NCBI GenBank assembly: GCA_022425195.1
Contig: JAKMFX010000008.1
Coordinates: forward strand, 1-43,227
Source of the DNA: Flavobacteriales bacterium
GTDB lineage: Bacteria > Bacteroidota > Bacteroidia > Flavobacteriales > UBA7430
DNA: 43,227 nt
Direction: 5' to 3'
Of this stretch, positions 1 through 43,227 are shown in pieces. Made by a program: the position numbers and the translations under genes. Each line of letters starts with the position of its first letter. Positions within the stretch are counted from its first letter, which is position 1. Under the pieces are notes generated by a model, which did no database searches, was not told where the DNA came from, and worked only from the letters and a program-made list of their open reading frames with translations.

Positions 1-396
1 TGGAATTTCTACACTAACCCATTCTCCTACAGTACTTACATCTAATGCTACTGGTGTTTCACCTCCGCCAATCAGGAAGAAGTTCAAGCCTGTAGACGCC
101 GTTACGTAGTAATCTACGTGTAGGTAGGTGTAAGCCGATACATTTTGGTTAGCAAACTGTGTACCTTGGTAGTTAAGCCCTGTGTAAGTCAATACATCAG
201 AAACCTCAACTTGAGTCGCTTGACCCCAGTTCGGGTTAAAGTCTGTTCCTTCTAGATTTGTGTATGCATCACTAAAGATGGATAACACCGTCGCCGCATC
301 TTCAGTTGGCACTGGAGATGCATCTTGTGCAAAAGCACCGCAGACACTAATAAACATAGCCATAGCCATGAATCTCAATCGTAATTTTGTAATCAT
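1..396 (-). CDS. secreted protein, partial (C-terminal part outside window)
   Basis: A reading frame of 132 codons runs from an ATG at 396 to the window edge with no stop, so only the N-terminal part is present. It starts with a signal peptide (MITKLRLRFMAMAMFISV.., cleavage after AFA/Q near residue 24). The mature part opens with a Pro/Thr-rich linker, then a beta-sandwich-like domain containing VLSIFSDAYTNLEG and DFNPNWGQ. From memory this domain recurs in secreted Bacteroidota glucan-active proteins, often beside GH16 or PKD domains; I infer a carbohydrate-binding or cell-surface role. It lies downstream of the GH16 gene on the same strand, but a terminator at 590-623 separates them, so it probably has its own promoter in 400-590. 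The rest of the protein could hold a catalytic domain; that cannot be seen here. Confidence 0.75.
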   Translation of the reverse strand, partial: MITKLRLRFMAMAMFISVCGAFAQDASPVPTEDAATVLSIFSDAYTNLEGTDFNPNWGQATQVEVSDVLTYTGLNYQGTQFANQNVSAYTYLHVDYYVTASTGLNFFLIGGGETPVALDVSTVGEWVSVEIP

Positions 397-589
397 CTGA
401 GGGGGTTTTAGTTAAAAAAAAGTTTACTATAGTGATGCAATTTAAATAAAAAATATGGTTTGTCAAATTATGGTATGATAAATACACTTATTATTCAGTC
501 AATAAATCAGTTTTTATGGCAAGACGTTTGGTTGAACTTATGCTAAAAGAATTATTCACGTTATAGGATAGGAGTATTTGTTTTTAGAC

Positions 590-623
590 AAAAAAAGCGT
601 TCCGTTTTTATAAAACGGAACGC
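590..623 (-). terminator. intrinsic terminator after GH16 gene
   Basis: A perfect 12-bp inverted repeat, GCGTTCCGTTTT and its complement, with a 3-base loop, is followed on the minus strand by a run of seven T. It lies 30 bases beyond the GH16 stop codon and ends the glycan-locus transcript. Confidence 0.85.
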
Positions 624-653
624 CATAGTGAATGTTATTCTTGTGGGATTTTT

Positions 654-1487
654 CTAGTTCTCGTCCTCTTGTGCATAAACACGAACCCAGTCAACCTCCA
701 TCTGGGCGGATTCGAAGCCTGTGCTTGGACCATTACTGTCAATTGCTAAATTGAGAATGATGTACCAATAGCTTTGGTTGAAAGGCCAGTTTTTATCTGG
801 GTAGTCACTGGGCCTTACTTGTCCCATGAATTCTTCATCTACATACCATGAAATTTTATTAGGTTCCCATCGGATTTCATAGATGTGAAAATCATCAGCG
901 TAGGAATCAGTAGATGTTTTTTTGAATGACTCATACTGCCATTTATCCTCATTTGATGGGAATGGACATGTACCTAGATGTGCAGCTCCAGTAGTAATTT
1001 TAGCATCTGAGTTTCCACTGATCTTGTTTCCCTGTTCCATGATGTCAATTTCCCCATCGCAAGGCCAATTACCTCCCGAGGGTAGCAGCCAAAAAGCAGG
1101 CCACATACCTCTGCCTTTGACCGTCTTTATTCGAGCTTGCACCTTTCCGTATCGAAAGGTAAATTTACCATCTGTTTTAATTCGTGATGAAGTATATTCT
1201 TGCCCTCCGTAGGTTTCTTTTTTAGCGGTGATTTTAGCCGTACCATCGCTGACACTTGTATTGTTCGATCGGTAGTATTGAAGTTCGCCATTTCCCCAAC
1301 CCCAATTGCCGGAACCTACTTCATGCGTCCACTTTGATTCATCTAAACGAATCCCATTAAATTCCTCTGCAAACTTGAGTTCGTCTGTCTTGAATGATGG
1401 TGGGCTGGCTTCATCACATGAGTAAAGAAAAATTGATATTACCAATAGTAATTTGTAGACGATGGTTTTGGTAACTTTTGAGGTCAT
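654..1487 (-). CDS. GH16 endo-beta-glucanase (laminarinase-like) surface lipoprotein
   Basis: This is a glycoside hydrolase of family 16, which cleaves internal beta-1,3 (or mixed 1,3/1,4) glucan bonds with retention. The catalytic signature EIDIME is at residues 146-151: E146 is the expected nucleophile, E151 the acid/base, D148 between them. Substrate-cleft motifs include GMWPAFWLLP (127-136) and the C-terminal MEVDWVRVYAQ strand typical of the GH16_3 laminarinase group. The N-terminus is a lipoprotein signal with lipobox LYSC (Cys24), followed by acidic DE, which resembles the Bacteroidota surface-export signal. The 277 aa length fits a single-domain enzyme. It is the last gene of the minus-strand run of binding proteins and OM barrels. 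Laminarin is the most likely substrate by family; the exact linkage preference is inferred. Confidence 0.93.
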   Translation of the reverse strand: MTSKVTKTIVYKLLLVISIFLYSCDEASPPSFKTDELKFAEEFNGIRLDESKWTHEVGSGNWGWGNGELQYYRSNNTSVSDGTAKITAKKETYGGQEYTSSRIKTDGKFTFRYGKVQARIKTVKGRGMWPAFWLLPSGGNWPCDGEIDIMEQGNKISGNSDAKITTGAAHLGTCPFPSNEDKWQYESFKKTSTDSYADDFHIYEIRWEPNKISWYVDEEFMGQVRPSDYPDKNWPFNQSYWYIILNLAIDSNGPSTGFESAQMEVDWVRVYAQEDEN

Positions 1488-1589
1488 TTTCTGTGGTTTT
1501 TTTGTTAAGCAAATTTAATTCAATTCTTCAAAAAAGCCTACTGGATTTGAGTGTTAATAACATCGTTAAGAATGTTTTCTTGGAGAATA

Positions 1590-1622
1590 AAAAAAAGAGC
1601 CAACATTTGTTGGCTCTTTTTT
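1590..1622 (-). terminator. bidirectional intrinsic terminator
   Basis: GAGCCAACA and its complement form a 9-bp stem with a 2-base loop, flanked by an A run on one side and a T run on the other. On the minus strand it directly follows the stop codon of the CBM9-like lipoprotein gene (1623), so the GH16 gene downstream depends on readthrough or its own promoter. Confidence 0.85.
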
Positions 1623-2906
1623 TTAGTTTAATGGATTTAGTGTCATTTCACCCCACAGTGCAGGTTTGGCATAGAAGCCATCTTTACCCTCGGAGTTCCA
1701 TTTGTATTGCATCTCTCGTTTGGTTCCATCTGCAGAACTTTTTCCCACAGCAAATTCCATTTGATATTTTACGTTGGGTGTAAAAGCATCTAGGTCTAGA
1801 GAACTCAGAGGAACCTTAATCTCAAATTGATAGGTCTCATTATTTTTAGACTCAGCGACCTGAATACCCTCTATGAGCGAGGAGTTTCTGTAGTCCCATG
1901 CTCGTTTGTTGGCCAGATTGATGATGAAGTGCTGGTCTGTAGAACTCATGAAGACTCTTTTCTTACCCAATTCATGGTTACTGGTGAAAGCGATTTCAAA
2001 GCCATCACCGTTCCACATTCCACCATCTGTGAATGGATTGATGATGTTTTGTTCACTGTCAAAACTTAATGAAAAGTAAAAATTTTCATCATCGGATAGA
2101 GACTTCACTTCATAGGACGCAAATTCAATGGCTTGCGCTTGTGACCAAAGAGTTTCATCTGTCTTACCATCAATGGTAAGGTCTAGCTGATTCGCATACG
2201 GGATTTCAATTCTTTTGGTAAAGCCTCCTTTGAAAGGAATCACATTAATTTCCTTGACGTATAAATCACCAGCAGCTTCAAATTGAACGAGCATTTGCTT
2301 GATGTTAGACATATCGATGTCTTGGGCAATGTCCCACTCAAATTCTGCTAGGGGAAGGGTTACGTTTGACCATTCATCTTCCTTGATGATGCCATTTTCG
2401 ATGACTTGAGGGTGAAAACCAATCCATACTTGGTTGTCTCCATAGTCTTCCAGACAAGCAGCAAGTGGAAGTGATTTTAAATCGCCCTTTACGGATCTTA
2501 CTTTTAATTGAATGGCTGCCTTATCAGTGATCTGACTCAAGTCTTTTCCAGACCATCCGTCCCAACCAAGACCCATTCCCATCCAATCGCAATCTCCTGC
2601 CTGTTTGTCCCAAGTCCAACGCATGGCAGGTTCCACAATGGCCTCTCCATTTTCATCCAATTCAGAAGTAATGAAGTAGGTACTCGTAATGTCTAAACAT
2701 TCTTTGGATTCAATTTCAGGTGGTACACTGAACCAGTGTTCGCCGTTCAATTTGCCTTCAAAAACGTTAAGTGCATAAAAGTTTTTGATCCCTTCGGGTA
2801 TTTCTTGATCCGCTGGTGCATCAAACATGGCTTGATTTTTCATTTCCACACAAGAAACCAACGAAAGTGTAAGCACTAAAAAAGGTATCGTAATTTTAGT
2901 AAACAT
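1623..2906 (-). CDS. surface glycan-binding lipoprotein with CBM9-like domain
   Basis: The protein has a lipoprotein signal ending in LVSC (Cys19). The N-terminal half (about residues 40-235) looks like a beta-sandwich sugar-binding domain with many Trp and Asp (MGMGLGWDGWSGKDLS). The C-terminal half (about 245-427) resembles family 9 carbohydrate-binding modules, with LTIDGKTDETLW near its start and MWNGDGFEIAF in the ligand region. No catalytic glycosidase motif is visible. It follows the 342 aa lipoprotein gene by 4 bases, so the two are probably co-translated and co-localised, with a role analogous to SusE/SusF surface binding proteins. The bound glycan is presumably the beta-glucan cut by the neighbouring GH16 enzyme; that is inference from position only. 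Confidence 0.8.
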   Translation of the reverse strand: MFTKITIPFLVLTLSLVSCVEMKNQAMFDAPADQEIPEGIKNFYALNVFEGKLNGEHWFSVPPEIESKECLDITSTYFITSELDENGEAIVEPAMRWTWDKQAGDCDWMGMGLGWDGWSGKDLSQITDKAAIQLKVRSVKGDLKSLPLAACLEDYGDNQVWIGFHPQVIENGIIKEDEWSNVTLPLAEFEWDIAQDIDMSNIKQMLVQFEAAGDLYVKEINVIPFKGGFTKRIEIPYANQLDLTIDGKTDETLWSQAQAIEFASYEVKSLSDDENFYFSLSFDSEQNIINPFTDGGMWNGDGFEIAFTSNHELGKKRVFMSSTDQHFIINLANKRAWDYRNSSLIEGIQVAESKNNETYQFEIKVPLSSLDLDAFTPNVKYQMEFAVGKSSADGTKREMQYKWNSEGKDGFYAKPALWGEMTLNPLN

Positions 2907-2910
2907 CTGA

Positions 2911-3939
2911 TTATGGTTTTAGGGGTTCATCTTCTGTGAAAATCATATAGTCCATGTCAACTCTAGTTGGGCCTGATGTAGGGTTAGCTAGCAGTAAAAC
3001 GTCAATGATTTTTAGTGACTCTGGATTACGCATCCCGTTACCTTTAGGCGTACTTTCATTCTCACCTCCGGCTGTCAGATCAGAATATTTACGAGATATT
3101 AGCTGCCATCCAGGTTCTAAGCCTTCTAACCAAATGGTGTACTCATCTTCATTATCAGCATCGTATACACCATCCATATTGTCATCTTCTTTGAAGTTGA
3201 TTAATAAGACTGCATTTTCTTCTCTAACATTGAGCAAAACGTTAAAGTAAAGATTTTCAGGATCACTACTCAAACCAAAAGGTTTGTATTCTTTGTTCGT
3301 ACCAGGTACATTGCTAATGTCACCGGTGTCGGGAATATGAATCATACCTACGAGCCAATCCCAATCACATTCGCCAAACATTTTATAGTAGTACTTGCCT
3401 TGTGCTGCATTTTTGGTGCTTTTTAAATTGAAAAAGGAAACACCACTTTGAAAGAACCAGTCCCAATCATCTCTGTATTTATTTCCATTTTCAAAATCTG
3501 CAATGATTACACCTTCATCTACTTTTGCTTTTTCTATGGTAATGGATTTATCTAGAACAAGGGTCGTGTCTTCTGCAGGGAAGTTTAATTCTACAGAACA
3601 GCTTTCTCCCGACTTGAACATGGGGAACTTTGTCGTAGATCCGTCCCAAACGGCATTTACCTCATTGAGTTCATTTGAGAATCCAGAAATGTTTTTTTGT
3701 GCTCCAGATTTATCTCCAGTTACCGAGAGCTCCCAAATAATGGGTTTGTTAAATTCTGCAGTGAAGAATGTATTTTGCTTTTGTTCAAAGTCTATGCTGT
3801 CGAGACCCTCTGAGTCAAGACTTTCCATGACCTTAAAATCTTTGTATAGATCCGATACAGAAATCCGATTGGGATCTTCATCTCGTTCACAAGAGACGAA
3901 CCCAATGGATAGGAGTAGTATGGGAAGTAAGTATTTCAT
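2911..3939 (-). CDS. surface lipoprotein, putative glycan-binding
   Basis: The N-terminus MKYLLPILLLSIGFVSC is a lipoprotein signal (Cys17) followed by the acidic stretch ERDED, a likely surface-exposure signal. The first ~140 residues look like an Ig/PKD-type fold; residues ~145-342 look like a jelly-roll binding domain with aromatic clusters (DDWDWFFQSG, GECDWDWLVGM) and an Asp-rich calcium-like loop (DDNMDGVYDADNEDE). I recognise no enzyme motif. It lies between the OM barrel gene (17 bases upstream) and the CBM9-like lipoprotein gene (4 bases downstream). The context suggests a sugar-binding partner of the OM barrels, in the place a SusD-like protein would take, but it does not look like SusD (no helical TPR-like content). 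Confidence 0.7.
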   Translation of the reverse strand: MKYLLPILLLSIGFVSCERDEDPNRISVSDLYKDFKVMESLDSEGLDSIDFEQKQNTFFTAEFNKPIIWELSVTGDKSGAQKNISGFSNELNEVNAVWDGSTTKFPMFKSGESCSVELNFPAEDTTLVLDKSITIEKAKVDEGVIIADFENGNKYRDDWDWFFQSGVSFFNLKSTKNAAQGKYYYKMFGECDWDWLVGMIHIPDTGDISNVPGTNKEYKPFGLSSDPENLYFNVLLNVREENAVLLINFKEDDNMDGVYDADNEDEYTIWLEGLEPGWQLISRKYSDLTAGGENESTPKGNGMRNPESLKIIDVLLLANPTSGPTRVDMDYMIFTEDEPLKP

Positions 3940-3956
3940 CGATATAGTTTTTTAAA

Positions 3957-5750
3957 TTAAAACTTCATTGTAAAGGCAACTGAAATTCTTTGGAAGCCAT
4001 AATCAGGCTTTTCTTCCTTTTGATAGATCATGAATGGATCGTACTGTACAGTTTCTAAGCTATGGTAGTTGGTATTGCTCCATGTATAGTCTTGCCATAG
4101 AATTTGTAGGTCATTCTTGTCGTTGAATTTGTATTTGAATCCAAGCCCTAAGATGTTTTCAGTAAGGTCTGTTTCATACCTTGCAAAACTGGTTGACAAC
4201 TCAGTACCGTTTCTGTCAAGCACGTGATCAACACCAACAGCTGTAAATAACTCATAGCCCGCCATAAAGTCTAATTCTTCTGATAAGCCTAGCGTTAGTC
4301 CTGCAGTTATGCGTTCCGACTTTAAATCAGATTTTGTTGATTCAGATTCAGCATTATTAAGCGTTTGGTCTTGTGTGTAACCCAACTGAACAAGTAGTTT
4401 TCGGTCAAAACCTGCTATGAATTCATTTACGTTGATGTCTGTGTATGCAGAAATAGAATTGTATTCCTTTATGATATCCTTTTTCTCGATTTCTTCTCCA
4501 TTTATTTCTTTTAGCATCCCAAGATCAACTGTAACAGAGTATCGGTTTTGATCATCTGTACGAGACAGCGATACATCAAATCCTTTTCGGTTTGGAGTTG
4601 CAAGACCGTATGGGTCAATATTGTTATACTGGGGGTAGTAATTTGATAAATCTTTTTCCACCTGCATTCTGTACATCAGGTCAGCTCCGCTGGTGTTGTA
4701 GAGGGAAGCATTGTTGTATATGTCCCATATGCCCGTAGGTCTTTCACCACCAGAATATTGATTGAAATAACCATTTTGAGCTTTGTTAATTAACCTCCTG
4801 GTTTGCGCGCCTGCACTTCTAAATTCTGGGCCAACATTTCGATAAGCGATACTTAATTCTAGATCAAAAGGTTTGTATTTGGCGGTCAGTTTCGAGTAGC
4901 TGAAATAGTCTTCTAACTCAAGTGTTTCTAGACTGTCTCTTTTGTTAATAGATTTTGAGGTTCCTGCTTCTCCAGAGAGTTCGATGGAAAAATCTTCAAA
5001 ATCTTCTCTCAATTCATAGTTGGCTGTTAAAACGGGGTTACTGTAATTCGTTGTTGAATTAGATGTCCCGTCAATGTCATAAAGATTGATGTAATTCAGT
5101 CCGGCTGTAAAAGCGTTGCTTTGTACCATGGTTACATTACCTCCAAATAAGATACGATCATCTTGTCCACCACCCGCTGGATTTACTCTAGAACTAAACA
5201 TGTTGAACTGCAGTTCTTCTATACCTTCCCTGAAACTCAGTGAGAAGTCTGCTGCTAGCCCTTGTTGTCTCCATGTGTTGTTTCCAGAATAAAATAAATC
5301 ATGGTGAAGGATGTCAGAGTAAAGATTGAAAATATCCAATGAGTTCTCGTAAATATCCTCACTATTATTATAGAAGGTGAATGGGCTTAGCTTGTAATCG
5401 ATGTCCCCAATTTGGTAACGAACAGAATTAGCAATCAAACCTTTGAGGTAAAGCTCACGCAAATCAAAGGTGATGGCAGATCCCCAAAAGCCTCCGTACT
5501 CGTTTCTTACACGAAATGTAGATCGGATAAAAGTGTTTTTGTTGGTTTGGATGTTCGCAGATAAATCAAGTAAGGTATGACCGTATTGATACTTTTTTAC
5601 AGAGTTTTCTAGGTTTTCCCCAGTAATCTCGTCATGATTGAATATCCCTCTTGAGTTTCCTGAAAGCCATATCTTCTTGGTGCTCTCTTGAGAAAAAGCC
5701 GATCCGGAAAGAAGGATCGTAAGTGCGGTTAGTAGTATATTTTTTGTCAT
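3957..5750 (-). CDS. outer-membrane beta-barrel protein (second of pair)
   Basis: A signal peptide (MTKNILLTALTILLSGSAFS/Q) is followed by ~575 residues of alternating hydrophobic/polar strands with many Tyr and Asn, ending in RISVAFTMKF with the C-terminal Phe typical of OM barrels. There is no TonB-box plug domain and no SusC-type carboxypeptidase-like domain, so it is not SusC. Its ATG overlaps the stop of the upstream barrel gene as TAATG, indicating translational coupling and probably a fixed ratio. A role as porin or OM enzyme-anchoring channel for oligosaccharides fits the neighbourhood but is inferred; I do not recognise the family by name. Confidence 0.75.
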   Translation of the reverse strand: MTKNILLTALTILLSGSAFSQESTKKIWLSGNSRGIFNHDEITGENLENSVKKYQYGHTLLDLSANIQTNKNTFIRSTFRVRNEYGGFWGSAITFDLRELYLKGLIANSVRYQIGDIDYKLSPFTFYNNSEDIYENSLDIFNLYSDILHHDLFYSGNNTWRQQGLAADFSLSFREGIEELQFNMFSSRVNPAGGGQDDRILFGGNVTMVQSNAFTAGLNYINLYDIDGTSNSTTNYSNPVLTANYELREDFEDFSIELSGEAGTSKSINKRDSLETLELEDYFSYSKLTAKYKPFDLELSIAYRNVGPEFRSAGAQTRRLINKAQNGYFNQYSGGERPTGIWDIYNNASLYNTSGADLMYRMQVEKDLSNYYPQYNNIDPYGLATPNRKGFDVSLSRTDDQNRYSVTVDLGMLKEINGEEIEKKDIIKEYNSISAYTDINVNEFIAGFDRKLLVQLGYTQDQTLNNAESESTKSDLKSERITAGLTLGLSEELDFMAGYELFTAVGVDHVLDRNGTELSTSFARYETDLTENILGLGFKYKFNDKNDLQILWQDYTWSNTNYHSLETVQYDPFMIYQKEEKPDYGFQRISVAFTMKF

Positions 5751-7678
5751 TAGAAAGTTAGTTTAAGTTCTAAAATCGTTTCTGTTCCTTTGAATTGATC
5801 TCGTACAAAGTTTTTGTCCTCAAATTGGAACCAACGATGTCTAAGAAATACTGAGGTGTTTTTTGCAATGGTGTAATCTAGTCCTAATCCGTAGCCTTCG
5901 CCAAACTGATTTCTTGGTCGACCATTGTCTTCACTGATATCCGTTTCATAATTGGCAATGGTTCTTTCAAGACCAAAGTAGCTACTCAAAACAAACTTGC
6001 TATTTAAGGCAAAGTAAGCTTCTAGTTCATTGCTGTATTGACGAACGTATGCTTCATCTGTAAATTGAGGGAGTGGAGACCATTCTTTTTGTACAGAAGA
6101 AAATTTACTCAGTGCGAAGATGTACAATCTACTTCCAAAAGCTTTTGGATGATATTTTGCTTGAAGCTCAAGCGCTCCAAAGGCTTTTTTTCTCTTGACA
6201 CCATCCGTGTTAACGGTTTGATAAACGTCTCTGTATCCAACAGAGTACCTGCCGTAGGGTCCTTCGAGTTTTGGAGGATGAGGAAGAGATGGGTCGTTCG
6301 GCCATCTCCAGATTCTAGAACGCGTTAGTGCATTGACTTGGTGTCCATAAGTGATTTGATCGCTTAACGCATCAATTTCTATGGAGTTTCCTATACCCAA
6401 AGATATGGTTAACTCATCTAGATTAACTTCCGTATTTAGGTTGATTCCTTGACGGTTATTACTCATGCTACCCACAGAAGTCATAGAACTGGCAAAAGGA
6501 AGATTGAGATCTTCAGTGTTTGTTGCGTCTTTTATGGATGAATTGCTAAAAATAGCGTTGTTGTTGACAACTTCAGGGGCAATTCTGAAGACGTGTGTTT
6601 CAAAGCTTAGTTTGTCGTCAAAGAATTTCGGTGTCTTAATTTTGGTGTGTATGGCTTCTCCCCATCCATAATCAGGTTCTGAGTCGGAACCAAGGTATCT
6701 ACCAGCCCCAACCTCCATAAGCACAGAGAATTTTGATAGTAGGAATTGCGATTCCAGAGTAAGCACATTAAACCCAATCACATCTGAGTTTAAACTATCT
6801 GTGTAGGTATGGTTGTTAAAGGTGTTGATACCGATAAAACCATCAGCAGTGCTTTTTCTTATTTGTCCACCGTAGGCTATGTTTGGAACGGTGTCAAGAC
6901 CTCCGTATAAATCCGTTTTACCTACCATAGATACTAGGGAAAGTCCTCCCGGTAAATTACTACCGCTTATGATAAGTCCTGTGAAAGGTTTTTCACCCCA
7001 CCGTGCGTCTTGAGAAATGTTACCTCGTTTGTAGAAGTCAAAATAACGTCGCTCAACACTAGATTCTAATGGGTCCCATGGCGCTCTTTCAAATAGGGTG
7101 AAGCGATTGTACCCTTTGTAGGAGGCAAGAGTTAAATCACTCAAAGAGGTCCAATGGATACCACCTGCTTGAACACCAAAAGAACCAAAGTCTGTATCAA
7201 AATTTCCATATAGGTTAATTCCTAAATGTACATTTAGGTTTTGACCTTGCAGCGCTCTTTCAGTGACTTTCGAACCGTATTGTGTTCGAATGTTGTTACC
7301 GTTTAAGAATTGGTAGGTGTAAAAGTCAAAGCCCCAAGATGTTTTTTTTGAGGGTCTTCCTGAAAAACGCAGTGTTAGCGTTGGCATTTGACTGTCATCT
7401 CCAATGAAAAGGTGATTGGCAGGTTTATTTGCATAGTATTGTTTTGGATCATCAGGTTGATCTTGTCTTAATCCCAAATAATTGTAGTGCGTATAGGTTC
7501 CTAAAAAGCGATATTCACCACTTACTTTAAAAGTGTAAAGCTTTGGAGATTCCGTTTTTGGGAATAAACCTATCTCATTGGTATTACCCTCATTAAAGCT
7601 TAGATTGTTTTGGGCATGAGCCACAAAACCAAACAGCATGAAGAAGGCGAGAAAACCTATTGTTTTTTTTAGTTGCAT
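5750..7678 (-). CDS. outer-membrane beta-barrel protein (first of pair)
   Basis: The 642 aa product has a signal peptide (MQLKKTIGFLAFFMLFGFVAHA/Q) and ends in a beta strand with terminal Phe (TILELKLTF), as expected for an OM barrel. Repeated amphipathic strands and aromatic girdle residues run throughout (for example GVQAGGIHWTSLSDLTLASY). No plug, TonB box or SusC signature is visible. The next gene starts within its stop codon (TAATG), so the two barrels are a coupled pair. The gene upstream, a GH2-like hydrolase, ends 18 bases before it. Likely role: passage or surface handling of the glucan fragments; the family name and substrate are unknown to me. Confidence 0.75.
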   Translation of the reverse strand: MQLKKTIGFLAFFMLFGFVAHAQNNLSFNEGNTNEIGLFPKTESPKLYTFKVSGEYRFLGTYTHYNYLGLRQDQPDDPKQYYANKPANHLFIGDDSQMPTLTLRFSGRPSKKTSWGFDFYTYQFLNGNNIRTQYGSKVTERALQGQNLNVHLGINLYGNFDTDFGSFGVQAGGIHWTSLSDLTLASYKGYNRFTLFERAPWDPLESSVERRYFDFYKRGNISQDARWGEKPFTGLIISGSNLPGGLSLVSMVGKTDLYGGLDTVPNIAYGGQIRKSTADGFIGINTFNNHTYTDSLNSDVIGFNVLTLESQFLLSKFSVLMEVGAGRYLGSDSEPDYGWGEAIHTKIKTPKFFDDKLSFETHVFRIAPEVVNNNAIFSNSSIKDATNTEDLNLPFASSMTSVGSMSNNRQGINLNTEVNLDELTISLGIGNSIEIDALSDQITYGHQVNALTRSRIWRWPNDPSLPHPPKLEGPYGRYSVGYRDVYQTVNTDGVKRKKAFGALELQAKYHPKAFGSRLYIFALSKFSSVQKEWSPLPQFTDEAYVRQYSNELEAYFALNSKFVLSSYFGLERTIANYETDISEDNGRPRNQFGEGYGLGLDYTIAKNTSVFLRHRWFQFEDKNFVRDQFKGTETILELKLTF

Positions 7679-7696
7679 CTGTTTAAGGTCTTTGGA

Positions 7697-9046
7697 TTAT
7701 TCCGGAATCGCTAATTCTCGGGTTTTCATTTTGACAGGAGTACTTTGTGGCATGTCTTTGTCTCGGGGATTTACAAAGAATGGGATGTTGGCATAGGCCA
7801 ATCGGTCCTCACTGTCGTTAACGTAAACAAAAAGGCGGTATGGTCCTTCTTCTTTAGGTGCTTTAAAGGTCACCGTTTCACCTGAGTTCTTTTTTATCAA
7901 ACCTGTCATGGCAGGGGGTTCTTTTTCAAGGTCTCCTCCGGCTTTTGTGTTGGTACTCTCTGGGTAGATTTTATAAACGTATTTTAGTTTATCATTGCTG
8001 TCATCAGATACAAATACGTTTGCTGAATACATTTCTTCCGCGATCAAATAAATATCATCTCCTTTTTGTTGACCGTCTAGGCTTAGGCTGTCCATGGAGG
8101 GAGCTCTGTTTTCAGGCCATTCTCCTTTCCAAGATCTTTCCACCACATCCAGGACTTCAGAACTTTGTCCTCCGTTGGAGAAGAGTCCATACCAGGTGGC
8201 AGTAGTTTCCTGCTTTTGCCCCCAAAGGAATACGTAGGATCCTATGCACATTTCCTGATCCGGGTAGATGTGCGTGTTGTATCTTTTGAAGTAGCTGTCA
8301 GCCTTTTCTCTACTGGTTTGTTCGATAGGAGCAGACCATTTGGTTTTAGCCACTTCCCAGTGTCCGTTAGGTCCCCACTCAGCAATGATGTAAGGTCCAG
8401 TCCAACCGGAAGCTCTAATTTTATCTCGGATGATTCCCACTTCCCCATAGGTGTTGATGGCGTAGATGTCTATGTCGGGAGCATTTTGCATGATGAGCTC
8501 TACTTCCTTTTCATCTAAACCGGCTGTAACGGTATTTGTTGGGTGGTTTGGATCCACTTCATGGATCATTTTTGCAATGTCTTGAACCACATTCCATACT
8601 TTAGTGTTGGAGTAGAATAAATCCACTTCATTTCCAATGGACCACATCAATAGGGCAGGGTGGTCTTTGTATTTCTTCACCATTTTTGTGAAGTATTCAA
8701 GCTGTGCCTTATTGGCCGCTTCATTGTCATAGTCATAACCATGACGCTCGTGTTGCACCCAAAGCCCCATCATAACGGTTAGGCCTAGTTCGTGAGCTTT
8801 GTCTAACACTTCTTGTGCATCATCAACACTCCATGTTCGAATGGAGTTTCCACCACGTTCTACAACTTCTTCCATATATCCCAGTCCACCAGCACCTTTG
8901 ATGTAGTAAGGCTCTCCACCTCTAAAAAGTTGCCAATTTCCATCGACTTGTTTGACCTCAACTTTTATAGCTTGAGCGGAACTCGTGCTGAAAGCGAATA
9001 AAACAAGAAGGGGCATAATGATTCGTACTAAACTCATCTTTCTCAT
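7697..9046 (-). CDS. GH2-like TIM-barrel glycoside hydrolase, secreted
   Basis: The body is a (beta/alpha)8 glycosidase of the GH-A clan resembling the catalytic domain of family 2. Numbered from the GTG at 9064, the acid/base motif is SIGNE (N145-E146) and the candidate nucleophile E229 sits in IIAEWGPNG; other hallmarks are GGNSIRTW and KDHPALLMWSIGNEV. A C-terminal beta domain (~345-440) follows the barrel. The frame is open to a GTG at 9064, but that codon directly abuts a terminator T tract, so I place the start at the ATG at 9046, giving the signal peptide MRKMSLVRIIMPLLVLFAF..AQA. The usual jelly-roll domains of full GH2 enzymes are absent, so assignment to GH2 proper is uncertain. With a GH16 and glucan-binding proteins nearby, a beta-glucan exo- or endo-glucanase is the likely role. 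Confidence 0.8.
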   Translation of the reverse strand: MRKMSLVRIIMPLLVLFAFSTSSAQAIKVEVKQVDGNWQLFRGGEPYYIKGAGGLGYMEEVVERGGNSIRTWSVDDAQEVLDKAHELGLTVMMGLWVQHERHGYDYDNEAANKAQLEYFTKMVKKYKDHPALLMWSIGNEVDLFYSNTKVWNVVQDIAKMIHEVDPNHPTNTVTAGLDEKEVELIMQNAPDIDIYAINTYGEVGIIRDKIRASGWTGPYIIAEWGPNGHWEVAKTKWSAPIEQTSREKADSYFKRYNTHIYPDQEMCIGSYVFLWGQKQETTATWYGLFSNGGQSSEVLDVVERSWKGEWPENRAPSMDSLSLDGQQKGDDIYLIAEEMYSANVFVSDDSNDKLKYVYKIYPESTNTKAGGDLEKEPPAMTGLIKKNSGETVTFKAPKEEGPYRLFVYVNDSEDRLAYANIPFFVNPRDKDMPQSTPVKMKTRELAIPE

Positions 9047-9064
9047 GTGGTTTTGTTTAAACAC

Positions 9065-9100
9065 AAAAAACCTACCTAATTTTGGTTAGGTAGGTTTTTT
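9065..9100 (-). terminator. intrinsic terminator between CBM protein and GH2-like gene
   Basis: CCTACCTAA and its complement form a 9-bp stem with a TTTTGG loop, flanked by A6 and T6, so it can act in both directions. It sits just 10 bases past the stop of the upstream gene and 18 bases before the ATG of the next. Confidence 0.85.
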
Positions 9101-9110
9101 AAAGTGTTTG

Positions 9111-10874
9111 TTACTTTTTAATCAGTTTGCTGTGAAATAGGTCACCGTTGATGTCGGTAATTTTCAGTGTGTATATACCTATCGGTAGCGTTGAAATTTC
9201 GATTACTTTGCTGTTTTTGTTCACTTGAACAATTTGACCCGTAAGGTTGTATATTTCAACGCTTGTAAAGTCTAGATCAGAGATTGTAATAAAGTTATTT
9301 GCAGGGTTAGGGTATATCAAAGACAATTTGTTGTTTCCTTCTTCTAGGTTAAGTTCACCACAAGGCGTCCCACCGTAATCTGCACAATTTTCTGCATTAA
9401 ATCCATTTTCATAGTAACCAAAAGATTCAGAATAAATACAACCACCCCATTCAGGTATGTCATCACAAGAAGTGTAGGCACAAAGAAGGTTATTGTATTG
9501 GTCTTTTGCAGCAATCGTAGCAGCAGGGTCATAGTTCGTTGCATTTTCATCCATACATCCAGGTACAGCAGGGACTTCCATGCCACAGCTTCCGTATTTC
9601 ACTAGGTCTAGAGTCTTGTTGCTACTACCAACGACAACAAATCTATCATCGTATTGACCAGTAGTACATCCATCTGCAGCCAGTGGATTCTTGTCTTCAA
9701 AACCGTTCCAATCATCACCATTGGTTGGTGTATAATTTCTGTATTTATATTTGTAGGTTTTCCCCTTGTCTAAAGCTAAGGTTACCGACCATATTCCTGA
9801 ACCGTCGTCTGTCATTACATGACCAGCGTTTCCGAAATCTCCACCGGCTACATAAACTCCTCCTTCGTTGATGTCTTCAACGTCCGACATGTCCACTTGG
9901 AATGTAACATCTACGGTTTCAGCTACAGGCGCTGTGTTGTCAATGGTTTGACCCGACAATCTGATGTCATCGAAGTAGTACGTTGAGTTTTCTGAACCGT
10001 CACCCACTTCACCTAAGTTGAAAATAACAACAAGGTTAGTAAATAAGTCAGCCGGTTGTTCTTCACCAAAGTCAAAAGAAAGTTCTTCCCATTGATTCGC
10101 AACAGAAATGGTCTTATCGATGGTTCCAGATGATTCTCCAGTACCCGCCTCATATTTTATCTGTATTGGAGTACCTGCTTTAGGGGAGTATACCTTTATC
10201 TTAAGAACGTTGTCTTCAGAGAAGTCTACTGGTTTTGTCGTCAAAATGGTACCTGCCCATATTTGACCTCCATTACGAACAACTTTAGCAACTTGATTAC
10301 TTGCATTGATTCCAGATTTGGAAGGATTTTCAGCAAGCTCAATGGAAGCACCATCAAAGGCAGAAGTTTCGTATGAAGTACCCTCAAAATTAATAGGTAG
10401 GTTTGAACCGTAAGAACAAGTTCCATTCTCTTGTGTAGCAATGGAGTTGAAGTTTAGGGCATTTTCATCCATACAGCCTTTGATTACAAGTCCGTCACAT
10501 GATGAGCCACAAGTTCCGAAAGTGATTCCAGTTACATTGTCTGATCCTGCTGTCCATTGACGGTTGGCATAGGTTGCATTGTCCGTTACAGGAGTACATG
10601 AAAAGTCTCCACCTGAAAGTAAATCTTCCATACTTCCATTAACGACCAATTTGTATTCCATGTCATCGGTTGGTGCATCAGGAAAAGTGAAGGTCCAAGT
10701 GCCGTCACCATTGTCGTCAGCTGCAGGTCCACCTGAAGGATTCCAGTCCCACCAAGGGCCTGTTAATCTAACTGAAGAGGCATCGCCACATACTTTTGTA
10801 GTTATGGTCAGTTGAGCGTGTGCAACTAAACCAGCGAATAAAAATAAAAATGAGAGTAAAAGTGTTTTTTTCAT
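9111..10874 (-). CDS. multidomain carbohydrate-binding protein with type IX sorting tail
   Basis: After the signal peptide (..LFAGLVAHA/Q) comes a domain (about 22-125) resembling CBM20/48 or AMPK-beta modules (VRLTGPWWDWNPSGG, DNGDGTWTFTFPDAPTDDMEYKL). A short Cys/Asp element GCMDENALNFNS follows, then a jelly-roll domain (~160-315, ending YYFDDIRLSG). A second CBM48-like module (~325-430, VDMSDVEDINEGGVYVAGG) and a second element GCMDENATNYDP come next. The protein ends in a type A type IX sorting domain (LSLIYPNPANNFITIS to the C-terminus). No catalytic site is visible. It is probably exported by the type IX system and held at the surface as a glucan-binding protein. It has its own terminator, so it can be made in larger amounts than the genes after it. 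Confidence 0.85.
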   Translation of the reverse strand: MKKTLLLSFLFLFAGLVAHAQLTITTKVCGDASSVRLTGPWWDWNPSGGPAADDNGDGTWTFTFPDAPTDDMEYKLVVNGSMEDLLSGGDFSCTPVTDNATYANRQWTAGSDNVTGITFGTCGSSCDGLVIKGCMDENALNFNSIATQENGTCSYGSNLPINFEGTSYETSAFDGASIELAENPSKSGINASNQVAKVVRNGGQIWAGTILTTKPVDFSEDNVLKIKVYSPKAGTPIQIKYEAGTGESSGTIDKTISVANQWEELSFDFGEEQPADLFTNLVVIFNLGEVGDGSENSTYYFDDIRLSGQTIDNTAPVAETVDVTFQVDMSDVEDINEGGVYVAGGDFGNAGHVMTDDGSGIWSVTLALDKGKTYKYKYRNYTPTNGDDWNGFEDKNPLAADGCTTGQYDDRFVVVGSSNKTLDLVKYGSCGMEVPAVPGCMDENATNYDPAATIAAKDQYNNLLCAYTSCDDIPEWGGCIYSESFGYYENGFNAENCADYGGTPCGELNLEEGNNKLSLIYPNPANNFITISDLDFTSVEIYNLTGQIVQVNKNSKVIEISTLPIGIYTLKITDINGDLFHSKLIKK

Positions 10875-10919
10875 CTTACCTGTCTTAGGGGGTTGAGATT
10901 TTGTTAATATTTTTCAGAT

Positions 10920-10928
10920 GTAAATATA
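10920..10928 (-). promoter_or_regulatory. candidate -7 box of the glycan locus
   Basis: TATATTTAC on the minus strand, 46 bases before the start codon at 10874, matches the Bacteroidota -7 element except at the last two bases. I could not find a good TTG about 20 bases upstream, so this is a candidate only. Confidence 0.35.
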
Positions 10929-11013
10929 CAAAAAAAACAATATGTATATATCGTTTAGATGCATATTAACGTAAAAATTTTCCCGAATTTATAAAAAAAG
11001 TAACGATTATGAA

Positions 11014-11060
11014 ACAAAAAAAGCGTTAACATGTCTCGTATGATAAATGTTAACGCTTTT
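11014..11060 (-). terminator. intrinsic terminator after phosphorylase gene
   Basis: A 10-bp stem GCGTTAACAT / ATGTTAACGC with a 14-base loop is followed on the minus strand by a T-rich tract. It starts 18 bases after the phosphorylase stop and separates that operon from the glycan-binding operon. Confidence 0.8.
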
Positions 11061-11078
11061 CTAAATATGTATAAGTAA

Positions 11079-13832
11079 CTAGGTCAGTTCAATCGTGATT
11101 TTGTTACTGGTCTTATTGAACAACTCTTTAAAATTGTCAAGCGTTATGGAAGCATTCTTTTTGCCTCTCTTGCCTTTGACTTTATGGCCGTTAATGATTA
11201 CTTCTCCAATACCGTACTCTCCAAAGTCGAGACCTTTCTCGTTTTGGTAGGTAACATCGATGGCGTAGCCTCCGTAGTTAGTAGAGATATGAGCAACCCC
11301 ATCCTTGTTGAAGTATTCTTTTGAAAGTTTAGGTTCCAAATGAAGATCACCAAAAACACCTTTAACACCAAATATTTGTGTAATCAGTGTGAGTAGGTAC
11401 CAAGATGACGAACCTGTTAAGTAGGCATAGGCCCCTTTGTTCTGATTGTCAAAGTAAGAAGGTACCCCGGGGAATATCTTGGCAGTAGCCGTATTGTTTG
11501 CAATCTCATAAACCTCTTTCATGATTTCATTGGCTTGTGCCACGAGTCCATGGTCATAAAGTGCATATGCCAGCATGATGTTTTGTTGTACCCATTTACT
11601 TCCGTGCTCTTTATAGCCGTATACAAATCCGGTGATACGACCGATATTAAGATCAATATTTTTGAACTCAGAAGTCAAGCGAATGCCAGGTATGCCATCG
11701 TCTTTTAGAACCTTTTTGATGGATTCGTAGACTTCGGCGGACATTTTTTTGTCTGCAATCTTACATAGGATTGGCATTACCTGAGAGGTCAAGTCCATCA
11801 TCACGCCGTCTTCTTTTTCACCACCAATTCTATTTTCTAGGTTGTCGTAGTGTCCGTTGAAGAATCGGTCACCTTCTTTGGTTTCAACAATTTCTTGCTC
11901 AAGAATGTGCGCTGAGATGTGTTTTGATTTGCTTTCCAAATCAATGATAAGGTCATCAATTAAAACCATCTTTTTATTTCCCGAAACGGAATGGGCAACA
12001 CTCTTGAAGTACTTGTCGAGAAGTTCTCTTTTCGCTTTTGGCGATTGGTAGTCAATACGGTATTGTCCAGGAAGATAATCCAATAGAAGGGTGATTTCTT
12101 CCAAAATTGCAATCGATTGCACCCCAGAAGCTTTAATTTTCTTCAGTATGTCGGTAAGAATGATAAAGTTGTAAGCGTAAAAACTGAAGAAACATACGCT
12201 GGCTCCTTTTTCACGGGCCATGTCGTATGTATCATTCCAATCGGCTCCTTCCAGAAGAAGGATGTTTTGATCACTTACATTGTAGAAGGCAGATAGCTGC
12301 TGAATCAATAAGTGTTCAAAAATCGAAGCTGTATAAATTTCATTGTCTGAAGTTCTTTGGGAATGCCCTTGTTCGTCTTCCCAGTTGCCATCAATCATCT
12401 TGCTTCGATTGATGAACATATCTTTCCAGTAGGTGATTTCTTTGTTTAAGATGTCAAGATCACCAGTTTGGTTCAGGTAAAAGTTCAATACAAATACTGG
12501 CCATGTACCGTGGTCACACCAAGTACGAGGGATGTTGTTTCGGTCGGCTTTGAACTCGCCTGGTTGCTCTCCAATGATGGTAGCGTTCGAACCGTCGATA
12601 CGAATTCCTTTGAAACAATTGACAATCTCTTCGTGAGCACTTTTAGGGTCTACCAAGAAAATAGACAATAAATCTTGCCAAAGGTCTCTCCAGCCTCTTC
12701 CACCTCTACCGTAACCGTAGTCCGGCAAGAAGGAGTTACCGAAAATTTGACGACACTTTACTTGGTATTCAATCCATTTCACCCAATTGTCGTAGTGTTT
12801 GTCACCGGTATGGATGTCAACACTATTTAATTTTTCTTTCCAGAAGTTTAGGGTTGCATCTAGGATTTTGTCTACTTTTTCAACGGTGGAGTATTTCTTT
12901 TTCCAAGCTTTTAAGTCTTCCGTATGATCTGTAATACCGTGAACAATCACATAGTCTACTTTTTCTCCTGGAGCTAATGTTTTCTCTTTGAAGTTGAGTC
13001 CTGCTACCGCTTCTTTACCGTGAAGTTCTAGGTCCGTTAATATTGGAGCTTTGAGGTCTTTGTATATCGCTTCAGGATTGTCTAAAGATCCACTTTGTCC
13101 AATAAAATCGTGAAGCCTGGCCCAAATACCTTCTGGCTTGGCTCCTTTTTCTCCAAATCCTAAAACCGCATAGTTGGTGTAGTTAACGGAGTGACTGCTC
13201 TCATCATGCATGATTTTTGGCTTGATGCGAACGCCATATTCTTCCACAAAATTTTCTTGGAACATGGTGGTTACCTGTCTGTGGTCTCTTACATTGTCTG
13301 CAGAGCGACCAAACATTGGCAAGGCATAGGTAGGGCGGAAGGTTTGGTTTTCTGTGCCGGTATTGGTAACTGTTATTTTGAGTAGCTCTACAAAATCATC
13401 TCCTTCAGGGACAAAGGTGGTGATGGTGGTTTCAAGTCCCGTTTCGTTTTGCTTTCTTTTGGTGGTAAATGCACCAATATTTGCCGAAAGGGAGTAGTCA
13501 TCTTTGGGTTGGTCCCACTTGTTTGACTTTTGGAACACACTTTGTCCTGTAGCTGACCAAGGTTCTTTATTGTCTGCCTTGATCCAGAAGTTTCTGCTCG
13601 AAATGTTTCGATGAATTTCTTCGGTTACGGTCGGCGTGGTCAGGTAGTGGTGAAAATCTTTACACACATCCCCCTTGAGCTCCGGAGTTACAAATGATTT
13701 CATCCCTTTGGTGTTCATTAAAGGGAAGTACAATACAGGTAAATGGTTTGCGTTTTCTACGTAGAATGAACCATCATTTTCGTTACTAAATTTCCAGCTA
13801 ACACCGGTCATGGATGTTTTTTTTGTCGACAT
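11079..13832 (-). CDS. GH94-type beta-glucan disaccharide/oligosaccharide phosphorylase
   Basis: The 917 aa protein has no signal peptide and is therefore cytoplasmic. It has the layout of inverting GH94 phosphorylases: N-terminal beta-sandwich (~1-310), linker helices, and an (alpha/alpha)6 barrel (~345-800). The motif GADWND at 529-534 contains the general-acid Asp. YGRGGRGWRDLWQD (374-386) and RTWCDHGTWPVFV are substrate-site motifs of the family. Such enzymes use phosphate to split a beta-linked glucose dimer or oligomer, giving glucose-1-phosphate and saving one ATP. The length is close to that of laminaribiose and cellobiose phosphorylases; given the GH16 neighbour, a beta-1,3 substrate is my guess, but linkage cannot be read here. 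GH149/GH161 are related alternatives. Its ATG overlaps the transporter stop (TAATG), coupling import to phosphorolysis. Confidence 0.9.
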   Translation of the reverse strand: MSTKKTSMTGVSWKFSNENDGSFYVENANHLPVLYFPLMNTKGMKSFVTPELKGDVCKDFHHYLTTPTVTEEIHRNISSRNFWIKADNKEPWSATGQSVFQKSNKWDQPKDDYSLSANIGAFTTKRKQNETGLETTITTFVPEGDDFVELLKITVTNTGTENQTFRPTYALPMFGRSADNVRDHRQVTTMFQENFVEEYGVRIKPKIMHDESSHSVNYTNYAVLGFGEKGAKPEGIWARLHDFIGQSGSLDNPEAIYKDLKAPILTDLELHGKEAVAGLNFKEKTLAPGEKVDYVIVHGITDHTEDLKAWKKKYSTVEKVDKILDATLNFWKEKLNSVDIHTGDKHYDNWVKWIEYQVKCRQIFGNSFLPDYGYGRGGRGWRDLWQDLLSIFLVDPKSAHEEIVNCFKGIRIDGSNATIIGEQPGEFKADRNNIPRTWCDHGTWPVFVLNFYLNQTGDLDILNKEITYWKDMFINRSKMIDGNWEDEQGHSQRTSDNEIYTASIFEHLLIQQLSAFYNVSDQNILLLEGADWNDTYDMAREKGASVCFFSFYAYNFIILTDILKKIKASGVQSIAILEEITLLLDYLPGQYRIDYQSPKAKRELLDKYFKSVAHSVSGNKKMVLIDDLIIDLESKSKHISAHILEQEIVETKEGDRFFNGHYDNLENRIGGEKEDGVMMDLTSQVMPILCKIADKKMSAEVYESIKKVLKDDGIPGIRLTSEFKNIDLNIGRITGFVYGYKEHGSKWVQQNIMLAYALYDHGLVAQANEIMKEVYEIANNTATAKIFPGVPSYFDNQNKGAYAYLTGSSSWYLLTLITQIFGVKGVFGDLHLEPKLSKEYFNKDGVAHISTNYGGYAIDVTYQNEKGLDFGEYGIGEVIINGHKVKGKRGKKNASITLDNFKELFNKTSNKITIELT

Positions 13833-15373
13833 TACTTCACTAATTGTTTTTCGAGTTCTTCTAATGATTTTCCTTTGGTCTCAGGCAGTATCTTAACCAA
13901 GATAAAAAAGCCGATTAATGCTATGATTCCGAAGATAAAAAATGTGAGTGAATTCCCTAGATTGGACAATTCCCATGGGAAAATAAGTTGCACAACAGAG
14001 CTGATGAAAGAATTTACAAAAGCAATAGACCCTATTGCCAGTCCTCTGTATTTTAGTGGGAATAATTCAGATAATAGCACCCACATGACAGGTCCAAGGG
14101 AGAAAGCAAAACAAGCAACAAACCCTAAAATACCGATTAAGATTAATGTAGAGTTAATTGTGGTTGCAGCTTCTAATATAGCACCGTCGTTTTTGTTAAA
14201 CACATTTGCGCCAATAATGCTTTTGATCTCATTTTTAAAGTCAACATCATTTGTATAGACTTTGTCTGCTATGGATTCTAAATCACTTGAATTCGAAAAC
14301 TCGAATTGATCAATATGCTCCTGATTTAATTGATATGTAGCTTGGTTAAATCCGAATGCACATACCAGTAAACTTACGGAGATACCTGCAATCCCAATGA
14401 GCAACAAAGGTCTTCGACCCATTCTGTCTATTAGGTAGATAGCGACAAAAGTAAATACTACTGAAATGGTACTTAATAGGACACCCGAAGAAAAGGCAGC
14501 ATCCGTACCAATACCTGTTTGTTTGAAGATGGAGGTGGCGTAAAAATAAACGGCGTTAATACCCGTAATTTGTTGTAAAACCCCAACAACTAAACCAACG
14601 ATCAGAATAAATCGCAAGGAAGGTTTAAGTAACTCTATAATTTTTACATCAGACTTCTTTTGGTCGGTAGCAGTATTTTCTTCAATAGATTTAATCTCTG
14701 AGTTTCCCACTTCATCTCCATGAATGTTTATACATACTTCTTTAGCTTCGGCGATATGACCATTTAAATACAACCATCTCGGGCTTTTTGGTACAAAAAA
14801 CAAAAGCAAGAAATACAACACTGCAGGTATAAATTCGACACCTAGCATCCATCTCCAAACATTTTCATCGGTAAGTGTAGCACTTTCCACTGTGTTGTAT
14901 TTGTTAAAGAAGTAATTGCTTAGAAAGGCGGCAAAAAAACCAAAAACAATATTAAGCTGCTGAAGGGAAACCAATTTACCTCTGTTTTCAGCCGTAGAAA
15001 TTTCGGCAATGTACATTGGTGCTAAGACCAGTGCTGCACCAAATGCAAAACCTCCAATCATCCTAGCAATGTAAAGCATTTCATAAGAAGATGCTAGCGC
15101 TGAAAAGATCGCAGATACGGCGTATAGTAGCGCTACAATAATTAACAACTTCTTTCTTCCTATCGCATCACTTAATCTTCCGGAAAAAAGCATGGCAATC
15201 ATTGCGGCAAAAGATGGAGAGCTTACCACCCATCCAGATTGGATTTCTGTCAAGTCAAATTCTGGACCAGCAAAAGTCATCACACCAGATATGATTCCTG
15301 CATCAAATCCAAAAAGAAAACCGCCTAAGGCGACGATGAGACTGATGGATATTATCTGTGATTTATTTTTCAT
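13832..15373 (-). CDS. MFS sugar:H+ symporter (sugar porter family)
   Basis: A twelve-helix major facilitator of the sugar porter family (GalP/XylE/GLUT-like), 513 aa, in the inner membrane. Family motifs visible: GRLSDAIGRKK (65-75) after helix 2, PKSPRWL (195-201) after helix 6, DRMGRRPLLLIG after helix 8, and PETKGKSLEELE at the C-terminus. An extra polar loop of about 60 residues (around 345-405) lies between helices 9 and 10 on the periplasmic side. It is the first gene of the operon and is coupled to the phosphorylase gene by a TAATG overlap, so the cargo is probably the disaccharide or short oligomer phosphorolysed by that enzyme, though glucose is equally possible. It diverges from zwf across a 207-base promoter region. 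Confidence 0.93.
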   Translation of the reverse strand: MKNKSQIISISLIVALGGFLFGFDAGIISGVMTFAGPEFDLTEIQSGWVVSSPSFAAMIAMLFSGRLSDAIGRKKLLIIVALLYAVSAIFSALASSYEMLYIARMIGGFAFGAALVLAPMYIAEISTAENRGKLVSLQQLNIVFGFFAAFLSNYFFNKYNTVESATLTDENVWRWMLGVEFIPAVLYFLLLFFVPKSPRWLYLNGHIAEAKEVCINIHGDEVGNSEIKSIEENTATDQKKSDVKIIELLKPSLRFILIVGLVVGVLQQITGINAVYFYATSIFKQTGIGTDAAFSSGVLLSTISVVFTFVAIYLIDRMGRRPLLLIGIAGISVSLLVCAFGFNQATYQLNQEHIDQFEFSNSSDLESIADKVYTNDVDFKNEIKSIIGANVFNKNDGAILEAATTINSTLILIGILGFVACFAFSLGPVMWVLLSELFPLKYRGLAIGSIAFVNSFISSVVQLIFPWELSNLGNSLTFFIFGIIALIGFFILVKILPETKGKSLEELEKQLVK

Positions 15374-15403
15374 TACAGTAAGTTTTAGTTTGTTTGGGGG
15401 TCG

Positions 15404-15437
15404 GCAAATATATTATAAAAAATCTTGTATTCCACAC
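15404..15437 (-). promoter_or_regulatory. promoter of transporter-phosphorylase operon
   Basis: TATATTTGC at 15412-15404 (minus) is an exact -7 element. The matching -33 position reads GTGTG rather than TTG, so it is a weaker promoter or needs an activator. The start codon is 31 bases downstream. Confidence 0.6.
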
Positions 15438-15456
15438 ACTGAAGCTATATATTTGC
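15425..15456 (+). promoter_or_regulatory. promoter of zwf-pgl-edd-eda operon
   Basis: TTG at 15425-15427, 20 bases, then TATATTTGC at 15448-15456: a full match to the Bacteroidota housekeeping consensus. It implies a 5' leader of about 115 bases before zwf, long enough to hold a regulatory site. Confidence 0.75.
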
Positions 15457-15580
15457 GTCGAAATTACGCTTATTATAAGGTGTTGCATCCCATTGGTGTT
15501 TCTACCACAAATTATATCCCTTTTAAAATTTAAGCCCTTACAGATAGTGGTTTAGAAGTTTTTTAGCAAAAATTACATTG

Positions 15581-17047
15581 ATGATGAACGAAAACGATAA
15601 ACATACAACAGGGGCATTGAATGATGCTGACATTGTTGTTTTTGGTGGGTTAGGTGATTTGGCCATCCGTAAACTATATCCGGCATTGTATCACAGGCTT
15701 CAAGCCGGACAGGTAAACACAAATTCCAAAGTTTACGCCATCTCAAGAGCCGAAAAAAGCGCCACTGAATTTACGGACCTTCTTAAGGAAAAATTAAGTG
15801 TTAGCCTGAGTGGTGAAAAGCCTGAAGATGTTCAGAAGCTCATTGACATGTGTACCTATGTACGAGCAGATCTTTCACAAGACGATGCTTTGGCTGATCT
15901 AAAGCCTTACCTGAGAGAAGGTAAAGAGATTGTTCGGGTGTTTTACTTTTCTACATCTTCATCATTGTTTGGTAGCATCACTAAAAACTTAAGTGCTCAG
16001 AATTTAATCAATGAGCAATCTAGAGTCGTATTGGAAAAACCTTTAGGGAATGACTCAGCTTCTTCGAAAGCCATTAATGATGAGATCTCTGGATATTTCA
16101 AAGAGTCACAAATTTTCAGAATTGACCATTACCTAGGTAAGGAGACGGTTCAGAATTTAATGGTTCTTCGTTTCGCTAACGATTTGTATGAAAATGCTTG
16201 GAATTCCCAAAATATAGAAAACGTTCAGATCACGGTTTCTGAGTCTTTGGGTGTAGAGACCAGAGCGAATTACTACGATAAATACGGCGCATTACTTGAT
16301 ATGGTGCAAAACCACCTCTTACAATTGTTGTGTTTGGTAGCCATGGAGCCGCCAAGTGTCCTTGGTGCAGATAATGTTCGTGACGAAAAACTTAAAGTGC
16401 TCAAATCACTTCGCGTTTTTGACGAGAAGATGATCCAGAAGCAAACGGCCAAAGGTCAATATGCTAAAGGCTCAATTAAAGGGGAGGCTGTATCTGGTTA
16501 TTTAGAAGAATTAGATGACGCTAGCTCAAATACTGAAACTTTTGTAGCGATTCGCGCAAATATTGATAATTGGAGATGGGCAGGCGTTCCTTTTTACTTA
16601 AGAACAGGTAAGCGAATGTCCAAACGCCATTCAGAAATTGTGATTAATTACAAGAATGTACCTCACAATATTTTTCCTGAGAAGAAACCCATAGACAACA
16701 ATAAGTTGGTGATTAGTCTTCAGCCTGAGGAGCGTATCGAACTTGTTCAGAACGTTAAGGTCCCCGGTCCGGGCGGCTACCGATACAAACCTACCTCTTT
16801 GGTACTCGATTACAGTTCTTCTTTTAACGATCGTTTCCCTGAAGCCTATGAACGTTTGATTATGGATGTGATTAGAGGAAATCAAACGTTGTTCATGCGC
16901 AAAGACGAGGTAGAAGCCTCATGGGATTGGGTAGATTCAATTACTAAATTGTGGAAAGAAACAGGAATGAAAAACAAGTCCTATGAGGCCGGAACGGATG
17001 GCCCTGGTGACGATGTTTTATTAAAAGGACATGAGTGGAATGAGTAA
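15581..17047 (+). CDS. zwf: glucose-6-phosphate 1-dehydrogenase
   Basis: Oxidises glucose-6-phosphate to 6-phosphogluconolactone with NADP+ (or NAD+), the first step of the oxidative Entner-Doudoroff route. The nucleotide-binding motif FGGLGDLAIRKL lies at about 20-31, and the active-site signature RIDHYLGKE near residue 182 includes the substrate Lys and catalytic His. The length (about 488 aa) is normal. The frame extends to a TTG at 15578 but the adjacent ATG at 15581 (or 15584) is the sensible start. It is first in a tight operon: pgl starts inside its last codons. Control is likely from the promoter at 15425-15456, perhaps with the Nudix-type regulator encoded at the operon's far end. 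Confidence 0.96.
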   Translation: MMNENDKHTTGALNDADIVVFGGLGDLAIRKLYPALYHRLQAGQVNTNSKVYAISRAEKSATEFTDLLKEKLSVSLSGEKPEDVQKLIDMCTYVRADLSQDDALADLKPYLREGKEIVRVFYFSTSSSLFGSITKNLSAQNLINEQSRVVLEKPLGNDSASSKAINDEISGYFKESQIFRIDHYLGKETVQNLMVLRFANDLYENAWNSQNIENVQITVSESLGVETRANYYDKYGALLDMVQNHLLQLLCLVAMEPPSVLGADNVRDEKLKVLKSLRVFDEKMIQKQTAKGQYAKGSIKGEAVSGYLEELDDASSNTETFVAIRANIDNWRWAGVPFYLRTGKRMSKRHSEIVINYKNVPHNIFPEKKPIDNNKLVISLQPEERIELVQNVKVPGPGGYRYKPTSLVLDYSSSFNDRFPEAYERLIMDVIRGNQTLFMRKDEVEASWDWVDSITKLWKETGMKNKSYEAGTDGPGDDVLLKGHEWNE

Positions 17048-17762
17048 CAAGAGCCTTAATTTGACCGAGCAGGTTTTCGATAACGCAAGCATACTTGAAG
17101 ATGCTTTAGCTCATGAGATTGCAACGGAGCTAAGAAATCAATTGGATAAAAACCAACAAGCGAAACTTCTTTTGTCGGGGGGTAGTACTCCGGTCAACTT
17201 GTACGCTAAATTGTCTCATTTTGATTTGGATTGGTCCAATGTATTGGTTGGCCTGGTTGATGAACGCTATGTTTCTTCTGACGATAAAGACAGTAACGAA
17301 CGATTGATTAAATCTTCCCTGATTCAGAATAAAGCTTCAGAAGCTGTCTTTGTGGGAATGGTATTCGATACGGAGAATTCCGATGAAAACTTAAAACAAG
17401 CAATCGATCAGAATCAACCTTTTTCTGACGCATCTACATGTGTTTTGCTAGGCATGGGGACGGATGCCCACACTGCATCACTATTCCCTGGAGATGCCAA
17501 CTCACTCCTTGGCTTACAAAATGAAAAGGGACAAGCCCCATTAGTTTGTACCACATCACCTAACGAACCTAAGCAAAGAATAAGTTTTACGCTAGAAAGT
17601 CTTTTGAACACCAAAAGACTCTTTTTATATTTTACCGGATCGGAAAAAATGAACTTGTTTGCTGAAGCAAAAAGCACACTCGATCCAATTCAATTTCCGA
17701 TTTCTTCATTCATTCACCAGGAGCAAACAAAGCTTGAGCTGTTTTGGGCTAACAAAAAATAA
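17040..17762 (+). CDS. pgl: 6-phosphogluconolactonase
   Basis: Hydrolyses 6-phosphogluconolactone to 6-phosphogluconate. Family signatures: LLLSGGSTPVNLY (~43-55), LVDERYVS (~72-79) and GMGTDAHTASLFPG, the last being the hallmark of the DevB/SOL family. I chose the ATG at 17040, which gives an ATGAGTAA overlap with the zwf stop; an in-frame ATG at 17031 would overlap by 17 bases instead. At about 240 aa it has the usual bacterial length. edd follows 2 bases after its stop, so translation is probably coupled through the whole operon. Confidence 0.95.
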   Translation: MSNKSLNLTEQVFDNASILEDALAHEIATELRNQLDKNQQAKLLLSGGSTPVNLYAKLSHFDLDWSNVLVGLVDERYVSSDDKDSNERLIKSSLIQNKASEAVFVGMVFDTENSDENLKQAIDQNQPFSDASTCVLLGMGTDAHTASLFPGDANSLLGLQNEKGQAPLVCTTSPNEPKQRISFTLESLLNTKRLFLYFTGSEKMNLFAEAKSTLDPIQFPISSFIHQEQTKLELFWANKK

Positions 17763-17764
17763 TC

Positions 17765-19567
17765 ATGAACAAGACGATTTTAGAAGTAACTCAGAGAATT
17801 ATTGACCGCAGTAAGGATACTCGGTCTCAGTACTTGAAACAAATGAAATCTCAGGCGGCTGATACGGTTTCTCGTTCTGCATTGTCATGTGGGAATATTG
17901 CCCATGCGATGGCCAGTTGTTCAGATCACGAGAAGACGGACTTGATTGGAAGTAAAAAAGCCAATATTGGAATCATCACAGCCTTTAACGATATGTTGTC
18001 GGCACATAAGACCTACGAAGACTATCCGAAGTCCATTCGTACCAGTGCACTTAAATACAATGCTGTAGCTCAGGTTGCAGGAGCTGTTCCTGCCATGTGT
18101 GACGGTGTCACTCAAGGTGAGGCAGGGATGGATTTATCGCTATTCAGTAGAGATGTCATAGCCCTCTCAACGATTGTGGGCTTGTCTCACAATATGTTCG
18201 AATCTGCCTTGTGTCTGGGTATCTGTGATAAAATCGTTCCAGGAGAATTGATAGGCGCCCTAAAGTTTGGGTATCTACCTATTATCTTCGTTCCAGGGGG
18301 ACCCATGAAAACAGGAATCTCTAACGAGGAAAAAGCAAAAGTTCGAAGAGAATATGCGGAAGGTCTCGTGGATAGAGATGCTTTATTGAAATCAGAATCT
18401 AAGGCATACCACTCTCTGGGAACATGTACGTTCTATGGTACAGCGAATAGCAATCAAATGTTGATGGAAATCATGGGCTTGCAATTGCCAGGTTCTTCAT
18501 TCGTGAACCCAGATACCCCACTTCGTACCGCATTAACGGATTATGCGGTTAAGGTGGCTGCCGAAACGACAAGCTTGGGCGATAATTACCGTCCTATGTA
18601 CGAGATTGTGTCTGAAAAGACCATCGTAAATGCCATTATTGGTCTCTTGGCCACAGGTGGGTCTACCAACCTAACCATCCACTTAGTTGCCATTGCTAAA
18701 TCTGCGGGTATACAAATCAACTGGCAAGACTTTTCAGATTTATCCGCAGTAATACCACTACTTACCAAGATGTATCCTAACGGTTCTGCAGATGTGAACT
18801 ATTTCCAAGCAGCAGGAGGGATGTCTTATCTAATCAAGTCTTTATTAGAGAATGGTCTTCTTCACGAAGACGTTCATACCATCTTAGGCCAGGGATTGAA
18901 TACTTATACACAAGAGCCATTCCTTCAGGATGGTGAATTGATATGGAGAAAAGGTCCTGATAAGTCATTAGACACAGCAGTACTTACGTCTGTGGAAAAT
19001 GCCTTTTCAAAAACAGGCGGTGTAAGAGTCTTAAAAGGGAATCTTGGAACCTCTGTAATTAAAATATCAGCAGTAAAAGAAGAAAACTGGATTGTTGAAG
19101 CCCCTGCGGTTATTTTTGAAGATCAAGAAGAACTTTTAGAGGCTTTCAAAAGAAAGGAATTAAACAAGGATTTTATTGCCGTTGTCCGTTACCAAGGGCC
19201 AAAAGCCAAAGGAATGCCTGAATTACACAGGTTGACTCCTGTGTTGAGTATATTACAAAACAACGGTTACAAAGTAGCTTTAGTGACTGATGGTCGAATG
19301 TCAGGTGCATCAGGAAAGGTGCCTGCAGCCATTCATCTGTCCCCTGAGGCTATGGACGGAGGACTGCTTCCAAAACTTAAAGATGGCGATCTTTTGAGGC
19401 TTGATGCAGTCACTGGAGAGTTAACCTGTTTTAACGAAGCAGAGGTGCAAGCAAGAACGGCTCCAGAAAAACCTGCCATCCATCAAGAAGGTTGTGGTAG
19501 AGAGTTGTTTGGGAATTTTAGAAAATTAGTTCAACCAAGTGAGGAAGGTGCTTCCGTATTATTTTAA
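17765..19567 (+). CDS. edd: 6-phosphogluconate dehydratase
   Basis: Converts 6-phosphogluconate to 2-keto-3-deoxy-6-phosphogluconate (KDPG). The 600 aa protein belongs to the IlvD/Edd iron-sulfur dehydratase family; Edd rather than IlvD is supported by the context and by motifs such as TAFNDMLSAHKTYEDYP, MCDGVTQGEAGMDLSLFSRD and CTFYGTANSNQMLMEIMG. Cys112 and Cys221 in the latter two are the expected cluster ligands. It lies between pgl (2 bases) and eda (5 bases), completing the Entner-Doudoroff set. Confidence 0.96.
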   Translation: MNKTILEVTQRIIDRSKDTRSQYLKQMKSQAADTVSRSALSCGNIAHAMASCSDHEKTDLIGSKKANIGIITAFNDMLSAHKTYEDYPKSIRTSALKYNAVAQVAGAVPAMCDGVTQGEAGMDLSLFSRDVIALSTIVGLSHNMFESALCLGICDKIVPGELIGALKFGYLPIIFVPGGPMKTGISNEEKAKVRREYAEGLVDRDALLKSESKAYHSLGTCTFYGTANSNQMLMEIMGLQLPGSSFVNPDTPLRTALTDYAVKVAAETTSLGDNYRPMYEIVSEKTIVNAIIGLLATGGSTNLTIHLVAIAKSAGIQINWQDFSDLSAVIPLLTKMYPNGSADVNYFQAAGGMSYLIKSLLENGLLHEDVHTILGQGLNTYTQEPFLQDGELIWRKGPDKSLDTAVLTSVENAFSKTGGVRVLKGNLGTSVIKISAVKEENWIVEAPAVIFEDQEELLEAFKRKELNKDFIAVVRYQGPKAKGMPELHRLTPVLSILQNNGYKVALVTDGRMSGASGKVPAAIHLSPEAMDGGLLPKLKDGDLLRLDAVTGELTCFNEAEVQARTAPEKPAIHQEGCGRELFGNFRKLVQPSEEGASVLF

Positions 19568-19572
19568 GCGAT

Positions 19573-20148
19573 ATGAGTCAAAATAACATCAGAACCGTAT
19601 TAGAGGGCAACCCGGTTGTACCCGTTGTAAAAATTCAATCCCTAGATGAGGTTGTCCCATTGGTGACGGCTCTTCAAGAGAATAACATCAACTGTATCGA
19701 GATCACTTTGCGTACTGACTGCGCAATTGATGCATTAAAACTGGCTAAAGAGTGCTCTAACGACTCTTTTTCTGTAGGTGTGGGAACGGTAGTCAACACA
19801 AAACAACTTGCTCAAGTAATTGAAGCTGATGTTGATTTCATTGTATTACCAGGCTTAAACGATGAGCTTGTTGATGCCCTCAAAGACGTCAGTATACCTT
19901 TTCTACCCGGCGTAGTTACTCCTAGTGAAATGATGCAATGCTTAAGTTTGGGATGGGATACATTGAAATTCTTTCCAGCCAATATTGCTGGAGGGCTTAG
20001 CGCTCTTAAAACGTATTCACAGGTGTTTTCTCAAATTAAGTTCTGTCCTACGGGAGGAATCTCTAAGGGGAACTATCCGGAATATCTAGCCCTAGATAAC
20101 GTTATTTCTGTAGGAGGATCTTGGATTCAAAAAGACTTGAACTTATAG
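19573..20148 (+). CDS. eda: KDPG aldolase
   Basis: Cleaves KDPG to pyruvate and glyceraldehyde-3-phosphate through a Schiff base. The catalytic Lys132 is in TLKFFPAN and the general acid/base Glu43 in CIEITLRT; GVGTV and FLPGVVTPSEMM are further family motifs. The length, 191 aa, is slightly short of E. coli Eda (about 213) but the class I TIM barrel is intact. It is the last gene of the operon; its stop is one base from the end of the convergent regulator gene, and no intrinsic terminator is visible between them. Confidence 0.95.
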   Translation: MSQNNIRTVLEGNPVVPVVKIQSLDEVVPLVTALQENNINCIEITLRTDCAIDALKLAKECSNDSFSVGVGTVVNTKQLAQVIEADVDFIVLPGLNDELVDALKDVSIPFLPGVVTPSEMMQCLSLGWDTLKFFPANIAGGLSALKTYSQVFSQIKFCPTGGISKGNYPEYLALDNVISVGGSWIQKDLNL

Positions 20149-20149
20149 T

Positions 20150-20857
20150 CTAGAATTCGTTCTCATCACAAAATTGATAAAAGACGGCGGGTTTTCCTTT
20201 CCGTCCAGTTTTGTTTACGTAGGTAGTCTTGAAGACAATCCCTTCTCTTAGGATTTGCTTTCTGAAATTTCTTTTGTCAATTTTCTTATCTAAGATGTCT
20301 TCATGTAGCTTCTGTAGTTGTGGCATGGTGAAGTTCTTGGGTAAAAGAATAGATGACATCTTATGGTTAAGTTCTTTTCTAAGAAATTTTAATGCCTCTT
20401 CAATGATTTGATTGTGGTCAAATGTGAGTTCAGGAATTTCTTCAATGCTGGTCCACAAGACTTCATCTGCAAAATAAGATGCTTTCGGATTGAACTTCTG
20501 AATGTCAACTAAGGAGATATACCCTACGGTGATCACCCTTTCCTCAGGGTGTTTCCTAAAGCTTTTTAGCCATGCTTGATCTTTTGGGTGTTTTACGCGC
20601 ATAGGATCACTAAACACCGCGAATTGTTTTAGGTATATTTTGTCAATGGACGTCAAGCTTTTTAAAATCCGTGTCGCCGCAGGATTTAGCTCTTCATTGG
20701 TTTTGATGAGGTCCCCAGGTAAAGCGGTAAGCTTTTTAGTCCTGAAAATGGAAAAGCTTTTGGGGTTCTCTTTTTTGGTAATCAATAAGACTTTGAGACT
20801 TAAATCCGTGTCAAAACCGAAAATGACACAGTCAACGGATACATTTATTTTAGACAT
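20150..20857 (-). CDS. Nudix/winged-helix transcriptional regulator (NrtR/AraR-like)
   Basis: The N-terminal ~150 residues form a Nudix-like domain (NVSVDCVIFGFDTDLSLKVLL, then ALPGDLIKTNEELNPAATRILK) in which the Nudix box REx2EExGU is degenerate, so it probably binds rather than hydrolyses its ligand. The C-terminal ~80 residues (FTMPQLQKLHEDILDKKIDKRNFRKQI) match the winged-helix DNA-binding domain of the NrtR group. In Bacteroides, AraR of this family controls arabinose use, so sugar-pathway regulators of this type are established. It converges on the Entner-Doudoroff operon with a one-base gap. I infer that it senses a sugar phosphate or nucleotide metabolite and controls zwf-pgl-edd-eda and/or the divergent transporter operon. 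Confidence 0.85.
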   Translation of the reverse strand: MSKINVSVDCVIFGFDTDLSLKVLLITKKENPKSFSIFRTKKLTALPGDLIKTNEELNPAATRILKSLTSIDKIYLKQFAVFSDPMRVKHPKDQAWLKSFRKHPEERVITVGYISLVDIQKFNPKASYFADEVLWTSIEEIPELTFDHNQIIEEALKFLRKELNHKMSSILLPKNFTMPQLQKLHEDILDKKIDKRNFRKQILREGIVFKTTYVNKTGRKGKPAVFYQFCDENEF

Positions 20858-20984
20858 ATATTCAATTCAAATTCTATTATATTCTTGTGAAGTTATTGAA
20901 TTTAAATCAAAGTAAATCGTAAAAAGGGTTCATTAACAGTTGGTTACTTCTTTGAATAGTGTTTTGGATACAGAATTTGTTTTG

Positions 20985-21428
20985 TTATTCCCAAATAGAA
21001 TTTTTCATCAGTAAATATTCAATTTCTTTCAATTCGTTGCGATAGGCTTTGGGACAACTGCCTTTAAATGTGATTTGGTAGACATCCTTAATGTTTAGTG
21101 TCGTTTTAGATAAGTCTTGCAGCGCAGAGTTGTGTGTGACATTCACATGGAATTTCACGCTTAGTAGTTTCTCTATGTTTTTAAGATCTTCTTTATCAAT
21201 AGACCATTCGTAAGGCCCTATATTTTTCGTAAAACGGTGCCCGTGATACTTTACCAGGCCTTTTGTGTTCACAGATATACTGTATATGGGGCAGGTTCCG
21301 TAACAACCTCCACGGTGCAGACCAAAAACAATAGATTCTGTTTGATCAGTAATAGGCTTATTTTGAAGTGTTTTGCAGGAAACGACCACTAAGCTCAGTA
21401 GAAGAATCTGTATAAGTTTTTGTATCAC
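20985..21428 (-). CDS. small lipoprotein, DUF6438-like
   Basis: A 147 aa protein with a lipoprotein signal (lipobox VVVSC, Cys18). The core holds the motif RGGCYGTCPIYS (39-50), typical of a domain of unknown function common in Bacteroidota (DUF6438), followed by short beta strands and a C-terminal helix (NELKEIEYLLMKNS). The two Cys of the motif may form a disulfide in the periplasm. It is a single gene, divergent from mpl. No function is known to me. Confidence 0.8.
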   Translation of the reverse strand: MIQKLIQILLLSLVVVSCKTLQNKPITDQTESIVFGLHRGGCYGTCPIYSISVNTKGLVKYHGHRFTKNIGPYEWSIDKEDLKNIEKLLSVKFHVNVTHNSALQDLSKTTLNIKDVYQITFKGSCPKAYRNELKEIEYLLMKNSIWE

Positions 21429-21454
21429 GGATGGATATGCTTATCTTTCATATT

Positions 21455-21463
21455 ACAAATATA
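21455..21463 (-). promoter_or_regulatory. candidate -7 box of DUF6438-like gene
   Basis: TATATTTGT (minus) matches TAnnTTTG exactly and lies 26 bases before the start codon at 21428; no clear TTG is found at the -33 position. Confidence 0.4.
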
Positions 21464-21467
21464 ACTC

Positions 21468-22814
21468 ATGCAAGTACATTTTATTGCCATAGGAGGAGCT
21501 GCCATGCATAATTTAGCATTGGCGCTTCATGAAAACGGAGATGTAGTTACAGGTTCGGACGATGCCATTTACAATCCGTCCAAGTCGAGACTCGATGAAG
21601 TTGGAATCTTACCCCCTGAGATGGGATGGTTTCCCGAAAAAATCCATGGAGGCCTAGATGCAGTTATTCTGGGTATGCACGCTCGTGAAGACAATCCGGA
21701 GCTTCTAAAAGCTCAAGACTTAGGATTGAATATATTTTCTTATCCTGAATACTTATATGAACAATCCAAAAATAAACTGAGAGTTGTTATCGGTGGAAGT
21801 CATGGTAAAACGACCATCACGTCGATGATACTTCATGTGTTGCAGTGTAGCAATATAGATTGTGATTACATGGTTGGTGCACAGCTGGACGGATTTAAAA
21901 CGATGGTAAAGCTAAGTGACGCACCCGTTATCGTTTTGGAAGGAGATGAGTATCTTTCATCACCTATTGATAGACGTCCTAAATTTCACCTATACCGACC
22001 TCATGTGGCCCTACTCAGTGGTATTGCTTGGGATCACATTAATGTGTTCCCCACCTTTAGTAATTATTTAAAGCAGTTTGAATTGTTTATTGATCAAATT
22101 CAGGATGGTGGCTATCTCACCTATTGTTCAGAAGATGAAACGTTAAACATCATTTCTTCTTCAAATCCTGAAATTGAAACCGAAGCCTATCAATTGCCTG
22201 AATACAAAATTGAGGAGGGGAGAACTTTCATCACGCATGAAGGAGGTGAAACAGAGCTGGAGATATTTGGAGCGCACAATCTGTTAAACATGATGGGTGC
22301 TTTGAACGTAAGTAAACAATTGGGTTTGTCAGAAACAATTTTTTTTAATGCCATGGCAAGTTTCAAGGGAGCCTCAAGGCGCTTAGAGAAAATATTTGAA
22401 CGCGAGGGCATGCTGGTTTATAAAGACTTTGCTCACTCTCCATCGAAGGTTCGCGCAACTGTAAAGGCGGTGAAGGAACAGTTTAAAGATTACAAAGTCA
22501 TTACGGGTTTAGAGTTACATACCTTTAGTAGTTTGAATAAATCTTTTTTGGCTGAATATAAAAACACCATGAGTGGTGTAGATGTTGCCTATGTTTACTT
22601 TGACCCAGAGTCTGTTGCGCACAAGAAACTAGATGATCTATCTGAGGAACTGGTCTATGAGTCTTTTGATCGAAAGGATTTGAAAGTATTTGTGGACAGT
22701 TCTGAATATTGTGAATCCATTCGCAAAGAAGTGAATTCTAAAACGGTGGTTTTATTGATGAGTTCAGGTAATTTTGGAGGTGTGGTTTTGGAAGATTTTG
22801 CCAAGAGTTTATAG
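21468..22814 (+). CDS. mpl: Mur ligase family, murein tripeptide recycling ligase
   Basis: This ATP-dependent ligase most resembles Mpl, which joins recycled L-Ala-gamma-D-Glu-mDAP to UDP-N-acetylmuramate in the cytoplasm. The N-terminal Rossmann domain starts HFIAIGGAAMHNLALAL, the ATP-binding loop is GGSHGKTT (109-116), and EGDEYLSSPIDRRPKF and FAHSPSKVRATVKA are typical of Mpl. The length of 448 aa is right. MurC is the alternative, but the GxxAMHNLA start and the SSPIDRRPKF segment favour Mpl. It converges on murF with a 6-base overlap of the coding ends, so no terminator separates them. Confidence 0.88.
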   Translation: MQVHFIAIGGAAMHNLALALHENGDVVTGSDDAIYNPSKSRLDEVGILPPEMGWFPEKIHGGLDAVILGMHAREDNPELLKAQDLGLNIFSYPEYLYEQSKNKLRVVIGGSHGKTTITSMILHVLQCSNIDCDYMVGAQLDGFKTMVKLSDAPVIVLEGDEYLSSPIDRRPKFHLYRPHVALLSGIAWDHINVFPTFSNYLKQFELFIDQIQDGGYLTYCSEDETLNIISSSNPEIETEAYQLPEYKIEEGRTFITHEGGETELEIFGAHNLLNMMGALNVSKQLGLSETIFFNAMASFKGASRRLEKIFEREGMLVYKDFAHSPSKVRATVKAVKEQFKDYKVITGLELHTFSSLNKSFLAEYKNTMSGVDVAYVYFDPESVAHKKLDDLSEELVYESFDRKDLKVFVDSSEYCESIRKEVNSKTVVLLMSSGNFGGVVLEDFAKSL

Positions 22815-24083
22815 GTAGTCAACGACCTCTTCGAGTTTCATACTTCGAGAACCTTTGATGAGAACAAAGGCATCATCAACTTGATGGTTTTGTAGGTGTT
22901 CTTTTAAGCCAGTTGTATTTTCATAGCTTTTGTAGTTCGTTTGATTCAAACGGCTAAAAATCTCTCCCACCAAATACACTTCTTTTATTCCCGAGTTCAA
23001 ACATTGGTTAATCACATGGATGTGTTCCTTATCTGCTTCTATACCCAATTCAAACATATCACCCAGAATCATCACCTTTTTCTGATGATTGATGGTACTC
23101 AAATTATGAATGGCTTTTTCGATGCTCATTGGATTGGCATTGTAGGCGTCCAACAAAACCGTATTTGATTTGGTTTCGATGATTTGTGACCTGTTGTTGG
23201 AGGGTGTGTAGCATTCTATTGCTTCTTTTATTTGCTTGTCCGAAACACCAAATTCTAGTCCAACGGCGATGCTAAGTGCTATGTTGTCAAAATTATAATC
23301 ACCAATCAACTGACTTTGAATTTCGTTTGTATCAAGTTCTACCTTTACAAAGGGTTGGGCACCCTTATTGGTGATTTTCCATTTGCTATCCGCTTGCTGC
23401 CCAAAGTTGATTTTCTCACAATGACCAGGGATTTTTTCAATCAGAATCTGTTGATTGTCTTTAATGAAAATGGGACGTTTTTTTTCTGATAGGTATCTGT
23501 ATAGTTCTGTCTTTGTCTCTAGAACTCCAGCCAGGGAGCCGAAGCCTTCTAAGTGTGCTTTTCCCACGTTGGTGATGACGCCATAATCGGGTTCTGCAAG
23601 TCGGCATAAAAAGTCAATTTCACCGATGTGATTGGCCCCCATTTCAACGATGGCAAATTCTGTATTCAGAGGAATGCTCAATAGCGTAAGTGGAACTCCA
23701 ATATGATTGTTTAAATTCCCTGCTGTGGCTGTGGTTTTGTATTTCTGTTTCAATACTTGAAAACACAATTCTTTACTGGTAGTTTTTCCATTAGTTCCAG
23801 TAATTCCAAGCACTGGGCAGTGCAGTTGTCTTCTGTGTTTTAAGGCCAGTTTTTGCAGGGTTTCTAGGGCGTCTTCGACCCATAAGTATCGTTCATCAAG
23901 AACGTATTTCTCCTCATCCACGACCGCATAAGAAGCGCCTTTTTCTAGCGCTTTAATGGCAAATTCATTGGCATTAAAGTTGGGGCCTTTCAGAGCAAAG
24001 AAAAGACAGTTTGGAGTGATCTTTCTGGTGTCAATACAAACATTGGAATGTTGAAGGTATATTTGGTAGAGCTTTTCAATCAT
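22809..24083 (-). CDS. murF: UDP-MurNAc-tripeptide--D-Ala-D-Ala ligase
   Basis: Adds the D-Ala-D-Ala dipeptide to UDP-MurNAc-tripeptide, the last cytoplasmic step of peptidoglycan precursor synthesis. Visible motifs: VCIDTRKITPNCLFFALKG in the substrate domain (~15-33), ATP loop GITGTNGKTT (93-102), LNNHIGVPLTLL, and LLDAYNANPMSIEKAI in the central domain. The length of 424 aa is normal for Bacteroidota. It lies downstream of gldJ, as in Flavobacterium, but is separated from it by a terminator at 24185-24214. Its 3' end overlaps mpl by 6 bases on the opposite strand. Confidence 0.95.
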   Translation of the reverse strand: MIEKLYQIYLQHSNVCIDTRKITPNCLFFALKGPNFNANEFAIKALEKGASYAVVDEEKYVLDERYLWVEDALETLQKLALKHRRQLHCPVLGITGTNGKTTSKELCFQVLKQKYKTTATAGNLNNHIGVPLTLLSIPLNTEFAIVEMGANHIGEIDFLCRLAEPDYGVITNVGKAHLEGFGSLAGVLETKTELYRYLSEKKRPIFIKDNQQILIEKIPGHCEKINFGQQADSKWKITNKGAQPFVKVELDTNEIQSQLIGDYNFDNIALSIAVGLEFGVSDKQIKEAIECYTPSNNRSQIIETKSNTVLLDAYNANPMSIEKAIHNLSTINHQKKVMILGDMFELGIEADKEHIHVINQCLNSGIKEVYLVGEIFSRLNQTNYKSYENTTGLKEHLQNHQVDDAFVLIKGSRSMKLEEVVDYL

Positions 24084-24184
24084 GATGTCATGAAAATACG
24101 AAAAAAGGATTTTTTCACCGGTCCTCCGACCTACTTTTGAATGAAGTAATGCTGATTAGATTTCTTCATGAAACTTATTTCAAC

Positions 24185-24214
24185 AAAAAAGCCCCACATG
24201 GTGAGGCTTTTTTT
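24185..24214 (-). terminator. intrinsic terminator after gldJ
   Basis: A stem pairing AAAAAAGCC-CAC with GTG-GGCTTTTTT around an ATG loop, with one C/A mismatch, directly follows the gldJ stop and carries a T tract on the minus strand. Confidence 0.75.
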
Positions 24215-24217
24215 ATT

Positions 24218-25708
24218 TTAATATCTTGAAGCTTTCTTTCGGTTTGGCTCAAGGTTTTGAGAACCCATACGATCTACTACACATCGGAATCCGATGAAGT
24301 CTGCAGCTAGATCACTATTAAGGTATCTTCTAGCGCCTGGGTTTAACCAATACACACGGTCTTTCCAAGATCCTCCTTTGTATACGTGAACATTGTCATT
24401 GATCAATGTTGTTTTTCCGTAGTCATACATGGCAGCTTCTCCACCAGTATCTCCTTTGGAGTAGTAGATGCTAGATTCAATATCTCCATCACCAACATTA
24501 GAGTTTTTAGCTTTTCTATAGTTTCTTCTGTTGTTGTCTGCAGCGGCTTCACGTGTTTGAATTCTACCTAATGAATCTGCTTCTACATAGTAGCCTTCTT
24601 CATCTTTGGCTTTATCGGTGAATACATTTCCTCTGAAAGGCATAAAATCATCTTCATCAGAACGTGTAGGTCTGTATACATCCAGTACCCATTCAGCTAC
24701 ATTACCTGCCATGTCATAAAGACCTATGTCATTCGGCGGGAATGATTTTGCTTCCATGGTTCGGGCACCTGCATCATTTAATTTTCCTGCTACCCCCATG
24801 TTGTCTCCAGCTCCTCTTTTGAAGTTGGCTAACAATTCTCCTTGGAAAGGTTTGCGATTGTCTCTGACAGAATTTCTGTTCCAAGGGTAGTAACGCCCTT
24901 CAGACACGTTTCCGTCAATGGAATTCCCCACTTGGCCCCAAGCTGCGTATTCCCATTCGGCTTCGGTAGGGAGTCGGTAACTAGGGGTAAGTACACCATC
25001 TTCAAGTCGACCTCTTCTTCCGTCTTTGTTTTTAGGGTTTGCTAAATCTCGATAACCTTTTTTCTGAGCACCGGTATACTGAGCTGTTTTGTATGCTTCT
25101 GTATTGAAGTTGTCGTCGTCAAATTGTTCTGAGTTGTGTTTTAAGGCTCCCGCTTTAATCAAGGCCAGCTCGTTTACACGGTCTGTTCTCCATGCACAGT
25201 AATCTTGAGCTTGATCCCAGGAAACACCTACCACGGGGTAGTTGCTGAATCCAGCATGACGGAGGTAGTTATTTACCATAGGGTCGTTGTAACCCAATTC
25301 GCTTCTCCATGCATTTGTGTCAGGAATGGCATTCCAATACACTTCCGGGTAGCTTTCACCATATACTCTTTGAAGCCAAAAAAGATACTCTCTGTAGGCT
25401 ACGTTGGTGATTTCTGTCTCATCCATATAGAAAGAGGCAACCGATACTTGCTTTGGGCTTGCATTATTTTCCATCAGAATGTCTTCTCCGGTCTGCCCCA
25501 TAACAAAGGATCCACCTTCAACGAATACCATTCCCACTGGAGTCTGTTGCTTATAATTTAACTGAGCCTCAAACCCACCATTTTGTGAAGTATTGATTTT
25601 CCATCCCGTCGTAGATGAAACACCTTCTTGAGAACTGCTGCTACATGAGCTTATGATGGCTGCAAGAGCTACAATATATATTTTAGATAAAGTTTTTGAC
25701 ATTTTCAT
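24218..25708 (-). CDS. gldJ: gliding motility lipoprotein GldJ
   Basis: GldJ is a periplasm-facing outer-membrane lipoprotein needed for gliding and for stability of the type IX machinery. The lipobox is IISSC (Cys22). The body is a formylglycine-generating-enzyme-like domain starting at PVGMVFVEGGSFVMGQ (~57) with YRLPTEAEWEYAAWG, NDIGLYDMAGNVAEWVLD and a C-terminal YKGGSWKDRVYWLNPGARRYL. In this family the domain is structural and not an active FGE. At 496 aa it is somewhat shorter than F. johnsoniae GldJ. It follows the sprF/porP homologue by 51 bases, so the two probably share a transcript, and the porU-porV pair lies just upstream in divergent orientation. Confidence 0.93.
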   Translation of the reverse strand: MKMSKTLSKIYIVALAAIISSCSSSSQEGVSSTTGWKINTSQNGGFEAQLNYKQQTPVGMVFVEGGSFVMGQTGEDILMENNASPKQVSVASFYMDETEITNVAYREYLFWLQRVYGESYPEVYWNAIPDTNAWRSELGYNDPMVNNYLRHAGFSNYPVVGVSWDQAQDYCAWRTDRVNELALIKAGALKHNSEQFDDDNFNTEAYKTAQYTGAQKKGYRDLANPKNKDGRRGRLEDGVLTPSYRLPTEAEWEYAAWGQVGNSIDGNVSEGRYYPWNRNSVRDNRKPFQGELLANFKRGAGDNMGVAGKLNDAGARTMEAKSFPPNDIGLYDMAGNVAEWVLDVYRPTRSDEDDFMPFRGNVFTDKAKDEEGYYVEADSLGRIQTREAAADNNRRNYRKAKNSNVGDGDIESSIYYSKGDTGGEAAMYDYGKTTLINDNVHVYKGGSWKDRVYWLNPGARRYLNSDLAADFIGFRCVVDRMGSQNLEPNRKKASRY

Positions 25709-25759
25709 GGTATGCTTATCTTGTTTGTTGTGCTTATTTGATTAGCGCGACTAAAATAC

Positions 25760-26752
25760 CTAAAATTTAGGGCATTTAATGGCTTTTAGCTTTTTTCTTT
25801 TGTCTTGGCAATCCAACTGAATGGTCAGAGAGACTTCATGTGCACCTCCTGAGGAGCCCATAAGTTCAGAGATGGTGTAGTCATAACTATATCCGACACG
25901 AATGCCACCTGCGGTGTAACCTAGAACCATTAAAAGTGCATCGGAATTGGAAAAGTTATTTCGGAAATAAAGTCCACCTGATAAACTTTGGTTGGTCAAA
26001 GACATACCAATATTCAGCTGTCTCGCTCCATTTTGAGACATATAAAGAATGTTTGGAGTTACGTAGGGCTCATCTGTAGTAAGTCCTAAGTTTCTGGATT
26101 TACCTACTGAGAAGTTGGTTCCTGCATGTAAGGTGAATCTTCTCGGTAAATTGCTGGTTGCTATAAATGCATCTTCTGGTTCGGTAAGGTGGTGTATGGC
26201 AAGACCGGCAAAGTATTTTTTGGAGTAGGCCATGATCCCTAATGATAGATCTGCATAGCTGACATTTTCAGCAAATTGGCTTACATTTTCTTGGGTTGGA
26301 AGAACAAATCCGTAGTTCGGGTCAATCTGGTCTCCAAACTGCAATTTCGATTTATCTAATGCTCTTTGTTGGAAGCTTGCCTGTATTCCGGTTACAATAT
26401 TGAATTTTCTTGATATTTGCAATTGGTATGAGTATAACAAGCTTATCTGTGTGTTTTTTAGTGTTCCCTCACCTTCAATGTCATTGACAATCTGAAGTCC
26501 CACGCCTCCTTTTAATTCTTCCAATTGCCTGTCGTATGAGATGCTGTTGGTCACAAAAGAGGATTTTACGTTCGGCCATTGATTTCGATGATGTAATGAA
26601 ATACGAGGGCAATTGGCAGAACCTGTCATCGCTGGGTTCAAGTACAAAGGATTCCCGTAAAACTGAGAGAATGCTGGATCTTGAGCGTGCGCATTTTGCG
26701 AAAATGCAAATACTAAAATCGCTATAAGGGTGAAAAATCTATTTTTCGACAT
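25760..26752 (-). CDS. PorP/SprF family type IX secretion membrane protein
   Basis: A 330 aa outer-membrane beta-barrel protein. It begins with a signal peptide (..LVFAFSQNAHAQ) and the family hallmark DPAFSQFYGNPLYLNPAMTGS. The motif GGIRVGYSYDYTISEL near the C-terminus is also diagnostic. PorP/SprF proteins work with the type IX system, some of them in attaching specific cargo such as SprB to the surface; genomes usually hold several. The position next to gldJ and porU/porV supports a core rather than cargo-specific role, but it cannot be decided here which paralogue this is. The last ~25 residues are Cys/Lys-rich (QLDCQDKRKKLKAIKCPKF), unusual for the tail of a barrel. Confidence 0.92.
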   Translation of the reverse strand: MSKNRFFTLIAILVFAFSQNAHAQDPAFSQFYGNPLYLNPAMTGSANCPRISLHHRNQWPNVKSSFVTNSISYDRQLEELKGGVGLQIVNDIEGEGTLKNTQISLLYSYQLQISRKFNIVTGIQASFQQRALDKSKLQFGDQIDPNYGFVLPTQENVSQFAENVSYADLSLGIMAYSKKYFAGLAIHHLTEPEDAFIATSNLPRRFTLHAGTNFSVGKSRNLGLTTDEPYVTPNILYMSQNGARQLNIGMSLTNQSLSGGLYFRNNFSNSDALLMVLGYTAGGIRVGYSYDYTISELMGSSGGAHEVSLTIQLDCQDKRKKLKAIKCPKF

Positions 26753-26913
26753 ATTACTTTCCGATTATAAAGCACAATAATACAATAATTTTTCAAATTT
26801 TAAGCACGGTATTGTTCTATGCCTATACATTGCACAGCATCTAACTGAAATAATTGTACCAAAAGCTTCTTGTTTTAAGGTAATATGTGTTTATTTTGAG
26901 CGTTATCTATAAA

Positions 26914-29900
26914 ATGCCACCCAAAACGATGTTTTTTTTGAACAATCTTAGGTTTAACATATTTCTGCTGTTTTTTTTAGTGCGAGCAGGTTTATTTGCT
27001 CAATCTTCAGAAGAAGTAATTCTGGAATGGGAATCCCCTAAATCCATGACTGTTCTCAATGAAGAGCAAAAGGTTATGAGTTTTGTCGGTGCCTTTTATC
27101 GTTTTGAACAACACAATGCTCCTTTATTTTTAAAGAAAATTCGATTGCCCAAAAATACGGACAAAGTTCATGTTGATGTTGAGGTTACAGAGCGCATTCC
27201 TTTGACGAATGAAGAGAAACTTTTATATGGGGTGGTCTCTTTAGAAAGTATGTTGACCTGGAGAATTACGACCGAGCGGAAAGTACCCTATTTAATATTG
27301 TCCTATCTGCCAATTGACGGCTCGGGTAAAGTAACACGTTTTAACTATTCCATAGACCTCACCTACAAGGATGTTGATGTTATGCATCGGAAAGCTGCTG
27401 TGAATTCTGTTCTCTCAGAAGGAGATTGGTATAAAATTAGTGTGGTAGATGATGGATTGTACAGATTAGATTCTGATTTCTTGAGCCAAATGGGCTTGGA
27501 GGTTTCAAATTTAGATCCTAGAAATATTCAAGTTTATGGGAATGGAGGAGCAATGTTGCCTGAGCTTAATAGTGTCCTACGTCATTCCGACCTCGTTGAA
27601 AATGCGATTTATGTGAAAGGTGAGGAGGATGGTAGTTTTGACAAGAATGATTTTGTTGTTTTTTATGGAGAATCTCCCCATCGCTGGAGCTTGGACGAGA
27701 ATAAAAACTTCAAACACAAGCTGAACATTTATGACAGTCATAATTATTATTTCATCCGAGTAGCCCAAAACAAAGGAAAGCGAGTGAATCTCCTTGATTC
27801 TCCTGATGCTGAAAACCATGAGGTTGATTTTTACACGGATCGAAAGTTTTACGAACTTGAAAAAAATAACCTGAAAAATACCGGAAGACAGTGGTTTGGA
27901 GAATACTTTGCCTTCAATGAGCAATATTCGATAAATTTCAATTTTCAAAATCGGATAAAAACGGAGCCTTTACTCGTTAATGCTCGTGCTGTAGGGCGTT
28001 CAGAAGTTCCCACGAGCCTTCTTGTGAAACACAGGGGTAGTCAGGTTTTAAAGGTACCTATTGGAACGCAGGTGAGTGCATCTACCTATGTTGATGATGG
28101 AGAGGCTAAGGCTGATTTTTACAGCAATGCAAGCACTGTAGATTTGGAAGTGTCTTATGATAAAAATGGAAATTCATCTGCTTTTGCCTACCTAGATTAT
28201 ATAGAAATGCAAGCTAAATGTAAATTGAAGTACGACGGAGGGCAATTGCTCTTTAGCGAGCCCTCTTCAGTAGGTGATGGGAATGTAACCAAGTTCAATC
28301 TGGCAGCTGGTGGACGTTCTTTTGTGGCGTGGGACCTTACAGATCCGGTCAATGTAAGTCAATTGCGCGTAGCTGAAGATGGAAGCTTCTTGAGTTCCAC
28401 TGAGGAATTGAAATCCTTTGCCATACATGATTTATATTCTAGTTCTTACAAAACGCCTGTTTTTGATCATAAGGTGCCGAATCAGAATTTACACGGTCAG
28501 GAGTCTGCAGACTTGTTGATCATAACCGCTCCAGAATTCATTCAGTCTGCAGAGCGATTGGCTCAATTACATATTAAAGAAGATGGAATAAAGGTCCAGG
28601 TGGCAACCACCGATGAAATATACAATGAGTTCAGCTCTGGTAAGCAAGATTTAGTAGCCATAAGATCATACATACGCATGATGTATATTAAAACAGATGT
28701 CGATCAGATGCCCGATAATGTGCTCCTATTTGGCGATGCAAGTTTTGATTACAAAGGCATTGGAGTTTCCCAAAATGAGTACACCCAACAGAATTTTGTC
28801 CCCACATTTCAATCTGAGTATTCTTTTAAGTTAGGCCCATCTTATTGTACGGACGACTTTTTGACTTATCTTGATGATGATGAAGGAGGGCTTTCAAGTA
28901 TGCAGAGGGATGGGATGGACGTCGGGATAGGGCGTTTGGTGGTTCAGACCCCGTCTGAGGCGGATTCAATGGTGGACAAGATAGAGGCTTATTATTCCGA
29001 GAACGCTCATGGCGATTGGCGAGGGAACATTTGTTTTGTTGCCGATGATATCGATGAAACATGGGAGCGTCGTTTGCAAGAAAATATGGATAAGATTGCC
29101 GAACATATTGACACGAGCTATCACAACTACAACATCAGTAAAATCTATTTGGATGCGTACCAACAAGTTTCTTCATCCGGTGGAGAGCGTTATCCCGAAG
29201 CCCGTCAAGCCATCGTAGATCGTGTAAACAAGGGGGCTTTGATTGTCCATTATTACGGGCATGGAGGCGAGGTAGGCTGGGCCGAAGAACGCGTTTTACA
29301 AATGTCGGATATCAATGCTTGGGAGAATAAATACAATTTGCCTGTTTTCGTAACAGCAACCTGTGAGTTTGCTCGATATGATGATGCAAAACGAGTTTCT
29401 GCTGGCGAAAGGGTTTTGTTGAACCCCGAGGGTGCGGGAATTGCATTGTTTACGACCACCAGAACCATAACAGAGTCCGATGCCAAAAATTTGTCGGAGG
29501 CCTTTTATAAATATGCCCTTCCCGAGCAGTCGGGTGAGGCTTTGACCTTTGGCCAAGTGATGAAAGGACTTAAAAACGACCTTGTTGCAAATGGAATCTC
29601 AGGGACGAATAAAATGAAGTTCACCTTGTTGGGTGATCCAGCCTTGAGATTGCCTATTCCTCAATATAAGGTTGTTGTAACTGAAATCCTGAATGGGGCA
29701 ACGAATGTGAAAATCGATTCACTTCATGCTTTGACCCACGTAAAATTAAAAGGTGAAATCCAAAACTCAGATGGACTTCGAGAAGATGCTTTCCATGGGG
29801 TTTTAACCCCTAAAATATATGATAAGCCTCAGAGACTTCAGACCTTGAGAAATGATCAAGAAGATCTAGATCCTTTTTATTTTGAGCTTCAGCAAAACCT

Positions 29901-30750
29901 TCTGTATTCAGGGAAGGTCTCTGTGGAAAACGGACGGTTTGAATTTGAATTTATGGTCCCTCAAGACATTTCATTTTCGGAGGGATCGGGTAAGTTTTCC
30001 TTGTATGCTTCTAATGAAAATTCAGAAGCCATTGGTGCTTTTGTAGACATCCCTATAAGCGGTTTTGAGGAGGGATATGAGCTTGATGATGAAGGTCCTT
30101 CTATTGAGTTGTATATGAATAACTCTGACTTCCGTTACGGCGGAATTACAGATACATCTCCGAGTTTATATGCCTTAATCACAGATGCCTCTGGGATAAA
30201 TACTACGGGTAACGGTATCGGACATGATTTGGTCGCGACAATGAATGAAGATGATGCGACTTCGGTTGTTCTGAATAGTTATTACGAAGCTGATATGGAC
30301 TCTTATCAAAGTGGTCATGTAAAATATCCATTTACAGACTTGGAAGAAGGACTCCATCAATTAAAATTGAAGGTTTGGGATGTTCATAACAATTCCAGCG
30401 AAGCATACACGGAGTTTGTGGTTGTGAAGCGTTCTGATCTGATCCTTCAAAATTTAATGAATTATCCCAATCCATTTAGCGATTTCACCCGAATTCACTT
30501 TGAGCACAACCGCCCTGATGAGGTCTTAGAGGTACGCATGGAGATATACGATCTTAAGGGGGTTAAACTTAGGCAAGAGGAACTGCAAATCTCAAATTCA
30601 TCCTATGCAAATTCTGATTTCACCTGGGACGGAACCTCTAGCGAAGGAGCTCAGGTTAACTCTGGGATGTATTTATGCAGAGTGATTGTTACTTCTGAGA
30701 ATTCCGTTGACGAAGTAGTAATTAGCAATCAAATGATACTAATCAAGTAA
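26914..30750 (+). CDS. porU: type IX secretion C-terminal signal peptidase PorU
   Basis: PorU removes the C-terminal sorting domain of type IX cargo at the cell surface and attaches the protein to A-LPS (a sortase-like step). The protein is of the gingipain (C25) peptidase family: catalytic His in IVHYYGHGGEVGW (His783 from this start) and catalytic Cys in VFVTATCEFARYDD (Cys817). It has an N-terminal beta domain, an Ig-like domain after the protease (~930-1170) and a C-terminal type IX-like tail (LMNYPNPFSDFTRIHF). The frame opens at a GTG at 26887; I prefer ATG 26914 (or 26929), which places the signal peptide FNIFLLFFLVRAGLFA/Q correctly. porV follows 50 bases later. Confidence 0.95.
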   Translation: MPPKTMFFLNNLRFNIFLLFFLVRAGLFAQSSEEVILEWESPKSMTVLNEEQKVMSFVGAFYRFEQHNAPLFLKKIRLPKNTDKVHVDVEVTERIPLTNEEKLLYGVVSLESMLTWRITTERKVPYLILSYLPIDGSGKVTRFNYSIDLTYKDVDVMHRKAAVNSVLSEGDWYKISVVDDGLYRLDSDFLSQMGLEVSNLDPRNIQVYGNGGAMLPELNSVLRHSDLVENAIYVKGEEDGSFDKNDFVVFYGESPHRWSLDENKNFKHKLNIYDSHNYYFIRVAQNKGKRVNLLDSPDAENHEVDFYTDRKFYELEKNNLKNTGRQWFGEYFAFNEQYSINFNFQNRIKTEPLLVNARAVGRSEVPTSLLVKHRGSQVLKVPIGTQVSASTYVDDGEAKADFYSNASTVDLEVSYDKNGNSSAFAYLDYIEMQAKCKLKYDGGQLLFSEPSSVGDGNVTKFNLAAGGRSFVAWDLTDPVNVSQLRVAEDGSFLSSTEELKSFAIHDLYSSSYKTPVFDHKVPNQNLHGQESADLLIITAPEFIQSAERLAQLHIKEDGIKVQVATTDEIYNEFSSGKQDLVAIRSYIRMMYIKTDVDQMPDNVLLFGDASFDYKGIGVSQNEYTQQNFVPTFQSEYSFKLGPSYCTDDFLTYLDDDEGGLSSMQRDGMDVGIGRLVVQTPSEADSMVDKIEAYYSENAHGDWRGNICFVADDIDETWERRLQENMDKIAEHIDTSYHNYNISKIYLDAYQQVSSSGGERYPEARQAIVDRVNKGALIVHYYGHGGEVGWAEERVLQMSDINAWENKYNLPVFVTATCEFARYDDAKRVSAGERVLLNPEGAGIALFTTTRTITESDAKNLSEAFYKYALPEQSGEALTFGQVMKGLKNDLVANGISGTNKMKFTLLGDPALRLPIPQYKVVVTEILNGATNVKIDSLHALTHVKLKGEIQNSDGLREDAFHGVLTPKIYDKPQRLQTLRNDQEDLDPFYFELQQNLLYSGKVSVENGRFEFEFMVPQDISFSEGSGKFSLYASNENSEAIGAFVDIPISGFEEGYELDDEGPSIELYMNNSDFRYGGITDTSPSLYALITDASGINTTGNGIGHDLVATMNEDDATSVVLNSYYEADMDSYQSGHVKYPFTDLEEGLHQLKLKVWDVHNNSSEAYTEFVVVKRSDLILQNLMNYPNPFSDFTRIHFEHNRPDEVLEVRMEIYDLKGVKLRQEELQISNSSYANSDFTWDGTSSEGAQVNSGMYLCRVIVTSENSVDEVVISNQMILIK

Positions 30751-30800
30751 GTTTCGCGTTATTAATTCATAAATTTGTCCCAAGAGTAAAACCCCAATAC

Positions 30801-32015
30801 ATGAAAAAAATAGTTTTTGCAGCTACAGTTGCACTTATAAATACGAGCCTTTTTGCTCAAGACTTAACCAATGATTATCTAAATAATCTAAACACCATTT
30901 CAACGTCTGTACCCTTTCTGTCGATTGCGCCAGACTCCAGAGCAGGTGCCATGGGTGATGTCGGTGTGGCTACTTCACCCGATCAGAATTCCATTCATTG
31001 GAATGCTTCGAAATTGGCATTTATTGAAAAAGATCAAGGGCTTTCCATTTCCTATACTCCTTGGTTGCAAGATTTGGTGCCGGAAATTAGTTTGAGTTAT
31101 TTGTCCGGGTATAAAAAGTTAAACTCTAGGAGTGCTGTGGCATCCAGCTTGCGGTATTTTTCTCTGGGAGAGATTCAGTTTACAGGAGGAGATGGCACGA
31201 ATCTCAAGAAATTCAGCCCTAATGAATTTGCTTTTGATGGTGCTTACGCCATGAAACTTTCCGAGAATTTCTCTGCGGGTGTAGCGATGCGTTATATCTA
31301 TTCCAATTTGACAGGTGGCATCAATATTGAGGGTGGAGGCGCCACGAAACCTGGGAATTCTTTTGCGGTAGATTTGTCTTCATACTACCAAAGTGATGCC
31401 TTTGAAATAGACGAAAAAGACGCCTACTGGGCTGCCGGAATCAACCTGTCCAATATGGGGAATAAAATATCCTACACCGACGGTGGCGAGGAGCATTTCT
31501 TACCTATGAATGCCCGAGTTGGAGGGAGCTTATTCTTGGAGTTGGATGATTTTAATACGGTTTCTTTTGCTGTAGATGTAAATAAGTTATTGGTGCCAAC
31601 AACGCCGGTATACGCTGTTAGTGAAGATGGTAGTAAAATACTCGATAATGATGGTAATCAGGTTATTGAGTCTGGAAAAGATCCTAATGTAGGCGTTGTT
31701 CAAGGAATCTTTCAATCTTTTTCTGATGCGCCTGGCGGTTCCAAAGAGGAGCTAAACGAATTGATGTTTTCTGTGGGTGCTGAATATTGGTATATGAAAC
31801 AGTTTGCACTTAGAGGTGGATATTTTTACGAGCATGAAACCAAGGGAGGACGAAAGTATTTTACCGTAGGATTGGGTCTTAAAATGAATGTATTCTCTTT
31901 AGATGCAGCCTTCTTATTGCCTGCTACAAGTGGCGTCAAAAGTCCACTGGCAAATACCCTTCGTTTTACTTTGTTGTTTGATATGGAATCTTTGTACGCC
32001 ACCAATAAAAATTAA
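30801..32015 (+). CDS. porV: type IX secretion outer-membrane protein PorV
   Basis: PorV (LptO) is a 14-strand FadL-like OM barrel that takes cargo from the SprA translocon and delivers it to PorU. Signal peptide MKKIVFAATVALINTSLFA/Q; family motifs include VPFLSIAPDSRAGAMGDVGVATSPD near the mature N-terminus and LRGGYFYEHETKGGRKYFTVG near the C-terminus. At 404 aa it has the normal length. It lies 50 bases after porU, the usual gene order, and ispF follows 3 bases after it. Confidence 0.95.
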   Translation: MKKIVFAATVALINTSLFAQDLTNDYLNNLNTISTSVPFLSIAPDSRAGAMGDVGVATSPDQNSIHWNASKLAFIEKDQGLSISYTPWLQDLVPEISLSYLSGYKKLNSRSAVASSLRYFSLGEIQFTGGDGTNLKKFSPNEFAFDGAYAMKLSENFSAGVAMRYIYSNLTGGINIEGGGATKPGNSFAVDLSSYYQSDAFEIDEKDAYWAAGINLSNMGNKISYTDGGEEHFLPMNARVGGSLFLELDDFNTVSFAVDVNKLLVPTTPVYAVSEDGSKILDNDGNQVIESGKDPNVGVVQGIFQSFSDAPGGSKEELNELMFSVGAEYWYMKQFALRGGYFYEHETKGGRKYFTVGLGLKMNVFSLDAAFLLPATSGVKSPLANTLRFTLLFDMESLYATNKN

Positions 32016-32018
32016 ATC

Positions 32019-32498
32019 ATGAACATAAGAGTGGGTTTTGGGTTTGACGTTCACCAGCTAAAAGCGGGTGAAGAATTTTGGTTGGGGGGTATTTTGGTGC
32101 CTCATGAAAAAGGAGCTGTAGGGCATTCAGATGCTGATGTGCTCATTCACACCATCTGCGATGCGCTATTAGGGGCCGCAAACCTCAGGGATATCGGATT
32201 CCATTTTCCAGATACAGATCAACAATACAAGGGTGTCGATAGTAAAATTCTGTTGAAAGAGGTCATGAGTATTCTCAGGAAAGAGGGTTTTGAGTTGGGT
32301 AATGTAGATGCAACGATTGCCTTGCAAAGACCAAAAATTAACCCGCACATTCCAGAAATGAAAAAAGTTTTGGCAGAAGTCATGTCTGTTTCATCGAGTC
32401 AAATTTCTTTGAAGGCGACGACCACAGAAAAGCTCAGTTTCGTGGGCCGAGAGGAGGGTGTCTCAGCATACGCTGTTGCACTTGTTCAAAAGAATTGA
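32019..32498 (+). CDS. ispF: 2-C-methyl-D-erythritol 2,4-cyclodiphosphate synthase
   Basis: Forms the cyclodiphosphate intermediate of the non-mevalonate (MEP) isoprenoid pathway, with release of CMP. The metal ligands are present: Asp10 and His12 in GFDVHQL and His44 in VGHSDADVLIH. LQRPKINPHIPEMK and the C-terminal KATTTEKLSFVGREEGV are family signatures. The length of 159 aa is standard. It sits 3 bases after porV, probably as the last gene of the transcript, with a strong terminator about 100 bases downstream. Confidence 0.96.
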   Translation: MNIRVGFGFDVHQLKAGEEFWLGGILVPHEKGAVGHSDADVLIHTICDALLGAANLRDIGFHFPDTDQQYKGVDSKILLKEVMSILRKEGFELGNVDATIALQRPKINPHIPEMKKVLAEVMSVSSSQISLKATTTEKLSFVGREEGVSAYAVALVQKN

Positions 32499-32602
32499 TT
32501 TGTTGATACTGGGCTTTTTTATTTTTTGAGTCTTTGATGTAGGATCTCATCATCAACATTTTCTAAACGTTTATTTCTAAAATAATTTTTTAGGGGGTTG
32601 TC

Positions 32603-32634
32603 AGGCTTCAAAAAACACTTTTTGAAGCCTTTTT
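32603..32634 (+). terminator. intrinsic terminator after ispF
   Basis: A perfect 12-bp stem AGGCTTCAAAAA / TTTTTGAAGCCT with an ACAC loop is followed by TTTT. It ends the porU-porV-ispF transcript before the pdhA promoter. Confidence 0.85.
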
Positions 32635-32685
32635 GACCTAATAAGTCCATACTTCTCACTTTTGTATGTTTTGCCTGGTTTAATG

Positions 32686-32718
32686 TTGGTTGAATAACAA
32701 ACAAATTAGTACATTTGC
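32686..32718 (+). promoter_or_regulatory. pdhA promoter
   Basis: TTG at 32686-32688, 21 bases, then TACATTTGC at 32710-32718, an exact TAnnTTTGC -7 element. It decides the pdhA start: the frame's earliest start codon (TTG at 32715) lies inside this box, so the ATG at 32739 must be used. Confidence 0.8.
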
Positions 32719-32738
32719 TTTTTGAAAAAATAAGACAA

Positions 32739-33734
32739 ATGGCAAAGTTGAAGTATACAAAAGAAACGTATTTGAATTGGTATGAAAATATGTTGCTCTG
32801 GAGAAAGTTTGAGGACAAAACTGGAGCGCTTTATATACAGCAAAAAATTAGAGGATTTTTACATTTATACAATGGGCAAGAAGCTGTTTTAGCTGGGTCC
32901 ATCCATGCGATTGATCCCAAAAAAGATAAAATGATTACGGCGTACCGTGATCACGTTCAGCCCATAGCTATGGGAGTGAGCCCAAACAACATTATGGCGG
33001 AGCTTTTCGGAAAGTCTACGGGTGTTTCCGGAGGTAAGGGAGGTTCTATGCACATGTTCTCAAAAGAGTTTAACTTTTTTGGAGGTCATGGTATTGTTGG
33101 GGCTCAGGTTCCTTTAGGAGCAGGTATTGCTTTTGCTGATCAATACAACGGTAGTGATGCCGTTACCCTTTGTTATATGGGAGATGGTGCCGTTCGTCAA
33201 GGGGCGATACACGAAACCTTTAACATGGCGATGATGTGGAACTTGCCTGTAATTTTCATTTGTGAAAATAACGGTTATGCCATGGGAACTTCTGTGGAGC
33301 GTAGCGCCAACCATTCCGAAATCTGGAAGTTAGGTTTGTCCTACGAAATGCCTTCAGCACCTGTTGATGGTATGGATCCTGTTGCAGTAGCAGAAGCGGT
33401 AAATGAAGCTGTGGTTCGCGCTCGAAAAGGAGAGGGGCCAACTTTCTTAGAAATGAAAACCTACCGATACAAAGGACATTCCATGTCTGATGCACAGAAG
33501 TACCGTACCAAGGATGAGATCGCTGAATACCAAAAAGTAGACCCAATGAATCAGGTTCTTGAGCACATCAAGAAAAAGAAATGGGCAACCGAAGACGAGA
33601 TTCAGGCGATACAAGATAAAATTAAAGGAATTGTGAAAGAAGCCGTTGATTTTGCTGAAGAATCACCATTCCCATCAACTGATGCTTTGTATAAAAATGT
33701 TTACGTAGAGGATTATCCTTTTATAAAAGAATAA
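32739..33734 (+). CDS. pdhA: pyruvate dehydrogenase E1 component, alpha subunit
   Basis: The thiamine-diphosphate-dependent alpha subunit decarboxylates pyruvate and passes the acetyl group to the E2 lipoyl arm. The cofactor motif GDG (148-150) to NN (177-178) is intact, as is GVSGGKGGSMHMF. The loop TYRYKGHSMSDAQKYRT holds the conserved loop His and Ser. The length of 331 aa is normal. The E2 gene pdhC starts 3 bases after its stop, but E1 beta and E3 are not in the window, in keeping with many Flavobacteriia where pdhB is elsewhere. Confidence 0.95.
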   Translation: MAKLKYTKETYLNWYENMLLWRKFEDKTGALYIQQKIRGFLHLYNGQEAVLAGSIHAIDPKKDKMITAYRDHVQPIAMGVSPNNIMAELFGKSTGVSGGKGGSMHMFSKEFNFFGGHGIVGAQVPLGAGIAFADQYNGSDAVTLCYMGDGAVRQGAIHETFNMAMMWNLPVIFICENNGYAMGTSVERSANHSEIWKLGLSYEMPSAPVDGMDPVAVAEAVNEAVVRARKGEGPTFLEMKTYRYKGHSMSDAQKYRTKDEIAEYQKVDPMNQVLEHIKKKKWATEDEIQAIQDKIKGIVKEAVDFAEESPFPSTDALYKNVYVEDYPFIKE

Positions 33735-33737
33735 ATT

Positions 33738-34985
33738 ATGGCTGAGATTGTACGCATGCCCCGTTTGAGTGATACCATGACTGAAGGTACAGTTGCGAAG
33801 TGGCACAAAAAAGTAGGAGATACGATTTCTGAAGGCGACTTGCTTGCAGAAATAGAAACGGATAAGGCGACGATGGAATTCGAGTCTTTTCAAGAAGGTG
33901 TGTTGTTACACATTGGAGTTGAAGAGGCGTCTACGGCACCCGTAGATTGTATTTTAGCTGTTCTTGGTGAGGAAGGAGAGGACGTTACTGCGGTAATTGA
34001 AGCCGAATCGAGCCCAGCCGAAGAAGTTAAAGAAGAAGTGGTTGAGGCACCTGTGAAAGAGGTTGTTGTTGAAGCACCTAAAGCCGCTCCGGCTCCCACT
34101 CCTGTTGCAGCGCCAGCGCCAGCTCCCGTTGTGGCTACAAGTTCGTCAAATGGAAAAGTAAAAGCTTCGCCATTGGCAAAGCGATTGGCTGAAGAAAAAG
34201 GAATTAACCTTTCCCTGATCCCAGGTTCTGGAGATGGAGGCCGAGTGATTAAGCGTGATGTGGATAATTACCAAGGTGGTGTGGTTCGCTCTGGATTGAC
34301 TGAAGAAAGATTTACAGAACAACCTATTTCGCAAATGCGAAAAACCATTGCCAGAAGACTTTCTGAGTCTAAATTCACCGCACCTCATTTTTACCTTTCC
34401 ATTTCGGTAAATATGGACAATGCCATTACTTCACGTAAGGCAATTAACGCCATGGGAGGGCAGAAAATTTCTTTCAATGATATTATAGTTAAGGCCACGG
34501 CCATGTCTCTTAGAGAGCATCCAGTCATCAATTCTTCTTGGAGAGGTGACGCCATCCGTACCAATGAGCATGTTAATGTTGGAGTGGCTGTAGCTGTGGA
34601 AGACGGATTGTTGGTACCTGTGGTTCGATATACCGATACCAAAACACTGGCGGAAATATCTACCGAGGTTAAAGGATTCGCTCAAGCGGCTAAGGATAAA
34701 AAATTACAACCTGCAGATTGGGAAGGGAGTACCTTTACCATTTCAAATTTGGGAATGTTTGGTATTGATGAATTTACGGCCATCATAAATACACCTGATG
34801 CTTGTATTCTGGCAGTAGGAGGTATTCAGCAAGTTCCTGTCGTTAAAGAAGGGCAAATTGTTCCGGGTAACGTCATGAAGTTGACCTTGTCATGTGACCA
34901 CCGTGTCGTAGACGGTGCATCTGGAGCTTCGTTCTTACAAAGTTTAAAATCGTACATAGAAAATCCAATTACGATGTTTGTGTAA
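33738..34985 (+). CDS. pdhC: dihydrolipoamide acetyltransferase (pyruvate dehydrogenase E2)
   Basis: Transfers the acetyl group to CoA and forms the core of the pyruvate dehydrogenase complex. One N-terminal lipoyl domain carries the lipoylated Lys43 in EIETDKATME. A long Ala/Pro/Glu/Val linker (~95-138, rich in APAP) follows, then the E1/E3-binding domain (KASPLAKRLAEEKG..GRVIKRD, ~142-178), then the catalytic domain with DHRVVDG (His388, Asp392). At 415 aa it is a one-lipoyl-domain E2. It is translated right after pdhA and followed by a terminator 17 bases past the stop. Confidence 0.95.
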   Translation: MAEIVRMPRLSDTMTEGTVAKWHKKVGDTISEGDLLAEIETDKATMEFESFQEGVLLHIGVEEASTAPVDCILAVLGEEGEDVTAVIEAESSPAEEVKEEVVEAPVKEVVVEAPKAAPAPTPVAAPAPAPVVATSSSNGKVKASPLAKRLAEEKGINLSLIPGSGDGGRVIKRDVDNYQGGVVRSGLTEERFTEQPISQMRKTIARRLSESKFTAPHFYLSISVNMDNAITSRKAINAMGGQKISFNDIIVKATAMSLREHPVINSSWRGDAIRTNEHVNVGVAVAVEDGLLVPVVRYTDTKTLAEISTEVKGFAQAAKDKKLQPADWEGSTFTISNLGMFGIDEFTAIINTPDACILAVGGIQQVPVVKEGQIVPGNVMKLTLSCDHRVVDGASGASFLQSLKSYIENPITMFV

Positions 34986-35001
34986 TATTTATACTCACTT
35001 T

Positions 35002-35032
35002 AAAAAAAGTCCCCAATTGGGGGCTTTTTTTT
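35002..35032 (+). terminator. bidirectional terminator between pdhC and Lrp gene
   Basis: AGTCCCC / GGGGGCT with an AATT loop, A7 before and T8 after, serves pdhC; the symmetric A/T flanks also let it end the convergent Lrp transcript. Confidence 0.85.
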
Positions 35033-35042
35033 GCTTTGTACT

Positions 35043-35504
35043 TTAGAGAAGAATCTGTTTGTCTATACTTTGCTCAAGGGAAATGATGGTTTCCGTTCTT
35101 TGTATACCCGTTACCGATTGAATTTCTTCATTCAATACTTGTCTCATGTGTTTGGTGTTTTTACAGCGTATCTTTGCAAAGATGCTATACACACCTGTCG
35201 TGTAATGAGCTTCAACGATTTCAGGGACTTGATTTAATTGTTCAATAACGTCCTTGTAGTTAGACCCTTTTTCCAAGTAAATTCCTAAGAAGGAAGTCAT
35301 GTCGTAACCTAATAACTCATAATTTACATTGAGTCGACTCTTTTTTACAATCCCAGCATCTTCCATCTTTTTCATGCGAACATGAATGGTTCCGGGAGAT
35401 ACAATCAATTTTTTGGCGATTTCAGTGTATGGAGTTTTCGCATCCCGCATTAAAATCCCTAAAATACTTCGATCTATATTGTCGATTTGATAATTTGCAT
35501 CCAT
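35043..35504 (-). CDS. Lrp/AsnC family transcriptional regulator
   Basis: A 153 aa feast/famine regulator. The N-terminal winged helix (IDNIDRSILGILMRDAKTPYTEIAKKLIVSPGTIHVRMKKMEDAGIV in outline, ~7-53) is followed by the alpha-beta ligand-binding/oligomerisation (RAM) domain (~65-150, with VPEIVEAHYTTGVYSIFAKI). Such proteins form octamers, bind amino acids and usually repress their own gene. It is a single gene, convergent with pdhC. The inverted repeat at 35540-35564, against its candidate -7 box, is a plausible autoregulatory site. Confidence 0.92.
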   Translation of the reverse strand: MDANYQIDNIDRSILGILMRDAKTPYTEIAKKLIVSPGTIHVRMKKMEDAGIVKKSRLNVNYELLGYDMTSFLGIYLEKGSNYKDVIEQLNQVPEIVEAHYTTGVYSIFAKIRCKNTKHMRQVLNEEIQSVTGIQRTETIISLEQSIDKQILL

Positions 35505-35534
35505 ATTAAGGGTTCTGCATTTAATTATTATTAA

Positions 35535-35564
35535 TCAAATATACTTAAAATTACATTAAGTATA
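35535..35564 (-). promoter_or_regulatory. Lrp gene promoter with inverted-repeat candidate operator
   Basis: TATATTTGA (minus, 35543-35535) fits the -7 element. Overlapping its upstream side is TATACTTAA, 7 bases, TTAAGTATA (35540-35564), a perfect 9-bp dyad of the size bound by Lrp/AsnC dimers. Autoregulation is inferred. Confidence 0.5.
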
Positions 35565-35589
35565 AAAATATAGCATTTATATTAATGTA

Positions 35590-35623
35590 TTTGTAATTTA
35601 AAAGAGATTTGTATTATATTTAC
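35590..35623 (+). promoter_or_regulatory. promoter of tRNA-like gene copy 1
   Basis: TTTG at 35590-35593, 21 bases, then TATATTTAC at 35615-35623. The -7 box and the spacing are the same in copy 2, although the spacer sequences differ. Transcription should start about 15-20 bases before the RNA body. Confidence 0.7.
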
Positions 35624-35644
35624 ATCAGTTAATCACTACAACAC

Positions 35645-35752
35645 TGTGGGGTGATGAAACTGGCAGACATGCCCTCCTGTCTCGAGGGTGAAGATTCTGG
35701 AATAAATCATTAGACTAACCACTTCGTGGAGGTTCGAATCCTTCTCCTACAG
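35645..35752 (+). tRNA. tRNA-like RNA copy 1: class II body, GUC anticodon, very long variable arm
   Basis: The 108-nt segment folds as a full cloverleaf: acceptor TGTGGGG/TCCTACA (U1-A72, two G-U pairs), U8 G9, D stem ATG/CAT with a Leu-like loop AAACTGGCAGA (A14, G18 G19 present), anticodon stem CCCTC/GAGGG, loop CTGTCTC (anticodon GUC at 35679-35681, U37), a 39-nt variable region (35689-35727), T stem GGAGG/CCTTC with loop TTCGAAT, discriminator G. CCA is not encoded. Within the variable region GAAG and TGG can pair with CCA and CTTC around a 4-nt bulge and 18-nt loop. A true tRNA-Asp(GUC) is class I with a 5-nt variable loop, so this is not the normal one. It may be a noncanonical tRNA, an amino-acid donor outside translation, or a regulatory/decoy RNA. 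Confidence 0.75.
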
Positions 35753-35758
35753 CAAACA

Positions 35759-35791
35759 AAATCCTCTTGAGAAATCTCAAGAGGATTTTTT
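35759..35791 (+). terminator. terminator of tRNA-like gene copy 1
   Basis: A 14-bp stem AAATCCTCTTGAGA / TCTCAAGAGGATTT with a 2-base loop and a T tract, starting 6 bases after the RNA body. The stem is identical in copy 2. Confidence 0.9.
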
Positions 35792-36033
35792 AGTTTACAG
35801 ATCGGCTGACTTTATACCCTCTAATAATGTTGTGAATGATTGTTGGGATGACTAAATCTTGACAAAATCAAGGAATAGTCGTTGGCTTAGCCCTATAAAC
35901 CCATAAAATTAGATGATTTGATTTTATCAAACTCATAATTATCAATCGAAATTATGACACATATTTTATTATTGATAATTAACAAAGCTTATTATTACAT
36001 TTTGTGTAAAAATTAAGTCATTTTGTTGATTTT
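35792..36033. other. intergenic spacer between the two tRNA-like genes
   Basis: No gene is visible. The spacer holds an 11-bp AT-rich inverted repeat, TAATTATCAAT (35936-35946) and its complement (35971-35981), and a small CTTGA/TCAAG dyad near 35871. It shows no similarity by eye to the region upstream of copy 1, so the duplication is recognisable only in the RNA, promoter boxes and terminator. Confidence 0.5.
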
Positions 36034-36067
36034 ATTGCAATGAATGCTCCAAGCGTTGTATATTTAC
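36034..36067 (+). promoter_or_regulatory. promoter of tRNA-like gene copy 2
   Basis: ATTG at 36034-36037, 21 bases, then TATATTTAC at 36059-36067: the same -7 box and spacing as copy 1. The 21 bases between box and RNA body are also nearly the same in both copies (CAGTxAATCACxACAACA). Confidence 0.7.
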
Positions 36068-36088
36068 ACCAGTGAATCACAACAACAA

Positions 36089-36197
36089 TGTGGGGTGATG
36101 AAATTGGCAGACATGCCCTCCTGTCTCGAGGGTGAAGATCCTGGAATAAATCTTAGTGACTAACCACTTCGTGGAGGTTCGAATCCTTCTCCTACAG
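36089..36197 (+). tRNA. tRNA-like RNA copy 2: class II body, GUC anticodon, very long variable arm
   Basis: This 109-nt copy is identical to copy 1 in acceptor stem, D stem, anticodon arm (CTGTCTC loop, GUC) and T arm. It differs by C-to-T in the D loop, T-to-C in the variable-arm bulge, and a few changes plus one added base in the variable-arm loop (AATAAATCTTAGTGACTAA, 19 nt). The base before the body is A here and C in copy 1, so the acceptor stem is 7 bp and not an 8-bp tRNA-Sec type. All differences spare the stems, which supports a selected RNA structure. It has its own promoter and terminator. Discriminator G, no encoded CCA. Confidence 0.75.
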
Positions 36198-36203
36198 CAA
36201 GTA

Positions 36204-36236
36204 AAATCCTCTTGAGAAATCTCAAGAGGATTTTTT
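36204..36236 (+). terminator. terminator of tRNA-like gene copy 2
   Basis: The same 14-bp stem and T tract as after copy 1. It ends 15 bases before the convergent lipase-like gene and may weakly stop that transcript too. Confidence 0.9.
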
Positions 36237-36250
36237 AGTTGAGCATAACT

Positions 36251-37663
36251 CTATTGTCTGTCAATGATAAATTTTTGGGTACTTTCTCCAAATTTTATGA
36301 GATAGATCCCCGCATTGAGCATGGATACATCAATTCTATTTCTAGAAGGACCTATGCTTTTAATCAAGAGCAATTGTCCGTCTATAGCATATATTTTCAT
36401 TGTGTTCTGTTTATCGCTTGTGATGTAAAGATTGTCTTTAACTGGGTTGGGAGATATTCTAAAGGTGGGCTTGTTTTTTATCTCATTGAGTAAAAGATTA
36501 CATGTCGTAGTTTTTGAGATAAAGGTCTGGAGTGCTTTCACAAAAGAGGGAATAAAACATTCCTGATGATCGAGGGTGGGATGTATTTCAGTGATGTTTA
36601 CCTGTGTTCCATCCAGTGCACTCATTTTTTGGTAAGCAATCTTAGAATTCAATGGGCTTACTAGTTTGTCACCCCCGCAATAATAAAAATGAATAGGGGA
36701 TGAAGGCGCCCAATCCGTCAGGTCATTTTCAGCCAATGCAAGGCTAAGTGGGTGTTTTGAGTTGCTCATGACACTCTCATAGAAATCCGAGTTCAGCATT
36801 TTGTTTGGGATGTTCGGAAGAAGGGCATTTATTTGGTCAGCACGGTATTGTCCGTTAAAATAGTCAGCAATTGATCGATAGGGGCTTGCGAACATCTCAT
36901 CTAAAGAATATATATTCAGGTAGGGGTACAAGGTACGATAACTCAATAGGATATAGGGGATGTAAAATGGAGCGGAGTACTCGTTCATTCCCAAAGAGCT
37001 TTCTTTTTGAACACCAGAGAGATCGTAGGGTCCTGACATAGGGATCGAATACTTGATGGTAAATTCTTCTGAATGATTGTTTTCGATTAATTTTTGCAAG
37101 GCAAGGGTGGCATGTCCACCTTGTGAATAGCCAAAAATGAATACATCATCATTCAGATTGATGTCGTATTTATTGCAGAGTTCTCTCGTAGCTCGCAACA
37201 TGTCAAGTGATGCTGAAGCTTCTGTTTTGGAATGTATGTAGGGGTGGAGCCCATCGGAATCTCCTAAGCCTAAATAATCGGGAAGTGCTACTACGGATCC
37301 CACAATGGCGGCTCCAAAAGTACCGACTTGTGCTTCGTCATTGTATCGAGAGGGGACATTGTCTTTATGAGTAACCGTTCCGTGCTGATAACTCATTAAG
37401 CTCCAGGAGCAATGATTGTTAGATGGGATTACCACAAGCCCAGAGGCTTCGCTTTCCCCATCGTAAATATTTGGGGTTTGATAAGTGATTTTATACACTT
37501 TTACTCCATATTGAATCATTGTCGATAACAAGGGTTGGGATTGGATAAGTTCCGATCGACTAAAAGATTTTATCAAAGTATCTGAGGTCAGTGTTTGCGC
37601 ACTTATGTTGAGGGTAATCAACATGAGGATTCCAAAGTAAAACTTCCTTATTATTTTTATCAT
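36251..37663 (-). CDS. secreted alpha/beta hydrolase (lipase-like) with type IX tail
   Basis: An alpha/beta-hydrolase esterase/lipase resembling the secretory lipase group. The nucleophile elbow is GYSQGG (Ser about 180 from this start), the acid Asp is in YYCGGDKLVSP and the His in HPTLDHQECF. The protein ends with a type IX sorting domain (FRISPNPVKDNLYITS to KFIIDRQ), so it is probably released or surface-bound through the PorU/PorV system. The frame is open to 37711, but the ATG at 37663 gives a proper signal peptide (MIKIIRKFYFGILMLITLNISA/Q). It follows the E1 gene, with 55 bases between. The substrate is unknown; lipid or polyester are possible. Confidence 0.85.
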   Translation of the reverse strand: MIKIIRKFYFGILMLITLNISAQTLTSDTLIKSFSRSELIQSQPLLSTMIQYGVKVYKITYQTPNIYDGESEASGLVVIPSNNHCSWSLMSYQHGTVTHKDNVPSRYNDEAQVGTFGAAIVGSVVALPDYLGLGDSDGLHPYIHSKTEASASLDMLRATRELCNKYDINLNDDVFIFGYSQGGHATLALQKLIENNHSEEFTIKYSIPMSGPYDLSGVQKESSLGMNEYSAPFYIPYILLSYRTLYPYLNIYSLDEMFASPYRSIADYFNGQYRADQINALLPNIPNKMLNSDFYESVMSNSKHPLSLALAENDLTDWAPSSPIHFYYCGGDKLVSPLNSKIAYQKMSALDGTQVNITEIHPTLDHQECFIPSFVKALQTFISKTTTCNLLLNEIKNKPTFRISPNPVKDNLYITSDKQNTMKIYAIDGQLLLIKSIGPSRNRIDVSMLNAGIYLIKFGESTQKFIIDRQ

Positions 37664-37718
37664 AATTACTTTATCTTCCATTAAGATAAGATGTTTGAAA
37701 TGATTTAGCATCTAGTAT

Positions 37719-39734
37719 TCAGTAGCTTAACAGTTCTGTTATTATTTTTCCAACTTTCACAGCATTAGGTAGCATGGTGCTTTCCAGGAAACTATTAAGG
37801 GGGATTGCAGGTAGATTTTCTGCCCCTAAAACACGAACTGGAGCTTCTAAGTATTCAAAACATTCTTGTTGTATTTCACCTGCCAAAGCTTGAGCGAAGC
37901 CAAGGCCTTTTGATTCTTCGGTAAGTACGATGCATTTATGGTGTCTCCTAACAGATTCGAAGATTGCTTCTCGATCTACTGGAGCTAGACTTCTTAGATC
38001 TAGAATTTCGATTTGGCCCGGATGAGATCTTGCGGCTTCAGATGCCCAATAAATACCCATTCCGTAGGTGACGATCACCAGAGTGTTCTTCGAAAGAAGC
38101 TCCGAAGCTTCGGCTTCTAGCAGTACTCGAGCTTTCCCCAGTGGAATCATATAGTTTTCATCAGGCTCTATACTTTTTGCTGCTTCAGTACCCTTTATTT
38201 TTGACCAATACAAGCCTTTGTGTTCCAGCATTATTACCGGGTTGGGGTCGTAGTAAGCGGCTTTCATTAGGCCTTTTAAGTCAGCAGCGGTAGAAGGGTA
38301 GGCTATTTTAATGCCTCGAATATTTGTCAGAATAGATTCTACAGATGACGAGTGGTAAGGTCCACCACATCCGTATGCGCCTGTGGGAATGCGTATGATC
38401 GTGCTCACCGGCCACTTGCCATTGGATAAGTAGTATGATCGACTGACTTCACTAAATAATTGGTTGAGCCCAGGCCAAATGTAATCCGCAAATTGTATTT
38501 CTACAATGGGTTTGCATCCTACGGCAGACATCCCTACGGTAGAGCCAATGATGAACGCTTCTTGAATGGGGGTGTTGAAGACGCGCCCTCCCCCAAATTT
38601 CTCTGCCAGTGTAGCCGCTTCTCTGAAGACGCCTCCCAAGCGAAAGCCTACATCTTGCCCATACATAAGTGCTTCTGGATGTTTGTATAATATTTCTTTA
38701 GTGGCCAAAATTGCCGCATCAACCATTAGAATTTTTTTATTCCCTTTTGGCGCCCTTTGTCCTGTCTCTTTTGTGATAGGTGTGGGGGCAAATACGTGAG
38801 TGAATAAATCTTCAGGGGTTGGGTCCTCTGCACGAAGTGCTTTTTCATAATCATCTTTAACAGCTTTTATTAATTCTGTCTCTATGGCATCGATTTCTTT
38901 TTGATGCATGCCTGAGCCCAAGAGTTGTTTTTGAAGAAGCGGAATGGGGTCTCTTTTTTTATGTTCTTTTAGGTCATCACGATACCACTCTTTTCTCACT
39001 CCTGAGGTGTGATGCCCTAGCAAAGGCACTTTGGCGTGAATTAAAAAGGGTCGACGCTCTTCCCGAATCGTTTTTATGACCTTTTTTAGGGTCGCGTAGC
39101 ATTCGGGGAATTGGCTTCCATTCACTTTTTTTATTTCAATCCCTTTAAATCCTTTTACGAATTTTGAGGCATCATTGGGGAGTACTTCGGAGGCCTGTGC
39201 AGAAATATTCCACTCATTGTCTTGTACCAAAAACAAAATAGGGAATTGTTTCAGAGCAGCCATGTGAAGGGCTTCAGAAACTTCTCCTTCTGACATGGCT
39301 GCATCGCCCATAGAACAAACCACAACGGGCTTCTGCTTGCCATCATCTTTTGTTAAGCCTTGTTTTTCTAAATATTGAATACCCATAGCTATGCCTGTGC
39401 TGGGGATTGCCTGCATTCCCGTTGCAGACGATTGGTGAGGTATCCTTGGTAGGTCGGCTCTATTTAAGCTGGGATGTGCGTAGTAGGTCCTTCCACCAGA
39501 GAAAGGATCCTCTTTCTTGGCCAGAAGTTGTAGCATTAATTCATAAGGTGTTAAGCCTAGGCTTAAGAGCATGCAGTCATCTCTATAATAGGGAGAGACC
39601 CAGTCTTTGGGGGTTAATTGCATGCCCAAGGCGGTTTGTATGGCTTCGTGCCCACCAGAACACGCATGTACATATCTACTTGTTGTTGAAGCATTCGCTT
39701 CGAACAAGTCTGACATGGCCCTAGCGGTCTGCAT
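37719..39734 (-). CDS. fused alpha-beta 2-oxoisovalerate dehydrogenase E1 (N-terminus unclear)
   Basis: A single chain carrying both halves of a branched-chain 2-oxoacid dehydrogenase E1. The alpha part (~1-320) has SGGHEAIQTALGMQL, YYRDD and the thiamine-diphosphate motif GDAAMSEG (143-150) to NEWN (173-176). The beta part (~335-671) has YGQDVG, GGRVFNTPIQEAFIIG and EIQFADYI. It decarboxylates the 2-oxo acids from Leu, Ile and Val and loads the E2 lipoyl group; no matching E2/E3 is nearby. The first ATG in frame (39734) is too far in: coding continues upstream in frame as ..SKTDLVKAYHI, normal for the family. The only plausible ATG (39810) is one base out of frame across a T5 run. Either a frameshift, a sequence error or a non-ATG start applies. 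Confidence 0.85.
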   Translation of the reverse strand: MQTARAMSDLFEANASTTSRYVHACSGGHEAIQTALGMQLTPKDWVSPYYRDDCMLLSLGLTPYELMLQLLAKKEDPFSGGRTYYAHPSLNRADLPRIPHQSSATGMQAIPSTGIAMGIQYLEKQGLTKDDGKQKPVVVCSMGDAAMSEGEVSEALHMAALKQFPILFLVQDNEWNISAQASEVLPNDASKFVKGFKGIEIKKVNGSQFPECYATLKKVIKTIREERRPFLIHAKVPLLGHHTSGVRKEWYRDDLKEHKKRDPIPLLQKQLLGSGMHQKEIDAIETELIKAVKDDYEKALRAEDPTPEDLFTHVFAPTPITKETGQRAPKGNKKILMVDAAILATKEILYKHPEALMYGQDVGFRLGGVFREAATLAEKFGGGRVFNTPIQEAFIIGSTVGMSAVGCKPIVEIQFADYIWPGLNQLFSEVSRSYYLSNGKWPVSTIIRIPTGAYGCGGPYHSSSVESILTNIRGIKIAYPSTAADLKGLMKAAYYDPNPVIMLEHKGLYWSKIKGTEAAKSIEPDENYMIPLGKARVLLEAEASELLSKNTLVIVTYGMGIYWASEAARSHPGQIEILDLRSLAPVDREAIFESVRRHHKCIVLTEESKGLGFAQALAGEIQQECFEYLEAPVRVLGAENLPAIPLNSFLESTMLPNAVKVGKIITELLSY

Positions 39735-39831
39735 TATATGATAAGCCTTAACTAAGTCTGTTTTGCTGGCGATGATTTTGTTATTAAATGGTTGATGCCT
39801 AAAAATCCATTTAATACTGAGGGATGCAGGT

Positions 39832-40599
39832 TTATTTTTTGAAGTTTTTTAGCGCTTCTTGCGTGTATTTAGAGAGCACTAGGGCTCCACTTATTTCACT
39901 TCTTTTTGAAAGCAGTTCCTCCCAATGCTCCGTGCCTTCCCAGAAGGTTTTTTTAAGAGCGGAAAGAGCTTCGGGGTTTGATTTGCTCAGTTTTGTTGCA
40001 AGAGATCCAATGGCCTCATCCATTTGGCTAACCTCGTCATATACTTCGGCATAAAGGCCCGTTTCTTTTCCCCATTCAGCGGTTTTCCATTCCGATGAGT
40101 TGAGCGTTAGGTAACTCGTGTTGGCCAATCCAATTTTTCTTTCAATTACCGGGCCAATCACAAAAGGGCCCAAGCCGATTGACAATTCACTTAATTTAAC
40201 ATCGGCATTTTTTGTTGCAAAACAATAGTCGCAGGAAGCTGCAATACCTACACCTCCCCCAACAGCTTTTCCTTGAACTCGTCCAATGATGATTTTAGGG
40301 CATGCCCTAACTGCATTGATGACCTGGGCAAAGCCGTTAAAGAATGTTTTTCCCTCTTCAGGAGAAGAAATACGAATCAACTCATCAAAGGAGGCTCCTG
40401 CACAAAAGGTCTTATCACCTGCGCTTTTTAATACCATCAAAGAGACGTCTTTTTGATTCCCCATTTCGGAAATCGTCTCGGCAAGCTTTTTTAGAATTGC
40501 TCCTGGTAGAGCGTTGCTGAGTGGGTGGTAAAATTCTATCGTAGCGACTCCATTGACAATGGATGTATTGACATGGCCTTGTTTCTTCGAATCAATCAT
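39832..40599 (-). CDS. enoyl-CoA hydratase/isomerase family protein
   Basis: A crotonase-fold protein of 255 aa. The oxyanion-hole segments are AGASFDEL (67-74) and GKAVGGGVGIAASCDY (110-125), and the catalytic Glu138 is in LSELSIGLGP. The first Glu of classical hydratases (GGGxE) is Gly here, as in several bacterial hydratases of the methylglutaconyl-CoA type. The neighbouring branched-chain E1 gene, downstream on the same strand, suggests a step in leucine breakdown; a phenylacetate-pathway hydratase is the alternative, given the PaaE-like gene next door. It has an AGGAGG ribosome-binding site 5 bases before the ATG, unusual in Bacteroidota, where such sites are mostly weak or absent. Confidence 0.88.
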   Translation of the reverse strand: MIDSKKQGHVNTSIVNGVATIEFYHPLSNALPGAILKKLAETISEMGNQKDVSLMVLKSAGDKTFCAGASFDELIRISSPEEGKTFFNGFAQVINAVRACPKIIIGRVQGKAVGGGVGIAASCDYCFATKNADVKLSELSIGLGPFVIGPVIERKIGLANTSYLTLNSSEWKTAEWGKETGLYAEVYDEVSQMDEAIGSLATKLSKSNPEALSALKKTFWEGTEHWEELLSKRSEISGALVLSKYTQEALKNFKK

Positions 40600-40859
40600 T
40601 GTTGCCTCCTGTTCATTAATAGGGTGAATTTTGGAATTACCTTGTGTGTTCGCCTAGCTTTTGTCTCACGGACTAAAAAAAAATGACGAGTGTTAGTTGG
40701 TGAGCGCAAACATCATACCTAGCCAAAGTACAAAAATAGTTTTTCATTCTGTTTTAACGGATGTTCATCTGAGTGTAAAAGTTGATTGGGGAATCTTTTT
40801 ACCCATAAGGATAAGCCTTCCACAAGGAATTGCATATTTTTGTATCAAATATTTATTTT

Positions 40860-41927
40860 ATGACGAATTTTCACACGCTCAAAGTTAAAGAGGTAAAGAG
40901 AGAGACGGCAGATGCTGTTTCCATTCTATTTGACGTTCCTCAAGAGTTAAATGAGACATTTCAGTTTGTTCAGGGGCAATATTTAACCTTGAGGGCTGAT
41001 GTCAATGGAGAGGAGCTTCGTAGATCTTATTCCATATGTTCTTCTCCATTCGACAAAGAGTTGAGAGTTGCCGTGAAACAAATTCCGAACGGAAAGTTTT
41101 CCACCTATGCAAATAAGAGCATAGCTGCAGGAGATGCTATAGAGGTGATGGCTCCACTAGGGAGTTTTAATACAAAAGTTTCTGCAAAGCAAGAGAAAAA
41201 ATATGCAGCCTTTGCTTCCGGCTCAGGTATTACTCCCATCATGTCCATCATACGTACGGTTTTAAAAACCGAGTCGAAGAGTCATTTTACATTGTTCTAT
41301 GGGAATAAAAGAAACGATACCATTATATTTAATAATGATCTAAAGGATTTGCAAAGTGCTTATCCGGGCCGTTTACATGTTCATCATGTGTTAAGTAGAG
41401 AGGCTGGTGTTGAAGAGCGTTTTAGCGGACGGCTTTCCGGGGATAAATGCAGAGCTTATCATCAAGACTTGATCGATATGACTCAGTTGGATGAGGTGTT
41501 CTTATGTGGTCCTGAAGCGATGATTTTTGATGTTAAGGAAACGCTTGTTGATATTGGTCTTTCAGAACAGTCGATTCATTTTGAATTGTTCACCACAAGT
41601 AACACTGAGAAAAAAGAAAATGCTCAGGAGCAAAGCGATTTGATTGACAGTCAGGTGGAGGTTATTGTTTATGGAGAATCTTTCCATTTTGGATTGTCAA
41701 GCGATGGGGACTCTATTTTAGATGCAGCCATGGCAGCTGATGCCGATGCTCCCTTTGCTTGTAAAGGAGGGGTTTGTTGTGCTTGCAGAGCCAAAGTCAT
41801 CGAGGGTAAGGCCAAGATGGATGTGAATTTTGGCTTGGATGAGAGTGAAGTGCAAGAAGGGTATATACTTGCTTGTCAAGCGCACCCAGCTTCAGAGAAA
41901 TTAGTAATAGACTTTGATGATATCTAA
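40860..41927 (+). CDS. PaaE-like flavin/2Fe-2S oxidoreductase
   Basis: A ferredoxin-NADP reductase-type module fused to a plant-type ferredoxin domain, the layout of PaaE (electron supply to phenylacetyl-CoA epoxidase) and related reductases. The FAD site is RRSYSICSSP; the nicotinamide side has ASGSGITPIMSII and LFYGNKRNDTIIF; the C-terminal 2Fe-2S site is Cys301, Cys306, Cys309, Cys339 (CX4CX2CX29C). The frame starts at 40830, but a -7-like box (TATTTTTGT, 40835-40843) covers that point, so the ATG at 40860 is used (355 aa). paaA-D are not in the window, so the partner is unknown; in many Flavobacteriia this gene also occurs without them. The next gene starts in its stop codon (TAATG). Confidence 0.9.
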   Translation: MTNFHTLKVKEVKRETADAVSILFDVPQELNETFQFVQGQYLTLRADVNGEELRRSYSICSSPFDKELRVAVKQIPNGKFSTYANKSIAAGDAIEVMAPLGSFNTKVSAKQEKKYAAFASGSGITPIMSIIRTVLKTESKSHFTLFYGNKRNDTIIFNNDLKDLQSAYPGRLHVHHVLSREAGVEERFSGRLSGDKCRAYHQDLIDMTQLDEVFLCGPEAMIFDVKETLVDIGLSEQSIHFELFTTSNTEKKENAQEQSDLIDSQVEVIVYGESFHFGLSSDGDSILDAAMAADADAPFACKGGVCCACRAKVIEGKAKMDVNFGLDESEVQEGYILACQAHPASEKLVIDFDDI

Positions 41928-42634
41928 TGGGGAAGAATGTAATCGTAACTGGAGCAAGTAGAGGAATTGGTTTTGAATTGGTAAAGCAATACGTCCAAGC
42001 AGGGCATGATGTGATTGCTATTTCTCGAAACTTGAGCCGCTTGGAGGATTTGAAACAAGAGTGTTTAGTCATAAATGCTTCCTCGAAGGTGCATGTTATA
42101 TCTTTTGATTTGGTAGATGGCGACTTTCAGTCTGATTTGTTGCCTTTCGTTTCCAAGTACTTTGATCAAGTAGATATTCTTGTGAATAATGCAGGAGCAC
42201 TTGTCTTAAAACCCTTTGCGGAAATTTCTCCGGAAGAGTTGGAGCGCGTTTATCGGGTAAATGTGAGTTCAGTATTCAGGCTGACGCAACTAATGCTGCC
42301 TAAATTCTCTGGCGATGCACATATACTTAATATAAGTAGTGTGGGTGGCGTTCAGGGTTCTGTAAAGTTTCCTGGTTTAACGGCCTATAGTTCATCTAAA
42401 GCTGCACTCGTTGGTTTGACGGAGTGTTTGGCTGAAGAATTCAAGGAAACCTCCATGTCATTTAATTGTCTTGCCCTGGGGGCTGTTCAAACCGAAATGC
42501 TCGAAGACGCCTTTCCGGGGTATGAAGCGCCCACGTCTGCAAAAGATATGGCGAGATACATTCTGGACTTTTCATTAACGGGGCCTCAGTTTTACAATGG
42601 TAAAATTCTAACGGTTTCAAAATCGACTCCTTAA
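41927..42634 (+). CDS. short-chain dehydrogenase/reductase
   Basis: A classical SDR of 235 aa. The NAD(P)-binding motif is TGASRGIG (8-15), NNAG is at 87-90, the catalytic Ser is in ISSV (137-138), and Tyr154/Lys158 are in AYSSSKAA. An Arg following the dinucleotide motif (SRNLSR) hints at NADP(H). Substrate cannot be read; FabG-like or 3-hydroxyacyl-CoA roles are possible. It is translationally coupled to the PaaE-like gene by a TAATG overlap, so the two probably serve the same pathway. No clear terminator follows. Confidence 0.9.
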   Translation: MGKNVIVTGASRGIGFELVKQYVQAGHDVIAISRNLSRLEDLKQECLVINASSKVHVISFDLVDGDFQSDLLPFVSKYFDQVDILVNNAGALVLKPFAEISPEELERVYRVNVSSVFRLTQLMLPKFSGDAHILNISSVGGVQGSVKFPGLTAYSSSKAALVGLTECLAEEFKETSMSFNCLALGAVQTEMLEDAFPGYEAPTSAKDMARYILDFSLTGPQFYNGKILTVSKSTP

Positions 42635-42950
42635 TCCCCTGAGTAAACATACAATGGCTATCTTTTGTTAAATGCGATTATTTTATTCGCTTTGACTTGA
42701 TTCACAGCGTCTTCTAGATTTCGAAGAAAATAAGTATTATTGAGGCTTGTCTGAATCAAAAAAGAGCTTAGATTTGCCTTCGCTAAAAATGATTGGCGCC
42801 GTTCCTTAACAAGACGATTTTTTATTAAAATATTCGCATTTTTATTTTGTGTAGAAATGAAAAGCTTTGTATTTTTGCAGTCCTCTTTTTTAAGAGGGGG
42901 ATGTAATTTCCTGAGCATTTTAATAAATATTGTTTTTTTTTATAAAAGTG
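42635..42950. other. gene-free stretch before the rRNA promoter
   Basis: An AT-rich region between the SDR gene and the rRNA promoter. An 86-codon open frame on the minus strand (42658-42918) has no recognisable domain and a low-complexity Lys/Asn-rich product, so I do not call it. I see no other gene, RNA or strong hairpin. Confidence 0.5.
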
Positions 42951-42981
42951 TTGTGAGGGAATAAAAAGGTTGTACATTTGC
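42951..42981 (+). promoter_or_regulatory. rRNA operon promoter
   Basis: TTG at 42951-42953 and TACATTTGC at 42973-42981, 19 bases apart, form a full Bacteroidota promoter. The transcribed leader (about 130 bases) includes an antitermination boxA-like GTTCTTTGAAA at 43025-43035 before the 16S gene. Confidence 0.8.
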
Positions 42982-43115
42982 ATCCGCTAAAACGAAGAAA
43001 TGTAGTTTTAGGACCAACAAAAAAGTTCTTTGAAAGAAATTATATTGGAAGAGAGAGGTAAGAGAAACAACTTACCCCGTTAAAGTGAGAGTCAGAGAAA
43101 CAGATTAAACTTTTT

Positions 43116-43227
<112 letters not shown>

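Follow-up and report, generated by a model that had tools for sequence, protein, structure and literature searches.

The window analysed here (the whole stretch of DNA under study, 43,227 nt) comes from the 1.77 Mb, 99% complete genome of a Flavobacteriales bacterium and carries two small RNA genes in tandem. What are these RNAs, and what could a cell use them for? An earlier note described them as tRNA-like RNAs of 108 and 109 nt, each with a TTG-N21-TATATTTAC promoter and an identical 14-bp terminator, and left it to comparison with known families whether they were novel.

Two tRNA genes with their own promoters and terminators

The features of the locus are as follows.

35043..35504, minus strand: gene for an AsnC-type regulator (153 aa), divergent from the RNA genes (profile, structure match and neighbourhood)
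35591..35623, plus strand: promoter of copy 1, TTG, 21 nt, TATATTTAC (sequence, scan and f1 relatives)
35645..35752, plus strand: RNA copy 1, a tRNA with U1-A72, anticodon GUC at 35679-35681 and G73
35689..35727, plus strand: copy 1, long variable domain of 39 nt closed at its base by GAAG/CTTC (supported by alignment and by variable-stem pairs that change on both sides)
35758..35789, plus strand: intrinsic terminator of copy 1, 14 pairs followed by a T-run
36035..36067, plus strand: promoter of copy 2, TTG, 21 nt, TATATTTAC (sequence, scan and f1 relatives)
36089..36197, plus strand: RNA copy 2, a tRNA like copy 1, anticodon GUC at 36123-36125
36133..36172, plus strand: copy 2, long variable domain of 40 nt
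36203..36234, plus strand: intrinsic terminator of copy 2, the same as for copy 1 (sequence)

The lengths given for the two RNAs were exact (35645-35752 and 36089-36197), and the proposed promoter was found upstream of both copies (TTG at 35591-35593 and TATATTTAC at 35615-35623 for copy 1; TTG at 36035-36037 and TATATTTAC at 36059-36067 for copy 2), with both boxes conserved in related f1 genomes. The terminator hairpin is indeed the same in both units (35758-35789 and 36203-36234) and copy 2 is 96% identical to copy 1, while the divergence reported between the units was confirmed outside the RNAs, boxes and terminators. Conserved promoters and terminators, together with zero other tRNA genes in the window, support the view that these are stand-alone transcription units. 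The suggestion that dosage or conversion lies behind the paired copies was borne out on neither count. The second copy is common to three genomes of genus g1, and other lineages carry 1-4 tandem copies with divergent variable domains. Tandem arrays of 3-4 copies with diverged variable domains were seen at L087, L093, L111, L112, L184 and L185, as if copies turn over. At its far end, 43116-43227, the window runs into a 16S rRNA gene (Rfam RF00177), of which it holds the first 107 positions.

The description as small RNA genes thus stood, but each product is a complete tRNA with identity elements for aspartate and for GatCAB and with a conserved AsnC neighbour; the anticodon of both copies, GUC, was missing from the earlier note. 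The window RNA has a 7-bp acceptor stem (TGTGGGG/TCCTACA), a 3-bp D stem, a 5-bp anticodon stem with loop CTGTCTC, a variable region on a 4-bp base stem, a 5-bp T stem with a TTCGAAT loop, and G73. All elements of the tRNA cloverleaf are present (7-bp acceptor, D, anticodon and 5-bp T arms, TTCGA T-loop, U8 and G18G19). The host genome also encodes an ordinary tRNA-Asp with G1-C72, anticodon loop CTGTCAC and A37.

A tRNA family across Bacteroidota and in phages

Other genera, other families and a second class hold homologues, as BLAST and covariance models showed. BLAST matches occurred in 9 of the 11 other sampled f1 genomes and in a second family. A first covariance model separated members (at least 90 bits; 132.5 bits for copy 1 with R1) from tRNA-Leu (about 61 bits or less), and with a second one, at 86 bits or more, 38 of 385 genomes sampled across the phylum proved to be carriers, among them genomes of family f62 from another class. 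Scanning genome contigs for an exact 21-base core gave 48 stretches; their carriers include Cyclobacterium, Reichenbachiella, Marinoscillum, Hymenobacter and many Saprospiraceae, and as many as four copies stand in tandem. Altogether, the family comprises 109 distinct cellular sequences from two Bacteroidota classes. The RNA region was without a family match in Rfam, where searches of the window at gathering and at permissive thresholds gave chance-level matches only, and Rfam 15 gave nothing above the gathering score at the RNA in the window, L096, L100, L152 and L105. ARAGORN called none of 112 long members, the window copies included, and no description of such a tRNA was found in the open-access literature, subscription papers lying outside that scope. 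The RNA family is undescribed and phylum-wide. Two outcomes that the earlier note would have taken as refutation, a lack of homologues and a match to a described RNA family, were not seen.

The shared fold is supported by comparison: in 54 distinct sequences, 24 base pairs are kept in 99.5% of cells, and two-sided changes occur at 10 of the 24 pairs, against 3.4 in shuffles (0/500 shuffles as high). Single variable arms mostly folded no better than shuffles, which leaves this comparison as the basis for the structure. Across the 109 cellular sequences the variable region spans 38-123 nt, with base stems such as GAAG/CTTC, GGAG/CTCC, GTAG/CTAC and others. AYAAA...CUAA occurs in the variable region of nearly all members, and GGGUUGACCAC or a near variant in 36 of the 109. 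Where present, GGGUUGACCAC is near-invariant, for example in the long variable domains of L096:3439-3581 and L152:1501-1675. Together with the internal loop AYAAA/CUAAC, it may form a candidate protein or ligand site.

Several known tRNA types did not accommodate the family: allo-tRNAs need 8/4 or 9/3 acceptor/T stems where the family has 7/5, tRNA-Leu needs A73 and a Leu anticodon where it has G73 (109/109) and GUC, and tRNA-Sec needs an 8-bp acceptor and UCA where it has a 7-bp acceptor and GUC. A 76-nt short relative with a class I variable loop and anticodon loop CTATCTC (L168:1539-1614) occurs in G485, a genome without GlnRS, and ARAGORN calls it tRNA-Asp(atc).

The positions that stay fixed are those that matter for charging and amidation. 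In bacteria the strong Asp determinants are G73, G34, U35, C36 and C38 (PMC9976931); U1-A72 confers amidation by GatCAB and G1-C72 with U20a prevents it (PMC9976931, PMC4206432), genuine tRNA-Asp carrying the amidation-blocking G1-C72 (PMC9976931, PMC4206432, PMC6523644). In a set that includes members found without an exact anticodon-arm requirement, U1-A72, G2-C71, U35, C36, C38 and G73 were present in all 109 distinct cellular sequences and G34 in 107, while positions 32, 33, 37 and 10-25 vary. The family thus has the tRNA-Asp determinants (G34 U35 C36 C38 G73, G2-C71) and, in every cellular member, the U1-A72 expected of a GatCAB substrate, but not the G1-C72, an aid to 3'-end placement in AspRS, or the short variable loop of tRNA-Asp; G10, a minor Asp determinant in E. 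coli, is usually missing as well. The U33 and purine 37 of decoding tRNAs are not maintained: position 37 is a pyrimidine in 106/109 and U33 is kept in 98/109 and lost in 11, against U33 in 49/49 and purine 37 in 48/49 ordinary tRNAs on the loci examined. Judged by sequence, these tRNAs look built for Asp loading and conversion to asparagine by GatCAB, not for codon reading. At L148:1501-1610 and L163:1501-1615, U34 (UUC) or C34 (CUC) replaces G34, so shifts of amino acid identity are possible there.

The family also occurs in phages. A 19-base core pattern matched at least 120 IMG/VR contigs (L226-L345), and all 80 that were examined hold a full member. Genes for the terminase large subunit (52 loci) and the portal protein (34 loci) are recurrent neighbours, and about half of the 80 examined stretches carry other tRNA genes, up to 25. 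Among 64 distinct phage copies, U1-A72 is present in 62 and a UUGACCAC-type motif in 60. GatB, AspRS, AsnRS and AsnC were not found on the phage stretches examined, and blastn found the RNA in no named phage or plasmid. The phage copies fit a supply role, yet they are also the best argument for a role in translation.

AsnC-type neighbours, GatCAB and the enzymes of asparagine synthesis

A divergent AsnC-like gene (about 153 aa) lies 113-213 bp from the RNA at 42 loci in both classes, and was present in 27 of the 37 model-found carrier genomes examined, second class included. The regulator in the window scores 179.9 bits with the NCBIfam AsnC family NF008384 (cut-off 227), where LrpA reaches 76 and Lrp 54, and its best solved structure is E. 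coli AsnC (2cg4, E 1.6e-38). Four RNA-adjacent regulators reach 168-180 bits with NF008384, their best family by about 85-105 bits but below its cut-off of 227; the neighbour is therefore AsnC-type, its equivalence to AsnC being unproven. In E. coli, AsnC activates asnA and this activation is lost with Asn (PMC4482635, PMC8707732), so that the RNA occupies a place like that of an asparagine synthetase gene. Loci of the Saprospiraceae type have no AsnC neighbour, nor do the RNA loci of the five carriers that bear asnA; in carrier genomes having asnA, asnC was not adjacent to it. The divergent intergenic regions examined for an AsnC operator showed no shared motif, their AT-rich inverted repeats differing by lineage. 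No shared metabolic operon emerged, as no neighbour except AsnC recurs widely: a fadD-like ligase, GH113, T9SS proteins and amtB are each confined to certain lineages. In f9 (L013-L016, L069, L106) a gap of 9-12 bp separates the ammonium transporter gene amtB from the RNA behind it, a spacing at which the two may be co-transcribed.

The presence of the RNA goes along with GatB. Among 90 GlnRS-positive genomes of the class in the phylum sample, GatB was found in 32/32 carriers and in 2/58 non-carriers, counts that are phylogenetically non-independent; outside f3 and f6 the figures are 32/32 and 0/10. Shared phylogeny makes Fisher values for this association overstate the evidence, but the pattern within families is independent of them: f17 and f18 contain both carriers and non-carriers, and both families obey the rule, the non-carriers G422, G529, G733, G436 and G523 having no GatB. 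In f3, the two GlnRS-positive non-carriers G118 and G142 match GatB more weakly (E about 1e-105). In a chosen set of 69 genomes with 41 carriers, 38 of the carriers have GatB and 40 have an AsnRS match; of the three without GatB, two are genomes of 66-79% completeness. Most carriers of the phylum sample possess GlnRS, and since GlnRS and AsnRS are already there, GatCAB in GlnRS-positive carriers has no known charging job.

True AsnB shows the opposite distribution, its match pattern occurring in 11 of the 12 GlnRS-positive non-carriers of the chosen set and in none of the 41 carriers. It was confirmed on three proteins from non-carriers (905-958 bits, cut-off 499), whereas seven AsnB-like proteins sampled from carriers scored at most 330 bits and are polysaccharide-type amidotransferases. 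Five carriers have asnA. Absence of AsnA and AsnB alone fails to predict the RNA, because some non-carriers lack both; as a sole predictor it was non-discriminating until true AsnB was split from the polysaccharide-type amidotransferases. In all 20 readable AspRS sequences from carriers, the position of E. coli Leu30 holds Leu, Lys or Phe and never His. His at this position is the signature of a non-discriminating AspRS, and its absence makes the known route through ordinary tRNA-Asn less likely.

A proposed route to asparagine, its alternatives and its relatives

We consider it probable that the family is a tRNA dedicated to asparagine synthesis and apparently not used for decoding, on which Asp would be turned into Asn. 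A discriminating-type AspRS would read the GUC anticodon, C38 and G73 and load aspartate, and U1-A72 would mark the Asp-tRNA for amidation to Asn-tRNA by GatCAB. Given pyrimidine 37, the dispensable U33 and the huge variable domain, the charged product would probably be kept off the ribosome, so that Asn is not placed at Asp codons. Asn might then be freed as an amino acid or passed on, perhaps by way of the conserved variable domain, and AsnRS, found in nearly all carriers examined, could use what is released. The divergent AsnC probably adapts transcription to how much asparagine is present, in the way that E. coli AsnC governs asnA, and the tRNA-based route would replace AsnB. Several observations count against this reading: G10 is mostly missing and G1-C72 replaced, five carriers possess asnA, some non-carriers have neither AsnA nor AsnB, Saprospiraceae-type loci are without AsnC, and the search brought up no release enzyme. 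More tentatively, and here we would not go beyond calling it a real possibility, a tRNA gone from translation may have become a reusable carrier for free asparagine, with biosynthetic-type control, an RNA-coded auxiliary metabolic gene in its phage-carried form, and a structured variable domain whose role is to release the product or withhold it from the ribosome.

Other readings take up parts of the same evidence. Asp might be loaded and amidated as above while the Asn-tRNA serves as a donor for non-ribosomal transfer to the envelope, a peptide or a lipid, which we judge unlikely. The identity elements for Asp and GatCAB would be the same, no release enzyme was found, and staphylococci, which have dedicated non-translating tRNAs for cell-wall synthesis, offer a precedent; but no transferase gene recurs beside the RNA, where the recurrent neighbour is AsnC, and the finding of no true AsnB in carriers fits asparagine supply. 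The kept Asp anticodon loop and the phage copies, some amid many other tRNA genes, could also speak for a translating tRNA, an extra aspartate acceptor for GAC/GAU in special conditions or in phages. This is improbable: the pyrimidine 37 (106/109) and lost U33 (11/109) compare with 1 and 0 of 49 ordinary tRNAs, U1-A72 would turn the charged Asp into a GatCAB substrate, a normal tRNA-Asp is already in the genome, and the GatB association is left unexplained. No more probable is a regulatory RNA or decoy that mimics a tRNA, for example for tRNA-cleaving toxins or queuosine enzymes, which the conserved variable-domain motifs and the phage copies might suggest. U33, part of the queuosine-enzyme recognition sequence, is not conserved, U1-A72 with G73 has no decoy role, and the GatB association again goes unexplained.

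The long arm and G73 raise the case of a class II tRNA charged by SerRS, which reads these two features and ignores the anticodon (PMC7609411), for mistranslation or Ser-tRNA chemistry. We give it very little credence, as an ignored anticodon would not leave U35, C36 and C38 invariant amid varying neighbours and neither GatCAB nor AsnC would be explained. U35, C36, C38 and G73 are also present in tRNA-Glu, which lends something to a glutamine route, with a GluRS substrate amidated to Gln-tRNA, itself a GatCAB product; one member (L148) even has the anticodon UUC. Yet G34 (107/109) and G2-C71 (109/109) clash with the bacterial Glu identity set of U34, U2-A71 and A37 (PMC9976931), most carriers of the phylum sample have GlnRS and the neighbour is AsnC, so this route too seems most improbable.

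If the asparagine-synthesis reading is true, an amino acid is made by a non-decoding tRNA under control of its own end product. This would explain why many Bacteroidota keep GatCAB despite GlnRS and AsnRS, and show how genomes without AsnA or AsnB may obtain asparagine, such genomes being wrongly scored as asparagine auxotrophs. It would also provide an example of phage-carried RNA for metabolism and an Asp/Asn tRNA chassis that tolerates a large insertion at one site.

Among the closest known systems is tRNA-dependent Asn synthesis by a non-discriminating AspRS and GatCAB on tRNA-Asn (Bdellovibrio, Deinococcus, Thermus), which shares the succession of AspRS and GatCAB, has U1-A72 as its amidation signal and coexists with AsnRS and GlnRS (PMC4206432). 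That route uses an ordinary tRNA-Asn whose product goes straight into translation, whereas the family is a separate, apparently non-decoding tRNA with an Asp anticodon, and the AspRS of its carriers is without the non-discriminating signature. With bacterial tRNA-Asp (GUC) it shares G34 U35 C36 and C38 in the anticodon loop, G73 and G2-C71; it differs in U1-A72 instead of G1-C72, pyrimidine 37, a Leu-like 3-bp D stem and a variable region of 38-123 nt. Class II tRNAs (Leu, Ser, Tyr) likewise have the 3-bp D stem with a Leu-like loop, a long variable arm and 7/5 stems, but the family has an aspartate anticodon, G73 (unlike Leu and Tyr) and a much longer, motif-bearing variable domain. A long arm and unusual anticodons, GUC included, are found in allo-tRNAs as well (PMC7609411); their stems are 8/4 or 9/3, in contrast to the canonical 7/5 stems of the family, which has no SerRS-type anticodon freedom. 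Finally, as in E. coli asnC-asnA, an AsnC-type regulator adjoins an asparagine-synthesis function, a proposed one at the RNA loci, where the place of the enzyme is taken by a tRNA.

Follow-up and report, generated by a model that had tools for sequence, protein, structure and literature searches.

A conserved tRNA-like RNA of Bacteroidota and their phages with aspartate identity elements, an amidation signal and AsnC linkage: a possible scaffold for asparagine formation

Results

Gene content of the locus

The window, by which we mean the whole 43,227-nt stretch of DNA that was analyzed, carries two copies of a tRNA-like RNA gene on the forward strand, at positions 35645..35753 and 36089..36198. 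They are 109-110 nt long, share 96% identity and score 132.6 and 127.5 bits, respectively, with our covariance model. A preliminary description of this DNA had reported the first copy, with its loop CTGTCTC, class II body, long variable arm, G73 and U1-A72. All of these features were confirmed from the sequence; the second copy had been missed. Copy 1 extends from position 1 to C74. CCA is encoded in neither copy, and likewise it is absent from the ten ordinary tRNA genes of the same genome that we inspected. A 28-nt core occurs twice in the window, where 0.00 occurrences are expected from shuffles, and this repeat is not due to chance.

The cloverleaf is of class II, with a 7-bp acceptor stem, a 3-bp D stem that is Leu-like, a 5-bp anticodon stem, a long variable arm and a 5-bp T arm with TTCGAAT, followed by G73 and C74. 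In copy 1, the anticodon loop (35677..35683) comprises G34 U35 C36, U37 and C38, and is closed by the stem CCCTC/GAGGG (35672-35676 / 35684-35688), which covaries across homologs. The variable arm of this copy (35690..35725) is built from the stems GAAG/CTTC and TGG/CCA, an internal loop with AAA and CTAA, and an apical stem. Upstream of copy 1 is a Bacteroidetes-like promoter (35590..35623), in which TTTG and TATATTTAC are separated by 21 nt, and this element is common to the upstream regions of most RNA copies in the same family. Copy 2 is preceded by a promoter-like element (36035..36067; TTG, 21 nt, TATATTTAC). Both elements are named after what we take to be the Bacteroidetes promoter consensus. 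Terminator-like hairpins with a T run lie 3' of the two copies (35758..35789 and 36203..36234). All of these elements are on the forward strand.

On the reverse strand, divergent from copy 1, lies a gene for an AsnC-type regulator of the Lrp family (35043..35504), identified by profile, PDB and E. coli AsnC matches. Its best NCBIfam model is AsnC, at 179.9 bits, which is below the cut-off of 227. The best PDB match is 2cg4, AsnC (1.6e-38; next match 4e-25), and the protein is the best match of E. coli AsnC in its own genome (47%).

No tRNA or tmRNA was called in the window by ARAGORN. At gathering score, Rfam finds only the 16S rRNA at the end of the window; the RNA copies match no Rfam 15 family, and a search for an Rfam tRNA match gave none at E up to 10. 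Matches to the Rfam His leader are below gathering and arise from the terminator hairpins, and a tmRNA identity was rejected since neither ARAGORN nor Rfam gives one in the window. The 16S rRNA match is the 5' end of that gene, at 43116-43227, where the contig ends. Elsewhere, positions 654-20148 hold an apparent beta-glucan utilization cluster (GH16-like and other glycoside enzymes, a sugar transporter), followed by Entner-Doudoroff genes, as judged from translations.

Fold and variable arm

The fold is supported by covariation. In 39 class-wide sequences, whose alignment was fitted to the covariance model, the covariation score is 0.408, compared with 0.173 in shuffles and at most 0.101 with the partners slid; changes on both sides are seen at 17 of 29 pairs, and 98.7% of cells pair. 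The same is seen in a MAFFT alignment of 16 sequences that was made independently (8 of 29 pairs; 0.259 versus at most 0.084 slid). For the window copies, the cloverleaf is not what minimum-free-energy folding predicts (z 0.33 and -0.28). Thus, the fold rests on covariation, because thermodynamic folding alone misses it there.

Two other readings of these letters were dropped. A small ORF would run through the RNA from an ATG in the D/anticodon arm, but its frame and stops vary among homologs, one homolog does not have that ATG, and the helices covary. The CCUCC in the anticodon stem could mimic an anti-Shine-Dalgarno sequence, but this stem varies by compensation (CCCGC/GCGGG, CCTCC/GGTGG, CCGCC/GGCGG).

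Across the family, the length of the variable arm varies between 38 and about 100 nt. The arm comprises a stem and an internal loop, in which AAA and CTAA are the best-conserved letters. Many long arms contain an extra module, GGGUUGACCAC (for example L374:4452-4599), that the short forms in the window do not have. We parsed the arm in all but one of 182 sequences; for this module, TTGACCAC is present in 59 of the 181 parsed, and a T-GACC variant in 19 more. In its 3-bp D stem, D loop, A20a and long variable arm, the RNA resembles the class II tRNA-Leu genes of the window genome. The RNA differs from them in having G73, U1-A72, an Asp anticodon loop, and an arm that carries motifs of its own and reaches about 100 nt.

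Distribution in Bacteroidota

Within the same family, 10 of 12 genomes contain the RNA by DNA search. With a covariance model based on 16 sequences, matches of at least 65 bits are obtained in 16 of the 395 genomes searched from the order and in 68 of the 395 from the class. This threshold was chosen by us; ordinary class II tRNAs reach about 61 bits, and we attribute matches of about 25-61 bits to these and other tRNAs. Some of the class-wide absences may be false, because nine candidates per genome were scored in the class search. A pattern of the anticodon arm finds at least 120 stretches among 84,980 species genomes. Among the matches listed (80 loci) are Dyadobacter, Cyclobacterium, Flammeovirga, Marivirga, Runella, Emticicia, Saprospiraceae and Chitinophagaceae, and the named genomes all belong to what we take to be Bacteroidota. 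In the open full-text PMC literature, we identified no paper that describes this RNA. As far as this open literature goes, the family provisionally appears to be undescribed.

In G154 and G238, matches on the coding strand (E 5e-4 and 1e-3) fall within a gene for homologous outer-membrane-like proteins; we regard them as due to chance and reject them as antisense targets. The same judgment applies to the weak antisense matches that the anticodon arm has at L050:1501-1533 and L051:1501-1530, in a conserved ETGGHVFQ stretch of such proteins.

Identity elements

Two sets of sequences were used. Set A2 consists of 39 sequences from the 29 best-scoring loci of the class search, which were not selected by the anticodon pattern; the model was trained on 16 members. 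Set A3 consists of 105 sequences chosen by the anticodon-arm pattern, so its evidence is limited to columns outside that arm. In A2, G34 is present in 38/39 sequences, and U35, C36, C38 and G73 in 39/39 each. At the acceptor end, U1, A72, G2 and C71 are each found in 39/39, and C74 is also invariant (39/39). In A3, U1 is found in 103/104 and A72 in 104/104 of the sequences with letters there. Position 20a, in our own numbering, is A and never U (39/39 in A2). In the same set, G10 is not conserved (G in 8/39), position 37 is U in 36/39 and G in 3/39, and position 33 is U in 28/39 and G in 11/39. The window copies have U33 with U37, and G33 is seen at loci L085, L090, L091, L099, L101, L107 and L112 (families f17, f77 and f80).

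In PMC9976931, the bacterial Asp identity set is given as G73, G34, U35, C36, C38 and G10, and amidation is said to be conferred by U1-A72 and blocked by G1-C72 with U20a. Judged by its letters, the RNA unites the amidation signal with the five strong determinants for Asp, and neither of the amidation blocks is present, as would be expected of a GatCAB substrate. The preliminary description had regarded U37 and U1-A72 as odd. Both are indeed unusual, but U1-A72 is not merely uncommon: it is a known amidotransferase determinant. According to the same source, G1-C72 of bacterial tRNA-Asp aids positioning of the 3' end (PMC9976931), and so U1-A72 may slow AspRS. Taken together, the evidence points to what would be ordinary aspartylation, followed by amidation by GatCAB.

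With the GUC anticodon and the AspRS set present, the RNA might be seen as an odd but decoding tRNA-Asp. However, U33 and a purine at position 37 are expected for decoding, and in this RNA position 37 is mostly U and position 33 sometimes G. Decoding is unlikely for this reason. The RNA also lacks the G1-C72 pair and the class I variable loop of tRNA-Asp, having U1-A72 in 39/39 sequences and an arm of at least 38 nt. It had been noted earlier that the RNA could be the only, and hence essential, tRNA-Asp of its genome. This is not so, since a normal class I tRNA-Asp(GUC) with the loop CTGTCAC lies elsewhere in the window genome, whose own tRNA-Asn has U1-A72. We give a decoding tRNA-Asp almost no credence.

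A long variable arm with G73 would also suit an allo-tRNA-like RNA that is charged with serine by SerRS and carries a missense anticodon. According to PMC7609411, GUC is a common allo-tRNA anticodon, and the allo-tRNAs and the selC* tRNA-Cys described there share with the RNA a class II body and a non-cognate anticodon. The RNA differs from these in its 7/5 acceptor branch, in place of 8/4 or 9/3, and in its anticodon, which is kept as GUC and is not diverse. The bacterial Ser set includes C72, C11-G24 and G30-C40, as stated in PMC9976931. These elements are absent here (A72 in 39/39, U11 in 35/39, C30 in at least 31/39 of A2). Moreover, GUC and C38 would not stay conserved under charging by SerRS, because recognition of the anticodon by SerRS is not expected. 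LeuRS, in turn, requires A73, and the RNA has G73 throughout. Thus, charging with an unexpected amino acid (Ser or Leu), one of the options offered in the preliminary description, is disfavored because A73 and the bacterial Ser set are absent, and we consider serylation very improbable. Of the options offered there, an RNA that does not decode and would carry an amino acid is the best fit.

The AsnC neighborhood

Beside the RNA, one gene family alone recurs widely, that of the Lrp/AsnC regulators. At 103 of 118 loci there are at least 600 nt upstream of the RNA. At 56 of these 103 testable loci (56 of 102 without one duplicate pair), an AsnC-type gene lies directly upstream and is always divergent, with a gap of 122-265 nt (median 168 nt); at the other 47 the upstream gene is not AsnC. 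This arrangement resembles that in E. coli, where asnC is divergent from asnA, and according to PMC4482635, AsnC activates asnA unless asparagine is present. In both cases a divergent AsnC-type regulator stands beside a gene for asparagine synthesis, which is the role that we predict for the RNA. The difference is that an RNA gene takes the place of asnA.

The AsnC linkage, the invariant bases for synthetase recognition and the tandem arrangement of 2-5 copies, seen at 29 of the 118 loci examined, would also suit a regulator or decoy. Such an RNA would titrate AspRS or GatCAB, or report charging, and so tune Asp/Asn metabolism instead of being a route in it. Yet a decoy needs neither an intact acceptor end (G73, C74) nor U1-A72, and these are invariant in 39/39 sequences. 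We regard this explanation as quite unlikely.

Alternatively, the RNA could be an amino-acid donor. The cell-wall tRNA-Gly of staphylococci donates its amino acid in this way. Here AspRS, with or without GatCAB, would charge the RNA, and a transferase would move Asp or Asn to a lipid, peptide or cell-envelope acceptor. The identity evidence is the same as for asparagine formation, and a dedicated protein could be bound by the internal loop conserved in the variable arm, and by the GGGUUGACCAC module of many long arms. However, no transferase was recognized among the recurrent neighbors at these loci, where AsnC is the only widespread family. We see this as unlikely, with a real chance of being right.

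Asparagine enzymes and association with GatB

The window genome has one AspRS (bacterial-type aspS), one AsnRS and GatB. We found in it neither AsnA nor, over cut-off, a match to the AsnB family. The idea of a second AspRS dedicated to the RNA was rejected, as only the one aspS is seen. No GlnRS was found by tblastn with E. coli GlnS, so this genome needs GatCAB for Gln as well, and the presence of the enzyme is no proof in itself.

GatB was searched for in all 83 RNA-bearing genomes from the order and class searches and in 77 chosen genomes without the RNA. It is over cut-off in 81/83 with the RNA, which we take as the presence of GatCAB judged from GatB alone, and in 44/77 without it (pooled Fisher p 1.6e-10, ignoring phylogeny). 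By batch, the counts are 40/40 versus 23/40, and then 41/43 versus 21/37. The two RNA-bearing genomes without GatB are 79% and 66% complete. Every one of the 83 that is more than 79% complete has GatB over cut-off. One genome without the RNA (G009, 59% complete) was counted as lacking GatB and has a partial GatB match at a contig end. In families f17, f31, f50 and f55, some members have neither the RNA nor GatB, and relatives have both. The members without both are G509; G409, G452, G519 and G549, compared with G578 of the same genus; G468 and G640; and G433, G535 and G642.

AsnRS is present in all of the first 80 genomes (80/80). Canonical AsnB (NF006949) is found in 0/40 genomes with the RNA and 8/40 without it, and AsnA in 2/40 and 3/40. 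Proteins of the AsnB family over the TIGR01536 cut-off are found in 31/40 and 36/40, but these are mostly of 600-670 aa and may serve other pathways. This makes TIGR01536 a poor test, and NF006949 was used for this reason. Because many RNA-bearing genomes have AsnB-family proteins, and 2/40 have AsnA, the RNA would not always be the sole route to Asn. As a separate observation, canonical AsnB and GatB never occur together in these 80 class genomes, since all 8 genomes with AsnB are without GatB.

A His at position 31 of AspRS is, as we take it, the mark of the dual-specificity enzyme of P. aeruginosa. No His was found there in any of the 38 sequences, out of 40, that were readable (L, F, K or M instead), with or without the RNA. 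Thus, this position does not discriminate.

Copies in phages

The anticodon-arm pattern matches 22 IMG/VR contigs (L373-L394), and 22/22 hold a whole or nearly whole copy. A variant pattern adds 3 more IMG/VR contigs, the G33-loop pattern gave no match in IMG/VR, and annotated phage and plasmid records gave no match to the RNA. Neighboring phage genes encode terminase, DNA polymerase, exonuclease, a PhoH-like protein and dCMP deaminase (9 proteins tested, 1 unmatched). In 12 of 15 phage stretches scanned, ARAGORN finds no ordinary tRNA; the others (L375, L389 and L393) are tRNA arrays. The phage-borne RNA is a possible auxiliary metabolic RNA.

These viral copies, and the stretches without an ordinary tRNA, would also fit a defensive role, in which the RNA mimics tRNA-Asp and is struck in its place by anticodon nucleases, and phages carry it for that purpose. 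This leaves the AsnC linkage, the GatB association and U1-A72 unexplained, and we consider it improbable.

Discussion

We suggest a role for the RNA as a chimeric tRNA that takes no part in translation and is devoted to the formation of asparagine through AspRS and GatCAB, under control of AsnC. To us, this proposal stands at about an even chance. It is based on the covarying fold, the near-invariant identity sets, the linkage to AsnC, the association of the RNA with GatB and the enzyme set of the window genome. From these we infer charging, amidation, exclusion from the ribosome, release of Asn and the direction of regulation. A discriminating AspRS would read the Asp-type anticodon loop and G73 and attach Asp to the RNA. 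GatCAB, which needs U1-A72, would then convert this Asp to Asn, while normal Asp-tRNA would be rejected because of G1-C72 and U20a. These two steps are proposed because the determinants are known. An AspRS that reads GUC only cannot make Asp-tRNA-Asn, and the chimera would bridge such an enzyme to GatCAB.

On the ribosome, Asn-RNA(GUC) would insert Asn at Asp codons. We propose that U37 (with G33 in some lineages) and the bulky variable arm keep it off, and this follows from the rules for anticodon loops. Asn would then be freed for use by AsnRS, or passed to another acceptor, and release is our guess. To our knowledge, there is no precedent for the turnover of free Asn by way of a tRNA. The divergent AsnC-type regulator probably raises the level of the RNA when Asn is scarce.

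The nearest known system is tRNA-dependent asparagine synthesis, in which a non-discriminating AspRS (ND-AspRS) and GatCAB act on tRNA-Asn. The predicted enzymes and the U1-A72 determinant are alike. This pathway co-exists with AsnRS in some bacteria, according to PMC4206432. Our RNA differs in that it has an Asp anticodon, is not tRNA-Asn and is apparently non-decoding. It would also suit a discriminating AspRS, and Asn would have to leave the RNA.

In a wider form, which is possible and which we hold more tentatively, the RNA would be a metabolic tRNA of Bacteroidota and their phages. It would never decode, would replace a protein asparagine synthetase under AsnC, and would serve phages as an auxiliary metabolic RNA gene.

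Should the mechanism prove wrong, we still found no explanation for a conserved and apparently non-decoding RNA of AspRS type that is linked to AsnC and GatB. If the mechanism is right, the synthesis of an amino acid can run on a dedicated non-coding RNA. In evolution, a tRNA body of Leu type would have received the anticodon loop of an Asp tRNA and an amidation signal, and would have lost the ability to decode. A widespread tRNA-like family would have been missed by gene finders, and phages would gain an RNA rather than a protein metabolic gene. Finally, this would explain the supply of asparagine in GatCAB-bearing Bacteroidota that have AsnRS and are without AsnA or AsnB.
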